A stretch of DNA of 64,000 nt, taken from Denitrovibrio acetiphilus DSM 12809 (GTDB lineage: Bacteria > Chrysiogenota > Deferribacteres > Deferribacterales > Geovibrionaceae). Numbering within the stretch: position 1 is the stretch's first letter; the number at the start of each line of letters is the position of its first letter. Position numbers and translations under genes: made by a program. The DNA lies in the NCBI RefSeq assembly GCF_000025725.1, contig NC_013943.1, forward strand, positions 2,852,001 through 2,916,000, read 5' to 3'. Of the stretch, positions 1 through 64,000 are shown piece by piece. Below the pieces are notes generated by a model that made no database searches, was not told the DNA's origin, and saw only the letters and a list, made by a program, of their open reading frames with translations.

Positions 1-449
1 CAGGAGTATCCCTGATAAACATGTCTATTCTGCTCGTTTGCACAATAGGCATATTCCTTCTGCTCGGGTTTGTCCCTGGGATCAACATATTTTGGCTCCC
101 CTTACTGCTCGCAATTACTTTGCTCTTGGCTATCAGCGTGGGACTAGTGCTGGGCATACTTAATGTCTTTGTGCGGGATGTCGGTCAGATTGTACAGGTT
201 TTACTTCAGTTTTGGTTCTGGCTAACTCCGATTGTTTATATGCGATCAATTATCCCAGAAAATTTAAGATACGTTCTCAATTTCAACCCTTTGGTTCCTA
301 TCATCGAATCATTTCAGAATGTTATCCTTTTGAATGAAAAGCCGATGTTTGTTCCACTTGCGATCATATCAGCGGCAAGCTTTGCTCTGCTGATTTTTGG
401 ACTTTTCCTTTACAAAAAGGCGTCTCCTGAGATGGTGGATGTGCTATGA
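1..449 (+). CDS. wzm: ABC-2 type polysaccharide exporter permease (Wzm-like), 3' part
   Basis: This is the membrane permease half of an ABC exporter for lipid-linked O-polysaccharide or a similar surface glycan. The reading frame is open to the window edge (first full codon at 3), so the ATG at 21 is probably internal and the start of the gene lies outside the window. About 149 residues remain. They are strongly hydrophobic with at least four membrane segments, including the conserved ABC-2 features of a 'NVFVRDVGQIVQ' amphipathic stretch, a 'FWLTPIVY' helix and a 'FNPLVPIIE' segment. Its end overlaps the ATPase gene by 4 nt (ATGA), as expected for an exporter pair. Confidence 0.9.
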   Translation, partial: GVSLINMSILLVCTIGIFLLLGFVPGINIFWLPLLLAITLLLAISVGLVLGILNVFVRDVGQIVQVLLQFWFWLTPIVYMRSIIPENLRYVLNFNPLVPIIESFQNVILLNEKPMFVPLAIISAASFALLIFGLFLYKKASPEMVDVL

Positions 450-1675
450 GCAGGATCGCAGCTAGAAATATCAATAAGACATATAAATATTATAAAAGTG
501 AGATCAGCAGATTTCTTTCTTGGTTCGGGTTTAATTCCACACCGTCAGAAAGCTATGAGGTTCTGAAAGATATCAGTTTCTTTGTAGAACCCGGTGAGGC
601 TCTCGGTGTTGTCGGTGAAAACGGTGCAGGAAAGAGCACTCTGCTGAAAGTTCTCACCGGAATTGTAAAACCAACTTCTGGAGAAGTGCAGGTGAATGGT
701 CGCGTTGCAGCCATACTGGAGCTTGGAATGGGCTTCAACATGGACTTTACCGGCAGGCAAAATGCAAAAAATGCACTTGGCATGATGGGGTTTTCTCCTT
801 CGGAGATCGATAGAGTGCTACCAGAAGTTGAAGATTTTGCTGAAATTGGTGAGTATTTTGATCAGTCTGCCAGAATGTACAGCAGCGGGATGCTGGCAAG
901 GGTTGCCTTTGCAGTGGCGATCGCATTCACTCCCGATGTTCTGATTGTAGATGAGGCATTGAGTGTCGGAGATGTATATTTTCAGGGGAAATGCTTCCAA
1001 AAAATGCTAGACATAAAAAACAGTGGTACGAGTATATTGCTTGTATCCCACGATATGCAGTCGGTATGTTCCTTTTGCGACAGAGCTCTGCTGCTAAAGA
1101 AAGGGACTGTTGCTGCATACGGAACACCAAAAGACATTGCTCAGAAATACGAAAGAATGGTCAATTCTTACTCCAACAGAGATGTGGAGATAGAGCCGCT
1201 GAACACCGCGCGCCAAGTAGAGACTGATACAGTAAAAGCTAAGCTCATCAAAGCAGAAATTCTGGGAAAAGATGGCGAAAATAAAAAGAATTTTGTCAGT
1301 GAAGAAGGTGTAAGCCTGCAATTCTCTTATCAGATATTAGAAGATCTGAATGACGCTCATTTCGGCATAAGGATCACAGACAGGCTTGGTAACTCTGCTT
1401 TTGAAACCAATACATACTGTATGCGTGAGCAGGGCAAACAGCTGAAGAAGGGCGATATTGCAGAAGTAAGCTTCGATTTTGACATCAATATCATATCGGG
1501 CGCTTACACGGTGGATGTTGCCATTGCAAACGAAGGACATAGTGACACATTCTTTAGAGAGTATATATCCATGGATAATAATGTTCTGATCATTGATGTG
1601 GTACCTAACAAAGACAGTATTATTTACCACGGATACTGCAACCTGAAGCCAAAAGTCACTGTCAGGAGCGTGTAA
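446..1675 (+). CDS. wzt: ABC transporter ATPase with C-terminal glycan-binding domain (Wzt-like)
   Basis: This is the ATPase partner of the upstream permease and powers export of a finished polysaccharide. Walker A is GENGAGKST (about residues 57-65), the signature motif is the Wzt-type variant YSSGM rather than LSGGQ, and Walker B with its catalytic Glu is VLIVDEAL. At 409 residues it is longer than a bare nucleotide-binding domain. Residues from about 260 to 405 look like a Wzt_C domain, which in characterised O-antigen exporters recognises a modification at the non-reducing end of the chain. That implies a terminally capped glycan, which fits the modifying enzymes encoded just downstream. 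It overlaps both neighbours by a few bases. Confidence 0.93.
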   Translation: MSRIAARNINKTYKYYKSEISRFLSWFGFNSTPSESYEVLKDISFFVEPGEALGVVGENGAGKSTLLKVLTGIVKPTSGEVQVNGRVAAILELGMGFNMDFTGRQNAKNALGMMGFSPSEIDRVLPEVEDFAEIGEYFDQSARMYSSGMLARVAFAVAIAFTPDVLIVDEALSVGDVYFQGKCFQKMLDIKNSGTSILLVSHDMQSVCSFCDRALLLKKGTVAAYGTPKDIAQKYERMVNSYSNRDVEIEPLNTARQVETDTVKAKLIKAEILGKDGENKKNFVSEEGVSLQFSYQILEDLNDAHFGIRITDRLGNSAFETNTYCMREQGKQLKKGDIAEVSFDFDINIISGAYTVDVAIANEGHSDTFFREYISMDNNVLIIDVVPNKDSIIYHGYCNLKPKVTVRSV

Positions 1676-2310
1676 TGATTGTTTTGTCACATAGAGGCTA
1701 CTGGAAAGACACACATGAGAAAAATACTCCTATAGCTTTTAAAAGAAGCTTCGAGCTGGGCTTTGGAACCGAGACAGACTTTCGTGATCTGGACGGAGAA
1801 CTGGTTATATCCCATGACATGCCACGAAAAGGGGACTGTATTTCTGCAAAAGAATTCTTTGACATATATTCAGAAATTGGGAAAGGGCTCCCCCTCGCTC
1901 TGAATATAAAGGCGGACGGACTTCAACAAAAGCTTATGGATTTGCTCAGCGAATACTCTGTAACAAATTATTTTGTTTTCGATATGTCATTGCCAGATTC
2001 GCTGCAGTATATTAAATATGATATAATTGCATTTACCAGACAGAGTGAATACGAGCTAGATCCAGCTTTTTATGACAAAGCAGCTGGTGTCTGGATGGAT
2101 GAGTTTCATGGACACTGGATTGATGAAGCAAAAATTAAACAACACATAAATGCCGAGAAACAGGTGTGCATTGTCTCACCTGACCTGCACAAAAGAGACT
2201 ATCAAGCCGAATGGCGCGAATATAAAGAAATAGATAAAAAGCTTGATTCTGAAAAGCTTATGATTTGCACAGATTATCCAGAAGAGGCGAGGTTGCATTT
2301 TAATGAATAA
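1675..2310 (+). CDS. Glycerophosphodiester phosphodiesterase-like protein
   Basis: The fold is the PLC-like TIM barrel of the GDPD family. The visible active-site elements are HRG near the N-terminus followed by EKNT, then ETD (metal-binding Glu and Asp), and 'ISHD' with the second catalytic His. At 211 residues it is shorter than most GDPDs (about 240-300). No signal peptide is visible, so it should act in the cytoplasm. It sits inside the glycan operon, overlapping the gene before it by 1 nt and the HAD gene after it by 8 nt. A role in making or recycling a glycerophosphate-type or other phosphodiester substituent is an inference from this position. Confidence 0.75.
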   Translation: MIVLSHRGYWKDTHEKNTPIAFKRSFELGFGTETDFRDLDGELVISHDMPRKGDCISAKEFFDIYSEIGKGLPLALNIKADGLQQKLMDLLSEYSVTNYFVFDMSLPDSLQYIKYDIIAFTRQSEYELDPAFYDKAAGVWMDEFHGHWIDEAKIKQHINAEKQVCIVSPDLHKRDYQAEWREYKEIDKKLDSEKLMICTDYPEEARLHFNE

Positions 2311-2944
2311 AATAAAAGCAGTAATATTTGATATGGACGGAGTATTGATAGAGGCTAAAGACTGGCACTATGAAGCACTGAACAAGGCATTGATGCTCTT
2401 TGGAATGGAGATCAGCCGTTATGAACACCTGGTGACATATGACGGCTTGCCTACAAAGAAGAAGCTCGAAATGCTTAGCATGGAGCGTGGGCTCCCCAGA
2501 GGTCTGCACAAGTTTATAAATGACATGAAGCAGCAGTACACCATGGAAATAATATACTCCAGCTGTAAGCCAAGATTCTTTCATGAGTATGCACTTTCAA
2601 GGCTCAAAAATGAAGGCTACCGTATGGCAATATGCTCAAACTCAATCAGAAAAACCATCGAGGTTATGATTCAGAAGGCAGCACTGGACGGCTATATAGA
2701 GTTCTTCCTTTCTAATCAGGATGTTACAAAGAGCAAGCCAGACCCAGAGATGTATACAACTGCTATTGCGCGAATGGGGCTGGATCCTAAAGAGTGCATG
2801 ATCGTTGAAGATAATGAAAACGGCATAAAAGCAGCTAGAGCCAGCGGTGCTAATGTCATGATAGTTGACACAGTAGAAGATGTTAACTATCAGAATATTA
2901 AAAAACATCTATTAGAATTTGAAGAGGAAATGTCCAATGCTTAA
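2303..2944 (+). CDS. HAD-superfamily phosphatase/phosphomutase
   Basis: This is a HAD subfamily I protein of the beta-phosphoglucomutase/phosphoglycolate phosphatase type. Motif I is DMDGVL (nucleophile Asp, acid-base Asp), motif II is the Ser in 'CSNS', motif III is the Lys in 'KSKPDPEMY', and motif IV is 'IVEDNENG'. A helical cap lies between motifs I and II. The length of 213 residues is normal. It is followed with 8-nt overlap by a nucleotidyltransferase gene. This suggests a pathway that dephosphorylates or isomerises a small phosphorylated precursor and then activates it with a nucleotide, but the substrate cannot be read from sequence. Confidence 0.85.
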   Translation: MNKIKAVIFDMDGVLIEAKDWHYEALNKALMLFGMEISRYEHLVTYDGLPTKKKLEMLSMERGLPRGLHKFINDMKQQYTMEIIYSSCKPRFFHEYALSRLKNEGYRMAICSNSIRKTIEVMIQKAALDGYIEFFLSNQDVTKSKPDPEMYTTAIARMGLDPKECMIVEDNENGIKAARASGANVMIVDTVEDVNYQNIKKHLLEFEEEMSNA

Positions 2945-3668
2945 TATAATGATTCCGATGGCGGGGGAGAATAAGTTTTTCCCTGAGGGTGAATTCGTTT
3001 ATCCAAAGCCTCTGATTGAAATCAACGGCGAAATGATGATTCAGCATGTCATAGAGAATTTGCAGAAGATTGATGATGATGTTGTTTTTACTTTTGTTGT
3101 AAACAACTCTGACTGTGCTAAGTTTCATCTGGATAATACACTGAACCTGCTTACCGACGGTAAATGTAATATTGTCAAAGTCACAGGCGAAACAAAAGGT
3201 GCTATCTGCAGTTGTTTGCTTGGGATTGACAACATAGATAACAACGATCAACTTATTATCGCCAATATGGATCAGGTGATCAATGCTGACCTTCGTGATT
3301 GTGTGAAAAAGCTTTCGCAGTTTGACGCTGGCGTCATAGCTTTTGAGTCCACACACCCACGCTGGTCGTATGTTCGACAGGATGAAAACAACATGGTGGT
3401 TGAGACCGCTGAAAAAAGACCAATCAGCAAAAGTGCTATTGCAGGCTTTTACTATTTCAAGCATGGCAAAGACTTTGTCAAGGCAGCTATGCGCACAATA
3501 GAGAAGGATGCTTCCTTAAACGGAATGTTCTACACATCTGCTACGCTCAATGAGCTAGTTCTGGATAATAAGAATATTGGACTTGTGCACATTGAAAACA
3601 AAGATTATGTGACATTCTATACCCCTAGAAAGGTAAAAGAGTACGAGTCCAGACTCATCTGTAACTAA
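2937..3668 (+). CDS. Sugar-type nucleotidyltransferase with atypical nucleotide-binding loop
   Basis: This belongs to the GT-A-fold NTP-transferase group that activates sugars or choline-like groups with CTP or UTP. The PKPLI element follows the N-terminal strand 'NIMIPMAG', and 'IANMDQVI' supplies the metal-site Asp. The start is set at the ATG at 2937, which has a GAGGAA ribosome site upstream, rather than a TTG 18 nt earlier. Oddly, the loop after MAG reads ENKFF, where active relatives have G-x-G-x-R-F. The Gly and Arg that hold the nucleotide are therefore missing, unlike in its paralogue at 5026. It may use a different substrate or have reduced activity. Confidence 0.8.
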   Translation: MLNIMIPMAGENKFFPEGEFVYPKPLIEINGEMMIQHVIENLQKIDDDVVFTFVVNNSDCAKFHLDNTLNLLTDGKCNIVKVTGETKGAICSCLLGIDNIDNNDQLIIANMDQVINADLRDCVKKLSQFDAGVIAFESTHPRWSYVRQDENNMVVETAEKRPISKSAIAGFYYFKHGKDFVKAAMRTIEKDASLNGMFYTSATLNELVLDNKNIGLVHIENKDYVTFYTPRKVKEYESRLICN

Positions 3669-3684
3669 TAATATCGAGGACTGA

Positions 3685-4011
3685 ATGAAAATATCTAAAC
3701 TGGATGATATGTTTAAGGGATGGTTTGTTGGCAATTTTGACCCTACCCTCCTGAAGACAAACGACGTTGAAGTTGCTGTGAAATCATATAAAAAAGGGGA
3801 CTATGAAGAGGCTCATTTCCACAAGATCGCAACAGAGATCACCGTTATCGTCAGCGGAAAAGTGAAAATGAACGGACAAACATATGTTGCCGGAGATATA
3901 ATTGTTATAGAACCCAACGAATCTACTGACTTTGAGGCACTGGAAGAAAGTGTTAATGTTGTTGTGAAGCACCCTGGTGCAAATGATGACAAATACCTGG
4001 TGGAGAGCTAA
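3685..4011 (+). CDS. Small cupin-domain protein
   Basis: This 108-residue single-domain cupin contains the metal-site pattern 'EEAHFHKIATEITVIVSGK' followed by 'GDIIVIEPNE'. The first cupin motif is clear (H-x-H and a downstream Glu), while the usual motif 2 His is less obvious. Small cupins in glycan clusters act as sugar-nucleotide isomerases or epimerases, or have unassigned roles, so the reaction is not predicted here. It lies 16 nt after the nucleotidyltransferase gene and shares 1 nt with the following methyltransferase gene, which indicates co-translation. Confidence 0.75.
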   Translation: MKISKLDDMFKGWFVGNFDPTLLKTNDVEVAVKSYKKGDYEEAHFHKIATEITVIVSGKVKMNGQTYVAGDIIVIEPNESTDFEALEESVNVVVKHPGANDDKYLVES

Positions 4012-5024
4012 TGATAATTGACGTTGGTGCCAATCATGGGGACTTTGCTATTGATGCAGCCGAAAGAAATCCACAGGAAATAGTAATCGCCATAGAACCG
4101 ATACCTGAGCTTTGCGACAAGATATCGGCATTAATAAAAAATAAAAATCTGCAAAACGTTAAAATAGTCCGTTGCGCCATAGATGTTGAAAAGCGGATAG
4201 ATACTCTTAATGTTGCAAAACATGCCGACTGGGGTGTGTCCAGCTTACTGGAATTCAACCACGACAACATCAGCAAGGATGAATACTGGAAAACCCGTAA
4301 TGACATGTACTTTGACGAAAAAATCGAAGTTGAAGTCAAAAGAATGGACGACGTTTTAGATGAGTTAGGTATAAACGAGAGAATCAATTTTATAAAAATA
4401 GATGTACAGGGGTTTGACCTTAACGTGCTCAAATCACTTGGTAATAAAGCAGAGTTGGTTGACGCAGGCATGATAGAAGTCAGTATTGTGAAAGAAGAAC
4501 AACTTTATGTGACCGATCTGGCAGACACTGTTATGGATGCCTTCTTCTGGCTGAGTGAGAATAACTTTGAAGTTTATGCCCTAAAGCCGAATGATCCTGC
4601 ATCGAAAGAGCTCAATCTGTTCTTTCGAAAAAAAGGTATAGACCATAAAGAGATTGAGGACAGATACAACCTCAAAGGCATACACATGTATGACGGAAAG
4701 CATTATTGGCATTACCCATCTGACAAGCTTGAGTTCGTTGAAGAAAAGTTTGTGAACACAGACAATCAACTAGCTAAAGCTAATAACAGAATTGCAGCCT
4801 ATCAAAACCTGATCAAAAACCTAAATCAAGCCATCTTAGGAACTGCTGAAGAACAAAATGACCCTGATAACTATAATTTATTACACAATACTATCAGACT
4901 TGCTGAAGACTATAAAAACGTAGTAGCAAGATGTGAGTCCCAGGAGAGAGAACTGCAAACGCTGAAAAAGAACCTTGGCGTTAAGCTTTTCATAAAAATG
5001 AGTGAGAAATTAAGGAGAAAGTAA
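4011..5024 (+). CDS. FkbM-family methyltransferase with C-terminal coiled coil
   Basis: This is an SAM-dependent methyltransferase of the FkbM type, commonly an O-methylase of surface sugars. The SAM-binding motif I is 'IIDVGANHG' at the very N-terminus, 'AIEPIPE' follows as motif II, and 'FIKIDVQGFDLNVL' is the family's hallmark. The catalytic domain occupies roughly residues 1-220. Residues about 240-325 are rich in Asn, Gln, Lys and Glu with heptad-like spacing, so a C-terminal helical or coiled-coil extension is likely. It could couple the enzyme to a membrane assembly, as seen with chain-terminating enzymes in ABC-exported O-antigens (inference). Confidence 0.85.
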   Translation: MIIDVGANHGDFAIDAAERNPQEIVIAIEPIPELCDKISALIKNKNLQNVKIVRCAIDVEKRIDTLNVAKHADWGVSSLLEFNHDNISKDEYWKTRNDMYFDEKIEVEVKRMDDVLDELGINERINFIKIDVQGFDLNVLKSLGNKAELVDAGMIEVSIVKEEQLYVTDLADTVMDAFFWLSENNFEVYALKPNDPASKELNLFFRKKGIDHKEIEDRYNLKGIHMYDGKHYWHYPSDKLEFVEEKFVNTDNQLAKANNRIAAYQNLIKNLNQAILGTAEEQNDPDNYNLLHNTIRLAEDYKNVVARCESQERELQTLKKNLGVKLFIKMSEKLRRK

Positions 5025-5025
5025 A

Positions 5026-5754
5026 ATGGTTAATGTGCTTATACCTATGGCAGGAGCAGGAAGCCGATTTGCAACAGCAGGATATGAGAAACCTAAACCT
5101 TTTATTGATGTAGATGGCAAACCTATGATCGTGCGTGTTCTGGAAAATTTGAATATACCTGATGCACGTTATATTCTTATCGCCAGAAAAGATCATCTAG
5201 AGAAGGAAGCCGACACAGTTGCAGCAATTGAAAAAGAGTATAACGCTAAATTTATCCCCATAGATAAGCTGACAGAAGGTACTGCATGCACTGTGCTTTA
5301 TGCTAAAGAGGAGATAGACAATGACATCCCTCTTTTGATCGCTAATTCAGATCAGATTGTAGACATTTCTATAGCGGATTACTACAACGACTGTATGGAT
5401 AGGGGGCTTGACGGATCTATCCTTACTTTCGTTGATAAATACAGAGACCCTAAATGGTCATTTGCAAAGCTTGATGAAAAAAGCCTTGTCACTGAAGTAA
5501 AAGAGAAAGAAGCTATTTCTGAATATGCAACTGTTGGTATCTATCTCTTCACAAAAGGCTCCGATTTTGTAAACGGCGCAGTTCGTATGATCATAGAGAA
5601 TGACAGAGTTAATAATGAATTTTACACATGTCCTGTGTATAATTACATTATAGCCAAAAACAAAAAAATAGGCATCTACAACATAGATTTTGAACAAATG
5701 CACGGTATAGGCACACCGGAAGATTTAGAAAAATATCTAGGTATTATTAAATGA
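5026..5754 (+). CDS. Sugar-type nucleotidyltransferase
   Basis: This is the second NTP transferase of the operon, and it has an intact signature: 'PMAGAGSRF' with the nucleotide-binding Gly and Arg, then 'KPKPFIDVDG' with the catalytic Lys. 'IANSDQIVD' supplies the metal-binding Asp. Its 242 residues match the single-domain family. It is clearly related to the protein encoded at 2937, which lacks the loop residues, so the pair may act on different substrates or as a hetero-oligomer. It starts 2 nt after the FkbM stop with AAGGAG upstream, and its stop overlaps the next start by 4 nt. Confidence 0.88.
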   Translation: MVNVLIPMAGAGSRFATAGYEKPKPFIDVDGKPMIVRVLENLNIPDARYILIARKDHLEKEADTVAAIEKEYNAKFIPIDKLTEGTACTVLYAKEEIDNDIPLLIANSDQIVDISIADYYNDCMDRGLDGSILTFVDKYRDPKWSFAKLDEKSLVTEVKEKEAISEYATVGIYLFTKGSDFVNGAVRMIIENDRVNNEFYTCPVYNYIIAKNKKIGIYNIDFEQMHGIGTPEDLEKYLGIIK

Positions 5755-6989
5755 AAGATTTGAAACTGCTGAAATCCCTGACAGATGAAAACCGAGTCGC
5801 CTGGGTTGGCGACAACCCTGTTTTCAATTTTTATGCTTTGAATATACTCTCTTCTAGCAACCTGCGTGTCGCTCCGAGCATGCATGGGCAGTTTTCCAGT
5901 GTTTGGCTATACGAACATAGGATATCAGACTTTCAGGCGTGGAAGGTTCTGCTGGATGAGTCTATCCGGCTTCTTGACAAGGAAGGCACCCTTGTCATCC
6001 GCATGGAAGAAAACCCCAATGTCAACATGATGAACCTTAAAAAGTTCTTTTTTAGAAATGCACTGATTGAAAAGGCTGAAATTGTCTATGAAAATGCGAT
6101 CAAGCTTGGTCACCATCGCCCACTGATAAAGTACGAGCATGAAGTGACACTTGTCATCAAGATCAAAAGAGCAAATCCTGAGATCTATCACGACAAGAAA
6201 TGGACGTTTACCGTCCTGACCCAAGGAACCAAAGTTGACAATGTAGTTGGCTTCTGTGAATCTATCAGATCAAACGAGCTAAACCACTCCGAAATCCTGA
6301 TTTGCGGTCCAGAAAACACCGCATATGAGCCATACGATGTCAAGTACCTCGGAAAAGAATATGATACTGCATATGCAAACATATCTGAAAAGAAAAACGA
6401 CCTTATAGCAGCTGCTTCAAATCAAAACCTCATGATTGTCCACGACAGATACATTCTCAAAGATGATTTCTTCACTGGATTCGAAGATTATGGCTATGAT
6501 TATGACTTTATAACAATACGTCAGCACTATGAATCCGGAGCTTTGTTCCCATCTTACCTCATGCTTGAAAACCGCCTATGGTGGTCAAAAATCATCTACT
6601 CCTACGACGAAAACACTTTCAATGACGGTGTCTTTCTTAACGGAGGGCTTTTGATTATAAAAAAAGCTACCGCAGAGAAATGTCGTTTTAACTCATTGAT
6701 ATACTGGGATCAAGGGGAAGATGTCGAGCTTGCATCATACATGATTGACAACTCTGTCATCCCAAGGCTGAACTATTTTTCCAGCGCAATGACTCTGGGT
6801 ATAAACGACTCTTATACCAGCACTTTTGTGCCGTTTGAAGAGTATCAGGCAGATAACACATGCCAGGTGCACATAGCCCCTACATACAGCACTTTTAAAC
6901 AAAGGCTTGTGAACAAAGCAATTGGTCTGCTGAAAAGGGTTATGCCTGCCAGCATGAAGGCTGCGATAAAACGTGGACTAGGTTTATGA
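5751..6989 (+). CDS. Two-domain protein: methyltransferase-like N-terminus and GT-A glycosyltransferase-like C-terminus
   Basis: Residues about 1-140 resemble the later half of a class I methyltransferase fold ('RLLDKEGTLVIRMEENP', then a beta hairpin near 'HEVTLVIKIK') but show no Gly-rich SAM loop. Residues about 145-350 look like a GT-A glycosyltransferase: 'FTVLTQGTKVDNVVGFCES' at the start, 'MIVHDRYI' in the position of a DxD-like site, 'FLNGGLLIIKK', and 'WDQGEDVELA', which resembles the catalytic-base ED pair of GT2 enzymes. The acceptor and donor are unknown. It is translationally coupled to the genes on both sides through ATGA overlaps. Confidence 0.65.
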   Translation: MKDLKLLKSLTDENRVAWVGDNPVFNFYALNILSSSNLRVAPSMHGQFSSVWLYEHRISDFQAWKVLLDESIRLLDKEGTLVIRMEENPNVNMMNLKKFFFRNALIEKAEIVYENAIKLGHHRPLIKYEHEVTLVIKIKRANPEIYHDKKWTFTVLTQGTKVDNVVGFCESIRSNELNHSEILICGPENTAYEPYDVKYLGKEYDTAYANISEKKNDLIAAASNQNLMIVHDRYILKDDFFTGFEDYGYDYDFITIRQHYESGALFPSYLMLENRLWWSKIIYSYDENTFNDGVFLNGGLLIIKKATAEKCRFNSLIYWDQGEDVELASYMIDNSVIPRLNYFSSAMTLGINDSYTSTFVPFEEYQADNTCQVHIAPTYSTFKQRLVNKAIGLLKRVMPASMKAAIKRGLGL

Positions 6990-8149
6990 AAATTGCGCTG
7001 ATAGTTGAACAAAATTTCTATGGAATGCATGTTGGCGTCAGAAACCTGATTCTGACAGTCTACCTACGCTTGATCAAGAACGGACACAAGGTAGATTTTG
7101 TTACTTTTTACAACTCAAATAACAAGTTAATCTGGTGCAAATACTGGTTCGACATCAATCATATACTAAACAACTTTTCAAATTCAGATGTGTATTATGT
7201 AGGTACTCCAAATGAGGTATTACAAAAATACCAAAGACATGAGCACGAAATATATTCATTTAAGACAAATGACAAGATCTTATCAACAACAATCGGGCAG
7301 TCACTTGATGCAGAATCCTACGATGCTTGTTTTTTCACAACACCATGGCTGGACCTGCACGGAGAAACAGTAAACATAAAAAAGAAATTTGGGATTGTTT
7401 ATGACCTTATCCCTAATATTTTCACTGTCACCAAGGAAAATAAGCATTTTATCTTTGCCAATCAGCATCTGGAAGGTTTTAGAATGTTCAATAGGGTCTG
7501 CGATAAGACGCTTTGCATATCTAAAGCTACATCGCAGGCTTATAACGATTATCTTGCGTTTGATTCGCTTGCTTTGCCCCCTTGTGTGCCAAACTACATA
7601 GATTTCAAGTTTGCAGATCAATTAGAAAAAACTAACAATACAGTGGTACTTGCTGGTCCGTTCGATGTGAGAAAAGGCTTATACCGCATAGCAGATTTGC
7701 TTAATGGTGCTGTGGAGCACATTGATGAAATTATCATTTATGGAAAGCAGCGCTGCTCCGACGAAGAGCTTCGTGCTTTCATAAACAAACTCACCGGTAT
7801 CGATAAAATACATTGGTACGAAAGTGTTACATCAAAGACACTTGCAGAACTATACAAGAAAAGCAAAGTACTGATATTCCCTTCTGACGAAGAAGGATTG
7901 GGGCTGCCGCTGATAGAAGCACAGCTCCATGGATGCAGAGTGCTTTGCACCAATTTCAGCTCTGCTGCAGAGCTTCTGGTTGATGGGTATAAGGTTCTGC
8001 CTAATGAGCAGAGCGAAAATGATGTAGAAATGCTCATCAATATGCTAAACGAAGATTACGATTACAAACAATTACTGGAAAAATCCAGAAATTTCTATAA
8101 TATACTTCACCTTGATGAATTTTTAGACAACATACTTACTGGAGATTAG
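6986..8149 (+). CDS. Glycosyltransferase family 4-like protein
   Basis: This is a GT-B-fold retaining glycosyltransferase that would add a sugar to the growing glycan at the inner membrane face. The C-terminal nucleotide-sugar domain has 'AGPFDVRKGL' and the E-x7-E signature in 'FPSDEEGLGLPLIEAQLHG'. The N-terminal domain is more divergent. It is 387 residues long. The DNA is noticeably AT-rich here (one sampled 60-base line is about one third GC), unlike the gmd-manC stretch downstream, suggesting a separate origin. It overlaps the preceding gene by 4 nt. Confidence 0.85.
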   Translation: MKIALIVEQNFYGMHVGVRNLILTVYLRLIKNGHKVDFVTFYNSNNKLIWCKYWFDINHILNNFSNSDVYYVGTPNEVLQKYQRHEHEIYSFKTNDKILSTTIGQSLDAESYDACFFTTPWLDLHGETVNIKKKFGIVYDLIPNIFTVTKENKHFIFANQHLEGFRMFNRVCDKTLCISKATSQAYNDYLAFDSLALPPCVPNYIDFKFADQLEKTNNTVVLAGPFDVRKGLYRIADLLNGAVEHIDEIIIYGKQRCSDEELRAFINKLTGIDKIHWYESVTSKTLAELYKKSKVLIFPSDEEGLGLPLIEAQLHGCRVLCTNFSSAAELLVDGYKVLPNEQSENDVEMLINMLNEDYDYKQLLEKSRNFYNILHLDEFLDNILTGD

Positions 8150-8155
8150 ATCCAT

Positions 8156-9367
8156 ATGATAATTTCTTTATTACGCAGAATAAAAAACAAAATCTATCGG
8201 ACTCTTGCAGAAAAAAAGGTACAACAAAATCTTTATGTCAGCAAGGGAAACACTCTCTTTGTGGATATTAGCGAAGTTTACTATCAAGACCATAAGACAG
8301 GTATACAAAGAGTTGTTAGATCAGTTATGCAAGAGATGCAGAGCATGACCGACATGAAATACACTATCGTGCCAGTAGTTGTAACTGATCAGGATGGCTA
8401 CTGGGATTGCAGACTAGCAGATAACCCAGAACTCAGACCAGTGCCCAAGGGTACAGACATCTTTTTTGGGCTCGATCTTAGCGGACGTGTTACACACGCA
8501 TACCAAAACGGTCTTTTCAATGAATGGAATCAGATAGGTGTCAAATTTTATTTTGTAATCTATGATATATTGCCTCTCTACCACCCACAATGGTGGCCAG
8601 ACCTCACATACGATCATCATCATGCATGGTTTGTAAATGTTTTATCTATGTCAGACAAGCTGATATGCATATCCCAATCAGTGCAGAATAGTGTGCGCCA
8701 ATGGATTAAGGATAATAACCCAAAGGTAAAGCCGGGTCAGACTATCGACTGGTTTCACCTTGGTTCTGATATTAAAAATAGCCAGCCATCTAAAGGGCTT
8801 CCTGATAATTATCAAGATGTCCTTGCTCAGTTGGACTCATCCAAGAGCTTCTTAATGGTCGGCACAATAGAGCCACGGAAAGGACACAGACAGGCTTTCG
8901 AAGCATTCAAAGAGCTCTGGGCTGCTGGACACGACTACACCCTTGTCATTGTCGGCAAAGAAGGCTGGCTGGTGGAAGATCTCGTTAGCGAGATGAGAGA
9001 ATTCCAGCAAACAAGTAACAAGCTGGTGCTCCTTCAGGGGATCAGTGATGAATACCTTGAGGCTATCTACGAGCATTCCAACTGCCTCCTTATCCCTAGC
9101 GAAGGTGAAGGTTTTGGACTGCCGATCTTTGAGGCGTCATACTATGAAATGCCAATCATAGCCAGAGACATAGAGGTATTCAGAGAGGTGGCAGGAGAGC
9201 ATGCTTTCTATTTTGATAATGTAAAAGATCCATCAGCTTTGTCAAAATGTATTCTGGAGTGGGCTGCTGGCAACGATAAAGGCACAACACCAGACTCTAA
9301 GCTGATCAAGAGTTTGACATGGAAAGAGAGCACAAACGTATTAACAACAAAATTAGGATTAAAATAA
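8156..9367 (+). CDS. Glycosyltransferase family 4
   Basis: This is a GT-B glycosyltransferase of 403 residues. The C-terminal half carries 'MVGTIEPRKGHRQAFEAF', typical of mannosyl- or rhamnosyltransferase-like GT4 enzymes, and the E-x7-E signature 'SEGEGFGLPIFEASYYE'. The N-terminal half contains 'HHAWFVNVLSMSDKLICIS', typical of the acceptor-side domain. A GGAG ribosome site lies before the ATG. Given the adjacent gmd and rmd-like genes, a GDP-6-deoxyhexose or GDP-mannose donor is plausible but is an inference. Confidence 0.9.
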   Translation: MIISLLRRIKNKIYRTLAEKKVQQNLYVSKGNTLFVDISEVYYQDHKTGIQRVVRSVMQEMQSMTDMKYTIVPVVVTDQDGYWDCRLADNPELRPVPKGTDIFFGLDLSGRVTHAYQNGLFNEWNQIGVKFYFVIYDILPLYHPQWWPDLTYDHHHAWFVNVLSMSDKLICISQSVQNSVRQWIKDNNPKVKPGQTIDWFHLGSDIKNSQPSKGLPDNYQDVLAQLDSSKSFLMVGTIEPRKGHRQAFEAFKELWAAGHDYTLVIVGKEGWLVEDLVSEMREFQQTSNKLVLLQGISDEYLEAIYEHSNCLLIPSEGEGFGLPIFEASYYEMPIIARDIEVFREVAGEHAFYFDNVKDPSALSKCILEWAAGNDKGTTPDSKLIKSLTWKESTNVLTTKLGLK

Positions 9368-9384
9368 ATACATAGGTGATAGTT

Positions 9385-10419
9385 ATGAAAAAGGCGATTG
9401 TAACAGGAATAACAGGACAGGACGGAGCATACCTTGCGGAACTTCTTCTCAACAAAGGCTATGAGGTTTATGGTACATATAGAAGAACTGCATCCGTAAA
9501 CTTCTGGAGAATAGAAGACTTAGGCATCGAAAAACATGAAAACCTGCATCTGGTTGAATATGACCTTACAGATCAGGCAAACAGTATCCGCATGGTTGGC
9601 GATATTGAGCCTGACGAGGTATATAACATCGCAGCTCAGAGCTTTGTTGGTGTATCATTCGAGCAACCTCTTGCGACATGCGACATCACAGGCAAGGGCG
9701 CAGTTCACCTGCTCGAAGCTATCAGAATAATCAACAACAAGATAAAATACTATCAGGCGAGCACATCAGAGATGTTTGGTCTGGTACAGGAAATTCCGCA
9801 GAAGGAGAGCACTCCTTTCTATCCACGCAGCCCATACGGCGTTGCAAAGCTTTATGCTCACTGGATGACAATCAACTACAGAGAGTCATATGACATCTTC
9901 GGATGCAGCGGTATTCTTTTCAACCACGAGTCTCCTCTCCGCGGACGTGAGTTCGTGACCAGAAAGATCACAGACACAGTGGCAAAGATCGAGATGGGCA
10001 AGCAGGATTGCCTCGAGCTTGGCAACATGGACGCAAAGCGCGACTGGGGATTTGCTAAAGAGTATGTTGATGGTATGTACCGCATGCTTCAGGCAGACAA
10101 GCCTGACACATATGTGCTGGCTACCAACAGAACAGAGACAGTTCGCGACTTCGTCACTATGGCTTTCAAAGCTGTGGGCAAAGAGCTGGAGTGGAAAGGC
10201 ACAGGCGTGGACGAGACCGCTGTGGACACATCAAACGGCAAGACTGTCGTGAAGGTAAACCCTAAATTCTACCGCCCTGCAGAGGTTGACCTGCTGATCG
10301 GTGATCCATCAAAGGCTAAGAACGAGCTCGGCTGGGAGCCAAAGACAACTCTTGAAGAGCTTTGTAAAATGATGGTTGAAGCTGACCTTGTGAGAAATAA
10401 AAATGGCTTCTCCTTCTAA
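9385..10419 (+). CDS. gmd: GDP-mannose 4,6-dehydratase
   Basis: This extended SDR enzyme converts GDP-D-mannose to GDP-4-keto-6-deoxymannose, the entry to GDP-rhamnose, GDP-fucose and related sugars. The NADP-binding motif is '[13 protein letters not shown]', the active-site segment is 'QASTSEMFG', and the catalytic Tyr/Lys pair is in '[12 protein letters not shown]'. '[14 protein letters not shown]' is a Gmd-specific stretch. I chose the ATG at 9385, which is preceded by AGGTGA, over the in-frame GTG at 9376. This gives about 344 residues, normal for Gmd. GC content rises at about this gene compared with the upstream transferases. Confidence 0.96.
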
Positions 10420-11293
10420 AAAAGTTTTCATAACAGGCATCAACAGCTTCACAGCAAAGCACCTTTGTGGTGAGCTGAGCAGTCACGGATATGATATCTA
10501 TGGCTGTGACATCAATGTCGATGCAGACGAAAAGACTTTTAACTGTGACATAACAAAGAGAGATCAGGTTGCCAAATGCCTTGCGGCAGTGCAGCCTGAC
10601 TATATAGTCCATCTGGGCGCTATCACATATGTGCCAAGCAGCGACGTCAGCCTGATATATCAGGTGAACACCATAGGCACAGCAAACCTGCTGGAAGAGT
10701 GCCTGAAGTACGACAATATCAAAAAGATCCTTCTGCCGAGCACATCAAACGTGTATGGCAACCCGGATGTGGAAGTGATAGACGAGACATGCCCGACACT
10801 CCCAGTGAGCCACTATGCTGTGAGCAAGCTGGCTATGGAGCAGATGGCGACTCTGTCTTTCGGCAAGCTGCCGATAATAATCACACGTCCTTTCAACTAC
10901 ACAGGCGTCGGTCAGCCGGACAAGTTTGTAATCCCAAAGATCATCAAGCATTTCAAAGAGAAAGCACACGTGATAGAGATGGGAACAACATCCGTAATCA
11001 GAGATTTTTCAGATGTGCGCTTTGTATGCTCATCATACCGCAAGCTGCTGGAATGCGATGCAAAGTCGGTCGCTGTCAACATCTGCACAGGTAAAGAGCA
11101 CTCGCTGGACGAGCTGCTCGACTATGCCAGAAAGGTCACAGGGCACAATATCGAAAAGATCACAAACCCTGAGTTTGTCAGACCGAACGAAATCCAGAAG
11201 CTGATAGGCGACAACTCACTCCTGCGCAAATGCGTGGGCGAGCTGGACACCATTGACTTCCATGATACTATCGAGTGGATGCTAGGTGGCTAG
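10403..11293 (+). CDS. rmd: NAD(P)-dependent sugar epimerase/reductase, Rmd-like
   Basis: This extended SDR protein has '[18 protein letters not shown]' as its dinucleotide-binding motif and '[11 protein letters not shown]' with the catalytic Tyr and Lys. '[11 protein letters not shown]' is the active-site Ser/Thr segment. It overlaps gmd by 17 nt, so it most probably acts on the Gmd product. Length and lack of GDP-fucose synthase-specific motifs favour reduction to GDP-6-deoxymannose (rhamnose) or -talose over epimerisation to fucose, but the stereochemistry is not settled by sequence. Confidence 0.8.
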
Positions 11294-12422
11294 GCTACTA
11301 ATCAATTCCAAGAGCCTGCTGACTCCTCTGACCGGTATCGGCAGGTATACATACGAGATAGTCACCCGTCTGCCCAGGGAGGCTGGTTTTGACTATTCAT
11401 ATTACTATTACGGCAAAGTCACAGACAAGATAATCACATCATCCGGTTCCGGCGAGAACAAAAGCCTGCTGCCGATGATCCGCAACATTCTGGTCAAAAA
11501 CCAATTCACCAAAGGTCTGATAAGGGGCATGCTGGACATCAGGTCCCGCCTGTTCTCCGACACATACGACCTGTATTGGGAGCCTGCGATAATCCCTGTG
11601 AAGGGGATCAAGGCGAAGAAGACCGTGGTGACTGTCCATGACATGTCTTTGCACCTTCATCCGGAATGGCACCTGAAAGAGAGTGTCAGCTATTTTAATA
11701 AAAACTTCTGGGACAATATCAAAAACGCAGACTATATCATCACAGACACAGAGACCGTGAAGGCTGAAGTCGCCGAGATAACAGGCTTCGACCCCGAAAG
11801 GATAAAGGCGATACATCTGGGTATCAATGACGGTGTTTTCAAAGAATATCCGCAGGACGCTCAGGATGCATACAGGAGCGAAAGCGGACTGGATTATAAG
11901 TTTATCCTCTATGTGGGCAGCATAGAGCCCCGCAAAAACCTCAGCCGGATGATACAGGCGTATTCATCCCTGTCAGACAGCGTAAAGGCAGAGTACAAAC
12001 TACTACTGGTAGGCTATAAGGGCTGGGGAAATGACGAGATACATCAGCTCATCGAAAAAGATAAAGAGAACATCAAGTATCTGGGCTATGTCACAGACGA
12101 GGAGCTGGCGCTTGTTTATAACTTGGCGGAGCTTTTTGTCTATCCGACTCTGTACGAAGGTTTTGGGCTTCCACCGCTGGAGGCTATGGCGTGTGGTGCT
12201 CCGGTGCTCACATCCACAACCCCATGCGTGCAGGAGGTATGCGCAGATGCAGCCGAATATGCCAATCCTTTCAGCATCGACGACACCAGGGAAAAGATCC
12301 TCACACTGCTTCAGGTTGATAATGCCAGGAACGCTTTAGCTCAGAAGGGGCTGGCACATTCAGCAGGATTCCGGTGGGATAAGACAGCGGGTGCTCATTA
12401 CGACATTTTCAAAAGCCTCTAA
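11286..12422 (+). CDS. Glycosyltransferase family 4
   Basis: This is a GT-B glycosyltransferase of about 378 residues. It starts at a GTG that overlaps the end of the epimerase gene by 8 nt. The N-terminus 'LLTPLTGIGRYTYEI' is the acceptor-domain glycine loop common in WbaZ/mannosyltransferase-like GT4 enzymes. The C-terminal domain has 'YVGSIEPRKNLSRMIQAY' and the E-x7-E signature 'LYEGFGLPPLEAMACGAP'. With gmd and the rmd-like gene beside it, a GDP-linked donor is likely. Confidence 0.9.
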   Translation: MARLLINSKSLLTPLTGIGRYTYEIVTRLPREAGFDYSYYYYGKVTDKIITSSGSGENKSLLPMIRNILVKNQFTKGLIRGMLDIRSRLFSDTYDLYWEPAIIPVKGIKAKKTVVTVHDMSLHLHPEWHLKESVSYFNKNFWDNIKNADYIITDTETVKAEVAEITGFDPERIKAIHLGINDGVFKEYPQDAQDAYRSESGLDYKFILYVGSIEPRKNLSRMIQAYSSLSDSVKAEYKLLLVGYKGWGNDEIHQLIEKDKENIKYLGYVTDEELALVYNLAELFVYPTLYEGFGLPPLEAMACGAPVLTSTTPCVQEVCADAAEYANPFSIDDTREKILTLLQVDNARNALAQKGLAHSAGFRWDKTAGAHYDIFKSL

Positions 12423-12439
12423 ACATAGTAAACTAGGCT

Positions 12440-13390
12440 ATGATAAACATAGTGCTATGTGGCGGTGCGGGGAAGATGCTTTGGCCCCTTTCCGCTGGCG
12501 ACACACCGAAGCAGTTCATCCAGTTCGGTACAGAGGATTCTCTCTATATTAAAACCATCAAACGTAACAATGTGCTTTGTGACAAGGCGGACGACCAGCT
12601 CCGCAAAGCAAAGCTAAGTGCAGACATAGTGATGGAACCATCATGCAAGGGGACAGCAGCGTCCATAATGATAGCCTGCTTTATGTACCCGAACGAGACA
12701 TTTCTCTTGACACCTTCCGACCATGAGATATCCGACGAAAAGGCATACGCAGAGGCTGTGCAAAAGGCTCAGAAACTCGCAGAGAAAGGTAATATCGTCC
12801 TGTTCGGCATAGAGCCGGAGCGGGCAGAGCATAGGTTTGGATATATTAAGGATGGGAAAACAGTCCAGTTTGTCGAGAAGCCTGACGCTGAAAAAGCTCA
12901 GGAGCTTGTGGATGACGGCTGGCTGGTGAACAGCGGGATACTCTGCTTCAACAGCAGCGTGATGATGCATGAACTGGTGCAGTTTCCACCCGATCAGTCA
13001 ATAATAGCGAGGACAGTTTACGAAAACATCCGCTCCGGCAGAGCGACACACCGCCTGTGCGGTCGCTTCATGGGCGAGATGAAAAAACACGACATAGATA
13101 AATCTGTGCTGGAAAGAACTACCAAGCTGAAATGCGTAAAAGGTATCACAGGCTGGCGGGATGTGGGCACATATGAGTCTATATATGAATTCCGCAACAG
13201 GAAGGAAGGGGGCAACCTCTCCATCAACATAGGCGACAGTTTCGGATGTGCGGACTTTGTGGACAGCTCCGGGTGCATGGTGTTGAACAATGAGCAGGAT
13301 GTTGTGGTGGTGCAGACAGGCGGCAAGGTACTTGTGGCACACAAAGATACCGACATCATGCAGGCTATGAAAAAGCTCGAAGAATATTAA
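12440..13390 (+). CDS. manC: Short, divergent mannose-1-phosphate guanylyltransferase-like protein
   Basis: The protein should supply GDP-mannose to Gmd. ManC-like features are 'PKQFIQFG', 'TPSDHEIS', 'FGYIKDGK', 'FVEKPD', 'VNSGILCF' and a late 'GWRDVGTYES'. It differs from normal ManC in two ways. The nucleotide loop reads GGAGKMLWPLS instead of GGSGSRLWPLS, replacing the conserved Arg, and the usual GRNTAP segment reads CKGTAAS. At 316 residues it is shorter than single-domain ManC (about 350 or more), with the missing part early in the protein (about residues 40-60). It may be weakly active, have changed specificity, or be decaying. It is the last gene of the glycan operon. Confidence 0.75.
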   Translation: MINIVLCGGAGKMLWPLSAGDTPKQFIQFGTEDSLYIKTIKRNNVLCDKADDQLRKAKLSADIVMEPSCKGTAASIMIACFMYPNETFLLTPSDHEISDEKAYAEAVQKAQKLAEKGNIVLFGIEPERAEHRFGYIKDGKTVQFVEKPDAEKAQELVDDGWLVNSGILCFNSSVMMHELVQFPPDQSIIARTVYENIRSGRATHRLCGRFMGEMKKHDIDKSVLERTTKLKCVKGITGWRDVGTYESIYEFRNRKEGGNLSINIGDSFGCADFVDSSGCMVLNNEQDVVVVQTGGKVLVAHKDTDIMQAMKKLEEY

Positions 13391-13488
13391 CTTTACTAAA
13401 TAGTATAGGCGACTTTTTAAACCACATATTTTAATGTAAAATCAATATTGTTTATTGTGTTTATAATGACTTTTGGAGGACTCTAGAA

Positions 13489-14491
13489 ATGGATCAGGAC
13501 AAAAAGAAAGCCTTAGAAATGGCTATGGGAAAGATAGAAAAAGACTTTGGAAAGGGTGCTGTTATGCGCCTTGGCGACAAGCCTGTTGAGAAGCTTCCGG
13601 TTATACCGTCCAGTATCCTCTCTCTGGATATCGCTCTGGGTGTTGGCGGTTTCCCCCGTGGCCGTATCATCGAGATATACGGTGCAGAATCATCTGGTAA
13701 GACAACCATCGCTCTCCACGCCATCGCAGAGGCGCAAAAGCTCGGCGGAGCAGCAGCATTTGTGGATGCAGAGCACGCGCTTGACCCTGTGTATGCAAAG
13801 GCTATCGGTGTTGACACAGACAACCTGATCGTTTCCCAGCCAGACAGCGGTGAGGTGGCTCTGGAGATCACAGAGACATTGGTGCGAAGCGGTGCCATAG
13901 ACATAGTAGTAGTGGACTTCGTGGCTGCTCTGACATCACGTGCAGAGATCGAAGGCGAAATGGGCGACTCACACATGGGCCTGCAGGCCAGACTGATGTC
14001 TCAGGCACTCAGAAAGCTGACAAGTATCGTAAACAAATCCAGAACTACTCTTATATTCATAAACCAGACCAGATCAAAGATCGGCGTTGTCTACGGCAAT
14101 CCAGAAACCACAACAGGCGGTAACGCCCTGAAATTCTACGCTTCTATGCGTCTGGAGATAAAGAAGACTCAGGCACTGAAAGAGAAAGAAGAAGTTGTGG
14201 GCAACCACGGACTGGCAAAAGTTGTTAAAAACAAAGTTGCGCCTCCATTCAAAACAGCTGAGTTCGACATCCTCTATGGTGTCGGTGTATCCCGTGAAGG
14301 TCAGCTGATTGACATGGGTGTGGCTGCTGATATGGTTCAGCTATAAAGACGCTAAGCTCGGGCAGGGTAAAGAAAACTCCCGTGCATACCTTAAGGATAA
14401 TCCTGAAATAGCACAAGAGATAGAGGACAAAATCAGAGCCAAATTCGGCATGACAGAGCCTATCGAAGTGGAACCGGAAGAAGCTGAGTAA
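13489..14491 (+). pseudogene. recA: recA, frameshifted near the 3' end
   Basis: RecA is the strand-exchange ATPase of recombination and SOS induction. The frame is intact from ATG 13489 (GGAGGA ribosome site at 13475; TATAAT at 13462) and stops at 14346 after 285 residues. The missing C-terminus continues in the +1 frame as '[16 protein letters not shown]' to a stop at 14491. The octamer TGGTTCAG (14333-14340) serves both frames, and the family's KSGA residues before Trp are absent, so a 20-bp deletion between two TGGTTCAG copies explains the break. Several near-invariant sites are also changed: Walker [10 protein letters not shown] (usually GPESSGKTT), VVDFVAAL (VDSVAAL), INQTRSKIG (INQ-L/I-R) and GNHGLAK (GNRTRVK). 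This looks like a decaying copy. Confidence 0.88.
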
Positions 14492-14495
14492 GAAC

Positions 14496-14876
14496 ATGGA
14501 AATAGATGCCATACTGAGAAAAGCTGTGGAACTGGGTGTATCTGACATCCACATGAAGGTGGGCAGACCGCCCGCTGTCAGGCTGCACGGCGACATCGAA
14601 ACACTGGAAGGATTCGACGTAATCACAGCCGAGGAAGGGATGCGGATGGCTGCGTCCATCATGCCCAACTCGCTGAAAGCTGAGTTCAAAGAGAAGAAAG
14701 AGGCGGACTTTGCATACGGGATAAAGGGTGTTGCCCGGTTCCGTGTGAATGCTTTTATCCAGCGCGGGATGATAGGTATGGTGATGAGGGTTATACCCGA
14801 GGGTGTGCCCGACATAGAAGAACTGAACCTGCCGGACGTGATAAAGGAGCTGGCTGAATCGCCCCTAGTTTTGTAG
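14496..14876 (+). pseudogene. pilT: pilT, 5' fragment cut by the IS
   Basis: PilT is the hexameric retraction ATPase of type IV pili. About 119 N-terminal residues remain: 'AVELGVSDIHMKVGRPPAVRL', 'FRVNAFIQRG' and 'VMRVIPEGVPDIEEL', which together form the PAS-like N-terminal domain. The genuine pilT sequence ends at 14854; the last residues (ESPLVL) and the stop at 14874-14876 are encoded by the IS left end. Walker A, Asp and His boxes and the whole catalytic domain are gone, and no 3' part is found on the other side of the IS. It starts 4 nt after the former recA reading frame. Confidence 0.9.
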
Positions 14877-14880
14877 AGAC
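14855..14880 (+). repeat. IS3 left terminal inverted repeat
   Basis: The left end starts TGAATCGCCCC and continues to GTAGAGAC. Compared with the reverse complement of the right end it agrees at about 20 of 26 positions. It supplies the stop codon that ends the truncated pilT frame. Confidence 0.85.
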
Positions 14881-14916
14881 TTCTGAGTTATAAATTACAA
14901 CTATCAGGAGTGCTCC

Positions 14917-15195
14917 ATGAATGGCAAACGTTACACAGATGAATTTAAGATTGAAGTAGTCAAACAAATCACAGAACAAGGCCACAAAGTGAATGACGTA
15001 GCTTCTAGGCTTGACGTCAACCCCAGCAGTATTTACAACTGGATTAAGAAATATGGTTCAGACAATTCCGATTATAAAATCCAGTCAGATCATCAATCCG
15101 AAATAAACCGTTTAAAGAAAGAGCTACGTAGAGTCACTGAAGAGAGGGACATCTTAAAAAAGGCCGCAGCGTACTTTGCCAAAGAGTCCCAGTAA
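14917..15195 (+). CDS. IS3-family transposase OrfA
   Basis: This 92-residue protein has an N-terminal helix-turn-helix of the IS3 OrfA type ('YTDEFKIEVVKQITEQG', 'VASRLDVNPSSIYNWIKKYG') that binds the IS ends. A leucine-zipper-like helix follows ('EINRLKKELRRVTEERDIL'). The C-terminus 'ILKKAAAYFAKES' contains the codons of the A AAA AAG slip site. A GGAG ribosome site precedes the ATG. Confidence 0.95.
   Translation: MNGKRYTDEFKIEVVKQITEQGHKVNDVASRLDVNPSSIYNWIKKYGSDNSDYKIQSDHQSEINRLKKELRRVTEERDILKKAAAYFAKESQ
15156..15162 (+). promoter_or_regulatory. Programmed -1 ribosomal frameshift site A AAA AAG
   Basis: The heptamer is in the correct phase in orfA (A, AAA, AAG). After a -1 slip the frame is open through the orfA/orfB junction and into orfB ('VRYAFIYEHRTDHAV' before the OrfB catalytic region), so it would produce the OrfAB transposase fusion typical of the IS3 family. 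No stem-loop was modelled. Confidence 0.8.
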
Positions 15196-15233
15196 GGTAC
15201 GCATTCATTTATGAACACCGAACTGACCACGCT

Positions 15234-16067
15234 GTGACAAGGCTCTGCTCAGTTATGCGTGTTCATCCTAGTGGTTACTACTCTTGGGTAAAAGAGCCTA
15301 AAAGTAGACGGCAGAAGCGTGATGAACACCTAATGGGACTCGTAAAGCAATACTGGATAGAGAGCGGCGGAGTATATGGCTACCGTAAGATTTATACTGA
15401 TCTGATGGAATTGGGTGAATCTTGCGGCAAGAATCGTGTACATAAGCTCATGAGGCTGGCTGGCATCAAGTCTCAGGTCGGCTACCGTAAGCCAAGATAT
15501 TCTAAAGGCAATGTATCTCATATAGCAGATAATTATCTTCAGCAGGATTTCGCAGTATCCGAGCCTAATAAGGTTTGGGTAACAGATATTACTTACATTC
15601 GCACTTATGAAGGCTGGTTGTATCTGGCAGTAGTGATCGATTTATTCTCTCGTCAGATTATCGGATGGTCAATGCAACATCGGATGCATTCAGATATAGT
15701 TTTAAAGGCTCTACTTATGGCTGTGTGGCGCAGAAAGCCTGATAATAATGTGATCATACATTCTGATCAGGGCAGCCAGTATACAAGCTCTGAGTGGCAA
15801 AGCTTTCTGAAGACACACAACCTTACATGCAGCATGAGCAGGAGAGGAAACTGTTATGATAACGCTGTAGCTGAAAATTTCTTCCAACTCTTAAAGCGAG
15901 AACGAATAAAGAAAAGAATCTATAAAAACAGGGAAGAAGCAAGGCGTGATATCTTTGATTATATCGAGATGTTTTACAATCCAATAAGGCGTCATGGGAA
16001 TAACGGAAATCTATCTCCGGTTGAATTTGAAAAGAACTATGATATAAACAAGAAAAGTGTCTACTAA
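15234..16067 (+). CDS. IS3-family transposase OrfB (DDE integrase domain)
   Basis: The start given is a GTG, but the protein is most likely made as part of the OrfAB fusion. It has the HTH_21 segment ('GVYGYRKIYTDLMELG') and an rve integrase core with the catalytic triad: Asp in 'VTDITYIRTYEG', Asp in 'IHSDQGSQYTS' and Glu in 'DNAVAENFFQLLK'. The C-terminus 'NKKSVY' runs into the right inverted repeat, as in many IS3 elements. No disruption is visible. Confidence 0.95.
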   Translation: MTRLCSVMRVHPSGYYSWVKEPKSRRQKRDEHLMGLVKQYWIESGGVYGYRKIYTDLMELGESCGKNRVHKLMRLAGIKSQVGYRKPRYSKGNVSHIADNYLQQDFAVSEPNKVWVTDITYIRTYEGWLYLAVVIDLFSRQIIGWSMQHRMHSDIVLKALLMAVWRRKPDNNVIIHSDQGSQYTSSEWQSFLKTHNLTCSMSRRGNCYDNAVAENFFQLLKRERIKKRIYKNREEARRDIFDYIEMFYNPIRRHGNNGNLSPVEFEKNYDINKKSVY

Positions 16068-16082
16068 TTCAGTGGCGATTCA
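16057..16082 (-). repeat. IS3 right terminal inverted repeat
   Basis: The right end is GTGTCTAC... to GGCGATTCA. It contains the orfB stop codon and ends in CA. It matches the left repeat at about 20 of 26 positions in inverted orientation. Confidence 0.85.
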
Positions 16083-16588
16083 GTTCTCAAGCAGACTGCT
16101 CCTGAAACCAGTGTTTCTTTAGACAGTTTTAAACAAATAATTCAAAAAAGTATGCAAATCAATTGTGCTAATGCAATGATAATAGGAAGTGCAAAAAACG
16201 GTTGTAGTTTTAATCCCGAAAAGAATTTAAGAGACTTTGTGGTTAACGAAAAAGCGATTGATACCTCTGATATTGATATTGTTATAATTTCGAAAGAGGG
16301 TTTTGAGCGATATTGGTGGTTATACAGAAACTCTTACAGTCGTATATACAAATCTACCTATGAACATATACAAAGAGAAATCTATCGTGGATTTATTAAT
16401 GAAAAAACCTACGCAAAATACAAAAGTGCCGAACTGATTGGGAAAACCTTTCATCAAAAACAATAAGAAATTTAAAAAGTACTTTCTTTTTTAGGCATGA
16501 AATGAATTTTAGAATATACAGGGATATCGATGATTTTAAACATTATTCCATAAGCACAATTAAAAAAATGAGGTACAACTATGCCTGA
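16083..16588 (+). pseudogene. Nucleotidyltransferase-like gene, 5'-truncated and frameshifted
   Basis: The frame is open directly from the IS boundary ('VLKQTAPETSVSLDSF...') through an ATG at 16152, so the original start has been lost. 'AMIIGSAKNGCSF' followed by 'TSDIDIVIIS' is the GS...DxD core of a MNT/Pol-beta-type nucleotidyltransferase. The frame stops at 16466 after FHQKQ, but the next frame continues with 'IRNLKSTFFFRHEMNF' and 'IYRDIDDFKHYS' to a stop at 16588. One extra A in the A5 run at about 16456 would restore it. The restored gene overlaps the DUF262 gene by 8 nt, as in a two-gene module. The DNA is markedly AT-rich. Confidence 0.7.
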
Positions 16589-17334
16589 ATTTTCATTCCC
16601 AAGAAACACGAAAACAGTCAAAGAGATATGCGACGATTTTGATAAAGGGATATTGATGATCGACGAAACCTATCAAAGAAGAAAGGTATGGATTGAAAAA
16701 GACCGTATTAGACTTATTGAGACAATCATACTTGGCTTTATTGTTCCAGAGCTATACTTATGGACCGCTGAAACTGACCCTAAGTCTGGCGATACAATAA
16801 GGCATATAGTAGATGGCCAACAGCGTATCAATGCAATTGTAGATTTTGTTGAAGGTGCGTTTAAACTCTCTAGCACACATATGTTAGATGATAGTTTAAA
16901 AGATCTTTATGGGAACAAATATTTTACTGACCTACCTGACGAAATCAGAAGCCATATTTGGAGTTATGACTTATCAATAGTCAACATTGATAAAAAGTGT
17001 ACAAGAGATGACATCATTAAGCTTTTCAACAGATTAAACCTTACAGAGTACAATCTAAATAGTCAGGAAAAAACGACATAGCATAGACAGTGAGTTCGGC
17101 TTACAATCAATAAAGCTTTCGCAAAATGAATTCTGGAATGATTTAAAATTTTTCAGTATCGGTGACATCCGCAGAATGAAAGATGTTGAATATTGTAGTA
17201 GTATAATCATACTAGCTAGAGAAGGCATAATAGACCAAACTAGATCTGAAAAAATTGACCTCGTATATGACGATCTTAAAGAATTTAGGCCATATTTAGG
17301 CAGCAGCATTTTGGACACATCTGTAAAATATTGA
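16581..17334 (+). pseudogene. DUF262 (ParB-like/GmrSD-type) gene, frameshifted and probably truncated
   Basis: The first 166 codons encode a DUF262 domain: 'ETYQRRKVWIEKDR', 'ELYLWTAE' and the family's hallmark 'IVDGQQRINAIVDFV', then 'LFNRLNLTEYNLNSQE'. The frame ends at 17081 just after an A6 run. With five As the protein would continue 'KRHSIDSEFGLQ...' for about 84 more residues to a TGA at 17332-17334. Many DUF262 proteins are longer, so the 3' end may also be missing. DUF262 occurs in type IV restriction enzymes and other defence nucleases; here no nuclease domain remains. The end lies 23 nt from the tRNA-Sec 3' end. Confidence 0.72.
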
Positions 17335-17357
17335 TAAATTAGACGATTAAAATATAA

Positions 17358-17454
17358 TGGCGGAGGCGCACAGGAATCGAACCTGCCTGACGGGCAAAAC
17401 CCGTCACAATCGGTTTTGAAGACCGCGGAGTGCACCAGCATCCCAAACGCCCCC
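17358..17454 (-). tRNA. selC: tRNA-Sec (anticodon UCA)
   Basis: On the minus strand the sequence has an 8-bp acceptor stem (two wobble pairs), anticodon loop CTTCAAA giving UCA, a long variable arm (GACGGG stem with a TTTT loop), a T arm with GGTTCGATTCC, discriminator G and encoded CCA. These are the diagnostic features of selenocysteine tRNA. The six-pair D stem (GGGATG/CACTCC) contains one apparent A-C mismatch and a G-U pair. It shows that the organism inserts selenocysteine at UGA, although selA, selB, selD and selenoprotein genes are not in the window. The 3' end faces the decayed accessory genes, as at known selC integration sites. Confidence 0.93.
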
Positions 17455-17487
17455 GTAAGTTAATAAGCATCAATGAAATAAGAGATA

Positions 17488-17898
17488 TCAGAGACTCGCT
17501 TTAATCCTCTCTGCCATGTCGTTCATCTCTTCGATGCTGTCATATTCTTTTTTGACAGAGGCAAATTTGAGCCCATCATTTTCGTACCTGGGGATGATAT
17601 GCAGGTGAGAGTGGAAAACCTCCTGTCCGGCGGCGGCATTATTATTCTGGACAAGATTCACTCCGTCACACCCTGTAGCTTCTATCAAAGCTTTTGACAA
17701 GTCTCTGGTAACTTTGTAGATCGCCTCAGCTTCAAGGTCAGGCGTGTCGAGCATATTGACAAAGTGCCTTTTAGGGACAACAAGGATGTGTCCTTTATGA
17801 ACAGGATTGATATCCAGAAATGCTATAAAAAGAGTGTCTTCATAAACTTTACTGCACGGAATTTCTCCGGCTAATATCTTGCAAAATATACAGTCCAT
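17488..17898 (-). CDS. HIT-family nucleotide hydrolase (Hint-like)
   Basis: Histidine-triad proteins hydrolyse purine nucleotide phosphoramidates and related substrates. The triad is in 'FHSHLHIIPRY'. The N-terminus 'DCIFCKILAGEIPC' has the Cys pair seen in Hint-type members, and 'FLDINPVHKGHILVVPKRH' is the other family block. I place the start at the ATG at 17898, with GAGG upstream, rather than the ATG 12 nt earlier. The length is then 136 residues, normal for the family. It lies just upstream of selC on the same strand and may share its transcript. Confidence 0.93.
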   Translation of the reverse strand: MDCIFCKILAGEIPCSKVYEDTLFIAFLDINPVHKGHILVVPKRHFVNMLDTPDLEAEAIYKVTRDLSKALIEATGCDGVNLVQNNNAAAGQEVFHSHLHIIPRYENDGLKFASVKKEYDSIEEMNDMAERIKASL

Positions 17899-18189
17899 AC
17901 GAAACCTCATTCAATTATATAGATAATACGGCATTTTATACATAGTAAAACAGTAATACAACCGTTATCAGCCTTCACCGCATATATGCTTAACAAATAT
18001 AGCTTTCATAATATGGCCACATGATCCATTGATAAGTTTTTAATTCCAGCATCCTGCCAGACCGCCTATTGAGGAAAGATTTCTTGTTATCATCGAAAAG
18101 AAGCAATAGCTTATTGATAAATACAAAATCACAATGCCCTGATAAAAAGAGACAAATTCCATCTCAGAATATATAAGACCATTAATGTA
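17899..18189. other. Intergenic region without a recognisable gene
   Basis: About 290 bases lie between the HIT gene and the promoter of the divergent signalling operon. I found no convincing reading frame, RNA fold or repeat. The part next to the HIT gene is AT-rich and has TATAAT-like hexamers on the minus strand, so it probably holds the HIT promoter, but no well-spaced -35 element could be assigned. Confidence 0.5.
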
Positions 18190-18218
18190 TTGAAAATGAT
18201 GTTAATCGCTTTTATACT
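18190..18218 (+). promoter_or_regulatory. Sigma-70-type promoter of the signalling/ubiE operon
   Basis: TTGAAA (18190-18195) and TATACT (18213-18218) are separated by 17 bases. Transcription would start near 18225, shortly before the AGAGG ribosome site and the ATG at 18242. This argues against the GTG at 18221 as the start codon. Confidence 0.65.
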
Positions 18219-18241
18219 TAGTGAAGTTAGAGGTGGCTCCA

Positions 18242-18832
18242 ATGAACAGCACTGAAAGCCCGGAAAAAAAACTGGAAACTGTTTATAAATATTTTTCACA
18301 CCACATACGCACTAATACTGCGGTCATTGTTGCAATGCTCGAAGCAATAAATGAAGGTCTGACAGATGAATCTATGACACAAATGATAATGGAGTCTGGC
18401 TATCTTCTGGATATCTTCGACAGAGGAATGAGCGTCAGCTTCAACCACATCTTCGGTAAAGCTGAAAGTTCAGAATACGAGGATGTAGATCTTGCAACCT
18501 TAATAAACCTGTTTATCACCAACGCAGTACCAAAAGATGGCAGCTGTGAAGCGGTTTCGTCTGTACCTGACGGTGTAAAAATACGCTGTGAACCTTATTC
18601 ATTTAAAAACATTATACAGATATATCTACATGAAGCTACTCTGGCAGCAAACGAAGGCTTCAGTGTAACATTCATAAAAAATGAACTCTCAATTAGTCCT
18701 GATAAAGGTTTTTATGATAACCCTTCTGTTTTTGCCATTTTCGAGGATGTTCTTGCTAAACACAATATAGAAACAAAATATGACAAGAGTTCTATAAAAC
18801 TGAGGTTTCCAGATGAAAGTATTAATCGCTGA
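18242..18832 (+). CDS. Histidine kinase-like protein with a DHp-type helix, no clear ATPase
   Basis: The N-terminal helix 'KYFSHHIRTNTAVIVAMLEA' resembles the H-box of a histidine kinase dimerisation/phosphotransfer domain. The C-terminal part ('CEPYSFKNIIQIYLHEAT') faintly resembles the N-box region of an ATPase domain, but G1 and G2 boxes are not visible. At about 197 residues it could be a phosphotransfer protein or a degenerate kinase. The downstream receiver gene starts inside its 3' end (20-nt overlap), so the two are probably partners. There is no membrane segment. Confidence 0.6.
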   Translation: MNSTESPEKKLETVYKYFSHHIRTNTAVIVAMLEAINEGLTDESMTQMIMESGYLLDIFDRGMSVSFNHIFGKAESSEYEDVDLATLINLFITNAVPKDGSCEAVSSVPDGVKIRCEPYSFKNIIQIYLHEATLAANEGFSVTFIKNELSISPDKGFYDNPSVFAIFEDVLAKHNIETKYDKSSIKLRFPDESINR

Positions 18833-19172
18833 TGATGAGCTCAGACTCAGAAAAGTCGTCTCTCTCCATCTGAAGAAGAGCGGTTTCGAAGTTATCGAAG
18901 CCGGAAATGGTCTCGCCGCTGTTCAGCTTGCAGAAGAGCACTCTCCGGATGTTATCGTTCTTGACGTTATGATGCCGGAAAAAACAGGACTGGAAGCATG
19001 TGCAGAGCTGAAGAAGATGGACAGGTTCAAACAGACACCGATCATACTGCTCACAGCAATGGCAGAATCAGAAGACCTCAAAAAAGGCGAAGAAGCAGGT
19101 GCTGATGCTTATCTGACGAAGCCTTTCAGCCCGAAAGAGCTAATAGACATTATAAAGAGCAGAACAGGATGA
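18813..19172 (+). CDS. Single-domain response regulator (CheY-like)
   Basis: This 119-residue receiver domain has the acidic pair in 'IADDE', the phospho-acceptor Asp in 'IVLDVMMPEK', the conserved Thr in 'ILLTAMAE' and the Lys in 'YLTKPFSPKEL'. It has no output domain. It overlaps the kinase-like gene before it and the HDOD gene after it (4 nt), so the three form a signalling chain in which phosphorylation probably feeds the HDOD or phosphatase protein. Confidence 0.93.
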   Translation: MKVLIADDELRLRKVVSLHLKKSGFEVIEAGNGLAAVQLAEEHSPDVIVLDVMMPEKTGLEACAELKKMDRFKQTPIILLTAMAESEDLKKGEEAGADAYLTKPFSPKELIDIIKSRTG

Positions 19173-20278
19173 AAATTCTCTATATAGGGTCACAGAAAAG
19201 CAAACAGATATTCCAGCAGGCTCTGGGGAAAAGCGCTGAACTGACTTCAGAAAAGAACGCCGATGCCTGCCTGATAGAGATAAATGACACCGCCACACTG
19301 TTCAAACTGCCTAAACAGTTTTCTGTGCCCACATACTTTTACCTGACTGTAAAAGACAGAAAGGTTATCGAAGTTCTGAAAGACTTCAGAATATCAGGTG
19401 TTTTTTTCCCGCCGCTTAAACCGGAAGAGATACAAAAAAAATTCACTCTGAATCCAGCCGCAAACACTACAAAAACCAACGGCAATGAGTTTGACACTCT
19501 CAAAGCAAAAATCATTGCAAAAGCGGAAAATATACCACCTCTGCCTGCACTGGCAAAAGAGCTTGTACGGCTCACCAGAAATGATAAAACTCAGATGAAG
19601 GACTTCATCGAAAAGATAAAGATGGATCAGGGGCTCAGTTCGCGGATAATTAAACTGGTAAACTCCCCCTTTTACGGTCTAAGGCAGGATGTTTCGAGCA
19701 TAGACAGAGCAACTGTCCTTCTGGGGCTTAACACTGTTAAGAACATTGCACTTGCTGTATCCACAGAGCACTTTTTTAAAAAAAACTTCAACCTGTATAA
19801 AACTACGGGGCAGAAATTATGGGATCACTCATTCCTTGTCGCACGGCTAAGTGAAATACTTGGGAAAGCATGCTCCCTTGACGAAGATGCCCTTTATCTT
19901 GCAGGGCTGATGCATGATATAGGGAAAACGGTTCTGGTTGACTTCCTCGTAAAAGAGGCAGACACCGTGGACGACGAACGCCAGCAGCTGGGCACGGACC
20001 ACTGTGCAGTGGGAGAGCTTGTACTACACAAATGGTCTGTAGTAAGCGTCATTACCGATGCAGTGCGTACACACCACTGGAACTCCACAGATAAATTTAA
20101 AGCCGCTCTGTATTTTGCAAACAGAATGGCAAAAGAAAAATACTACCACGAAACAGCGGAAGACGCATCCATAGCTCTCGGACTATCTGTAGGTGAGATA
20201 CTGGATCTTTTGAGTCCGGTTCTGGAAGCTGTAGGTGAAGGAGAAGACGTAGATGAAACTACAGAAGAGACTTCTTGA
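19169..20278 (+). CDS. HDOD-domain signalling protein with receiver-like N-terminus
   Basis: Residues about 1-95 look like a degenerate receiver fold. Residues about 115-320 form an HDOD domain: 'IPPLPALAKELVRL', 'DQGLSSRIIKLVNSPFYG', 'ATVLLGLNTVKNIALA' and 'LYLAGLMHDIGKTVL'. The HD motif (H-D-I-G-K) is kept here, whereas many HDOD proteins have lost catalysis. HDOD proteins act in signalling, often linked to c-di-GMP or motility, but biochemical roles vary. It overlaps its neighbours on both sides. Confidence 0.88.
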   Translation: MKILYIGSQKSKQIFQQALGKSAELTSEKNADACLIEINDTATLFKLPKQFSVPTYFYLTVKDRKVIEVLKDFRISGVFFPPLKPEEIQKKFTLNPAANTTKTNGNEFDTLKAKIIAKAENIPPLPALAKELVRLTRNDKTQMKDFIEKIKMDQGLSSRIIKLVNSPFYGLRQDVSSIDRATVLLGLNTVKNIALAVSTEHFFKKNFNLYKTTGQKLWDHSFLVARLSEILGKACSLDEDALYLAGLMHDIGKTVLVDFLVKEADTVDDERQQLGTDHCAVGELVLHKWSVVSVITDAVRTHHWNSTDKFKAALYFANRMAKEKYYHETAEDASIALGLSVGEILDLLSPVLEAVGEGEDVDETTEETS

Positions 20279-21815
20279 CACACTCTTCACTAACAGTATG
20301 CAGGATTTTTTTCATGTTCTAAGCAAGCACCTCGACCATTCGTCCTCCACACCATACACTCTCTGGCAGGTGGAGAATTCTATATGCGAAGCTGTTGCCG
20401 GAGTACATAAAGGTGCCGAAGGGCGTTACGATCTTTACGATTTCGGCTATGACGGCGGGAAGGTCTGCACCAAAGAACGCACTCTTGAGTTTTTCGATGA
20501 AAAGATAGAGGTAAAATCATCAGTTTTTTTTAAATATATGAACAATGTCCACGGAATAGTTACTTTCCACACCGAACCTGACAATGCTGTGCTTGAAATG
20601 GAAACTTACAACGAGTATCTCGGACAGCGCATGAACGAAATAATCTCCCGTGAACGAAACATAAACGTTTATATTGATTACCAGAAAAAACTTGAATTTG
20701 TTAAACAGAGCAGCCGTATTCTTAAAGCAGTGGAAGTTGATGAAGTCATGGCTGTTGCACTCAATTTCTTCATGGATGCATTCAGCGCAGAAGCAGGGTG
20801 CACCATACATGACAGCGAATTTCAGGGATTCGGGGTGGAATTTCAGGATTTCGAAAACAAGATCAGAGTTTCCGGCAAAAGCCTCATGGAAGTAACCGCC
20901 TCTATGGAAGCAACAGAGTTCATAGACAGCTTTATAGAATGCGACAAGTTCAACATCGACAACATTTTTTTTATATACGAAGAAACTATGGATATACGCA
21001 TTGTCCTCTTCAACATTCATTTCGACATAATACCTGACAAAGAATTCTCTGAACTCGTTTCATCCATTGTCACCACATCAGTTGAAAACGCTCAGTACCA
21101 TAAACGTATGACAGAGATAAAAGTTCAGGAATCAGAAATGCAGGTCACAGGCGATATCCTGAATAAGTTCGTACAGCGTAACCTCGAGCTGAAAAGCGGA
21201 ATAAAAATATCCGGGATTAACTATCCGGCAAGGGCAGCCGGAGGCGACTTCCTCATGGTCAAAGAGACCGATCAGGGGATATTTTTTACTGTGGCAGACG
21301 TTTGCGGCAAAGGTTACTCTGCGGCAGTCTTTACAGTTGTTCTGAGTGTTTTCACAGAGAACACGACTCTGTTCGACCAGGAAGGTTCTCTGAAAAACCT
21401 TGTAACGGCACTGAACAGATACCTGCTGGCAAAAAAATTCTCAGACAGGTTTATAACAGCATTCTTCGGATATATAGACAATGATGCCAAAAACATGCGC
21501 TATATCTCGTGCGGACATGAACCGGCGGCAGTTTTCAGCGAGGGGAAAGATTTAATCATCAAGTCGGACTTTCTCCCCATCGGTCTTTTCGAAGAGCAGC
21601 ACTTTGAAAAGAGTATTGAACTTAATCAAGGCGACACCATCTTCATCTATACAGATGGTCTGGTCGAATACACCACTGATGATCAGCTCAGGGAAGATGT
21701 CAAACAACTTGCAAAATTTGGCGGAGACAATATACTTGATACCCTGTACGATGAAATGGTGAAAGAAAAAAGTGCCCAGAAGGACGATTTCACCTGTATG
21801 ATCATAAGAATTTAG
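20253..21815 (+). CDS. PP2C-type (SpoIIE/RsbU-like) Ser/Thr phosphatase with N-terminal sensor region
   Basis: The C-terminal domain (about residues 305-520) is a SpoIIE-like PP2C phosphatase. Metal-site Asp residues are in 'AAGGDFLMV', 'TVADVCGKGYSAAV' and 'IYTDGLVEYT', and 'ISCGHEPAAVF' is also typical. The N-terminal 300 residues contain no membrane segment and probably include a divergent GAF-like domain. Such enzymes dephosphorylate STAS-domain anti-anti-sigma proteins; no STAS gene is adjacent, though one lies in the chemosensory operon at 34055. The start overlaps the HDOD gene by 26 nt. Confidence 0.88.
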   Translation: MKLQKRLLDTLFTNSMQDFFHVLSKHLDHSSSTPYTLWQVENSICEAVAGVHKGAEGRYDLYDFGYDGGKVCTKERTLEFFDEKIEVKSSVFFKYMNNVHGIVTFHTEPDNAVLEMETYNEYLGQRMNEIISRERNINVYIDYQKKLEFVKQSSRILKAVEVDEVMAVALNFFMDAFSAEAGCTIHDSEFQGFGVEFQDFENKIRVSGKSLMEVTASMEATEFIDSFIECDKFNIDNIFFIYEETMDIRIVLFNIHFDIIPDKEFSELVSSIVTTSVENAQYHKRMTEIKVQESEMQVTGDILNKFVQRNLELKSGIKISGINYPARAAGGDFLMVKETDQGIFFTVADVCGKGYSAAVFTVVLSVFTENTTLFDQEGSLKNLVTALNRYLLAKKFSDRFITAFFGYIDNDAKNMRYISCGHEPAAVFSEGKDLIIKSDFLPIGLFEEQHFEKSIELNQGDTIFIYTDGLVEYTTDDQLREDVKQLAKFGGDNILDTLYDEMVKEKSAQKDDFTCMIIRI

Positions 21816-21823
21816 AGGTATCA

Positions 21824-22513
21824 GTGGAACAGAAATCCCGTGAAATTCAGCAGATGTTTAACGACATCGCACATAAATATGACCTGCTTAACAGACTGCT
21901 CAGCTTCCGCACAGATGTACGCTGGCGTAAAAAAGCTATAAAGCTCGCCGGGATCGGTTCCGGTCAGACAGTTTTAGACCTTGCCTGCGGTACAGCAGAT
22001 ATGATGATTGAGATGGACTCCCGCATTGACGGAATCACACTCATCGGCGGAGACTTCAGCTATAACATGCTTAAGCTCGGACAGGAAAAATTCCCAAAAG
22101 GCGCATTTAGTGTATCCGATGCTCATATGCTCCCTTTCAAAGACAACAGCTTCGACAGAATGACCATCTCATTCGGTTTTCGTAACGTTACAGATAAACC
22201 GAAAGGCCTAAAAGAGATGCACCGTGTTCTCAAACCCGGCGGCAAGCTCTGCATACTGGAATTTTCACAGCCTGAAGGATGGTTTTTCAGCAGACTATAC
22301 AGACTATATTTTACTAAAATCCTCCCCTTCATAGGCGGTGTCATATCCGGCAACCGAGGCGCATATGAATACCTGCCCGATTCCGTTTATAAGTTTCCCA
22401 AGAGGGACGTTTACAGACAGATGGTTCTGGAAGCAGGTTTCGAAAGCGTGGACTTTAACCCCATGACTTTCGGCATATGCGACGCAACAATCTGTCACAA
22501 AACAAATGTATGA
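21824..22513 (+). CDS. ubiE: Demethylmenaquinone methyltransferase (UbiE/MenG)
   Basis: This enzyme methylates demethylmenaquinone with SAM in the last step of menaquinone synthesis. The start is a GTG. Family blocks are 'MFNDIAHKYDLLNRLLSF', the SAM motif 'VLDLACGTADM', 'ISFGFRNVTDKPKGLKEM' and 'RVLKPGGKLCILEFSQP'. The 229 residues match the family. It follows the phosphatase gene by 8 nt and overlaps the UbiD-like gene by 8 nt, so quinone genes are transcribed behind a signalling module. Confidence 0.95.
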   Translation: MEQKSREIQQMFNDIAHKYDLLNRLLSFRTDVRWRKKAIKLAGIGSGQTVLDLACGTADMMIEMDSRIDGITLIGGDFSYNMLKLGQEKFPKGAFSVSDAHMLPFKDNSFDRMTISFGFRNVTDKPKGLKEMHRVLKPGGKLCILEFSQPEGWFFSRLYRLYFTKILPFIGGVISGNRGAYEYLPDSVYKFPKRDVYRQMVLEAGFESVDFNPMTFGICDATICHKTNV

Positions 22514-23384
22514 ACACAATTTTAACAACATCATAAAAAAACTCGACATGGCAGGGCACACCCTGCAAATGGATGGAAATGTCACAGGGATAAAAATGGC
22601 TCAACGGGCTCTGAAAGAGTGCCGCCCGGGCGGAAAAGCGCTTATATTCCAAAGAAAAATCCCTATAATTCTGAACCTTTTTGCATCGGAAACACGCATC
22701 GAAGTAGCGATGAAAGGTCCTGTAAGCAAATTTAACCCCGAAAGAGAACTTCATGACCTTCAGTTCATGTCTCCTGACAAGTACAAAGACATCAACTTAA
22801 GCGATCTGCCTATTCTGCCCCACCACGAAGAGGACGTATCAGGCTCTATCAACACCGGATGTGTCATAAGCATGGCTGACGGCATACACAACTGCGGGAT
22901 GTACCGCATCCAGCCTCTGAACGATTCTGAAGCTATAGTACACTGTTATCCCGAGTCAGGGCTTGCCTGTCAGCTTGAGAAAGGGGAAGATATACCTGTC
23001 ACCGTAGCAGTGGGAACTTCATTTCAGCTCATACTCACCGCTGTCAGTAAACTGCCTGCGGATGCAGACGAACTCAAAATCGCAGACTCCATAACAGCCA
23101 AAGGGCTGAAATATATAAAAACAGACAGACACCCCGTCCCCTACGGAACGCAGATAATCATACACGGAGTCGTCTCGGCAACTGAGAAACGTACCGAAGG
23201 TCCATTTCTTATCCATACCGGAGAATATTCTAAACCTGAGGATTACCCACTGCTGAAAATTGAATCTGTTAAAATGATTGAAAACGGATATTACCACGCT
23301 CTGGTAACAGGGCCTGATTACTGCGAAGGCAGAACACTCCTTGAAGCAGCGGAAAAGTTCACTTCAGGACTAAAAGAAGAATAG
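22506..23384 (+). CDS. Short UbiD-family decarboxylase
   Basis: UbiD enzymes use prenylated FMN to decarboxylate aromatic acids, including quinone precursors. The core pattern is present: 'VSGSINTGCVISMADG', 'HNCGMYRIQPL' with the Arg of the catalytic network, and 'EKRTEGPFLIHTGEYS' with the Glu and the EGPF-type block. It has 292 residues, against about 450-500 in typical UbiD, mainly through a shortened N-terminus and a missing C-terminus. Pairing with ubiE suggests a menaquinone role (inference). Its 3' end overlaps the convergent permease gene by 26 nt. Confidence 0.78.
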   Translation: MYEHNFNNIIKKLDMAGHTLQMDGNVTGIKMAQRALKECRPGGKALIFQRKIPIILNLFASETRIEVAMKGPVSKFNPERELHDLQFMSPDKYKDINLSDLPILPHHEEDVSGSINTGCVISMADGIHNCGMYRIQPLNDSEAIVHCYPESGLACQLEKGEDIPVTVAVGTSFQLILTAVSKLPADADELKIADSITAKGLKYIKTDRHPVPYGTQIIIHGVVSATEKRTEGPFLIHTGEYSKPEDYPLLKIESVKMIENGYYHALVTGPDYCEGRTLLEAAEKFTSGLKEE

Positions 23385-24114
23385 CAAAGATAATGATAGC
23401 CACAGAGACAACTCTTTTAAGAAAAGTATTGCTGACCTTTACGCTGATGTTTGCGGCAGTTACCGCACCGAAAGCCATTCCCGAACCAAGGGCGATTGCA
23501 GGCAGAAAAAGCACTTTCCCCGCATAGATAAATATTGCGACTGACACTGTTGCAGCGATGAGATTAAGAAAGAGTTTAACGGCGTGCGCCCGAACCATAT
23601 CAAGACCGGACATAACACATGCGGCGGTCATCAGAAAGCCCACCCCTGCCTGTACAAACCCACTGTAAATCCCTATAAAGAAGTACACAACCGAGTTTAT
23701 TACAGTCGCCCAGACAGTAAATTTCACATCCTCTTTGAGTTCCTTCGTGCCCGGTTTCAAAAATGTGACAAGCGTCATAAGCACCATAAAAAAAGCAAAA
23801 TACTTGCGGAACATATCATCAGATACGATAGTGGCGAGATACGCGCCGGATATCGCACCCAAACCAACGGGTATTGCCGCAGTATAGCTGTAGACCTTTG
23901 GAAAATATCCCATGTTGCTGAATTTTCTGGTACCCGCCAGCGACTGAATCCATATCCCGAGCCTGTTTGTAGCGTTCGCTACCGTAGGCTCCAGACCTGT
24001 AAAAATCAAGAGTGGAACAGTCATAAAAGACCCGCCGCCCGCAAGAGCATTCAGAAGCCCCGCTGCAAAACCGGCAGGCAGAAGTATTGCAAGTTGCAAA
24101 ATATTGATATCCAT
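23359..24114 (-). CDS. TauE/SafE-family membrane transporter
   Basis: This 251-residue integral membrane protein has about eight hydrophobic segments. The family repeat appears as 'LPAGFAAGLLNALAGGGSF' near the N-terminus and 'GIYSGFVQAGVGFLMTAA' in the middle. TauE/SafE proteins export sulfite, sulfoacetate and related anions; the substrate is unknown here. It is transcribed divergently from nth, with a 60-nt AT-rich gap, and converges with the UbiD-like gene. Confidence 0.92.
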   Translation of the reverse strand: MDINILQLAILLPAGFAAGLLNALAGGGSFMTVPLLIFTGLEPTVANATNRLGIWIQSLAGTRKFSNMGYFPKVYSYTAAIPVGLGAISGAYLATIVSDDMFRKYFAFFMVLMTLVTFLKPGTKELKEDVKFTVWATVINSVVYFFIGIYSGFVQAGVGFLMTAACVMSGLDMVRAHAVKLFLNLIAATVSVAIFIYAGKVLFLPAIALGSGMAFGAVTAANISVKVSNTFLKRVVSVAIIIFAILLLVLK

Positions 24115-24174
24115 GCAGAGATGTTACAATAAAATATTATTTATGCATAGCCCATAAAATGCTATAACTGAAAG

Positions 24175-24807
24175 ATGACTAAGCAAGAAAGGGCGGAAGC
24201 CTTTGAAAAATACCTTGAAGAGAAATACCCTGTCGTAGTGTGCTCTCTGAACTATCAGACGCCGTTCCAGCTCCTGACGGCAACCATACTGAGCGCCCAG
24301 TGCACCGATGCCAGAGTAAACATTGTCACCAAAGACCTTTTTGCTGCATATCCTGATCCTTTCAGCCTCGCTGATGCTGACATTGAAGACGTGGCGAAAA
24401 TCATCAAAAGCACCGGCATGTACAAGATGAAATCGAAAAACATCATAGGAATGGCAAAAGCTTTGGTGGAGAATCACGGCGGGGAAGTGCCACAGGATAT
24501 GGACGAACTGCTGGCTCTCTCCGGAGTGGGGCGAAAAACAGCAAATGTCGTAAGGGGCAACTTCTGGCAGAAACCCGGTGTCGTTGTTGACACGCATGTC
24601 AAACGAATATCAGGAAGGGTCGGGCTCACTGACAACACCACACCGGAAAAGGTAGAGAAAGACCTCGAAAAACTTATAAAAGGCGAAAAACAGTGCGACT
24701 GGTGCCACCGTGTGATCTATTTCGGAAGAGAAATATGTACGGCAAGAAGTCCAAAATGCGGAATATGCGGAGTCTCTCATGTGTGTAAATACTACGCTTC
24801 ACTTTGA
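24175..24807 (+). CDS. nth: Endonuclease III
   Basis: This is a DNA glycosylase/AP lyase that removes oxidised pyrimidines in base excision repair. The helix-hairpin-helix with catalytic Lys is 'LSGVGRKTANVV', the catalytic Asp is in 'VVDTHVKRISGRVG', and the 4Fe-4S cluster ligands at the C-terminus follow C-x6-C-x2-C-x5-C ('CTARSPKCGICGVSHVC'). The 210 residues are normal. It overlaps larC by 29 nt. Confidence 0.97.
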   Translation: MTKQERAEAFEKYLEEKYPVVVCSLNYQTPFQLLTATILSAQCTDARVNIVTKDLFAAYPDPFSLADADIEDVAKIIKSTGMYKMKSKNIIGMAKALVENHGGEVPQDMDELLALSGVGRKTANVVRGNFWQKPGVVVDTHVKRISGRVGLTDNTTPEKVEKDLEKLIKGEKQCDWCHRVIYFGREICTARSPKCGICGVSHVCKYYASL

Positions 24808-25939
24808 TATAACATCCGGAATTGCCGGCGATATGTCTTTAGCAGTTCTTTATGGATTAGGACTGAACCTCAGCGAAATTGAAACACTTGTAGATAAAAT
24901 AGCAGGTGTACAGATAACAATCATACCGGAAAGGGTCTCTGTGAACGGAATAGACGCCACACGTCTGAACATTAAGCTGCCCCACGAACACGCCCACAGG
25001 AAATTGTCAGATATCAGGAATATGATAGAAAAAGCTGACCTGCCGGATAAGGTGAAAAATGATGCGATCGGCATTTTTCAAATCATCGCAGAGGCTGAAG
25101 GGGCTGTCCACGGCAAAACCGTAGATGATGTTCACTTCCACGAAATCGGCGCTCTGGATTCTATACTGGATATAGTCGGGTTTGTATATGGAGTACATAG
25201 ACTGGGGATTGATAAGATAACAGCTTCGAAACCTGTTCTCGGGAGCGGTTTTGTCAAGTGTGCACACGGGAAAGTCCCTGTGCCTGCCCCTGCCACATTA
25301 AAGATTCTGGAGGGTGTTGCAGTTAAAAGGACTGACGAACCAAACGAACTAACCACCCCGACAGGAGCAGCAATCCTTAAATATTACGTCTCTGACTTTT
25401 CAACAGAATATGAAGGTGAAATTGCCGGTTCAGCTTATTCGACAGGAACCATCACACTCAAAACCATGCCTAACATCCTGCGGGGCACTCTCATAAAAAA
25501 TCAGTCTGCAAAAGAGCAGATTACCGTTATCGAAACAAACATCGATGACTGTTCCGGTGAAGTGATAGGAGCACTTTTTGATAAGCTGAAGAACGTCTCT
25601 CTGGACGTATTCTGCACACCCCTTACAGGTAAAAAGAACAGACCTGCGGTACAAATCACCGTCCTTTGTACCGATAAAAATATTGATGATGTAGCAGAAA
25701 TTCTGTTCAGGCATTCATCCACGGCAGGGTTAAGGTATCACAAAACAGACAGAATCATTATGGACAGAAAAATTGTCCAGACGGATGTCAGAGGCGAAAA
25801 AGTTGACGTGAAAGTTTTAAGTTATAAGAACATCAGAAAATACAGCCCGGAATGGTCAGCCTGTGAGAAAGCCTCCGTAAAGCTAGGGCTATCGGCTTTT
25901 GAAGTCTATGATCTGGCAAAAGCATCAATGCTTGATTAA
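24779..25939 (+). CDS. larC: LarC-type nickel insertion protein for the nickel-pincer cofactor
   Basis: LarC uses CTP to insert nickel into the pyridinium-dithiocarboxylate cofactor of lactate racemase and related enzymes. Family features are the N-terminus 'HFDITSGIAGDM', 'VHGKTVDDVHFHEIGALDS' with the metal-binding His and Glu, 'PVLGSGFVKCAHGKVPVPAPA', 'TPTGAAIL' and 'ETNIDDCSGE'. It is one continuous frame of 386 residues, so no frameshift is needed for full-length protein, unlike in Lactiplantibacillus. No larB, larE or larA is in the window. Confidence 0.92.
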   Translation: MCVNTTLHFDITSGIAGDMSLAVLYGLGLNLSEIETLVDKIAGVQITIIPERVSVNGIDATRLNIKLPHEHAHRKLSDIRNMIEKADLPDKVKNDAIGIFQIIAEAEGAVHGKTVDDVHFHEIGALDSILDIVGFVYGVHRLGIDKITASKPVLGSGFVKCAHGKVPVPAPATLKILEGVAVKRTDEPNELTTPTGAAILKYYVSDFSTEYEGEIAGSAYSTGTITLKTMPNILRGTLIKNQSAKEQITVIETNIDDCSGEVIGALFDKLKNVSLDVFCTPLTGKKNRPAVQITVLCTDKNIDDVAEILFRHSSTAGLRYHKTDRIIMDRKIVQTDVRGEKVDVKVLSYKNIRKYSPEWSACEKASVKLGLSAFEVYDLAKASMLD

Positions 25940-25945
25940 GCTTTT
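25918..25945. terminator. Possible bidirectional terminator between larC and the HPt gene
   Basis: AAAAGC-ATCAA, a three-base loop, and TTGAT-(TAA)-GCTTTT form a stem with a small bulge, flanked by A and T runs on the two sides. It spans the overlapping convergent gene ends, a suitable place for a shared terminator. The stem is AT-rich and interrupted, so the call is weak. Confidence 0.35.
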
Positions 25946-26263
25946 GAACTCACCATAGCAGGACTCGATCTCTGTCAGCAGGCGGGTAGTGAGAGCCTTA
26001 TCATTTTTGTCAGCATTCTGCATTTCAGAGCAAAGAGCACAAAGCTCGTCCACCATCATATTTGCCGCAGCGCCTTTCATCTTGTGGGCGTAATGTTTTA
26101 TGAATTCCGGTTCTGAATCTGCAACAGACCTGCTCAGATTTAATATCTCTTCATCCATCACATTAATAAATTCTTCAAGAAGCATCTCCATAGTGTCTAT
26201 GTCCAGCCCTATTTCTACCCCGACTTTTTTTAAATTATAATTTTTAATCTGCGTCATCTCCAC
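25925..26263 (-). CDS. Histidine phosphotransfer (HPt) protein
   Basis: This is a small helical phosphotransfer protein of 112 residues. The phospho-accepting His lies in 'HYAHKMKGAAANMMVDEL', matching the HPt pattern H-x-x-K-G-A/S-A. It is the last gene of the chemosensory operon and overlaps the receiver gene before it by 20 nt, suggesting the two exchange phosphate. Its 3' end overlaps larC by 15 nt on the opposite strand. Confidence 0.9.
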   Translation of the reverse strand: MEMTQIKNYNLKKVGVEIGLDIDTMEMLLEEFINVMDEEILNLSRSVADSEPEFIKHYAHKMKGAAANMMVDELCALCSEMQNADKNDKALTTRLLTEIESCYGEFKSLIKH

Positions 26264-26618
26264 TGCCTTTTTCCAGCATCTTCTGAATTGTTTCTATTTT
26301 GAAAGGTTTCGGCAGGAATTCATCAAAGATGCTCTGTTCGCCGATCTCGTCATCAGCAGAAATACAAACGATAAGAGGGCACTTACGCCCCTCAGCTTTA
26401 CAATCCTGCCTGATCATTGCAGCCGCTTCTGCCCCGCTCAGTTCGGGCATATTAAAGTCAAGAAAAACCATATTAAAATCCCTTTCCATGGCCAACTCAA
26501 CTGCCTCTGCCCCGTTTACTGCTGTCTGGCATGAGGCTCCGAATTTCTCAAGGAGCTTACATATCATAATACGATTAAGCTTATCATCTTCTGCCACAAG
26601 GACATTTATTACGTTCAA
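26244..26618 (-). CDS. Single-domain response regulator
   Basis: This 124-residue receiver has 'VAEDDKLNRIM' (acidic pair), the acceptor Asp in 'MVFLDFNMPELSG' and the Lys in 'FLPKPFKIE'. It starts at a TTG with AGGA shortly upstream, since no suitable ATG precedes the first strand. The sequence type resembles receivers that follow hybrid kinases more than classical CheY. It lies between the coiled-coil protein gene and the HPt gene. Confidence 0.9.
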   Translation of the reverse strand: MNVINVLVAEDDKLNRIMICKLLEKFGASCQTAVNGAEAVELAMERDFNMVFLDFNMPELSGAEAAAMIRQDCKAEGRKCPLIVCISADDEIGEQSIFDEFLPKPFKIETIQKMLEKGSGDDAD

Positions 26619-26628
26619 TTCCTACCGC

Positions 26629-28101
26629 CTAGAAAAATTCCACAGACGACTGGCTGTCTTCTGTGGCAAGAATATCTTTCAGCTCTGCCTCATTGCGCCC
26701 TCTTGTAAACTCGTCATCAGAGAGGATGTCATCTCCAAGACTGTTGTTAAACTCCATAAAAGCCTCCTGAACACTTTCGTTAAATTCAGAAAACAGGTCT
26801 ATGAGCTTACCTGTTGTGCTTTCAAAGAAGTTAAAGTATTTATCAGCCATAAATATCTCACGAAAGTTATTCAGCTCGCCGTCCAGGTCGAGGGTTTTCT
26901 GCATAACGTCCCCTCTTTTATTATCTGACTGAGCCTGACAAAGGCCGCTCATGTCGACCCTTGCCGTTTCGAAAGTGTTCATAAAATCATTTCTGAGATT
27001 TTCCCACATATCGATATTAGAGTGAAGCTTATCTATCAGCCCATTAAGTTCATCTTCTGTCTCATTCATGGAAACAACAACACTGCGCAGGCTTTCGTCA
27101 TTTATTCTTGCGACTTCCACAGCAGTAATAACAACAAGGTTACGAAAAGTTTTAGAGTGTTTGGCAAGAACCCCGACGCTCCCCCTTGTTTTATAGAGCA
27201 CAGCTCTTGTTTCATTTATGCTCTCACCAAGAGTGTCAATAGTGGTACATACATTATTTGATAATTCAGTAACACGTTTGAGTTCCGAACGGAGAATATT
27301 CGTTTTACTGGCTATGTTCTGCAAATCTGTATTAAAAGTGTATATAAAGTCACCCATAACAAGCTTTATCCCTTCCAGCTTGTCCTGAAGAGAATATTTG
27401 ATAAAATCCAGCTTTGCGGTCGCCTTTTCATATACACCGAAGATGAGCCCGGCTTCGTATGGGGTGTCGAAATCCGCCTTAGATACAGCCTCGTTTATTA
27501 TCTCCATCTCCTGCATAAATATATCGTGAAACTGAGAATTTTCTATAAGAACCGACACATCTGATGTAATGACAAAGTCCTCGACAGTTTCAACTTCGAA
27601 AGAGCTGTCTGTGGGGACAAGCTTATGCTCCACAAGATGATCTGCTACATTTTTGAATCTGGCGAACATGTCATTAAAATTAGATGAAATGATATCCAAC
27701 AGACTTTTAACAGTTGTGGAATATTTCTTGATCTCTTTGCTGATATGAGTGATAGTCGAACCCTTGTCGCCAAGTGCCATGGTTCTGCATATTGTATTAT
27801 ACGAGAGCAGTTCTAGCTCTTCTGTAATGGCAATGAAAGTCGATGTAGCCTCCACTATGTCCTGTTTCATCTTTTCCATGTTCAGGTTTTCGATTTTGCT
27901 GTTGATATCCTCAGAGATAACATTGATTACTTTGTCTGTCTCGCCGACAAAGCTCTCAGAGCCTTTCTGTATCTCTTCGCTGATCGCAAGCATATCTGTG
28001 AAGCTGTCAGTTCTGTGACCGACAATCTCATTGATTATTCCGACTATCTCGTAAAAACAATCATTGATCTCATTTTTCAGACTTTCAAATTTTACACTCA
28101 T
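26629..28101 (-). CDS. Unrecognised helical/coiled-coil protein of the chemosensory operon
   Basis: I do not recognise a named family. The 490-residue protein is almost wholly helical by composition, acidic, and has no membrane segment, no Walker motif and no receptor signalling tip. 'FIAITEELELLSYNTICRTMALGDKGSTITHISKEIKKYS' carries a weak echo of receptor-type '[21 protein letters not shown]...EI' spacing (about residues 95-135), so it could derive from a chemoreceptor that lost CheA/CheW contacts. It starts 1 nt after the receiver gene upstream in the operon. Possible roles are scaffold, adaptor or phosphatase for the nearby receivers, all inference. Confidence 0.75.
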   Translation of the reverse strand: MSVKFESLKNEINDCFYEIVGIINEIVGHRTDSFTDMLAISEEIQKGSESFVGETDKVINVISEDINSKIENLNMEKMKQDIVEATSTFIAITEELELLSYNTICRTMALGDKGSTITHISKEIKKYSTTVKSLLDIISSNFNDMFARFKNVADHLVEHKLVPTDSSFEVETVEDFVITSDVSVLIENSQFHDIFMQEMEIINEAVSKADFDTPYEAGLIFGVYEKATAKLDFIKYSLQDKLEGIKLVMGDFIYTFNTDLQNIASKTNILRSELKRVTELSNNVCTTIDTLGESINETRAVLYKTRGSVGVLAKHSKTFRNLVVITAVEVARINDESLRSVVVSMNETEDELNGLIDKLHSNIDMWENLRNDFMNTFETARVDMSGLCQAQSDNKRGDVMQKTLDLDGELNNFREIFMADKYFNFFESTTGKLIDLFSEFNESVQEAFMEFNNSLGDDILSDDEFTRGRNEAELKDILATEDSQSSVEFF

Positions 28102-28449
28102 TTAATTGATGATCTCCTTCAGAAGAGCTTCTGTAATAGGCTTGAACACCACACTGTCAAATCCCGCTCTCTCAAGCATAGACCTCTCGCTTATGTCGGC
28201 AGTGAGCGCAACGAGCTTACATTTCTGCCATTTACCATTCTGTTTCAGGTAGGATAAAACATCCACTCCTGTCTCTCCGGGAGAAAGTCTATAGTCTATC
28301 AGTGCAACATCAGGCTCAGAAAGCCCGTCCATCCTCTTTTGCAGATCTTCAAGGGATGTAGATGTAGTCACTTCGTATCCAAGATTATTTAATAATATTT
28401 TACACATTTTAAGATGCAGCTCATTGTCATCAACCACAAAAACTTTCAT
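28102..28449 (-). CDS. Single-domain response regulator
   Basis: This 115-residue receiver has 'VVDDNELHLKM' (acidic pair), the acceptor Asp in 'VALIDYRLSPGETG', 'LVALTADIS' with the Thr, and the Lys in 'VVFKPITEALL'. It lies 15 nt downstream of cheA, the usual place for a direct CheA substrate, and directly before the unrecognised coiled-coil gene. Confidence 0.93.
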   Translation of the reverse strand: MKVFVVDDNELHLKMCKILLNNLGYEVTTSTSLEDLQKRMDGLSEPDVALIDYRLSPGETGVDVLSYLKQNGKWQKCKLVALTADISERSMLERAGFDSVVFKPITEALLKEIIN

Positions 28450-28464
28450 AATAGACCTCTGATA

Positions 28465-31374
28465 TTAAAACAGCTTGTTAACATTAAGAACAAGCACCGC
28501 CTGACCGTCCCCCAGTATGGTAACTCCGCCTATGTAGTTCAGGTGAGAGAAATACTCAGGAACAGGCTTGATAGCAATGTCCATTCTGTTCAGCAGTTCA
28601 TCTACTATAATACCCGTTTTGCCGGCATCTGTAACTGTTATCACAACGCTGACCTCATCACTTAGCTCTTTATTCTCTCCTCCCAACAACTTAGACAGTT
28701 GAAAAAGAGGTAAAACATTCCCTCTGTAGTAGGTTCCTTTACCAAAATGAAGGTCTTTTACCTGCTCTTTCTCTATAATTATAGTTTCTGCTACATTTTC
28801 TATAGGAAAAGCATAAAACTCATCTTCGCCCATCTGAACCAGAAGCGAAGTAGACATACCGATGGTAACAGGGATCTTCATCGTTACCCGTGTGCCTTCA
28901 CCTTCAGAAGAAGAAACATCTATAAATCCTCCGACACTCGTTATGGAGCTTTTAACAACATCCATACCAACGCCCCGACCGGAGATATCAGTAACTTTCT
29001 CGGCTGTGGAAAACCCAGGAGCCAGTATAAACTGTATTATCTCCTTTTCTGTGAGATTCGCTCCATCAGGGACAAGCCCTTTGCTGACAGCTTTTTCCAG
29101 CACTTTGCCGCAGTTAATACCTCTGCCGTCATCAATCACTTCGATATAAACAAAACTCCCTTCATTATATGCTTTGAGAATAAGGCTTCCGGTTTCATAC
29201 TTGCCCGAAGCTGTTCGTTCCGCAGCGCTTTCAAGACCGTGATCACAAGCATTACGAACAAGATGAACAAGCGGATCTGAAAGGATATCAGCAATTTTTT
29301 TATCTATCTCTGTATCTTCCCCGATAATCCTCAGATCCATAGTTTTATTCTGCTTGCGGGAGATATCTCTCACCACACGGGGGAATTTATTAAATATCTG
29401 TTTGATCGGAACCATCCGCAGGGAGAGGATATCACGCTGCAAATCCTGTGATATTCTTGCGATCAGGTTCGAGTTATCTTTGAAGTCCTTCACAAGACTC
29501 GTTGGGAGGTCATAGTCTTTTATCAGCTTCTGCATCATGTATTCATATGCGTTCTTTGCTACTACAAGCTCACCTATTGTATTTGTGAATTTGTCTATCT
29601 TTTCCTGGTCGACTTTCATCGACTGAGAGAATTTCTCTTTTGCAACAACAGGTTCGGGTGACGGTTCCGGCTCTGCAACCACAGCAGCCGGTGCAGTATT
29701 TTCAGATGCTTTCATGATATTCTGTTTTTTCAGAACCATGTCTAGTTCGTCCTTATCCAACTTACCCTGATCGACAAGTATCTCGCCTATCTTTTTCTGC
29801 TGGGATTTCGCGTGTTCAACTTCTTCCACGGTGACCTTGCCTGATTCAACCAGCAGTTCCCCAAGCTTTTTCGGAGGCGACTTCAGCTGAGTGATATAGC
29901 TCTTTATAGAACTCAGTACAGCATCATAGTCTTTGCCACGGCTGACATCCGACTCAAACGCAACTGCAAGTTCAGTGAGGTCTTTAAAACCTATAAATTT
30001 AGCCGCATTGCGCAGTCCCGCAGCGGCTCTCTGTCTCATCTGCATTCCCGCAGGCACACTCTCGGCCAGCTCTATCATCTCCATAAACTGATCAACCTGT
30101 CCGAGGAAAATCTTTACTTCATCTGTGATCGCAGGCGTATTCTGAACCTGAAGAGTAATGGTATTAGTCAGGTCATGAAGCATGGTATAAGTTTCCGGCA
30201 GGCACGGTTTTTCCTTGTTTAGTAAAGCATTTATCACAGCCTTCACATCAGAGATTATGTTTAGGATAAATTCTGCTGCCCTATTGTCAAAAACCACAGA
30301 GCCTTCACGCACTTTATCAAGCATATTTTCAACGAGATGGGCGTATTTCTCCATAAAAGAGAAACCGACATACCCGCTGTCGCCTTTGATATTGTGAAAA
30401 ACACGGAAAATGTTATCAACAGCCTCTTTGCTGCCGATACCAGTCTTCTCTATTTCTATCAGATAGTTTTCTATAGACTCAAAATAGTCCTCTATCCCTG
30501 CGGCAAGCTCTGCGAGCATCTCTGTATCTATCCCTTCAGTCGCAACATGACTTTCAGGTCTTTCATCTGTTTCCATTATCATAGAGGTTTTGCTTTCAGG
30601 CTGTCCCGCCTCATCATCAAGAGAGATTTCGTGAACTTCAACAGTGTCAGGGTCAAACGCAAGGTCTGTTATCTCATTCAAAGAAGCATCACTTATGATG
30701 TATATATCCGGTCTGAGATAAAGCTTGTACGGTTCAATCTGCTCTGTCTCCGGTATCCCTTCTGTATCTGTTACAGCGATAAAAACATCTGAGATGTTCC
30801 GTAGATTAGAATAAAGTGTAAGCGGGTCATATCCGTTTTCAAGCATCTCATCTGTGAACTTAACATTAACCCTGTACGGTTTCCCAAACCCGGGGTGTCT
30901 GCTTATCAGCTCTTTTTTTATTGCTGTGTCCACTTTTACAACAGCCTCCGGCAGCCTGTCCGCATCAGCCTCCACCGCACAGATCATGCCATCGTCCGCT
31001 CTGCTTTCAAACTGAGCAGTAATTCCAGACAGGTCTTTATTATATTCCTTCCTATCTCTCGCATAGTCCACCATCTCAAAGAGAGTGTCTATCCCCTTAA
31101 GAAGAAGGTCTGTAATGTCTGCATTTATTTTCAATTCACCAGTTCTGAGTTTATCCAGCATAGTTTCAAGATGGTGGGAGAACTCAGATATTCCGTCAAA
31201 GCCGAAACCGCCGGCACTACCTTTTATAGTATGTATACACCTGAAAACCGCATTAAAAAGCTCAAGATCACCGCCTGACTCGGCACGGAGGATATTTTCA
31301 TTCGCCTCTTCAAGGAGATCTGCAGCTTCATCTAAAAACCCTAACTTAAATTTTTCTATGTCTATATGGGGCAT
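28465..31374 (-). CDS. cheA: CheA-type histidine kinase with multiple HPt domains and MshEN-like repeats
   Basis: This is the central kinase of the operon, about 969 residues from the ATG at 31374 (GGAG upstream). In order: HPt 1 with His in 'CIHTIKGSAGGFGF' (about residue 48); a P2-like region ('YRVNVKFTDEMLENGYDPL'); HPt 2 with His in 'VFHNIKGDSGYVGF' (about 320); a third HPt-like bundle whose His is missing ('LRNAAKFIGFKDLTELA'); two tandem MshEN-like repeats ('LGELLVESGKVT', 'IGEILVDQGKLD', about 500-555); dimerisation helices; a HATPase domain ('HLVRNACDHGLESA', 'IDDGRGI', 'GRGVGMDVV'); and a CheW-like domain. MshEN domains can bind c-di-GMP in pilus and secretion ATPases, so this kinase might be c-di-GMP-tuned (inference). 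Confidence 0.96.
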   Translation of the reverse strand: MPHIDIEKFKLGFLDEAADLLEEANENILRAESGGDLELFNAVFRCIHTIKGSAGGFGFDGISEFSHHLETMLDKLRTGELKINADITDLLLKGIDTLFEMVDYARDRKEYNKDLSGITAQFESRADDGMICAVEADADRLPEAVVKVDTAIKKELISRHPGFGKPYRVNVKFTDEMLENGYDPLTLYSNLRNISDVFIAVTDTEGIPETEQIEPYKLYLRPDIYIISDASLNEITDLAFDPDTVEVHEISLDDEAGQPESKTSMIMETDERPESHVATEGIDTEMLAELAAGIEDYFESIENYLIEIEKTGIGSKEAVDNIFRVFHNIKGDSGYVGFSFMEKYAHLVENMLDKVREGSVVFDNRAAEFILNIISDVKAVINALLNKEKPCLPETYTMLHDLTNTITLQVQNTPAITDEVKIFLGQVDQFMEMIELAESVPAGMQMRQRAAAGLRNAAKFIGFKDLTELAVAFESDVSRGKDYDAVLSSIKSYITQLKSPPKKLGELLVESGKVTVEEVEHAKSQQKKIGEILVDQGKLDKDELDMVLKKQNIMKASENTAPAAVVAEPEPSPEPVVAKEKFSQSMKVDQEKIDKFTNTIGELVVAKNAYEYMMQKLIKDYDLPTSLVKDFKDNSNLIARISQDLQRDILSLRMVPIKQIFNKFPRVVRDISRKQNKTMDLRIIGEDTEIDKKIADILSDPLVHLVRNACDHGLESAAERTASGKYETGSLILKAYNEGSFVYIEVIDDGRGINCGKVLEKAVSKGLVPDGANLTEKEIIQFILAPGFSTAEKVTDISGRGVGMDVVKSSITSVGGFIDVSSSEGEGTRVTMKIPVTIGMSTSLLVQMGEDEFYAFPIENVAETIIIEKEQVKDLHFGKGTYYRGNVLPLFQLSKLLGGENKELSDEVSVVITVTDAGKTGIIVDELLNRMDIAIKPVPEYFSHLNYIGGVTILGDGQAVLVLNVNKLF

Positions 31375-31390
31375 AGCAAACTCCAACTCT

Positions 31391-31756
31391 CTACATTATG
31401 CCGAGAAGCATTTTTATGTTCATGATCAGGTCATCCGGCTTAACAGGTTTTGTAATATAGAGGTTTGCACCGGACTCGTACCCCTTCTGCCTGTTTTCGA
31501 TCTCTTCCTGTGTTGTAATAATAATTACAGGTGTTTCCTTTCCAGTTTTTCTGAATTCCTCAATGAAAGTTATTCCGTCCATCCTGGGCATATTCAGGTC
31601 GCAAAGCATGAGGGCATAGTTGGTTTTCATGGATTTCTCCAGAGCATCCATCCCGTCTATCGCTCCATCTGCATCAAACCCTGCTGATTTCAGGATATTA
31701 CTGTGAAAGTGCCTCACCATGTCCGAATCATCAATTACCAGCACCTTAATTGCCAT
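31391..31756 (-). CDS. cheY: CheY-like response regulator
   Basis: This receiver of about 121 residues has 'VIDDSDMVRHFH' (acidic pair), the acceptor Asp in 'LMLCDLNMPRMDG', 'IIITTQEE' with the Thr, and the Lys in 'YITKPVKPDDL'. The start is taken as the ATG at 31756 with AAGGGGT upstream, not an upstream codon inside cheR. It sits between cheR and cheA. Confidence 0.93.
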   Translation of the reverse strand: MAIKVLVIDDSDMVRHFHSNILKSAGFDADGAIDGMDALEKSMKTNYALMLCDLNMPRMDGITFIEEFRKTGKETPVIIITTQEEIENRQKGYESGANLYITKPVKPDDLIMNIKMLLGIM

Positions 31757-31760
31757 CTTG

Positions 31761-32588
31761 TTACCCCTTGAAATAAACCACATTTGAACCGAAACGTTTC
31801 ACTTTAAAGGCGGTGGTTATGCGCCCGACAGACTCACTGTGTCCCAGAAAGATATATCCGCCCTGATTCAGCGATATATAAAAATGGTCTACTACCTGCT
31901 TTCTGGATATATCATCAAAGTATATCAAAACGTTTCTGCAAAATACAAAGTCGTAATTTCTTTTTGTTCTCATAGACATCCTGTCCATAAGGTTCAGATG
32001 CTCGAAAGTAACCATATCCCTCACCTGTCTCACAGGGAGATAGCGCCCACGAACCACTTCAAAATATTTTCTAAGATAGGCATCAGGAACGTCTTTAATA
32101 CTCCTGTCGTCATACATTGCCGTTTCTGCCTTATCCAGAACAACCTCGTCAATATCCCCAGCATGTATCTGTACATCCCAGTCATCCACATTATCAAGCA
32201 TCTCTCTGATTATGATCGCGAGGGTATAGGGCTCTTCACCTGTGGAACAGCCGGCAGACCATATACGAAGGGATCTGTCACCTCGTTTTATCTTCGCCTC
32301 TGTTATCTCCTGCAGACAATGCTCTGCAAAAGTTTCAAGAGTATTAAACTCACGAAAAAAATATGTTTCATTAACTGTCAGCAGATTCATAAGTTCCTGC
32401 ATTTCAGTACCGTCATCTTTAAATTTCAGATAACGCAGATAATCCCGCAGGTCATCCATGTGCATCTCTTCGAGACGTCTGGCGACACGCTTGTTAATGA
32501 AATACATCTTCTTTGTTTCAAACTTTATCCCTGACTTTTTGTAAATAAACGCTGTCAGATCATTAAAATCGTCTGAATTTATGTGCAT
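31761..32588 (-). CDS. cheR: CheR chemoreceptor methyltransferase
   Basis: CheR methylates receptor glutamates with SAM. The N-terminal helical domain is followed by 'LLTVNETYFFREF', the SAM site 'RIWSAGCSTGEEPYTLAI', and 'DFVFCRNVLIYFDDISRK', all diagnostic. Its 275 residues are normal. The only receptor in the operon is the soluble protein at 36966, so this CheR probably acts on it. No C-terminal tetratricopeptide or tether-binding extension is present. Confidence 0.97.
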   Translation of the reverse strand: MHINSDDFNDLTAFIYKKSGIKFETKKMYFINKRVARRLEEMHMDDLRDYLRYLKFKDDGTEMQELMNLLTVNETYFFREFNTLETFAEHCLQEITEAKIKRGDRSLRIWSAGCSTGEEPYTLAIIIREMLDNVDDWDVQIHAGDIDEVVLDKAETAMYDDRSIKDVPDAYLRKYFEVVRGRYLPVRQVRDMVTFEHLNLMDRMSMRTKRNYDFVFCRNVLIYFDDISRKQVVDHFYISLNQGGYIFLGHSESVGRITTAFKVKRFGSNVVYFKG

Positions 32589-32598
32589 AATTAAAGTT

Positions 32599-33660
32599 TT
32601 ACCCCTTTATGCTTTCAAGCAGAGCTGTCAGGGTTCTGCTGTGTTCCCCGTCTGCCAGCTTCAGCTTCTTTTCGATCATCTTAACGGCTCTCGGTCTGTC
32701 TATATCCGCAAGATGCTCCAGCGCAGTAAGTGCGATGTCCTCGCTGTCGTCTGCGGCAAGTTCTTCATAAAGGCTCTCTTTGCTGGATATATCCAGCTTT
32801 GAAACTATGTATAAGAATGTCAGCCGCTCTTCAGCGTATCCGTTCAGATTTTTCAGATTGTTCAGCATGAATTTAGTATGGATCTCATCCAATCTATGTA
32901 TGTTCTCTCTTGAGATGATTTTGAGTATCCCATTTGATATCTCTCTGAAATACATAGTGTTTTTATTATTCAAAAAGGAAAGGAGGAACTCCAGATGTCT
33001 TGAGCCGCCTTTTTCTCCGGCAAGCCTTATCACACTGGGCTTATAAAAACTGTCCATCCCGCCGGCACCGAGGACAGCAAGAACTCTGTCAACATTATCG
33101 GGGCTGCCCATAATGGTTAAAGTCTCCAAACAAGCAGAACGAACCATAGGCTCTGTGCTCGTCTCAAATATCTCCATAACATCATTAAGGGATTCTTCAT
33201 CATATATTTTGCCGAGATATTCTATAGCTGTAATCATAACATTAGGCGCCTTATCACGCAGCGCAGCACGCAAGGCAGGGATAGAATATTTAGAGCTTGT
33301 AGCAACAAGGCTGTCCAGAATCAGCTTTCTCACTTCTTTATTTTCGTGATCCATTATGGAAGTAAGAAATGCAACCGCCTCTTCACCTTTTGAGCCGAAA
33401 ATCTCGATTATACAGTTTCTCACATAAGCATCAGTAGATTCAAAATATCTGGATATCTCTTTAAAATAGTCGGAGATATCAAGCACTTTAAGCCCCTCTA
33501 CAATAAGCTCACGGACAAGCCTGCTCTGCTCTTTCTCAAGGTGAGCAATAATGTCAGGGTAGAGTTTTTCTTCCTTGAGAGCGATCACATCCTCAACAGC
33601 ATATATACGCTGTGTTTCATCATCACCACTTAAAACTGCGAGCAGTCCTTCTCTTTCCAC
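32599..33660 (-). CDS. HEAT-repeat protein of the chemosensory operon
   Basis: The protein of about 353 residues is made of repeated helical pairs with HEAT/Armadillo-like signatures, such as 'ALRDKAPNVMITAIEYLGKI', 'STEPMVRSACLETLTIMG' and 'DSEDIALTALEHLADI'. Such solenoids bind proteins and have no enzymatic motif. I prefer the GTG at 33660, which has AGGAGG five bases upstream, to the GTG at 33693, which overlaps the preceding stop but lacks a ribosome site. HEAT proteins occur in some chemosensory operons of environmental bacteria, with unclear function. Confidence 0.85.
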   Translation of the reverse strand: MEREGLLAVLSGDDETQRIYAVEDVIALKEEKLYPDIIAHLEKEQSRLVRELIVEGLKVLDISDYFKEISRYFESTDAYVRNCIIEIFGSKGEEAVAFLTSIMDHENKEVRKLILDSLVATSSKYSIPALRAALRDKAPNVMITAIEYLGKIYDEESLNDVMEIFETSTEPMVRSACLETLTIMGSPDNVDRVLAVLGAGGMDSFYKPSVIRLAGEKGGSRHLEFLLSFLNNKNTMYFREISNGILKIISRENIHRLDEIHTKFMLNNLKNLNGYAEERLTFLYIVSKLDISSKESLYEELAADDSEDIALTALEHLADIDRPRAVKMIEKKLKLADGEHSRTLTALLESIKG

Positions 33661-33689
33661 TACAGCCTCCTGATTAGTATGCCGACTAA

Positions 33690-34055
33690 TCACCCAATAA
33701 TCTTTTTCACGACAGCAAGCAGATCGTTCGGTTTAAAGGGTTTCACAATCCATGCCTTTGCTCCTGCCTTTCTCCCTTCTTCTTTTATGCCCGCCTGAGA
33801 TTCGGTGGTCAGCATGATAACAGGGGTAAACTTATGCTTTGAGCTGGCTTTAACCTCTTTAAGAAAAGTGATGCCGTCCATATTAGGCATATTCACATCA
33901 GAAACAATCAGGTTAAATCTCCCCTCTGCATCCAGTTTTTTCAAAGCATCAACCCCGTCTCTGGCGTCCACAACGTCATAGCCGGAAGCTTTCAGTGTGG
34001 CAGCCACAAGCTGTCTCATTGTTATAGCATCATCAACAATAAGAATCTTCTTCAT
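33690..34055 (-). CDS. cheY: CheY-like response regulator
   Basis: This is a 121-residue receiver of classical CheY type: 'IVDDAITMRQLV' (acidic pair), acceptor Asp in 'LIVSDVNMPNMDG', 'VIMLTTESQ' with the Thr, and the Lys in 'WIVKPFKPNDLL'. It shares one base with the STAS gene start/stop junction upstream, so the two are translationally coupled. Confidence 0.95.
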   Translation of the reverse strand: MKKILIVDDAITMRQLVAATLKASGYDVVDARDGVDALKKLDAEGRFNLIVSDVNMPNMDGITFLKEVKASSKHKFTPVIMLTTESQAGIKEEGRKAGAKAWIVKPFKPNDLLAVVKKIIG

Positions 34056-34351
34056 TAAATTCCTCCAATCAAGCCTTTCAAGCTGATTCCGTAGAGCTTT
34101 TCCGTCTCTTCCAGAACCTCAGATGTCTTTATGGAAACTTTATTATTGTGTATTTTTACTGTCTTTATAATACTGAGGGCGAGCTGAATAAAAACTGTGT
34201 CCAGCGTTTTTACTCCGCTGAAATCCAGCTCAACAGGCTTCTTATCCATATCTATGCCGGTCAGTTCACTAATAAACTCTTCAGCCATGAATATTTCTGA
34301 CTCTTCAGGGAAAACAATCTTGATTTTGGTTTTGAGTTCGTTTATCTCCAT
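34055..34351 (-). CDS. STAS-domain protein
   Basis: This 98-residue single STAS domain has the central strand-loop-helix 'VELDFSGVKTLDTVFIQLAL'. In anti-anti-sigma factors the loop reads D-S and the Ser is phosphorylated; here it is D-T, still phosphorylatable in principle. STAS proteins are found in chemosensory operons that control functions other than flagella. A SpoIIE-type phosphatase is encoded at 20253 and could act on it, although there is no direct evidence. It lies 1 nt after cheB. Confidence 0.85.
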   Translation of the reverse strand: MEINELKTKIKIVFPEESEIFMAEEFISELTGIDMDKKPVELDFSGVKTLDTVFIQLALSIIKTVKIHNNKVSIKTSEVLEETEKLYGISLKGLIGGI

Positions 34352-34352
34352 A

Positions 34353-35426
34353 TCACCATCCCCTGCTTATCCTTCTGGTAATCTCGTCTGCTATCTTATT
34401 GCTGGGCAGCACCATGTCCGCACAACCTCTCTCAACTGCCTCTCTGGGCATTCCGTAAACTATAGCTGTCTCTTCTGATTCAGCGATTGTAAAGCCCCCC
34501 GAGCGTTTTATACCGCACATGGACTTTGCGCCGTCATCCCCCATGCCTGTCATCAGCACGCCAAGGGTATGCTTTTTAAAAACTTCTGCAACAGAATCCA
34601 TCATGATGTCTACACTGGGGATAAAAGCATGCTCAGGAGTTTGCCCAAGCCTAAGTGTTGTTATGCCGTTGTGCTTCCTGTAGAGCGTCATGTGACACCC
34701 GGCTTTACCGACATAACACACTCCCGGAGTTACAATATCTCCGGCGGCAGCCTCTTTAACATAAATACGCGATGCTTTGTTCAGTCTCTGGGAAAATGAC
34801 TCTGTGAACCCCACAGGCATGTGCTGAACGAGGAACAGAGCGGCATTAATATCTGATGGAATTCTTGGTATAACATCAAAAATAGTCTTCGGACCACCCG
34901 TTGATATCCCCATACAGACAGCTTTAAAACCTGCACTGTCAACAGGAGCAAGCTCCATCTCATCGACAACCTTCTCATCTTCACCGAGGTCTTCCATCTC
35001 GATTCGTCTGGTCAGCCTGGAAAGCCCGATTCCGGCAGCAGCCTTGACTTTACGCACAAGCTCCCTGCGGACAATATCTATATCTCTGGAAACGGTGCCG
35101 CTCGGTTTTGCAACAAAGTCAAAAGCACCTAGCTCCATCGCCTCAAATGTTGTGGCTGCCCCCTCCTGTGTAAGAGAACTCAGCATAATAACGGGGCATA
35201 TATCTTTTTCTATTATGATCCTTAACGCCGTGATTCCGTCCATGACAGGCATGTTTACATCCAGAGTTATAACATCGGGTTTAAGCTCAACAGCTTTGTT
35301 GACTCCGTCCTCCCCGTTTCTGGCTGTCCCCACAACTTCAACACCAAATGCGGTGTCCAGCATCTCTGTGATCTTCTTCCGCATCAGAGCAGAATCATCA
35401 ACTATAAGCACTCTTACTTTTTTCAT
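34353..35426 (-). CDS. cheB: CheB protein-glutamate methylesterase/response regulator
   Basis: CheB removes or deamidates receptor glutamate modifications when phosphorylated. The receiver domain has 'IVDDSALMRKKI', acceptor Asp in 'VITLDVNMPVMDG' and Lys in 'FVAKPSGT'. The esterase domain has the catalytic Ser in 'MGISTGGPKT', His in 'LVQHMPVGF' and Asp in 'LMTGMGDDGAKSM'. The length of 357 residues is normal. It overlaps the triple-CheW gene by 4 nt. Confidence 0.97.
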   Translation of the reverse strand: MKKVRVLIVDDSALMRKKITEMLDTAFGVEVVGTARNGEDGVNKAVELKPDVITLDVNMPVMDGITALRIIIEKDICPVIMLSSLTQEGAATTFEAMELGAFDFVAKPSGTVSRDIDIVRRELVRKVKAAAGIGLSRLTRRIEMEDLGEDEKVVDEMELAPVDSAGFKAVCMGISTGGPKTIFDVIPRIPSDINAALFLVQHMPVGFTESFSQRLNKASRIYVKEAAAGDIVTPGVCYVGKAGCHMTLYRKHNGITTLRLGQTPEHAFIPSVDIMMDSVAEVFKKHTLGVLMTGMGDDGAKSMCGIKRSGGFTIAESEETAIVYGMPREAVERGCADMVLPSNKIADEITRRISRGW

Positions 35427-36931
35427 CCTTCCTGCAAATTCTCCAGTTTTTTAATTTCGGCTCTGGAAAAAAGCTCTTCCACATCCAGCAAAAGAATCAT
35501 TTTTTCATTCTTATCAAAATTTATCACACCTTCAATAAACTCAGAATTCACAGCAGCACCGAGAACAGGCGGAACAGGGTCAATGTCTTCCTGCCTTATG
35601 CGAAGCACTTCATCAACCCAGTCAACAACAAACCCAACTTTCATATTTTGGAGGTTTATTATTATCACGCGGGTGAATTCGTCCCTCGGTTTAGTCTCCA
35701 GCTCAAAACGCGAGCGCAGATCTATCAGCGGGATCACTTCTCCCCGAAGATTAATTATCCCCTCAACAAATTTCGGAGTTTTAGGTATCTTAGTAACGTT
35801 GGTGTACCTGTTTATCTCCTGAACCTTCTGGATGTATATCCCATAGTGTTCATTCTCTATCTGAAATGTAACGATCTGCTTCTCTTCATCAGCAGTATTA
35901 GTAACATCATAGTTCATATGTGTCCCCCCTTTCGACTGCTCAGCAACACTTTTCAGTGCCTCCAGCTCTGCATCATCCACAAGGTTCTCCGGCTCCAGAG
36001 CCATCACAAGCCTTTTGCCGTCTTCAAGCTTCAAAACCGCAGAGACCTCTGAACCTTCCTGATCTTCATAGACTTTCGGAGGGAGTTCGATAAGGCTTTC
36101 ATCAACACTTACAACGGCATTAACTTTATCCGCGGCAAAGGCAACCATCACATTGCCGATATCCACTATGACAACACGGGTCGTCTCGTCATCCCTGTTA
36201 AGGGTCATACCAAACCTGCTGTGAAGAGACAAAAGAGGGATAACCTCACCGCGCAGAGAGAAAATCCCGAGTACATAAGAGGGGAGACCGGGCACAGAAG
36301 TAACCTCAGGCATCCATATGATCTCGTTTATCTTATGGATCTCGATGGCATATTCCTGCTCTTTAATGTTGAAACTTATAAAACGTTTCTCGTCAATAGC
36401 CCCCGCAACAACATCTTCTTTCTTCTCTTTTTTAATAAGCGCACTGTTCTGTTCGAGGTATTTACCTGCCGAGTCGATATCTATAATTTCATCTGTATTT
36501 ATCAATTGTATTATGGAAACGTCTTCACCCTTTCCGACTTTCAGTATGCCGGAGATATATTTCTTATCCACGCCGGCATTCAGTATGTCAGGGAACTTAT
36601 CAATATCATGCATCTCAGTGGACTTGACTTCATTCACAGACTCAACGATGAGTCCTGTGAGTATCCCCTGTTTATCCACGACGATCACACGGGTATCTTC
36701 CCCGTGCACACAGGGGTGTTTGTAGCCAAGCCTCATAGAAAGATCCACCAGCGGGAGCACCTCTCCACGAAGGTTTGTCATACCAAGAACATAGTCAGGC
36801 ATTTTCGGGACACGGGTTATCTTAGGCACACGTATTATCTGACGGACATCCTCTATACCTATGCCGTATGTTTCCGCCCCCACACCGAAGGAAACGTATA
36901 TACTCTCTGTTTCTAACGTATTGTCAGACAT
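35423..36931 (-). CDS. cheW: Triple CheW-domain coupling protein
   Basis: The protein of about 502 residues contains three consecutive CheW domains, each recognised by a repeated '...YVLGM/I...LRGEVLPLVDL' block: 'VLGMTNLRGEVLPLVDL', 'VLGIFSLRGEVIPLLSL' and 'VEGIINLRGEVIPLIDL'. Most CheW proteins have a single domain of about 150 residues. A triple version could bridge several CheA and receptor units in a cytoplasmic array. The start is the ATG at 36931 with AGGAGA upstream; upstream in-frame codons would overlap the receptor gene. Confidence 0.95.
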   Translation of the reverse strand: MSDNTLETESIYVSFGVGAETYGIGIEDVRQIIRVPKITRVPKMPDYVLGMTNLRGEVLPLVDLSMRLGYKHPCVHGEDTRVIVVDKQGILTGLIVESVNEVKSTEMHDIDKFPDILNAGVDKKYISGILKVGKGEDVSIIQLINTDEIIDIDSAGKYLEQNSALIKKEKKEDVVAGAIDEKRFISFNIKEQEYAIEIHKINEIIWMPEVTSVPGLPSYVLGIFSLRGEVIPLLSLHSRFGMTLNRDDETTRVVIVDIGNVMVAFAADKVNAVVSVDESLIELPPKVYEDQEGSEVSAVLKLEDGKRLVMALEPENLVDDAELEALKSVAEQSKGGTHMNYDVTNTADEEKQIVTFQIENEHYGIYIQKVQEINRYTNVTKIPKTPKFVEGIINLRGEVIPLIDLRSRFELETKPRDEFTRVIIINLQNMKVGFVVDWVDEVLRIRQEDIDPVPPVLGAAVNSEFIEGVINFDKNEKMILLLDVEELFSRAEIKKLENLQEG

Positions 36932-36965
36932 AACACTCTCCTGTCCTGTCTTATCTGTGGGATCT

Positions 36966-39206
36966 TTAGAAAACCTGCATTTCGTCTGCCAGCGACGCAA
37001 CCTCTTCAGACGCTGCCGCTATCTCCTGAAGACCTTTCACCTGCTCATCTGCTGCGGTTTTGGCTTCATCAGAAAGTGACTTAAGGTTTTCAGCAGCTTC
37101 AAGCCCCTGCTGACACGCTACCCTCACAGTTTCAACTTTTACAGCGCCAGACTCAACATAGTTGGCGCATTTCTCACGGAGATCAATAAGGTGCTTACGT
37201 ATTCTCACAACATTCACAAGGTTGTCCACTGCGGATTGTGATTTCTCAATCTGCACCCTGATAAGGGCTGTTATCTCTGCAAGTTCATTCTGAAAATTAA
37301 CCACACGCTCATACATTTCATCCAGAATGTCCTTCATCCTGTCTGCATTATCCGCTGACTCATTAGCAAGAGCGCGTATATCCGCTGCCACCACAGAAAA
37401 GCCTCTGCCGTATTCACCGGAACGTGCCGCCTCTATATTACCACTAACTGCAAGCATGTTCGTCTGTATCGCTACGTTTGTGATTGTGTCAACAATCTTT
37501 CTTATATTGCCAAAAGATTTATTGAGGAGAGCCACTTCGTCATGCACTTCACGCAGGTTATTTATTGAACCTACAAACCCTTTCACAACAAGCTCTATGC
37601 CGTGCCTGAAGTCTCTGAAATGCCCCTTAAACTGATCAACAGACGGCTTAACTTTATGAGAGAAAACCTCTCTAGCGTCCTGCATCTTCCCGCTTTTCAT
37701 CAGTTCAACTATTTCAGCCGCACCAAGGTGTACATGGTTGTGAGGTTCCCTGATAAATTCATAAGCTTTCTCCTCTTTCCCCGTGCCCGGCTTATAGGTC
37801 TCATACCATGCCCCAAAAGCACACTTTGTAGGGTCAAGCTGTCCCATAAAAGGCTTATTATTATTCAGTGATTCTTCAAGCTGATTTATAAAAACAATGT
37901 GGTCAAGCGCCTTTATCTCTTCCAGAGCATCATCAACAAGCTTACCGAGTTTCATGATAATGTCCCAGCTCTCCTGTCCGTTACTGAGATAATCAGAAAT
38001 TATATTAAACTCTCTTGTGATACCGGCTATCTCTTCGAATATTTCGCTTGTACCTATGTCCATCTGGTCTATAGCTTTCAAAACTTCATCAGCAGATGCA
38101 TTCAGCTCTTCTATAGTGCTGGAGAGTTCTTCCGCTGCCGCTGCAACTTCTTCTGATGATTTTGCAATATCAGTAGAGTGCTTCAGTTCATCAGACATCT
38201 CCGCAAGCTCCTGCGCGGCAATGGTTAGCTCGCTAAATGCTTTTGACTGTTCCCCTGTAAATTTCCCCACTTCCTCTGAAGCGGCTGCATTCTGCTCTGC
38301 GGATGAGGCGAGTCTGCTCACAAGATCCATAGATTTGCTCGACTCGTCACTGATACTCTGTGACCCAAGCTTAACCTTCTCAACCTCCACACCTATCTCG
38401 TCTGTATGGCTGCGGACAGTTGTACATTGCTTACTTATAAAGTCCGCCTTAAAAAGATTTGTGCGGGAGAGCAGTAGAAAACTGTCCACTTTTCCCACAA
38501 CCTGAGTTACCTGCTCTAGTGAGATATCAATTACACTTTTTATATTTTTTGCTGATTTTTCAGACACTTCCGCAAGGGTTCGCACCTCATCGGCAACAAC
38601 AGCAAAGCCCTTACCGTGCTCGCCTGCTCTTGCCGCCTCTATAGCTGCGTTCAGAGCAAGGAGGTTGGTCTGGTCGGCGATTTTTGTTACCACCTGAACA
38701 ATCTGACCGATAGAGTCCGCCTTCTCTTTAAGCTGGTCTACAAGCTGAGTTGACTCCTCTACTTTATCAGTGGTGGACTGCACGCTCTCTTTAAGGTCGT
38801 TTGCAGCATCAACAGTCGCTCCGACCCTGCTTATAAGCTCGGCTGTAGACTTCTCGTATTCTATAGAGGTTGTCAGAACATTCTTTGCATCGATCTCCAG
38901 AGCGATAGTATCGTTTTTAATCCCTTCTGCACTGGTGCTTGCCTGACTGGATGCAGCCGAAACCTCGTCCATAGAGGCATTGAGCTGACCGGAAGCACTG
39001 GAAGCCTGCTCTATCGCAGAAGCCATCTCTTCTGATGCTGTTGCAAGTCTTTCTGCATTTGTCTGTTGTTTCGCAAGAGTTCTTGCTCTTGCTTTCTCTG
39101 CGACCTGTCTTTTGGAATCATCCCTTCTTTTCAGAAGATCCTCACCGTCTTTTCTCACTATCCCGGTTCTACCTTCCAGACTGGATGGTTTGGCGAGCTT
39201 TTTCAT
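36966..39206 (-). CDS. Soluble methyl-accepting protein with two signalling modules and a CZB domain
   Basis: No membrane segment is visible in about 746 residues. A first receptor hairpin has its tip at '[21 protein letters not shown]'. A CZB zinc-binding domain follows ('[12 protein letters not shown]', 'KCAFGAWYE', '[15 protein letters not shown]', with the usual His/Cys ligands). A second, shorter hairpin has the tip '[21 protein letters not shown]'. CZB domains sense zinc-coupled oxidants such as HOCl in other bacteria. Two tips in one chain are unusual. The start is the ATG at 39206 with GGAGGGAG upstream. It is the only receptor in the operon and so is likely its input. Confidence 0.93.
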
Positions 39207-39227
39207 TCTCTCCCTCCGCATAAATAT

Positions 39228-40724
39228 TTAGTATATCTTAATGTCTTTAATCTTTTCCGAATCTATCTCTGCCTTTAGCGTAAAGTCGTGCTCTGCACCT
39301 GTCTTAACATCTTTAGTCCAGACACTGACGATACCGCTGACATCTATAGCAAAACCGATATCAATAAGGTTTTCTTCTTCATTTTTATCTATTTTAAAAT
39401 CAAACTTGCCCAGACTTACAAAATATTCAGGGTCATCTGCCGGGCTGTCCGAAATATTCAAAGCTGACCCGGCCATATCCTGAAGAGCGTGTATGGTGAC
39501 TTTATCCAAATTGTTGTCTGTGGTCTTGAATCTGGTCGAGAATTCCACAGGGTAGGGCTCATTCTTTTTCATTATGATTTCAAAATCACCGTTGTCATCT
39601 TCTATACCCATATTATGACTTGTTACATCAAAAAACTTTTTATCTGTGACAACCCCCGTCTGCATGGCGGCATTCACTGCGGCACCGCTCACCACAGCCT
39701 CTTCAGGATTAATATCCTTACTTAACGCATCACCGAACATCTCTGCAACAAGAGAGCGGACATTGCATATCCTGCTGGCGCCCCCCACAGGGAGAACACG
39801 GCTGATATCTTTTGTGTTTATACCGTTTAACTCCAGCATATCAGAAACAAGTTTTCTTATTTTATCAGTTATATGTTTTGTAATCTTAGTAAAAAGTTCT
39901 CTGTCTATAGTCTGTTTAAAGTGAAGAGGTCCCTTCGGTGTTATGGTTATATATGGTATCACGAGATTTGTTTCATTAAGTGAGGACAGTTCCATTTTTG
40001 CTTTCTCTGCCTGAAAGAGAAGCTGCTGAAAAGCTATAGGGTCGCTCCTCAGATCAATCTCGTTGATTTTTGCAAATTCGTTATTAAAGTAGTCTGCCAC
40101 AGCAACATCAAAGTCAAAACCGCCTATCTGAGTTGAACCGCCTGTAGCGACAACCTTCAGGCAATCTTCTTTAATCTGTATAAGGCTGATATCAAGAGTC
40201 CCTCCGCCAAGGTCGAATACAAGACAGAGCTCATCCTCTTTTTTGCCTATATTATTATAGTAAAGAGCTGCCGCAGTGGGCTCATTCAGCAGGGATAAAA
40301 CATCAAAACCTGCCGCCTCAGCAGAAGCACGAACCGCCTCCCGTTGCAGGTGGTCAAAGTATGCCGGTACTGTCACCACAGCCTCCGCATCCTTCTCCCC
40401 TGTATAATCACTGTACAGAGTTTTAAGCTTTCTGAAAAAGAGAGCCGCAAGCTCCGGTGGGGTGTATTCTCTCCCATAAAGATCAAAAATTTTATCAGTG
40501 CCCATATATCTCTTAACATTAGAGATAGTGTTTTCTGACTCCAGCAGCTGCATACTGCGGGCATTGTCCCCTGTAACAGCTTCGGAAGCATTCTTAAAGT
40601 ACACAACAGAAGGGAGGAACCTCTTTCCGCTGTCAGAGGATATCACCTCAATGCCTGAACCTTCCTTATAAACAGCAATCATTGAGTTCGTTGTGCCAAA
40701 ATCTATACCAACAGGGTATTTCAT
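39228..40724 (-). CDS. Hsp70/DnaK-family protein lacking the C-terminal lid
   Basis: This 498-residue protein has a complete Hsp70 nucleotide-binding domain: phosphate-1 loop 'GIDFGTTNSMIAV', 'VVTVPAYFDHLQREA', 'LNEPTAAALYYN', phosphate-2 'VFDLGGGTLDISL', and 'VLPVGGASRI' for the adenosine site. A beta-type substrate-binding domain follows (about residues 365-498), but the helical lid of DnaK (about 130 residues) is absent. No DnaJ or GrpE gene is adjacent. It lies between parA and the receptor gene and overlaps parA by 4 nt, so it appears to be a dedicated part of the chemosensory system. Confidence 0.93.
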   Translation of the reverse strand: MKYPVGIDFGTTNSMIAVYKEGSGIEVISSDSGKRFLPSVVYFKNASEAVTGDNARSMQLLESENTISNVKRYMGTDKIFDLYGREYTPPELAALFFRKLKTLYSDYTGEKDAEAVVTVPAYFDHLQREAVRASAEAAGFDVLSLLNEPTAAALYYNNIGKKEDELCLVFDLGGGTLDISLIQIKEDCLKVVATGGSTQIGGFDFDVAVADYFNNEFAKINEIDLRSDPIAFQQLLFQAEKAKMELSSLNETNLVIPYITITPKGPLHFKQTIDRELFTKITKHITDKIRKLVSDMLELNGINTKDISRVLPVGGASRICNVRSLVAEMFGDALSKDINPEEAVVSGAAVNAAMQTGVVTDKKFFDVTSHNMGIEDDNGDFEIIMKKNEPYPVEFSTRFKTTDNNLDKVTIHALQDMAGSALNISDSPADDPEYFVSLGKFDFKIDKNEEENLIDIGFAIDVSGIVSVWTKDVKTGAEHDFTLKAEIDSEKIKDIKIY

Positions 40725-41506
40725 ACTTCCCCTCCAGTTATGGCAGTCTTCTCTTCTATAAAATCAGCAAGAAGATTAAAGTCCATATTACCCCTGCTCC
40801 TTGGAGCAAAAACGTTTATAGGCTCTCTGTATTCCGGAGCTTCTGCTATTTTTATGTCGTTTCTGATCCTCGGAGCGACCATATCGTCTCCGAAGTTTTC
40901 GTATATCTCCTTCAACACCCGCTTTGAGTGATTACTACGGATATCATATTGATTAGCGATAATACCGGTCATTCTCACATCCGGATTAAAACCTGCATTT
41001 ATTCTGTAAATACTCTGAGTAAGCTGGGCAAGTCCTTCTATCGCGAGGAAATTAAGCAAAATAGGTATCATGACATGTGTTGCCGCAACCAGAGCATTCA
41101 GCGTGAGCACAGCAACTGTGGGCGGTGTATCAATGAGTATATAGTCGTATTCATTTTTAAATTCCATCAATACCTTTGCAAGCTTCCCTTCCGGTTTATC
41201 ACCATCTAAAAGCTGCCTGAGCAACCCCATAGAAAAGTTAGTCGCAGCAGGTAACACGTCATAAAGTCCGTGCTCTGCCTTATGAAGACAGTCTCTGCCG
41301 GAACAGCTCCCCAGCAGTGCGTCATAAACAGAAAGGTAGTTGTTATAAGTGTTCACCCCAGACCAGAACGAAAGATGAGCCTGCGGGTCAAGATCCACAA
41401 GCAGCACTTTATATCCACGCTCACCAAGAACGCCGCCGGAGTTCACAACAGAGGAAGTTTTCCCGCTCCCCCCTTTTTTGTTTGCAAATGTAACTACTGA
41501 TGCCAT
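40721..41506 (-). CDS. ParA/Soj-family ATPase, first gene of the chemosensory operon
   Basis: The deviant Walker A motif is 'ANKKGGSGKTSSV', Walker A' is 'LLVDLDPQAHLSFW', and Walker B is 'DYILIDTPP'. These define the ParA family that positions cargo over the nucleoid. No parB or parS-like site is nearby. ParA homologues (ParC, PpfA) position chemosensory clusters in vibrios and Rhodobacter, so a role in segregating this soluble array is the best guess. It is the promoter-proximal gene, followed by the Hsp70 gene with 4-nt overlap. Confidence 0.92.
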   Translation of the reverse strand: MASVVTFANKKGGSGKTSSVVNSGGVLGERGYKVLLVDLDPQAHLSFWSGVNTYNNYLSVYDALLGSCSGRDCLHKAEHGLYDVLPAATNFSMGLLRQLLDGDKPEGKLAKVLMEFKNEYDYILIDTPPTVAVLTLNALVAATHVMIPILLNFLAIEGLAQLTQSIYRINAGFNPDVRMTGIIANQYDIRSNHSKRVLKEIYENFGDDMVAPRIRNDIKIAEAPEYREPINVFAPRSRGNMDFNLLADFIEEKTAITGGEV

Positions 41507-41672
41507 AAATAACCTTAATATCCACTTAACTATTTACTAAATACTAACTTCTATACTATCTTTTATATTAATATTTTTCATTAAAAATATATTATGATAA
41601 TACATAATTTGACACGATTTTAAAGTAAAACAAGTTAACTTATACAGTACAAAGGGAGGACTCTGCAAGCGT

Positions 41673-42212
41673 ATGCTCAAAATACTATTTCTGGACAGAG
41701 ACGGTATCATAAATGTCGACAAAGGGTATATACACAAACCGGAAGACATTGAACTGGTGGACGGATTAGAGCTGTTTCTCAAAACGGCAGAAAATATGGG
41801 TTACAAACTTATTGTAGTGACTAATCAGGCAGGCATAGCAAGAGGCTTTTATACTGACAATGACGTAAAAAACCTGCACAAACACATGTATGATACCTTA
41901 GCTGCCAGAGGCATAAACATTACAGATTTTCTCTTCTGCCCTCACCACCCCGACTTTACAGGGGAATGCTCATGCAGAAAACCAGCCCCAGGGATGCTGC
42001 TGCTTGCCCGGGATAAATATAATGTCGACATGGGTAAATCTATAATGATCGGCGATAAACGCTCTGATGTGCTCGCCGGACGAAATGCCGGTATAGGCAC
42101 ATGTATACTTGTTTCAAGCCGCTATCAGTCAGAAAAAACAGCAGAAGCAGACTATTTCGCGAAGAATTTATCTGATGCAACTGAATTCATAAAAAAACTA
42201 AATAAGAATTAA
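41673..42212 (+). CDS. gmhB: D-glycero-D-manno-heptose-1,7-bisphosphate 7-phosphatase
   Basis: This HAD phosphatase acts in synthesis of the ADP- or GDP-heptose used in LPS core or S-layer glycans. Motif I is 'LFLDRDGIINVD', the zinc-binding loop is 'CPHHPDFTGECSCRKP' (Cys and His ligands), and motif IV is 'MIGDKRSDVLAG'. Its 179 residues are normal. It has a GGAGG-type ribosome site and is divergent from parA. Its stop overlaps the convergent diguanylate cyclase gene by 4 nt. Confidence 0.93.
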   Translation: MLKILFLDRDGIINVDKGYIHKPEDIELVDGLELFLKTAENMGYKLIVVTNQAGIARGFYTDNDVKNLHKHMYDTLAARGINITDFLFCPHHPDFTGECSCRKPAPGMLLLARDKYNVDMGKSIMIGDKRSDVLAGRNAGIGTCILVSSRYQSEKTAEADYFAKNLSDATEFIKKLNKN

Positions 42213-43147
42213 TCAGACCGGACCACTTTATTTCTACCCGTCTGTTTCCCTTCATAAAGGGCATCGTCAGCTTTTTTTATACTTTTTTCTATACCCAGAC
42301 TTACATCATACTCTGAAACCCCAAAGGTCATTGTCACACTGAAGCTGATCCCTTCATAACTCATTTCAGTATTCCCTATCGCCGTCCGCAGCTTCTCCGC
42401 AACTGCCACAGCGTTGCCTGCGTCTGTCTCCGGTAAAACGATGAGAAACTCTTCCCCGCCCCATCTGGCAACTATGTCCTGTTCACGCAAAGCTTGCTGA
42501 ATTACATGCGAAATCGTCTTCAGGACATAATCTCCTGCGTCATGTCCATATGTATCGTTGACTCTTTTAAAAAAGTCTATATCACACATAATAAGAGAGA
42601 ATTTCCCTTTATTTCTTTTGCATCTTGCAGCTTCCTTGCCGAGCATGTTAGTTATATTCCGCCTGTTTGCAATACCGGTTAAAGTATCTGTGAGTGCCAG
42701 ATGCTCTATCTTGTCATAAGCTTCGATAAGCTCTTTATTCTTCTCCTCCAGCAGATCCCGTGCCCTCTTAAGTTCCATGTGTGTATTAATACGCATAAGC
42801 AGTTCTGCTTCATTAAAGGGTTTTGTAACATAATCAACACCCCCCATCTGAAAACCCTTCACAATATCTTCCGGCTCACTTTTGGCAGTGATAAATATTA
42901 CGGGAATCCCCTTTGTCTCAGCTCTTGCATGTAGAGTTTTGCAGACTTCAAACCCGTCCATATCGGGCATCATCACATCCAGCAAAACCATATCCGGCAC
43001 ATTTTTAACAAGGTATTCCAGTGCCTCCTTTCCGCTCATAGCAAAAGCCAGCCCATATGGAGTGTTATCTTTAAGAATATTGCCAAGCACTTTCAAATTC
43101 TGCGGGTTATCGTCAACAATCAGCACATGCATTTTTTTGTTTTTCAT
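42209..43147 (-). CDS. Response regulator with GGDEF domain (diguanylate cyclase)
   Basis: This makes c-di-GMP in response to phosphorylation. The receiver (about residues 1-125) has 'IVDDNPQNLKVL', acceptor Asp in 'MVLLDVMMPDMDG' and Lys in 'YVTKPFNEAEL'. The GGDEF domain has 'LTDTLTGIANRR', 'LIMCDIDFFKRVNDTYGHDAG' and the active 'RWGGEEF'. An inhibitory RxxD site (REQD) lies five residues before GGEEF, so product feedback is likely. Its start overlaps the large hybrid kinase gene by 4 nt, making that kinase the probable phosphate donor. Confidence 0.96.
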   Translation of the reverse strand: MKNKKMHVLIVDDNPQNLKVLGNILKDNTPYGLAFAMSGKEALEYLVKNVPDMVLLDVMMPDMDGFEVCKTLHARAETKGIPVIFITAKSEPEDIVKGFQMGGVDYVTKPFNEAELLMRINTHMELKRARDLLEEKNKELIEAYDKIEHLALTDTLTGIANRRNITNMLGKEAARCKRNKGKFSLIMCDIDFFKRVNDTYGHDAGDYVLKTISHVIQQALREQDIVARWGGEEFLIVLPETDAGNAVAVAEKLRTAIGNTEMSYEGISFSVTMTFGVSEYDVSLGIEKSIKKADDALYEGKQTGRNKVVRSD

Positions 43148-46100
43148 AATACACTTCCGGTTTCATCAGATATACATTCTTTGAGCCGGGCAAGCATCTT
43201 TCTGATATTCTCAATCTCAAGATTATCTGCCAGATATGCAAGCCTTTCAGCAAGCTTATCAAACTCATTTAAGCTGGTTTTCTTCGCGCTGCACCGGAGA
43301 GATTCTATCACTTCCTCCAGATAATCAAAGTCCACCGCACCTTCGAATGAGTTGATCAGTTTTTTCAGTTCGCCACAAAAATATTCCTTCGCAGGCAGAC
43401 AGTCAATCGTATGCCAGTCCGCCTTTTCCGCCGGAGCAAAGTCCTCTACGATCCTGTCCTTAACCTCCAGAAACCTGCCCAGCGTTATCATCAGCTTACC
43501 AGAGAATACAGGTTTTATAAGAATATCATCAAAAATCTCACTATGACTTTTATTCGGCATAGTTCCCACAAGAGCAATCATCTTTGTGCTAAAGTCTGCG
43601 ATACCATCCCTTATCCACAGAGCAGCTTCATAGAGACCTTTATCCGGCAACCTGTCAGAGCATATAATGAGTTCGGGTTCTATCTCCGCTGCAATATGCC
43701 TTGCCGCTGCTGCGCTATGCGCTTCAACAACAGATAAGCCTGTATTTTCAAGCATCTCGCGCAAGACTCTTCTGGTTATCTCGTCATCAGCAACAAGAAC
43801 TCTTGCCGGCTGAAAGACATACCTGACACCCCCTGAAATATCCTCTGCAACGAGTACATCACTTTTGAGGATAGCCGGCAATATCACCGTAAATGTGCTC
43901 CCTATGCCGACCTTACTTTCCACTCTGATTTCTCCGCCCATCATATCGACAAGCTTAGAAGAGATAGAAAGCCCTAGACCAGTGCCGCCATATTTATTAA
44001 TGTTGTGTCCGGCTCTCTGCCGAAACGCCTGAAAAATATCTTCCATCTCTTCTTTAGGGATGCCTATGCCGGTATCTTTTACGCTTATATACAGATCCAC
44101 ACGTTCATCATTTACAGCTTCACACCGGACACTTATGCTTACTTCTCCCCTTTCGGTAAATTTGACAGCATTACCTATAAGGTTCAGAAGCACCTGCCTC
44201 AGTCTGGATATGTCAAGCATCATGGTTTTAGGTGTATCTGCCGCTATGAAATACCCCAGCTTTATGTCAGTGTGTTCTGTACGGTAGCCGAATATCCGAA
44301 CCATCTCTTCCAGAAGCATTTTGATACTTGCCGGAGCAAGAACAGGTTCTGTTGCGGCTGCTTCTAGTTTTGAGATATCAAGAATGTCATTAATAAGCGT
44401 AAGAAGAGCCTTCCCACTGGTTTTTATTGAATTGATATAAGAAGCGGCTTTTGAGTCCTGTGCTCTTGCAGACAGCAGCTCACTGAAGCCAATCACAGCA
44501 TTGAGAGGAGTTCTTATCTCGTGGCTTATATTCGCCATAAACTCACTTTTAGCTCTGCCTGCCTGCTCCGCCTTATCTTTCTGGTCTTTAAGAGTGTTCT
44601 CGTAAACTTTCCTGTCAGTGGCATCTCTGCCAATGCTGTATATCCTGTTGTTAACACGGTCTGCGGTAAAAGACCATGATATCCATTTTATGCTTCCGTC
44701 AGGCAATGTGTGCATGGACTCAAAGTCTACGAGAGAATCGAGCTCCTGAAGAGACTGGAAAACTATCTCCAGTTGTTCGATGTCAGATGGGCGTAAAATA
44801 TCTCTGAAATTGCTGTTAATGACATCAGCAGTGCTGTAGGAAAGTAATTCGCCAAATGCAGAATTCAGATAATGGATGTTACCGTCGAGGTCTGCAATGC
44901 CGATAATGTCCCGGCTCAGTTCAAAGATTTTGTCACGTTCTTTTCTTGTGTGCTCAGCCTCAGTTATATTGACCACGTTTGCAACGATATAAATCGGATT
45001 GCTTTTATTATCTCTTATGAGAGCGGCATTAGCCGTAGCAATAACGAGATTTCCGTCCTTACGCACATATCTCTTTGTGATATCATAATGATTCTGTTCA
45101 CCACTGACAATAGACCTCATCGCCTCCGTAGTTAGCTTAATATCATCCTGATAAGTAATAGAATAGACTGTTTCTCCCACAAGTTCAGATTCATCGTATC
45201 CCAGCATCGCTGCGAATGAATTATTAAGCTGAAGAATTTCACCGGAGAGAGCAATCAGCAGCATGCCGTGCACAGTCGACTCAAAAGCAGTTCTGAAACG
45301 CACCTCACTCTCTTTAAGCTGCGCTGTCCTCACATTAACTTTCCTCTCCAGCTCCTGATTTAGGAGACTGATTGTCTTTTCAACTTCCTTGCGTTCCCTG
45401 AGCCGCCACACCCCTTCCATAAAGTGCGTCAGTCCGATAGCCTCGCTAAGATTATAGTTCCTGCTCTTGCCATAGACCGCCAGAATGAGCCTGATCTCAC
45501 CCTGCGCCATCAAAGGCACCAGCATTGAATTTTCGTTATATTCAGCCGTTTTTGTATCAGGCATAGGTATGACAGAACGCTGCCTGTTATTAAGTACAGG
45601 TTCCTTATTTCGCAATACCGTGTAAAGGTCATGAAATCTGCTCACTTCCAGAGGTTGATCTGCACAGAGAGTCACCTCTGTATTACTATGCCCTTTAAAC
45701 GCCTTAAGCTTCGACACTCCGATAGACGCATCATACTCAACAATATACCCACCGATGCTTTGCGTCTGTTCTATGGAACTTTCAAGTGAATATTCAAGTA
45801 TTTCGTCAAAATCCGCTTCGTACATCTGCCCTAATATGGCAAGTGATTTATGCCTGTGTTCGTTCATCCGGGCGAACTGCTCAGCTTCTTTTCTATAGGT
45901 AATATTTTTCGCAAAAGCGACAAACCGCTTCTGTTCCATATCTTCTAAAGCTATTGGGGCGATATATACGCTGTACCAATTATCTGCGCCATAATCCTCA
46001 AAACGGCAGGGCTTGCCTGTACGAACGACATTGTCAAAGATAACACGCCTCTCTCCGTTAGTGTTCATCCCTCTGATGTTCCAGAGATTACACCCCAGAA

Positions 46101-46959
46101 CAGAAGCAATATCGATTTCAACCTCTTTACAGAACTGTTGGTTGCAATCGAGTATTGTACCATCGGAGTCAAGCAGCAGAACAATATCCTGTGACGAGTC
46201 CAGTATTGCACGCAGGGATGACTCACTCTTCTTCAGAGCAGCCTCTGCCAGATAGCCATCTGTGATATCTTTAGCAATACTATTAATATAAAGGAGCTCA
46301 CCTGAACTGCCGTAATGAAGATTTATCGTCCATAAAACATGAATCACGCTGCCGTCACTAAGTATCTGTCTGTTGACAAAAGATGTCCGCTTCAGCTTAT
46401 TTTTTATCCAGCTGTTAAAAGCATTAATAGTGATCTCTCTGTCATCGACATGTGTAAAATCGAATGCAGACTGCCCTATAAGCACATCTCTGCTTACCCC
46501 GTACAGACCCTCACAAGCAGTGTTCACATATGTAAACCGTGCGTCTTTATCCACTCTTGTGATGATATTGTCTGTATCTTCCACAAACTCTTCATATATC
46601 TGCATATCCATCAGAGCAGATTCCATCTCTGCGGACATCGTAGAATAATTTTCGACTTCGCTTTTACTGATTGGCGGGATAGAGAAAAACACATCATGAA
46701 ATAAGCTCAGTTCCTGTCTTATCGACGGATCAATGTCATTTGCAATGATCACGGTAACAGTTCTGCATAATTCCGGCAGGGCTTCACAAAGCAGGTCTGT
46801 GCCCCCTCTTGCATCCCATAAAATCAGGTCATACTTATCTGCCTGAATGTTTTGAACGCACTTATATTGATAAATATCTGAAAGATCTAAGATCTCCGGA
46901 CTGCACAGCCCGTCCGGCAGGTCAGAAATGACTGCGATGCGGAACTTTGCTGTAGCCAT
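43144..46959 (-). CDS. Large soluble multi-PAS/GAF hybrid histidine kinase with a degenerate receiver
   Basis: The protein has 1271 residues and no membrane segment. In order: a receiver-like N-terminus (about 1-105); PAS 1 ('IITRVDKDARFTYVNTAC'); PAS 2 ('ILDSSQDIVLLLDSDGTIL'); a GAF-like region (about 385-540); PAS 3; PAS 4; HisKA with His in 'ANISHEIRTPLNAVIGFS'; HATPase ('KDTGIGIPKEEME', 'GGTGLGLSIS'); a receiver-like domain (about 1060-1170); and a helical C-terminus. In that receiver the acceptor position reads Ser-Asp in 'LIICSDRLPDKG', so the Asp is shifted or lost, and the C-terminal bundle lacks an HPt His. The phosphate therefore probably goes to the GGDEF regulator encoded immediately downstream. 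Confidence 0.93.
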   Translation of the reverse strand: MATAKFRIAVISDLPDGLCSPEILDLSDIYQYKCVQNIQADKYDLILWDARGGTDLLCEALPELCRTVTVIIANDIDPSIRQELSLFHDVFFSIPPISKSEVENYSTMSAEMESALMDMQIYEEFVEDTDNIITRVDKDARFTYVNTACEGLYGVSRDVLIGQSAFDFTHVDDREITINAFNSWIKNKLKRTSFVNRQILSDGSVIHVLWTINLHYGSSGELLYINSIAKDITDGYLAEAALKKSESSLRAILDSSQDIVLLLDSDGTILDCNQQFCKEVEIDIASVLGCNLWNIRGMNTNGERRVIFDNVVRTGKPCRFEDYGADNWYSVYIAPIALEDMEQKRFVAFAKNITYRKEAEQFARMNEHRHKSLAILGQMYEADFDEILEYSLESSIEQTQSIGGYIVEYDASIGVSKLKAFKGHSNTEVTLCADQPLEVSRFHDLYTVLRNKEPVLNNRQRSVIPMPDTKTAEYNENSMLVPLMAQGEIRLILAVYGKSRNYNLSEAIGLTHFMEGVWRLRERKEVEKTISLLNQELERKVNVRTAQLKESEVRFRTAFESTVHGMLLIALSGEILQLNNSFAAMLGYDESELVGETVYSITYQDDIKLTTEAMRSIVSGEQNHYDITKRYVRKDGNLVIATANAALIRDNKSNPIYIVANVVNITEAEHTRKERDKIFELSRDIIGIADLDGNIHYLNSAFGELLSYSTADVINSNFRDILRPSDIEQLEIVFQSLQELDSLVDFESMHTLPDGSIKWISWSFTADRVNNRIYSIGRDATDRKVYENTLKDQKDKAEQAGRAKSEFMANISHEIRTPLNAVIGFSELLSARAQDSKAASYINSIKTSGKALLTLINDILDISKLEAAATEPVLAPASIKMLLEEMVRIFGYRTEHTDIKLGYFIAADTPKTMMLDISRLRQVLLNLIGNAVKFTERGEVSISVRCEAVNDERVDLYISVKDTGIGIPKEEMEDIFQAFRQRAGHNINKYGGTGLGLSISSKLVDMMGGEIRVESKVGIGSTFTVILPAILKSDVLVAEDISGGVRYVFQPARVLVADDEITRRVLREMLENTGLSVVEAHSAAAARHIAAEIEPELIICSDRLPDKGLYEAALWIRDGIADFSTKMIALVGTMPNKSHSEIFDDILIKPVFSGKLMITLGRFLEVKDRIVEDFAPAEKADWHTIDCLPAKEYFCGELKKLINSFEGAVDFDYLEEVIESLRCSAKKTSLNEFDKLAERLAYLADNLEIENIRKMLARLKECISDETGSVL

Positions 46960-46984
46960 ATGTACCTGTTTTCGTTAGTAACTA

Positions 46985-47016
46985 TAATTAATAATAATAC
47001 CGGCGAGAGCTTGCCG
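46985..47016 (-). terminator. Possible terminator between two kinase genes
   Basis: CGGC-A-A-GCTC-T-C-GCCG on the minus strand forms a six-pair stem with a four-base loop, followed by an AT-rich stretch but only a broken T run. It lies between the GAF kinase gene (stop at 47048) and the start of the hybrid kinase gene. A weak intrinsic terminator is possible. Confidence 0.35.
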
Positions 47017-47047
47017 CAAATAATAAGCCTTGGAAACTGAAATCAAT

Positions 47048-48589
47048 TTAATTTTTATTAAAACATATGCTGATCAAAGCACCATCACCTGTATTGCTTG
47101 CTGCGATGGAACCGTTCATATGTTCTTCGATAAAAACTTTGGACATATAAAGACCTATGCCCGTCCCCTTACTTTCTTCTTTAGTTGTAAAATACGGTTC
47201 AAAAACTCTGTCTATGACTGCAACGGGGATACCGCCGCCGTTGTCGGTAACAAAAACTTTAAGAGTTCCGTCAAGTGACTCCACTTCTACCCTTATGAGT
47301 CCTCTAGAAATTTTACCGTTTGCCAGCCTTTCACTTATGGCGTCTTTGGAGTTGGAAAAGATATTCAGAAGAACCTGTTTAAAAAGTCCCTGTTCACCAT
47401 GAACAATAAGCTGCTCTGTCTCCTCATTATCACCACGGAGCAGAGGTTCGATAAAGATACCGGAGTTACTGTAACTTTCATTAACCAGAACTGACACATC
47501 CTTAACCGTTTCAAAAAGATTAAAATCTTCTCTTTCGTTGCTGTCCGGACGGACAAGATTACAAAAATCATCTATGGTATTTGACATATGCAGTATAAGC
47601 TTAACAGCTTTTTCCACAGATTCTGTCAGGTATTCTTTTGAAATACCTTTTTCTTCAAATTCATCCATCAGATCCTGAACAATCATCCCAAGGGAATTAA
47701 GCGGCTGACGCCACTGATGTGAGATAGCGTTCAGCATCTGCCCCATTGCTGCCATCTTACTCTGTTCATGCAGAACCTGTTCACTTCTGCGTCTGTTCTC
47801 TGTTTCAACAGCGACTCTGTTTTCAAGGGTCTGATTAAGGTTCGCAAGAGCATCTTTCTGCTGAATGAGAAGTTTTTCAATTTTCTTCCTCTCGCTGATC
47901 TCATTCTCCAGCAAAGAGTTGGTCGCAGTCAGCTCTCTCGTCCGTGATTCAACCTCAGCCTCAAGTTTCTCGTTAAAGCTTTTAAGGTAGATTTCGGACT
48001 GCTCAAGCCTTTTAACACTTTTACTAAGCAGCTCATTTGCCATTTTATTTCTGTTGTAAAGTTCGAAACTTTCCAGAAGATGTGCGGTATTATTCATCAC
48101 GATGGTGATAAGAGAAAAGACCGCATCGGGGACATCCTCTTTGTTCACATCAAGCAGGCATATAAACATCCCTCTTGTGCGTGAAACAGTGGAAAGCGCA
48201 TGAACAAGAAGAACACCGTCCAGCACTTTGCTTCTGACTGTTACAGACCTGTTAGCTTTGACAGCAAGCGCAAATGTGTTATCCATAATGAGTTTATCTG
48301 TTTCGGAAACGATACTGTCCCTGCATTCCTCCGGGAAGAAGGCTGCGGGCGTGAAGAAACCGTTACTCTCATCAACCAGCATAAATCCTGCTGACTTAAC
48401 GCGAACCAGTTTTGATATTTTTTTAAAGGCACGTTCGATGATAATATCAGTGCTTTCGAGTTTATTAAGGCTGACCGCAAGATCGTCAACCTCTAAAACA
48501 TTCTCCAAAGCTTTGATACTCTCTGTTTTTTCCTGAAGCAAAAAATCAACTCTTGCCTCCAGAAATCCGAGCCTGTCGTTCTCATTCAT
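47048..48589 (-). CDS. Soluble sensor histidine kinase (GAF-like, HQWRQPLN type)
   Basis: The N-terminal part (about residues 45-185) looks like a GAF domain. A long coiled coil follows, and then a DHp domain with His in 'MLNAISHQWRQPLNSLGM', a variant H-box common in anaerobic proteobacteria and Deferribacteres. The HATPase has 'FSNSKDAISERLANGK', 'VTDNGGGIP', 'VFEPYFTTKEES' and 'GTGIGLYMSK'. There is no membrane segment. It directly follows the HDOD gene with no gap, so the two are one transcription unit. The response-regulator partner is not adjacent. Confidence 0.93.
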   Translation of the reverse strand: MNENDRLGFLEARVDFLLQEKTESIKALENVLEVDDLAVSLNKLESTDIIIERAFKKISKLVRVKSAGFMLVDESNGFFTPAAFFPEECRDSIVSETDKLIMDNTFALAVKANRSVTVRSKVLDGVLLVHALSTVSRTRGMFICLLDVNKEDVPDAVFSLITIVMNNTAHLLESFELYNRNKMANELLSKSVKRLEQSEIYLKSFNEKLEAEVESRTRELTATNSLLENEISERKKIEKLLIQQKDALANLNQTLENRVAVETENRRRSEQVLHEQSKMAAMGQMLNAISHQWRQPLNSLGMIVQDLMDEFEEKGISKEYLTESVEKAVKLILHMSNTIDDFCNLVRPDSNEREDFNLFETVKDVSVLVNESYSNSGIFIEPLLRGDNEETEQLIVHGEQGLFKQVLLNIFSNSKDAISERLANGKISRGLIRVEVESLDGTLKVFVTDNGGGIPVAVIDRVFEPYFTTKEESKGTGIGLYMSKVFIEEHMNGSIAASNTGDGALISICFNKN

Positions 48590-49840
48590 TTAAAGCACCT
48601 TAAAGAAAACTTCCTCAATCTCTTCGATCTGCCTTTCTGACTGGCTGACAATTGGCTGAATAACAGAAGGCGAAAGCCCAAGACTGCCCCATATTTTTTC
48701 ACTTACAGATGGAACAATCGTAGATGCGGAAACCGGCGCACCAAAAGCGATGGCAAGACAGTCCGCTATATTTATTATTGAAGATTCCACATCCACAGCA
48801 GAATCCGTATGATGAAATTTAACATTTTTTATGAGCCGTGACGGAAATTTCCATTTCTCCATCAGGGCACTGCCAACATCTGCATGCTCAAAACCAAAAA
48901 GTTCTTTCTCTACTTCTGCAAGAGGTCTGGACTGAGTCATACTGAGATAAAGCGCATATGCAGAGTGCTCCGGCAATGATTTAAATATGACAAGCCTGCC
49001 CACATCATGCAAAAGACCGGACACAAAAAGTCTCTCTGTTGAAACCCCTTCGAGATAAGTACCGAGAAGTCTGGCAAAAACACCGCAGGCAATGGAATGT
49101 CTCCAGAAGAGACGCATATTTGTCAGCTCCTGCGGTATCCCTTTAAATGCCTCTATGGCAGAGATTCCCACCGCAAGTGTTGCAAGCTCTTTTGTACCGA
49201 TAATAGTAATGGCTCTGCGAATCGAGTCTATTTTAGACGGGAAACTGTAAAAGGCACTGTTAACGATCTTAAGCAGTTTAGCCGAAAGACTGGTGTCTTT
49301 CTCTACGACATCCGCCATGTGTGACGCTGAACTGCGGGGAGAGTTGAGAACCTCGTTGATCTTATAATATATATCAGGGAACGATGCCAGCCCGATCTCT
49401 TTGTCTACAAGATACTTCGGCGTAATGACATTCCGATCAACGGGCTGCGGTTCAGATATACTGCTTATATCCTGCTCTTTGAGAGCATCCGCTGCTTTGA
49501 TTTTTCCGGACTTTATCCCTCCTGCGATATTGAGTTTATTAAGTCTGTATATCTCTTTCGCAACATCGGCGGTCAGACTGGTATTTCGAAAATTCCTCTC
49601 AAGAATACTTTCTGCGTCAGCAAGTATCTCTTTAGAAAACTCTGCTTCTGCCTGACTGTCCAGTATACTTTTGTCAACTCCCGTAATGAACGCTTCTGTA
49701 ATCCCCCATGACCGGGCGATTTTGATATGCTTTGTTTCGAAAACAGACCCGGCACCCAACAAAAACCTTCCGTTAGGGCAGACAAGGTCTTTTTCAAGCT
49801 TCATTCCGGGTTTGATATCGTCGATATAAACTAATCCCAT
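48590..49840 (-). CDS. HDOD-domain protein
   Basis: The 416-residue protein has an N-terminal region of about 165 residues, then an HDOD domain: 'EIGLASFPDIYYKINEVL', 'DTSLSAKLLKIVNSAFYSFP', 'RAITIIGTKELATLAVG', 'LFVSGLLHDVGRLVIF' and 'FEHADVGSALMEKWKFP'. The N-terminus resembles the DUF3391-like segment seen before HD-GYP domains ('DDIKPGMKLEKDLVCPNGRFLLGAGS'), which is an interesting combination. It is probably a regulator working with the downstream kinase. Confidence 0.9.
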   Translation of the reverse strand: MGLVYIDDIKPGMKLEKDLVCPNGRFLLGAGSVFETKHIKIARSWGITEAFITGVDKSILDSQAEAEFSKEILADAESILERNFRNTSLTADVAKEIYRLNKLNIAGGIKSGKIKAADALKEQDISSISEPQPVDRNVITPKYLVDKEIGLASFPDIYYKINEVLNSPRSSASHMADVVEKDTSLSAKLLKIVNSAFYSFPSKIDSIRRAITIIGTKELATLAVGISAIEAFKGIPQELTNMRLFWRHSIACGVFARLLGTYLEGVSTERLFVSGLLHDVGRLVIFKSLPEHSAYALYLSMTQSRPLAEVEKELFGFEHADVGSALMEKWKFPSRLIKNVKFHHTDSAVDVESSIINIADCLAIAFGAPVSASTIVPSVSEKIWGSLGLSPSVIQPIVSQSERQIEEIEEVFFKVL

Positions 49841-49911
49841 ATGTCTTTTTTACCTATTAGTAGTTATTTCCGTATATCACATATAACATTATGACACAAT
49901 GACATATTTGC

Positions 49912-52593
49912 TCATGAGCCGTAATAAAGTGTGACCGTAAACTTCGCGCCGTCCTCTACATTGCAGGCTGTAAGCAGTCCCCCCATGTGGTCTTCCACCA
50001 TAACTTTTGACATATAAAGTCCAATACCTGTACCTTCCCCTTCCGGTTTGGTGGTGTAGTACGGGTCAAAGATTCGTACAAAACTATCATCAGGTATCTT
50101 CACGCCATCGTTACTAATGGATACTGCAACTTTCATTTCCTTATATTCTATTGTTATATATATGTTACCAGCATCTCTGAGAGAATTATTTCTCTTTTCT
50201 GCTATCGCATCTCTGGCATTCTGAAGAATATTCAGAAGAACCTGTTTCATTTCACTGGAACTGATTAATATATCTTTCCCATATTTTGCATCAGCGTCAG
50301 GAAGCGCATTTTTAAAAATTTCCTCTTCTCTGTCGGAACGCACAATAATCTCATAGTCAATATTCTGGTTGCGGAGCTGAGTAGAGATAAGCGAAACGCT
50401 TTCAGACACCACAGAAACTATGCTCACAGGCTCTCTCTTGTTTGAAGAGTGAAAAAAATTTCGAAAATCATCAATAGTTCCGGACATATGATGTATAAGT
50501 TTCATAGAGTTTACAACAAATCCCCTGAGATACACCCCGTCAACCTCTCCGGCATCATAAGCATCTTCGATATCCTGCGTATATAAAGCAAGAGCATTCA
50601 GAGGCTGCCTCCACTGATGAGCGATAGCACTTATCATCTGCCCCATAGCAGCAAATTTAGCCTGCTCGAAAAGAAGCTGTTCATTCTTCCTTCTCTTTTC
50701 GGCTTCTTCAGTAACCCTTATCTCAAGATTTCTATTTATCTCTTCGAGCTGCATCTTTCTGTTCAAAAGCTCCTGATCCATCCGGATACGTTCGGTTATA
50801 TCACGAAAAACATATACAAAACCAACAGCCTCACCTTTGTTGTTCACCATCGCCGAAGATGTCAGGTTAACTGTTACAGCCCCTGAATGCTCAGTGTCAA
50901 TATTTGCTCGAAAAGTTTTGCTGAAAGAATCATTTATGCGTGTCAGCTCGGCGGAAAGATCAACTCCGGTATCAAAATCACGTATCTTAAGCACTTCTGC
51001 AACATCCCGCCCCAGCAAAAATCTTGTTTTCTGTGCCAGTATAAACTCCGCACTGCTGTTCATAAGTGTTATCCTGCCGGTTTTGTCCGCAGCAACAACT
51101 CCCTCTCCGATACTTTTAAGGGTAACATCAAGCCTTTCCTTCTCTCTTTTCAATGCATTCTGGATTCTGGTAATCTCTGTTATATCAATAAAAACAGCTA
51201 TCAGTGCCTCTATAGTGCCGTCAGAATTATGCATAGGGTGCACGCTGCACAAAACAGGGAAGGACACCCCTGTTTTCTTCACCATCTCAAAGCGGGCTGT
51301 TGTCATATTTCCGCGTCTTAGAGCACCCTTCTGCAACCTGCCCAAGTCGTCACCGCCACCTTTCACCATCATCGCCGCATACTGTCCGATCATTTCAGAA
51401 AGCTTATAGTCAAGGATAAGCTGCGCACCTGTGTTTGCATCAGTAATAACCGGCTCTGAGTCTGTCGAAATAACTATTAACCCGGTGTTTGTAGTAGAAT
51501 CAAAAACAGACCGTATATATTCTTCCTTATCTTTAAGGGCTTTTTCTCTTTCGAGAATACGCTCTGACATATTTTCAAAGCTGTCGTAAAGCACTCTGAG
51601 CTCTCTCAAGACATTCTTATCTGCAGCTTCAAAATCTTTATAGATACCTTCCGAAATAGACTCGCTCCACACAGTCAGCTTTTCAAGGGGTCTTATAAGT
51701 TTTTGTCTGATAAAGTAAAGCACGACTAGTATGAAAAACATTGCTACAACAAAAGATATTGCTGTCACACGGACAATCTCATCGAAGAACCCGAACGCAG
51801 ACTTGCGGCTCTGCTCAAACACCAGAAACCACCCTGTAGCAGGCAGTTTGTAGCCAGCACCTATCCTTCTCTGCCCGTCATATGTATAATCTTCGACAAC
51901 ATGCCCGCCCTGATAAGCCTTCTGAGCAACAGGATGCCGAAACAAGTTTTCACGATACGCACTGCTGCCTAAATTCGTGGCGGAAATAATATCACCATGA
52001 TCATCTATAATAAAAACACCTGCATTATCAGACTGATGTAAACGGAGCAGATCCTCAGATAAAAATTGCAAATTTATATCACCGACAACATAGCCATCAG
52101 GATAGCGTACAGAGATACGTACTAAATAGTTACTGCCGGAAAAAGAGATAAAGGGGTGACTCCAGTAGACTTCATAATCTTTAAATCCTTTGACGCTGCT
52201 TAATGTTATGCCGATAAAATCACTTTTTTCATACATATTGAATGAACTAAATGACAAATCGACAATTTTCTTTTCCTTATCGAGCAGATAGACTGATTCA
52301 AGAATATGAGTATTCTTCACACCATATTGAAGAAGTGCAAGAGAATTATCAACAAGCCCCTTCTTACCAATAACATCAGCAACACTCAACAGATATCCTG
52401 CGGGGGCTTCCAGTCTTGTATTGACTTTACCGGCAATAGAGTAAGCTGCGGTCTGAACATCACCTGAAATTTTCAGTTTAGTAGAATCATAAATACTGGT
52501 CAGAAAAAACAAAAGAAATCCGCCCAAAGGCAGGACAAGAAAAAAAGAGAAGAGGATTATGAATAATTTTCCGATGCCTGCATTCTGCTTCAT
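49912..52593 (-). CDS. Membrane sensor histidine kinase: Cache, HAMP, two PAS, HQWRQPLN kinase
   Basis: TM1 is 'LFIILFSFFLVLPLGGFLL', a periplasmic dCache-like domain of about 240 residues follows, and TM2 is 'ISFVVAMFFILVVLYFI'. Next come HAMP ('KLIRPLEKLTVWSESISEG'), two PAS domains ('VFDSTTNTGLIVISTDSEP', 'TLKSIGEGVVAADKTGRI'), a coiled coil, DHp with 'ISAIAHQWRQPLNALAL', and HATPase ('NILQNARDAIAEKRNN', 'GTGIGLYMSK'). It has 893 residues. Its start overlaps the stop of the periplasmic-binding lipoprotein gene by 4 nt, so the binding protein probably delivers the signal to the Cache domain. Confidence 0.95.
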   Translation of the reverse strand: MKQNAGIGKLFIILFSFFLVLPLGGFLLFFLTSIYDSTKLKISGDVQTAAYSIAGKVNTRLEAPAGYLLSVADVIGKKGLVDNSLALLQYGVKNTHILESVYLLDKEKKIVDLSFSSFNMYEKSDFIGITLSSVKGFKDYEVYWSHPFISFSGSNYLVRISVRYPDGYVVGDINLQFLSEDLLRLHQSDNAGVFIIDDHGDIISATNLGSSAYRENLFRHPVAQKAYQGGHVVEDYTYDGQRRIGAGYKLPATGWFLVFEQSRKSAFGFFDEIVRVTAISFVVAMFFILVVLYFIRQKLIRPLEKLTVWSESISEGIYKDFEAADKNVLRELRVLYDSFENMSERILEREKALKDKEEYIRSVFDSTTNTGLIVISTDSEPVITDANTGAQLILDYKLSEMIGQYAAMMVKGGGDDLGRLQKGALRRGNMTTARFEMVKKTGVSFPVLCSVHPMHNSDGTIEALIAVFIDITEITRIQNALKREKERLDVTLKSIGEGVVAADKTGRITLMNSSAEFILAQKTRFLLGRDVAEVLKIRDFDTGVDLSAELTRINDSFSKTFRANIDTEHSGAVTVNLTSSAMVNNKGEAVGFVYVFRDITERIRMDQELLNRKMQLEEINRNLEIRVTEEAEKRRKNEQLLFEQAKFAAMGQMISAIAHQWRQPLNALALYTQDIEDAYDAGEVDGVYLRGFVVNSMKLIHHMSGTIDDFRNFFHSSNKREPVSIVSVVSESVSLISTQLRNQNIDYEIIVRSDREEEIFKNALPDADAKYGKDILISSSEMKQVLLNILQNARDAIAEKRNNSLRDAGNIYITIEYKEMKVAVSISNDGVKIPDDSFVRIFDPYYTTKPEGEGTGIGLYMSKVMVEDHMGGLLTACNVEDGAKFTVTLYYGS

Positions 52594-53690
52594 TCGGCTA
52601 TGCCCTGATAGGCGGTCTCCCCTTTCTCAATAATAAAATAGTGCAGAGGCAGGTACGAATCACCGTATTCGTCGAACTCGATATCAGTAAATAATTCCCC
52701 CTTAGCAGAAGCTTTACTCAGAGCGGCAACAAAGTTAGTTCCTGACTGAATATCATCAAGACCGTTCAGAAGAAGCATTGCAGCCTCATAGCCGTAGACA
52801 TTCATCCATGAAGGTTCCTTCTGAAATCTATTTTTATATGCCTTCGCGAATTCTGCATATGCAGGGGAATTCTGGTCTACATAGTAATCAAACAGCATAA
52901 CACCTTCCACAGCCTCACCGCCGAGCCTGTAGAAATCATCCGAAGTTGCCCATTTCCGAATAAGTATCTTCGAACCAAACCCGCGCTTTTTCATCTGCCA
53001 GATAATAAGTGAAGTATCCATCGCTGAACCAATCACATAATAAAGCTCCGGAGGATTAGCAGAATCTTTCTCGATCAAGGAACCAAGCCTTTCTCTGGAA
53101 TCAGGATTGAATGGACGTACATCGCGTATACTGCCGCCATGGTTCATAAAAGACTCGGTAAAAGTCTTTACTATATCATTAGAATATGACGCATTTCTGG
53201 CGTCATAGAGAATTACAATATCATTTATTTTCAATTTATTAATAAGGTATGAAGACATTCCTTCTGTTTGTTTGCGGCTGTTGTTGGGGATTATACGTGC
53301 GAAATTATCCTTCTTACCCGCCAGAGAAGATGTGCTTGCGGTCGGACTCATCATAAATATACCGTAAGTGCCAAGAAGAGGTACAACTGTACTCGCAACA
53401 CTGCTCAGATTCGGACCGATGATATACTTTACTCCTGCTTCGGAAAATTCGTCCAGCAGTGCAGCACCTTCAGCAGGTCTGCCATAATCATCCCTGACAA
53501 CAAGATTGACTCTTTCCCCCACAGGTGAAACCTCTATCGCGAGCATAACTCCCTGCAAAGTCGCCTGCCCAAGATCAGAATATCTACCTGAAAGCGTCCC
53601 CATATACCCAATATTTATTTTTTCTTCATTCTTGCTGCAACCAGTGACCCCTGCTGCAAGCAAAACCATCAGAAATATGATCCTTAACAA
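52590..53690 (-). CDS. Periplasmic ligand-binding lipoprotein (branched-chain amino acid type)
   Basis: The N-terminus has a signal peptide with a lipobox-like V-T-G-C ('LLAAGVTGCSKNEEK'), then a type I periplasmic-binding fold of the Leu/Ile/Val family: 'INIGYMGTLSGRYSDLGQ', 'GAALLDEFSEAGVKYIIGP' and 'PSWMNVYGYEAAMLLLNGL'. It has 366 residues. The start is uncertain: a TTG at 53690 gives the best signal peptide, while an ATG seven codons later would leave it very short. No permease or ATPase genes are near. Because it overlaps the sensor kinase gene, it is more likely a receptor subunit than a transport component. Confidence 0.9.
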   Translation of the reverse strand: MLRIIFLMVLLAAGVTGCSKNEEKINIGYMGTLSGRYSDLGQATLQGVMLAIEVSPVGERVNLVVRDDYGRPAEGAALLDEFSEAGVKYIIGPNLSSVASTVVPLLGTYGIFMMSPTASTSSLAGKKDNFARIIPNNSRKQTEGMSSYLINKLKINDIVILYDARNASYSNDIVKTFTESFMNHGGSIRDVRPFNPDSRERLGSLIEKDSANPPELYYVIGSAMDTSLIIWQMKKRGFGSKILIRKWATSDDFYRLGGEAVEGVMLFDYYVDQNSPAYAEFAKAYKNRFQKEPSWMNVYGYEAAMLLLNGLDDIQSGTNFVAALSKASAKGELFTDIEFDEYGDSYLPLHYFIIEKGETAYQGIAE

Positions 53691-53699
53691 TATTGTTAA
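53684..53699. promoter_or_regulatory. Perfect 16-bp palindrome at the start of the binding-protein gene
   Basis: TTAACAATATTGTTAA is its own reverse complement and overlaps the TTG start codon region of the lipoprotein gene. Position and symmetry would fit an operator for a dimeric regulator, but AT-rich palindromes also arise by chance. Confidence 0.35.
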
Positions 53700-53799
53700 C
53701 CCTCAACCTAGTCCGGCTACAATAACATGAGAGCAAATTTTAAACAATATGATTTAAAAGTATATAGCGTGAAAAATAAACTCGTTTCTGCCTTATATT

Positions 53800-54045
53800 T
53801 TACGCTTTTTCATCAACATTGATGCCTTTGCCGGCTTGCCTAACCCTTGCTTTTTCCTCTCTGTCATCCGCTTTCGCCTCTTTTACGCGGACATCATCTC
53901 CCCGCCTCTGCTCGATGCTTTCCTCACGTATCCTTTCCGATTTTGCCTGCTCCTGCCTGCGCAGTTCTTTACTCTCCTGCTGACGTTTCTGTATCTGTTC
54001 AGCGTATTCCGCATTAGCAGTCATTCTGCTTTCAATCCTTGCCAT
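53800..54045 (-). CDS. Small charged helical protein downstream of flagellin
   Basis: This 81-residue protein is rich in Glu, Arg, Lys and Gln with a low hydrophobic content ('QKRQQESKELRRQEQAKS', 'EERREEK'-like blocks), suggesting a single long helix or coiled coil. It has no recognised domain. A GGAGG-type ribosome site precedes the ATG. It is 51 nt downstream of the flagellin gene on the same strand and is probably transcribed from the same sigma-28 promoter, so a flagellar role such as secretion partner or regulator is possible. Confidence 0.65.
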   Translation of the reverse strand: MARIESRMTANAEYAEQIQKRQQESKELRRQEQAKSERIREESIEQRRGDDVRVKEAKADDREEKARVRQAGKGINVDEKA

Positions 54046-54096
54046 ATGAGCCTCCTCATTTAATATATCTCACATTACGCCTATGACCCTGAAAAG

Positions 54097-56088
54097 TTAT
54101 TTACTGTCGGTAATCCCAAGCAGCATAAGCACTCTGCTGGGCACAAGATTAGCCTGAGCGCTCATCGCCAAAGCAGCATCCCTGCCCGCCACGGCAGCAT
54201 AGTAATTAGCTGTCTCTCTGGGAAAATCAGTATCTTCATGAATGCTTAGATTAGACTCGAACCCGGCATACATATCACTGACAAGACCTGTGCGTGTGCT
54301 CAAGCTGTTAACGAGACTGCCTACTTTTGATGCCTCACTGCTGACAATATCCATTTTCTCATCAATACTTGCTATGGCAGACTGGGATCCGTTATCCGTT
54401 GTAAGATCCAGCTGATGCCTGCCGTCAGCACTCAGAAGCCCGAGTCCGCTGGCTGTGAGGTCTCTTATAAATACGCTCACACTGTCTCCGTCACCATTTG
54501 CACTTGTGTATTGAAGCATAGACTTATCTGTCACGCTCACATATCCGGAGTCAAGGTCTGCCTCATGCGCCACTTCAAAAACGATATTATCTGCAATATC
54601 GTAAAAATAACCGGAAGCTGATTCATATATCTGCCCTTCGTGCTTAAGAGACGCATCCTCACCTGTACCTGCCTTCTCAGTCAGACCAAGTGCCGAAACA
54701 AAATTACCTGCACTGTCCAGCATGCTCAGGCGCCCCTCTTCGCCATAACCAGCAGCTTCAATATTAAATATACTGCTGCCGGAATCAGTATCAAGTGATG
54801 CCGAAGCGACACCGCTCCCACTGCTGTTTATAGAGGCTGCGATATCACTCAGCCTGTCATCACCGGTATAGCTGACAGAGAATGACGAGTCCCCGTTTCC
54901 GATTGTTATAGTTCCGCCTGCGGAGCTTAAGGCGCTGTAGTTTGCAAAATCCACACGCCATGTATCACCTATACCTGCATCAGCCGATGAAAACGTAAAT
55001 TTACTGCCGTTAAGTTTCGAAGACTCATACGCCTGAAATTCATCTCCGGATGCCGTCCAAGAACCCATCCTGTCTCCGGATGAGTCAAAAGCAGCATAAC
55101 GGAGCTCTCCGCTGTCGTACTGAAACTTGATATCAAAATGCGAGTTCAGCATCGCATCTTCACCCCAGATGGCAGAGGTTAATGTAGTGGCTGCCGTTGT
55201 GCCTCTGTTCCCTTCATCTATAGCAGTTAACGTATTACTGCCGCTGGTGGTAGAAAAGTTGTATTTATAGCCTTCAGCATATGTCCCATCATCTTCTATC
55301 GTGATCCCCATACCGTTCAGTGAGAATTCTGTCCCCGCAGAACCGGAAGCCGTGACAACGCCTGTTCCGTTGTTATAAACTTTGAAATCAGAAGAGTTGC
55401 TGAATATCAGCTCATACTCCCCTGTTGCCGTGGAAGCAGACGTTGAAAGAGTAACAGAACCGCTTATCCCCAGAGAACTGGTATAGTCATAATTGGGATT
55501 TGTAAGGCTTGCAGAGCCAGCCGGAGCATTGTCCGCCGTCACCAGATGTTTAGTAGCTCCCGCAATATCAGTGAAATAGTACGATGATGACTCTACTGCA
55601 TCTGTGGCATAACCTGCCAAAGCAGAATCAGATCCTGACAGCTTCGCGCCCATCTCACCATTAAGCAGTTTTTTGGTGTTAAATTCTGTAGAGGATGCAA
55701 TTTCATCTAACTCGTTGACAAGATCTTCAACCTCCTGCTGAAGGTTCTGGCGGTCCTGGCTGTTAAGAGTAACATTCTGCGACTGCACGGCTTTTTCTCT
55801 GATAGTCTGGAGGACTGACAATATGCCCGAAGTGCCGGACATAGCACTATCAGCAGTTTGAAGCATGCTGATGCTGTCCTGAAGATTATCGTTCAGCTTC
55901 CGGTAAGACATAATAGCGGACCTTAGCCGGCTGATATATCCGGTTTCACTGGGGGAGTCGCTTGCAGAATTGATTTTTTTGCCGGAGGATATTCTTTCAA
56001 CAGACTGATTAACTGCCTGCTGATACTTGTTTATGTAGTTTGAGGTTTTAGAGGCAAGTGGATTGGACGCAATTATAACACTGCTCAT
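54097..56088 (-). CDS. Large flagellin-like filament protein
   Basis: The 663-residue protein has flagellin terminal domains: N-terminal 'QSVERISSGKKINSASDSP', 'LQDSISMLQTADSAMSG' and 'LNSQDRQNLQQEVEDLVNEL'; C-terminal 'RDAALAMSAQANLVPSRVL' and 'MLLGI'. The roughly 400-residue centre is rich in Gly, Ser, Thr and Asp, as in surface-exposed D2/D3 domains. No signal peptide is present, consistent with type III export. Normal flagellins are often 270-500 residues, so this one is large. A sigma-28 promoter lies upstream. FlgL-type proteins share these ends, but the overall pattern fits a flagellin better. Confidence 0.88.
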   Translation of the reverse strand: MSSVIIASNPLASKTSNYINKYQQAVNQSVERISSGKKINSASDSPSETGYISRLRSAIMSYRKLNDNLQDSISMLQTADSAMSGTSGILSVLQTIREKAVQSQNVTLNSQDRQNLQQEVEDLVNELDEIASSTEFNTKKLLNGEMGAKLSGSDSALAGYATDAVESSSYYFTDIAGATKHLVTADNAPAGSASLTNPNYDYTSSLGISGSVTLSTSASTATGEYELIFSNSSDFKVYNNGTGVVTASGSAGTEFSLNGMGITIEDDGTYAEGYKYNFSTTSGSNTLTAIDEGNRGTTAATTLTSAIWGEDAMLNSHFDIKFQYDSGELRYAAFDSSGDRMGSWTASGDEFQAYESSKLNGSKFTFSSADAGIGDTWRVDFANYSALSSAGGTITIGNGDSSFSVSYTGDDRLSDIAASINSSGSGVASASLDTDSGSSIFNIEAAGYGEEGRLSMLDSAGNFVSALGLTEKAGTGEDASLKHEGQIYESASGYFYDIADNIVFEVAHEADLDSGYVSVTDKSMLQYTSANGDGDSVSVFIRDLTASGLGLLSADGRHQLDLTTDNGSQSAIASIDEKMDIVSSEASKVGSLVNSLSTRTGLVSDMYAGFESNLSIHEDTDFPRETANYYAAVAGRDAALAMSAQANLVPSRVLMLLGITDSK

Positions 56089-56142
56089 GGCCGCACCTAT
56101 ATGGGCACTTCCCTGTTCGTATTACGCATCCTTGCCTTTATC

Positions 56143-56169
56143 GTATCGGCACACATATCGATTACTTTA
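56143..56169 (-). promoter_or_regulatory. Sigma-28 (FliA) promoter of the flagellin gene
   Basis: On the minus strand TAAA is followed after exactly 15 bases by GCCGATAC, against the FliA consensus TAAA-N15-GCCGATAA (11 of 12 positions). It lies about 55 bases before the flagellin start codon. This is strong evidence for late flagellar-class control. Confidence 0.85.
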
Positions 56170-56246
56170 GATAATTTCACACATTATCTTCACATTTCAC
56201 AGCGGCATTTAATATAATAGTGTCAGGATTACATAAAAAGAATTAA

Positions 56247-58034
56247 TCAGAACTCGGATTCTTCAACCTTTTCACTACGGCGCTTACGAAGAACCTTGTT
56301 GTAGGTTGATATGATATCTCTACGGGTGATAATCCCCACCAGCTTCGTCTGAGTTTCCTCATCCACAACCGGCAGAAGTTCGATATTTTTAAAACCTATA
56401 TTCTCTATTGCATCAGCCAGAGAATTTGACGGACGAATAGTAGGAACATCCGTTTCACAAACTTCTTCGGCAACGACAAGATCCTCCAGCCCTTCCTCAA
56501 ACACGAACTCACGTATCTCTTCGAAAAGCAGAACACCGACAAGAGTCCCATCCTCTTTAACCACAGGAAAGTTATTATGCTTCGTCTGGGGTATGAAGTG
56601 CAGTATGTCGTAAAAATGCATATCTTCTTTGAGTATTATAGGGTCAGGGCGCATGACATCTGCAACCTTTATGTCCTGCAACACCTGAACGAAAAATTCA
56701 CCTTTATGAATAGGCGATTCGCTGCGCATAGGGACTTGATTGACATACATTGTTGTCTTTCGCAGCAGGAGAAATGCAAGGGTGCTGACCCACATAGAGG
56801 GCACCAGCAGGTGATAGTTCCCCGTCATCTCGCTCACCATGATTATTGTGGAAAGGGGGGTATTGGCTATACCGCTGAAAAAGCCCGCCATACCCACGAT
56901 GACATATGCACCAGGTTCAGGAGCGATGAAAGGTACAAATGAATTCAGGGCAAGACCGACAAAGCCGCCCACGGCTGCACCGATAACCATAGAAGGGCCA
57001 AATATTCCTGCAGACCCGCCGGAGCCGATACTGAAAGAGGTCGTAAGTATTTTTGCAAAAATCAGTATAAATATAAAACCTATTCCAAGCTGCCCCTGCA
57101 TACCAAGCTCAATCTGTGCATAACTGCCGGCAAGTGCCTGAGGGACAAAAAAGCCTACACACCCGGTCAGAAAGCCGCCTATGACAGGCTTGATATACGG
57201 CGAGATGTGCATCTGTTTAAAAATACCATGAATACCGTAGAAGGTTCTCACATAAAGCCAGCCGAAAACTGCACAGGCAAAACCAAGCACAGAGTAGCCT
57301 ATAAGCTCCACAGGGTTCTCGAAAGCAAAGTCCGGCGTGGCAAAAAGAGGCTCCCACCCATACACACTGCAAAATACAGAATAAGCTATAATCGAAGTGA
57401 TAGCTGAAGGTAAAAGAGCTTCATATTCCATGTCAGAGCTGGCATAAAGTACTTCCGCTGCAAATATCGCACCTGCAAGGGGAGAGCGGAATATAGCCCC
57501 GACACCTGCCCCCATACCGGCAGCAGTCAGAATGCGTCTCTCTCTCTCGGACAGCTTAAGTGTTGTCCCGAGAAATGAACCAAAACCTGCGCCAATCTGT
57601 GCAATAGGACCTTCACGTCCACCGGAACCGCCAGTGCCGATAGTTATAGCACTTGCAAATGTCTTTATGATTGGGACACGCCAGCGGATGGATCCGTTTT
57701 TAAAATGTATGGCTTTGATGGCGGCATCGGTTCCATGACCCTCTGCCTCCGGTGCGAATTTATACACGAGAAAACCTGAAATAAGACCGCCAAGGGCAGG
57801 TACAAGCAGTATTGACCAGCGCCTGAATTCCGTTGCAGCATGTCCGAAAAGAGCATGCTCCCCACCGGTCTCTTCAACTCTGATCCCCATAAGGTAATCC
57901 ATAAAGAAGAATGAGCTCCCCTGAAGCAGCAGAAAGAAAATAATAGCGCCCACGCCGGAAACCAGTCCGACTATCGAGCCCAGAATAAACCAGCGTCCGA
58001 TAACAGGCAGGTTGAATCTTTTACCAGTAAACAT
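56247..58034 (-). CDS. ClC-family chloride channel/transporter with CBS domains
   Basis: The membrane part (about residues 1-430) has the anion-pathway motifs 'GTGGSGGREGPIAQIG' (gating Glu within GREGP), 'GSGGSAGIFGPSMVIGA' and 'RSPLAGAIFAAEVLY', with many hydrophobic segments. Two C-terminal CBS domains follow ('VADVMRPDPIIL', 'VPTIRPSNSLADAIENIG'), which usually bind adenine nucleotides and gate the channel. The gene has no operon partner; it is 213 nt upstream of the flagellin gene on the same strand, with the sigma-28 promoter in the gap. Confidence 0.95.
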   Translation of the reverse strand: MFTGKRFNLPVIGRWFILGSIVGLVSGVGAIIFFLLLQGSSFFFMDYLMGIRVEETGGEHALFGHAATEFRRWSILLVPALGGLISGFLVYKFAPEAEGHGTDAAIKAIHFKNGSIRWRVPIIKTFASAITIGTGGSGGREGPIAQIGAGFGSFLGTTLKLSERERRILTAAGMGAGVGAIFRSPLAGAIFAAEVLYASSDMEYEALLPSAITSIIAYSVFCSVYGWEPLFATPDFAFENPVELIGYSVLGFACAVFGWLYVRTFYGIHGIFKQMHISPYIKPVIGGFLTGCVGFFVPQALAGSYAQIELGMQGQLGIGFIFILIFAKILTTSFSIGSGGSAGIFGPSMVIGAAVGGFVGLALNSFVPFIAPEPGAYVIVGMAGFFSGIANTPLSTIIMVSEMTGNYHLLVPSMWVSTLAFLLLRKTTMYVNQVPMRSESPIHKGEFFVQVLQDIKVADVMRPDPIILKEDMHFYDILHFIPQTKHNNFPVVKEDGTLVGVLLFEEIREFVFEEGLEDLVVAEEVCETDVPTIRPSNSLADAIENIGFKNIELLPVVDEETQTKLVGIITRRDIISTYNKVLRKRRSEKVEESEF

Positions 58035-58101
58035 TACTTAAATATACCCATCCCTCACAATAAAACAAAATACTTTACCCTGCAATGACAAATGGAGTAT
58101 T

Positions 58102-58821
58102 TCAGGTTGATTTTCTGAATATAAATACGGCTTTTTTGTCGGTGTACGATATGATGTTTTTCCCGTCAGCTTTAAGCCTTAGCTCAGCTTTAACCTTATC
58201 AGGCAGGTCAAGAAATGCCTGAACTGTCGAGCGATATTGTTCTTCCGATGGGTTCGGCCTGCGAGCCCATTCATCAAAGATATGCTCCTTGTAAAACAAA
58301 TCTGAATCTTCCAGATGAAAACCTTCTGCAAGAGCCATCCCCTCGACTTCTTCTACTTTGAAGCTTCTGCGGTGGGTCGTATCGCGGATCAGCTCTATTT
58401 TGTTAAGTTCTGCGTCTTCAAAACCCACAACAGAATCTATCAGCACAAAGTATCCGCCGGTTTTGAGAACACGGAAAACATCATTCATAAAAAGACAGGG
58501 GTTTGTGAAATGATGCATAGCAATACGACAGCCCACAAGGTCGAAAGTATCTGACAAAAAAGGGAGAAATTCACCCCGTGTCCTCACAGGCATATCGAAG
58601 CCAAAAGAATCTCTGGCAGTTTTCAGCATATTAAAACTGTAATCTGCGGTATAAATAAGCTCAGCCGGAAAAGACGCACCAAAGTGCCCTGCTGCACAAG
58701 CTATGTCCAGCGCTTTTTGAAACTTTTTCCCAGCAAAGTATTTTTCGAAGTATTCAAGATCAGACCCCACAGCATGATCACTGCTTCTGAGATAGTTTTC
58801 TGCTGAACGGTCAAAACCCAT
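58102..58821 (-). CDS. Class I SAM-dependent methyltransferase in the methionine operon
   Basis: The SAM site is 'KALDIACAAGHFGASF' and the post-motifs include 'LPFLSDTFDLVGCRIAMHHF' and 'RVLKTGGYFVLIDS', as in Methyltransf_11 enzymes. It has 239 residues. It overlaps metX by 1 nt and is under the same SAM riboswitch. In many bacteria this position is held by metW; this protein is longer and does not look like a typical MetW, so its substrate is open. Confidence 0.88.
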   Translation of the reverse strand: MGFDRSAENYLRSSDHAVGSDLEYFEKYFAGKKFQKALDIACAAGHFGASFPAELIYTADYSFNMLKTARDSFGFDMPVRTRGEFLPFLSDTFDLVGCRIAMHHFTNPCLFMNDVFRVLKTGGYFVLIDSVVGFEDAELNKIELIRDTTHRRSFKVEEVEGMALAEGFHLEDSDLFYKEHIFDEWARRPNPSEEQYRSTVQAFLDLPDKVKAELRLKADGKNIISYTDKKAVFIFRKST

Positions 58822-59930
58822 CAGACTTCACTCAGAAAATTCTTAATAATCTCAGTCTGCGCTTCAAACTCCAGCAAAAACGCATCATGTCCGTAATCCG
58901 ACTCAATATTTTCCCAGCGGGGTTCATTTCCGATCTCTTTCATAAGAGTGACAAGTTCCTCTGTCTGATAAGGCGGAAAGAGGAAGTCGGACGTAAATGT
59001 TATAAAAAGAGCCTTTGATGTTATAAGGCGCAGCGCATCCTTAAGTCCGTTGCGACCATAGGCAAGCTCAAAGATATCCATTGCCTTAAGCACATAAAGG
59101 TAGGTATTCGGGTCATAAAACTCGGTAAATTTATATCCGTTATAGCGGAGATAGTTCTCCACTTCGAAAAGCCCCTTAAAGTCGTATATGCCCTCAAATG
59201 TTGCATACCTTCTCCCAAATTTACTGTGAAACGAGGCATCGGACATATAAGTTATATGACCAGCCATCCTCGCAATAGCGAGCCCGTCAAGGGGGGCAAC
59301 ATCATCGTAATAGTCTCCGCCACGCCAGTTCGGGTCTTTCATAATTGCGAATTTTGCAATGGCATTAAATGCTATCGCCATGGGGGTAACGGCAGCGGAG
59401 GCAGCTATAGGTATGATGCTCTTTGTGGCATAGGGGAAAGTCGCCCCCCACTCAAGAGCCTGCATCCCTCCCATAGAACCGCCCGCAACAGAATGAAGAA
59501 CTTCTATACCAAGGTGATCAATCAGCTTCTTCTGAAGTTTTACCATGTCTCTCACCGTAACAACGGGGAATTTCAGTCCATAACGTTTTTTCGTCTGCGG
59601 GTCAACAGAGCTTGGGCCTGTTGTTCCAAAACAGCTGCCGAGGAAATTAGACGAAATCACAAAATATTTATCAGTATCAAACGCTTTACCGGGACCTATC
59701 ATAGAGTCCCACCATCCGGGGCGCTGGTCATCCTCTCTGTTAAACCCTGCGGCATGTGCATTCCCTGTAAGGGCGTGACAAACCAGTATTGCGTTATCTC
59801 TGGCTTCATTCAGCTTGCCGTAGGTTTCATACGCAACGGTAACAGACGAAAGCACACGCCCACTTTCGAAAAAGAACTCTTCCTTTAACGTAAAGAACTG
59901 TGTTTTTACAACGCCTACTGAACCGGACAT
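58821..59930 (-). CDS. metX: Homoserine O-acetyltransferase
   Basis: This alpha/beta hydrolase-fold enzyme acylates homoserine with acetyl-CoA as the first committed step of methionine synthesis. The nucleophile Ser is in 'VAGGSMGGMQALEW', 'VCHALTGNAHAAGF' supplies the oxyanion region, Asp is in 'FTSDFLFPPYQ', and the catalytic His is in 'DYGHDAFLLE'. The 369 residues match MetX. It lies 2 nt after metY. Confidence 0.96.
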   Translation of the reverse strand: MSGSVGVVKTQFFTLKEEFFFESGRVLSSVTVAYETYGKLNEARDNAILVCHALTGNAHAAGFNREDDQRPGWWDSMIGPGKAFDTDKYFVISSNFLGSCFGTTGPSSVDPQTKKRYGLKFPVVTVRDMVKLQKKLIDHLGIEVLHSVAGGSMGGMQALEWGATFPYATKSIIPIAASAAVTPMAIAFNAIAKFAIMKDPNWRGGDYYDDVAPLDGLAIARMAGHITYMSDASFHSKFGRRYATFEGIYDFKGLFEVENYLRYNGYKFTEFYDPNTYLYVLKAMDIFELAYGRNGLKDALRLITSKALFITFTSDFLFPPYQTEELVTLMKEIGNEPRWENIESDYGHDAFLLEFEAQTEIIKNFLSEV

Positions 59931-59932
59931 AA

Positions 59933-61213
59933 CTATTTTCCTGCCTTCATAGCCTGTTCGAAGTCTTCTATTATATCATCAATATTTTCGATACCCACAG
60001 CCACACGGATAAGCTCCTGCGGTATGCCCGCAGCGTTAAGCTGCTCTTCGCTCAGCTGGCGGTGTGTGGTACTAGCTGGATGCGTTACGATAGTCCGGAC
60101 ATCACCAAGGTTTGTAGCATGTATTGCGATTTTAACATTCTCAATGAAGGTTTTAGCCCTTTCAAACCCGCCTTTCAGACCGAAGCACATCATAGCTCCG
60201 CTCCCTTTAGGCATAAGCTCTTTCACCCGGTGATAGTTTCTGTTGTCCGGCAGGTCAGGATAATTTACCCATTCCACATCTTCACACCCGAGAAGAAATC
60301 CGGCAAGCTTATAGGCATTTGCACAGTGGCGTTCCATGCGCAGTGCCAGCGTCTCCAGCCCACAGAGTATCTGAAATGCATTCGAAGGGGAGAGGCATCC
60401 GCCCACATCCCGAAGTATTTGCACTCTCATCTTGATTGCCAGAGCCATGTTTCCGAATTCTTCGGCATAGACTACCCCGTGATAGCTCGGGTCAGGCTCG
60501 GTGAACCCGGGAAACCGTCCGCTTCCTTTCCAGTCAAAAGTCCCAGCATCCACAACAACTCCACCCATAGCAGAACCGTGCCCGCCGATAAACTTTGTCA
60601 TGGAATGAAGCACAATGTCCGCACCATGCTCTATAGGTTTAAAAAGGAAAGGGGAGGTATATGTATTATCCACAATGAGAGGAACTTTATATTCCTTTGC
60701 AATGGCAGAAACAGCGTCGATATCCGGAATGTCGCTTGCAGGGTTGCTTACTGATTCTATATATATTGCTTTTGTTTTGCTGTCTATGTTTGCTCTGTAG
60801 GCATCGAGGTTGTCCTGATCAACAAGACGAAACTCTATACCGAGCTTCTTAAACGTATGAACAAACAGATTATATGTACCGCCGTAAAGTTTGCCGGAGG
60901 CGACTATGTTGTCCCCTGCCTCTGCGAGAGTTGTGATCGCCATATATGTTGCAAACTGCCCCGCTGCCGTGCAGACTGCCGCAGAACCGCCCTCAAGCAT
61001 TGCTATTCTGTTCTCAAGAACCTCAACAGTCGGGTTAGAAAGACGGGAGTAAATATGCCCGGGAGCTTTCAGGTCAAAAAGGCTGACAGCATGGTCAATC
61101 CCTTTGAACTCGAATGCATTCGAATGATAGATAGGAACCTGTGTTGCACCTGTCTTTTCATCCGGCCTGTAGCCTCCGTGGATAGCTATAGTCTCAAATC
61201 TGTGATCACTCAT
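59933..61213 (-). CDS. metY: O-acetylhomoserine sulfhydrylase
   Basis: This PLP enzyme makes homocysteine from O-acetylhomoserine and sulfide. Features are 'ETIAIHGGYRPDEKTGATQ', 'YSRLSNPTVEVLENRIA', the PLP-binding Lys in 'LHSMTKFIGGHG', and 'EDVEWVNYPDLPDN'. From the ATG at 61213 it has about 426 residues, normal for MetY. A strong GGAGGA ribosome site precedes that ATG. The longer in-frame extension to 61315 runs through the riboswitch terminator and is not coding. Confidence 0.96.
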   Translation of the reverse strand: MSDHRFETIAIHGGYRPDEKTGATQVPIYHSNAFEFKGIDHAVSLFDLKAPGHIYSRLSNPTVEVLENRIAMLEGGSAAVCTAAGQFATYMAITTLAEAGDNIVASGKLYGGTYNLFVHTFKKLGIEFRLVDQDNLDAYRANIDSKTKAIYIESVSNPASDIPDIDAVSAIAKEYKVPLIVDNTYTSPFLFKPIEHGADIVLHSMTKFIGGHGSAMGGVVVDAGTFDWKGSGRFPGFTEPDPSYHGVVYAEEFGNMALAIKMRVQILRDVGGCLSPSNAFQILCGLETLALRMERHCANAYKLAGFLLGCEDVEWVNYPDLPDNRNYHRVKELMPKGSGAMMCFGLKGGFERAKTFIENVKIAIHATNLGDVRTIVTHPASTTHRQLSEEQLNAAGIPQELIRVAVGIENIDDIIEDFEQAMKAGK

Positions 61214-61223
61214 GTATTCCTCC

Positions 61224-61260
61224 AAAAAAAAAGCCTCTGTCCAAGGGTATTGGAAGAGGC
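61224..61260 (-). terminator. Riboswitch-controlled intrinsic terminator before metY
   Basis: On the minus strand GCCTCT pairs with AGAGGC around a short interrupted loop, followed by nine Ts. The T run ends directly at the metY ribosome site. This is the expression platform of the SAM riboswitch: high SAM should favour termination. Confidence 0.88.
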
Positions 61261-61282
61261 GGTATGCACTTAGACATATCGA

Positions 61283-61388
61283 CTTATCTCTCCTCCATAG
61301 GGTCGGAATTAGCACCAGACATCAGCTTTTAATGCTAACCGGCTGCTGTAGCTTCACAGGGCCTTGTCCCTCCACTACTCTCGATAAG
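61283..61388 (-). ncRNA. SAM-I riboswitch (S-box) aptamer
   Basis: On the minus strand the leader begins CTTATCGAGAG and ends GAGAGATAAG, forming P1. Between them are the S-box core elements 'GTGGAGGGAC', 'GGCCCTGTGAAGC', 'CAGCAGCCGG' and 'GGTGCTAATTCC'. The layout matches the SAM-I class, which senses S-adenosylmethionine. It controls the metY-metX-methyltransferase operon by attenuation with the terminator just downstream. Confidence 0.95.
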
Positions 61389-61398
61389 TTTTCATAAT

Positions 61399-61427
61399 AT
61401 GCTATATTCTATTTTTACCTTTGTAAA
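61399..61427 (-). promoter_or_regulatory. Likely promoter of the metY operon
   Basis: On the minus strand TTTACA (61427-61422) and TAGCAT (61404-61399) are 17 bases apart. Transcription would begin a few bases before the riboswitch aptamer, which is where it is needed. The -10 element is only a partial match. Confidence 0.5.
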
Positions 61428-61459
61428 GTATTTTTCATCCTGATCTCTATAAACAGTGT

Positions 61460-61487
61460 TTGATAATATCATTTATTCTGTTAAATT
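61460..61487 (+). promoter_or_regulatory. Possible promoter of the membrane-anchored hypothetical gene
   Basis: TTGATA and TAAATT are separated by 16 bases, 32 bases before the ATG at 61519, which has GGAGG just upstream. The -10 is a weak match, so this is tentative. Confidence 0.35.
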
Positions 61488-61518
61488 ACCTGTAACATAT
61501 TCTCCGGAGGTTTCACTC

Positions 61519-62121
61519 ATGAACCCAAAAAAGATACAGATCATAGGGCTCGTTCTTGTCCTCGCATTTTTCGGAATGATCGTAGCCAGAGCCCTTATGC
61601 AGAAAGACAGGGTTGTCAAAAATGAAGATGACTTCAAAGCGACTCAGGGCGTACTTGAAGAAACATGGCAGCTCCGGCACATAGGAGAAACAGGGCTTGT
61701 GGTCATCACCCCCGACAGCATGAAACATGTCCCGACCAAGCTTGATGACGAAGCGAAGAAAACACTAATAAGCTATGATGCATTTGAATATTCTCTGGAA
61801 TCATTCGGAATGCGGATAAACCACATCGTGTCAAAAGTCCCTGTGGACTCAGAAGAGTATGCAGACAACCTTGCAAAGGTGATAAAGAAGATAAAGGGTG
61901 TTAACAAATATACTTACGCAATCTCCCCGCTGACTAAATCAGGGCAGGAGGGGTCTTTCCTTAAAGGGACAGCAACCCAGTACGGACTATCCATAGAGAC
62001 TGACTCTGTAATTCTTGTTAAAGACAACACTTTATGGGAGGTTACTGTCAGCTTCAACAGTGACAATGTAAAACTCAGAAACCTTGCGGAAAAAATATTC
62101 AACTCTGTAGAAATTCGCTAG
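61519..62121 (+). CDS. Membrane-anchored hypothetical protein
   Basis: I do not recognise a family. The protein of about 200 residues starts with a basic segment and a single hydrophobic helix ('IIGLVLVLAFFGMIVARAL'), then a soluble domain that should lie in the periplasm. It contains paired blocks with alternating strand-helix character ('YSLESFGMRINHIVSKVP', 'LAKVIKKIKGVNKYTYAIS', 'VTVSFNSDNVKLRNLAEKIF'). There is no catalytic motif. It is alone on the plus strand, divergent from metY and convergent with the O-antigen ligase gene. Confidence 0.75.
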   Translation: MNPKKIQIIGLVLVLAFFGMIVARALMQKDRVVKNEDDFKATQGVLEETWQLRHIGETGLVVITPDSMKHVPTKLDDEAKKTLISYDAFEYSLESFGMRINHIVSKVPVDSEEYADNLAKVIKKIKGVNKYTYAISPLTKSGQEGSFLKGTATQYGLSIETDSVILVKDNTLWEVTVSFNSDNVKLRNLAEKIFNSVEIR

Positions 62122-62203
62122 GCAAACCGCACATATCAGTGCCATTGCAAAAGAGGGCATTACAGAATAATCCTGTCATGCCTATGATTGATTGTATGCC
62201 GAG

Positions 62204-63376
62204 CTAGCTGACGTCATGGTCTGTTTCAGTCTCATCGCACTTTTCAGCTACGCCGATTGACGGTCTTCCCGGAGCCAATGTCAGCCCCACGACAGACAGA
62301 CATGTCATTACAACTTCCGAGTCGGAGAGGTTATTCTCGGTGAGCCCCTCCAGAAGAAAAACCACAAAGACAAACATCCCAACCTTTATAAACGGGCTGC
62401 ATTTACTTCGCCTATAGATCTCCCACATTAATGTCCCGATAAAGCCAAGCAAGGCAAAAAGACCAAAGAAACCGTGCAAAAAAGTATATTGAATATATGA
62501 ATTATGTGCATGTGCTCGGCTTGATGTCGGCACGTTTATATACTTTGAAACTTCATCCTTAAAATTACCCTTACCATATCCAAAAAAAGGTCTGAGCATA
62601 ATTGCTTCACTTGCGGCTTCCCACAGCACAAGGCGTGTTCCTATTGAGGACTCTGTCTTGTGAATGTTGTCGATAGTCACTGTAAAGCGCTCTCTCACCT
62701 GCGGATCAGCATAAATCCCCCCGCAAATCAAAGCTATAAGCACAATCCCCCCGACAACTCCTTTCAGGTGATACCTGTACACCACCAGCGCAAACCCCGT
62801 GATGAGCAGTGAAAATATGGGACCTCTGCTGCCGGAAAGCACTAATCCAACCAGACATATCAGAAAAGTAGCAACAGTGAGGGCAAGCTGTTTTTTATTT
62901 TTATAAAGTTTCATTACCAACAGCCCCAGAGCTGTAATGCAGATAAGAGCTGCCACGTTGCCATATGTCAGTGAATGCGTTAGGAACCCCTGAAGACGAT
63001 CAACCTTACCGGAGAAATATTCATAAAGACCAAAAACCGTAGTTAATATCCCCCCTGCGAACAGCCACATCAGATACCCCGCTTTATCTCTCCCCTCGAA
63101 AACGACGTAAATCACAGGGAGATATAAAAGCACCCAGAAGCTTTTGAGTCTGGGCAGGGACTTACCAGGGTTCACACCTATAAAGGTCGATATAATCTCA
63201 GCTACAACCATAAGCAAAAAAAAGATGAAGAATCCTTTCTTAAAAACCGAATAATCTTTCGTCTTATATATCTTATATATCGCTATTAATATAATAAGTC
63301 CAAACGTACCCTCCGCAGCAGAGATCGACACAGGGTTTGCCAGAGCGCCAAATTTTAATAATATATCTATTGCCAA
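62204..63376 (-). CDS. O-antigen ligase family protein (WaaL/Wzy-like)
   Basis: This integral membrane protein of 390 residues has about ten hydrophobic segments and a periplasmic loop carrying the Wzy_C/WaaL signature: 'TRLVLWEAASEAIMLRP', 'GYGKGNF' and 'AHAHNSYIQYTFLHGFFG', with the catalytic-region His. It would join O-polysaccharide to lipid A-core. It could be the ligase for the glycan exported by the Wzm/Wzt system at the left end, but it could also be a polymerase. Confidence 0.88.
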   Translation of the reverse strand: MAIDILLKFGALANPVSISAAEGTFGLIILIAIYKIYKTKDYSVFKKGFFIFFLLMVVAEIISTFIGVNPGKSLPRLKSFWVLLYLPVIYVVFEGRDKAGYLMWLFAGGILTTVFGLYEYFSGKVDRLQGFLTHSLTYGNVAALICITALGLLVMKLYKNKKQLALTVATFLICLVGLVLSGSRGPIFSLLITGFALVVYRYHLKGVVGGIVLIALICGGIYADPQVRERFTVTIDNIHKTESSIGTRLVLWEAASEAIMLRPFFGYGKGNFKDEVSKYINVPTSSRAHAHNSYIQYTFLHGFFGLFALLGFIGTLMWEIYRRSKCSPFIKVGMFVFVVFLLEGLTENNLSDSEVVMTCLSVVGLTLAPGRPSIGVAEKCDETETDHDVS

Positions 63377-63437
63377 TTTTCCCCTCTATTCATAATAATG
63401 CGAGTCCATTATACATCCCTAAAATAGAGCAGACAAA

Positions 63438-64000
63438 CTATTTATCTGATCTTTTGTTTATTACCCAGATACGCACACGTTCCAGAAGTTCATATTCAGC
63501 AGGGACTATCAGCAGCGTAAGCAATGTAGCACTGGCAAGACCGCTGCAAAAGGCAGTTGCCATACTGGACCACTCAAGAGACTTATTCGGGAACCCCACA
63601 GCCATCGGCAGAAGACCAAGAATAGTAGTCACCGTTGTTATCAGAACAGGACGCATCCGCTGACTGCATGCTGTGAGTACAGCATCTCTCAGAGCCATGC
63701 CTTCCCTGCGTCTGGCATTCATAAAGTCTATCAGTATGAGTGAGTCATTAACAGCTACCCCAGCCAAACCAACAACAGCGATAAAACTCTGCACGGTGAA
63801 AGTTGATCTTGTCAGAAACAGACCGTAAACCACACCGATAATTGCAAACGCTATCGCCGACAAAATCAGTACCGGCTGAAAATAGTCATTAAACTGTGCC
63901 GCCAAAACAAGATATATAGCAAGAATAGCTATTATAAATGCCATAAACAGTGAGCGAAATGCCCTCGACGTCTCTTCAAACTCACCACCGAATGCCACCA
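63438..64000 (-). CDS. RND-family efflux transporter, C-terminal part
   Basis: The last 187 residues of an AcrB/MdtB-type RND permease are present; the gene continues beyond the window, and the GTG at 63998 is probably internal. Typical features are 'MAFIIAILAIYLVLAAQF', 'GLAGVAVNDSLILIDFMN', 'RRREGMALRDAVLTACSQRMRPVLIT' and 'TTILGLLPMAVG', spanning the last membrane helices. It exports drugs, lipids or metals by proton antiport; the substrate is unknown. Confidence 0.92.
   Translation of the reverse strand, partial: VAFGGEFEETSRAFRSLFMAFIIAILAIYLVLAAQFNDYFQPVLILSAIAFAIIGVVYGLFLTRSTFTVQSFIAVVGLAGVAVNDSLILIDFMNARRREGMALRDAVLTACSQRMRPVLITTVTTILGLLPMAVGFPNKSLEWSSMATAFCSGLASATLLTLLIVPAEYELLERVRIWVINKRSDK

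Follow-up and report, generated by a model that had tools for sequence, protein, structure and literature searches.

A lid-less Hsp70 encoded directly ahead of the soluble receptor in chemosensory operons of two bacterial phyla, and its candidate role as a receptor-specific clamp

We analysed a stretch of 64,000 nucleotides of the Denitrovibrio acetiphilus DSM 12809 genome (NC_013943.1, positions 2,852,001 to 2,916,000; hereafter the window), of which the minus strand harbours a chemosensory operon of 15 genes with intergenic gaps of −23 to +34 nt. The first gene encodes a ParA ATPase of 261 amino acids (40721..41506; Pfam AAA_31, E 1.5e-42) with the Walker A motif FANKKGGSGKT. The second encodes an Hsp70 of 498 amino acids that comprises the nucleotide-binding domain and SBD-beta, but not the lid (39228..40724; PF00012, E 4e-115). 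At their junction, GAAGTATGAAATAC, both genes share a 4-nt ATGA overlap (40721-40724). The third gene, encoding a soluble chemoreceptor of 746 amino acids with two MCPsignal stretches and a CZB domain (36966..39206; Pfam and hydropathy), follows after 21 nt when its start is placed at the ATG at 39206. Since this ATG is preceded by the ribosome site GGAGGGAG and gives the N-terminus MKKLAKP that is common to the orthologues, we take it as the receptor start; the longer open reading frame from 39221 is probably an over-call. This head of the operon, with ParA and Hsp70 overlapping by 4 nt and the receptor next, had been described in an earlier note on this DNA and was found as described.

Downstream of the receptor gene, and on the same strand, lie the genes for a triple CheW protein (35423..36931; three CheW domains, 2.9e-106), CheB (34353..35426), a STAS-like protein of 98 amino acids (34055..34351; weak STAS_2 match, E 0.004), a first CheY-like receiver (33690..34055), a HEAT-repeat protein (32599..33693; HEAT_2, 1.8e-33), CheR (31761..32588), a second CheY-like receiver (31391..31783) and CheA with two Hpt stretches (28465..31386). 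These are followed by genes for a receiver protein (28102..28449), an all-helical protein of 490 amino acids that matched no family above cut-off (26629..28101), another receiver protein (26244..26618) and an Hpt protein (25925..26263); the Che, receiver and Hpt proteins were all assigned by domain matches. Receptor, CheW, CheA, CheB, CheR and CheY are thus all present in one operon. The receptor has no membrane span, its maximal 19-residue hydropathy being 0.98 compared to 2.68 for a membrane protein from the same window, and the operon is indeed the complete soluble chemosensory operon that the note had proposed. As in ParA-positioned cytoplasmic systems, a ParA with an intact deviant Walker A adjoins the soluble receptor, and the KGG.(G/A)K(T/S) motif is retained in all 14 aligned ParAs. 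Among the operon genes scanned we found neither DnaJ nor GrpE, as the note had also stated, and no RsbR, RsbS or RsbT genes, only the weak STAS-like gene. Elsewhere the genome carries a regular dnaK gene and two more genes for CheA. The protein of 490 amino acids carries ELLSYNTICRTMALGDKGSTITHISKEI, which recalls a degenerate receptor signalling hairpin, and it is possibly a non-canonical receptor. Its model was helical (pLDDT 81) and gave no PDB matches at E≤0.001; receptor structures were among the weak coiled-coil matches.

When other genomes were searched for this Hsp70, it was located directly before the receptor gene in 24 out of 24 loci in which both genes could be read, with ParA mostly just ahead of it. 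The carriers are 12 Deferribacterota genomes and at least 12 Desulfobacterota genomes. Within the Deferribacterota, a close Hsp70, with at least 50% identity, was present in 12 of 51 genomes, comprising 11 of the 12 genomes of the Denitrovibrio family (four genera) and one from another family (G011). The order ParA-Hsp70-MCP-CheW3-CheB-u98-CheY-HEAT-CheR-CheY-CheA, in which u98 is the 98-residue protein, is retained in the Deferribacterota loci read. The Desulfobacterota proteins match at 40-42% identity. A profile built from both groups scored clade members at 606-752 bits, in open reading frames of about 500-570 amino acids, while DnaK reached up to about 490 bits, mostly in open reading frames of 630 amino acids or more. 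Among 389 evenly sampled Desulfobacteria, nine genomes passed this profile, and three more contained fragments or broken copies beside the receptor. G059, where ParA-TPR-Hsp70 and the receptor are found on different contigs, was left out of the 24 loci. In the Desulfobacterota a TPR gene of 120-150 amino acids (some are longer), with the N-terminal motif L..LL..K, is inserted between ParA and Hsp70. The gene order is not a product of chance, as it was seen in every one of the 24 loci, which are spread over two phyla. The note had suggested searching for Hsp70s of about 500 residues near cheA in the order ParA-Hsp70-MCP; the pattern holds across two phyla, and the pairing is not confined to this genome.

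Compared to DnaK, the Hsp70 (385.7 bits to PF00012, cut-off 20.6) can be aligned from its first residues throughout the nucleotide-binding domain and SBD-beta. It differs by the missing lid, a changed linker, its position on a clade of its own and scores below the DnaK equivalog cut-offs of NCBIfam (TIGR02350, 389.4 versus 822.55 bits; NF001413, 394.6 versus 648). The absence of the helical lid, already noticed before, is clear from the C-terminus, which is reached 12 residues past the start of the DnaK lid region; beyond SBD-beta, clade members have 1 to 40 residues and DnaKs 136-143. Using what we take to be E. coli numbering, assigned by motif, the ATPase residues D8, T11, K70, E171, D194, T199 and D201 are invariant in all 17 clade members checked, and the groove positions I401, F426, V436 and I438 are hydrophobic in nearly all clade rows. 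The arch residue M404 is replaced by D in most members. In the interdomain linker VLL is changed to xxF, so that the hydrophobic DnaK-type linker (VLLL) is not found. R167, which contacts J-proteins, is substituted in most rows (by K, S, A or L). In the tree, the clade is placed on a fully supported branch, apart from the DnaKs and from other short Hsp70-like proteins. The structures nearest to a model of the Hsp70 were DnaK, lid-truncated DnaK or BiP, although this model was poor (pLDDT 60, 7 rows) and adds little beyond the sequence. A truncated copy of the resident dnaK, or an oddity of a single genome, is excluded by the 24 loci and the separate clade; the clade Hsp70 moreover does not contain a stretch of 24 residues in the nucleotide-binding domain that is present in the aligned DnaKs. 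As the note had supposed, the lid-less Hsp70 behaves as a dedicated component of the system in being conserved across two phyla, and the ParA-Hsp70 pairing, shared by several groups of anaerobes, is probably a real new part of bacterial sensory arrays.

The receptor class itself is more widespread. Operons of the same class without Hsp70 are found in five phyla; receptors of the class occur in Nitrospirota, KSB1, Fibrobacteres and Riflebacteria, where none of the genomes examined contained the clade Hsp70. With the receptor as query, the class was found in 19 of the 389 Desulfobacteria: 11 have Hsp70 before the receptor, four have ParA and TPR without Hsp70, one has TPR in the stretch that was read, one has neither gene and two were unreadable. 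The five TPR-bearing genomes without Hsp70 before the receptor do not encode a clade Hsp70 elsewhere. At one locus (L208), the receptor is preceded by Hsp70 but not by ParA. Five loci (L054, L056, L058, L064 and L232) have a receptor without ParA in front and also lack Hsp70. Hsp70 is not strictly required for assembly, given that ParA and the receptor class function in several genomes that do not have it. The HEAT protein was considered as a dedicated nucleotide-exchange factor; this reading found no support, since HEAT is retained in same-class operons lacking Hsp70.

The receptor starts with a disordered-looking tail (39153..39206, minus strand) harbouring the elements LAKP and RTGIVRK, a candidate docking peptide for Hsp70. 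Most members of the receptor class carry the element LA[KR]P. TG[IVLM], on the other hand, occurs in the tails of 22 of 23 receptors with Hsp70 and in only one of 17 without. The exceptions are L217, which has Hsp70 and TGG and in which the receptor gene is broken, and L245 from Riflebacteria, which has TGI and no Hsp70. When the tail was left out of the receptor tree, Hsp70 state changed six times, and there were six phylogenetically independent contrasts. In independent pairs the motif was concordant with Hsp70 5.3 times on average and never opposite (sign test, median p 0.06, range 0.03-0.125). Since the motif had been spotted in the same sequences that were later counted, we regard the association as suggestive. 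The tail is also conserved where the rest of the receptor is not: f1 receptors, which have the double MCPsignal and CZB (window 36966-39206), and the G011 receptor (L042 7426-9387) share 33% identity in their bodies and have the same N-terminal tail. Hsp70 grooves favour a hydrophobic residue with basic neighbours on either side. From the comparison across genomes, the N-terminal tail is likely the client of this Hsp70.

ParA was considered as the alternative partner of the TG motif. The receptors of the five Hsp70-less Desulfobacteria form one clade nested among Hsp70 carriers; the TPR gene is present in all five and ParA was read in four, and the tails read TGT, KGT, EGK, PGK and TGK. That the motif was lost in this clade although four of five members keep ParA in front argues against a ParA site. 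With the motif decaying where Hsp70 is missing and ParA kept by at least four of the five, Hsp70 appears to be the better candidate partner.

Taken together, gene order, conservation, the intact ATPase and groove residues, the absence of the lid and a tail motif that tracks Hsp70 are the observations on which we base a model, held tentatively and with a little less than even confidence, in which a client-specific Hsp70 serves as a clamp on the tail of the receptor and governs how a cytoplasmic array is assembled or docks with ParA. The array, soluble and positioned by ParA, would have acquired its own Hsp70. This Hsp70 would bind ATP and take up, in its open SBD-beta groove, a short hydrophobic and basic peptide of the disordered tail around TG[IVLM]. 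Given that the lid is missing and the linker is changed, we propose that the protein may work as a clamp that is fast and gated by nucleotide, and not as a refolding machine. While receptors are made and the lattice is built, the clamp could, by holding or letting go of the tail, set the packing of the receptors and the availability of the tail for ParA, such that the array would be put together a single time, positioned on the nucleoid and then partitioned. Both steps have precedents: in E. coli, HtpG interacts with CheA in dependence on DnaJ/CbpA, a case of chaperones in array assembly (PMC3708813), and PpfA acts through the N-terminus of TlpT, a case of ParA acting on a receptor N-terminus (PMC3964821). 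Points against the model are the two exceptions to the motif association, the genomes in which ParA and the receptor class do without Hsp70, the wide occurrence of LA[KR]P in the class, and the fact that the tail is equally well placed as a site for ParA.

The main rival to the clamp model is an input of stress or folding state, whereby misfolded proteins would titrate Hsp70 off the tail and the freed receptor would alter CheA activity, making the array a reporter of proteostasis. We consider this unlikely, if still a serious candidate. It fits the intact groove and ATPase, and Hsp70-like StkA genetically regulates upstream of Dif in Myxococcus (PMC4319316), whereas the acidic arch and the altered linker disfavour a generalist binder of unfolded proteins. 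In Desulfobacterota and relatives, the cluster moreover ends with a partner-switching stress module of RsbR-, RsbS-, RsbT- and SpoIIE-like genes. However, these genes do not decide the matter because same-class clusters that have no Hsp70 (L058, L065) carry them too, and they are absent from the Denitrovibrio operon.

Less probable still is that Hsp70, alone or together with the TPR protein, serves as a cofactor that resets the nucleotide or dimer state of ParA, its place before the receptor reflecting operon order only. This reading would explain why hsp70 adjoins parA with a 4-nt overlap in D. acetiphilus, why the TPR gene sits between ParA and Hsp70 in Desulfobacterota and why the five clusters without ParA before the receptor also have no Hsp70. 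The four operons that keep ParA and TPR without Hsp70 indicate, however, that ParA does not need Hsp70; at L208 Hsp70 is found without ParA in front, and it is the receptor tail that changes along with Hsp70. Very improbable is an ordinary specialised chaperone, which would aid co-translational folding of the large cytoplasmic receptor or of CheA and have no regulatory role: hsp70 does immediately precede the receptor gene, and the HtpG-CheA interaction depends on the DnaK pathway (PMC3708813), but same-class receptors fold without Hsp70 in other genomes, the features that serve J-proteins, R167 and the linker, have not been conserved, and one family has kept the tail on a receptor body of a different (double-MCPsignal) type.

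Among known systems, PpfA-TlpT of Rhodobacter sphaeroides CheOp3 likewise has a ParA homologue encoded beside a soluble receptor (PMC3964821); the same paper does not mention Hsp70, and PMC6829392 mentions neither a chaperone nor DnaK. ParA-like positioning is also found with Vibrio ParC/ParP, and V. cholerae has soluble double-baseplate arrays (PMC5706961, PMC3964821); in the former case ParP links ParC to the array (PMC5706961). In the open-access literature searched, the closest connection of an Hsp70-like protein to chemosensory signalling comes from Myxococcus xanthus, in which StkA (MXAN_3474) and SglK are Hsp70-like proteins of a chemosensory-linked pathway and StkA acts upstream of Dif (PMC4319316). 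Compared by description, the stkA-stkB-stkC locus differs in having SCP2-like and PhaE-like genes, and it is not described within a ParA-receptor-CheA operon. A ParA-positioned cytoplasmic array is thus already known, while a conserved operon gene for a dedicated Hsp70 is new relative to the literature searched: we found no description of an Hsp70 gene in a chemosensory operon in the open-access papers covered, and within this scope the system is undescribed, as the note had surmised.

A further resemblance is to the RsbR/RsbS/RsbT stressosome. In Desulfobacter, genes for RsbRD_N+STAS, STAS, HATPase and SpoIIE proteins follow cheA, a module that is missing from the Denitrovibrio operon with its single weak STAS-like gene. 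This chemosensory-stressosome cluster, with its RsbR-, RsbS-, RsbT- and SpoIIE-like genes, was read at L163 387-3030 (Desulfobacter latus) and also at L057, L058, L059 and L065; no description of it was found in the literature searched.

Few protein lattices are understood as well as chemosensory arrays, and yet the assembly and placement of cytoplasmic arrays are poorly known. An Hsp70 in an array operon, together with a candidate docking peptide on the receptor, makes these processes directly testable. If the clamp model is true, this would be a rare lid-less Hsp70 with a single client, useful for asking about the roles of the lid and of J-proteins.

A different lid-less Hsp70 (495-499 amino acids) was found in three genomes of a distant Deferribacterota family, f10, where it is part of the main flagellar/che operon (L043 12118-13605; also L044 and L045), between FliM/FliN-type genes and cheY. 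Based on Pfam assignments made on L043, the order is SRP54-type GTPase (FlhF-like), ParA/MinD-like (FlhG-like), sigma factor (FliA-like), CheB, FliM, FliN-type, Hsp70, CheY, an unknown gene and CheA. The equivalent D. acetiphilus operon has FliM, FliN-type and CheY with no Hsp70 in between. The f10 protein forms a separate lineage in the tree and has retained a DnaK-like linker and R167. As this lineage is separate from the ParA-Hsp70 clade, chemotaxis operons appear to have gained lid-less Hsp70s on at least two occasions. This second case suggests a general rule over an accident. It is a doubtful extension that lid-less Hsp70s are recurrent dedicated array factors, that is, nucleotide-gated clamps of receptor tails recruited at least twice and coupling the state of the cell to array assembly or signalling.

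Some further features were observed in and around the operon. Residues about 507-556 of CheA (28465-31386), KKLGELLVESGKVTVEEVEHAKSQQKKIGEILVDQGKL, resemble two T2SSE_N/MshEN-type motifs, a type which we take to be c-di-GMP-binding; Pfam gave no match here at E≤0.001. Upstream of the operon, window positions 42209-46959 encode a response regulator-GGDEF protein and a multi-PAS hybrid kinase. The former gene is also found upstream in the family members L035, L036 and L047, and a GGDEF-like gene lies downstream in some relatives (L051, L060, L066). These GGDEF neighbours are a possible c-di-GMP output of the operon. Finally, a selenocysteine tRNA gene was detected by ARAGORN at window positions 17358-17454.
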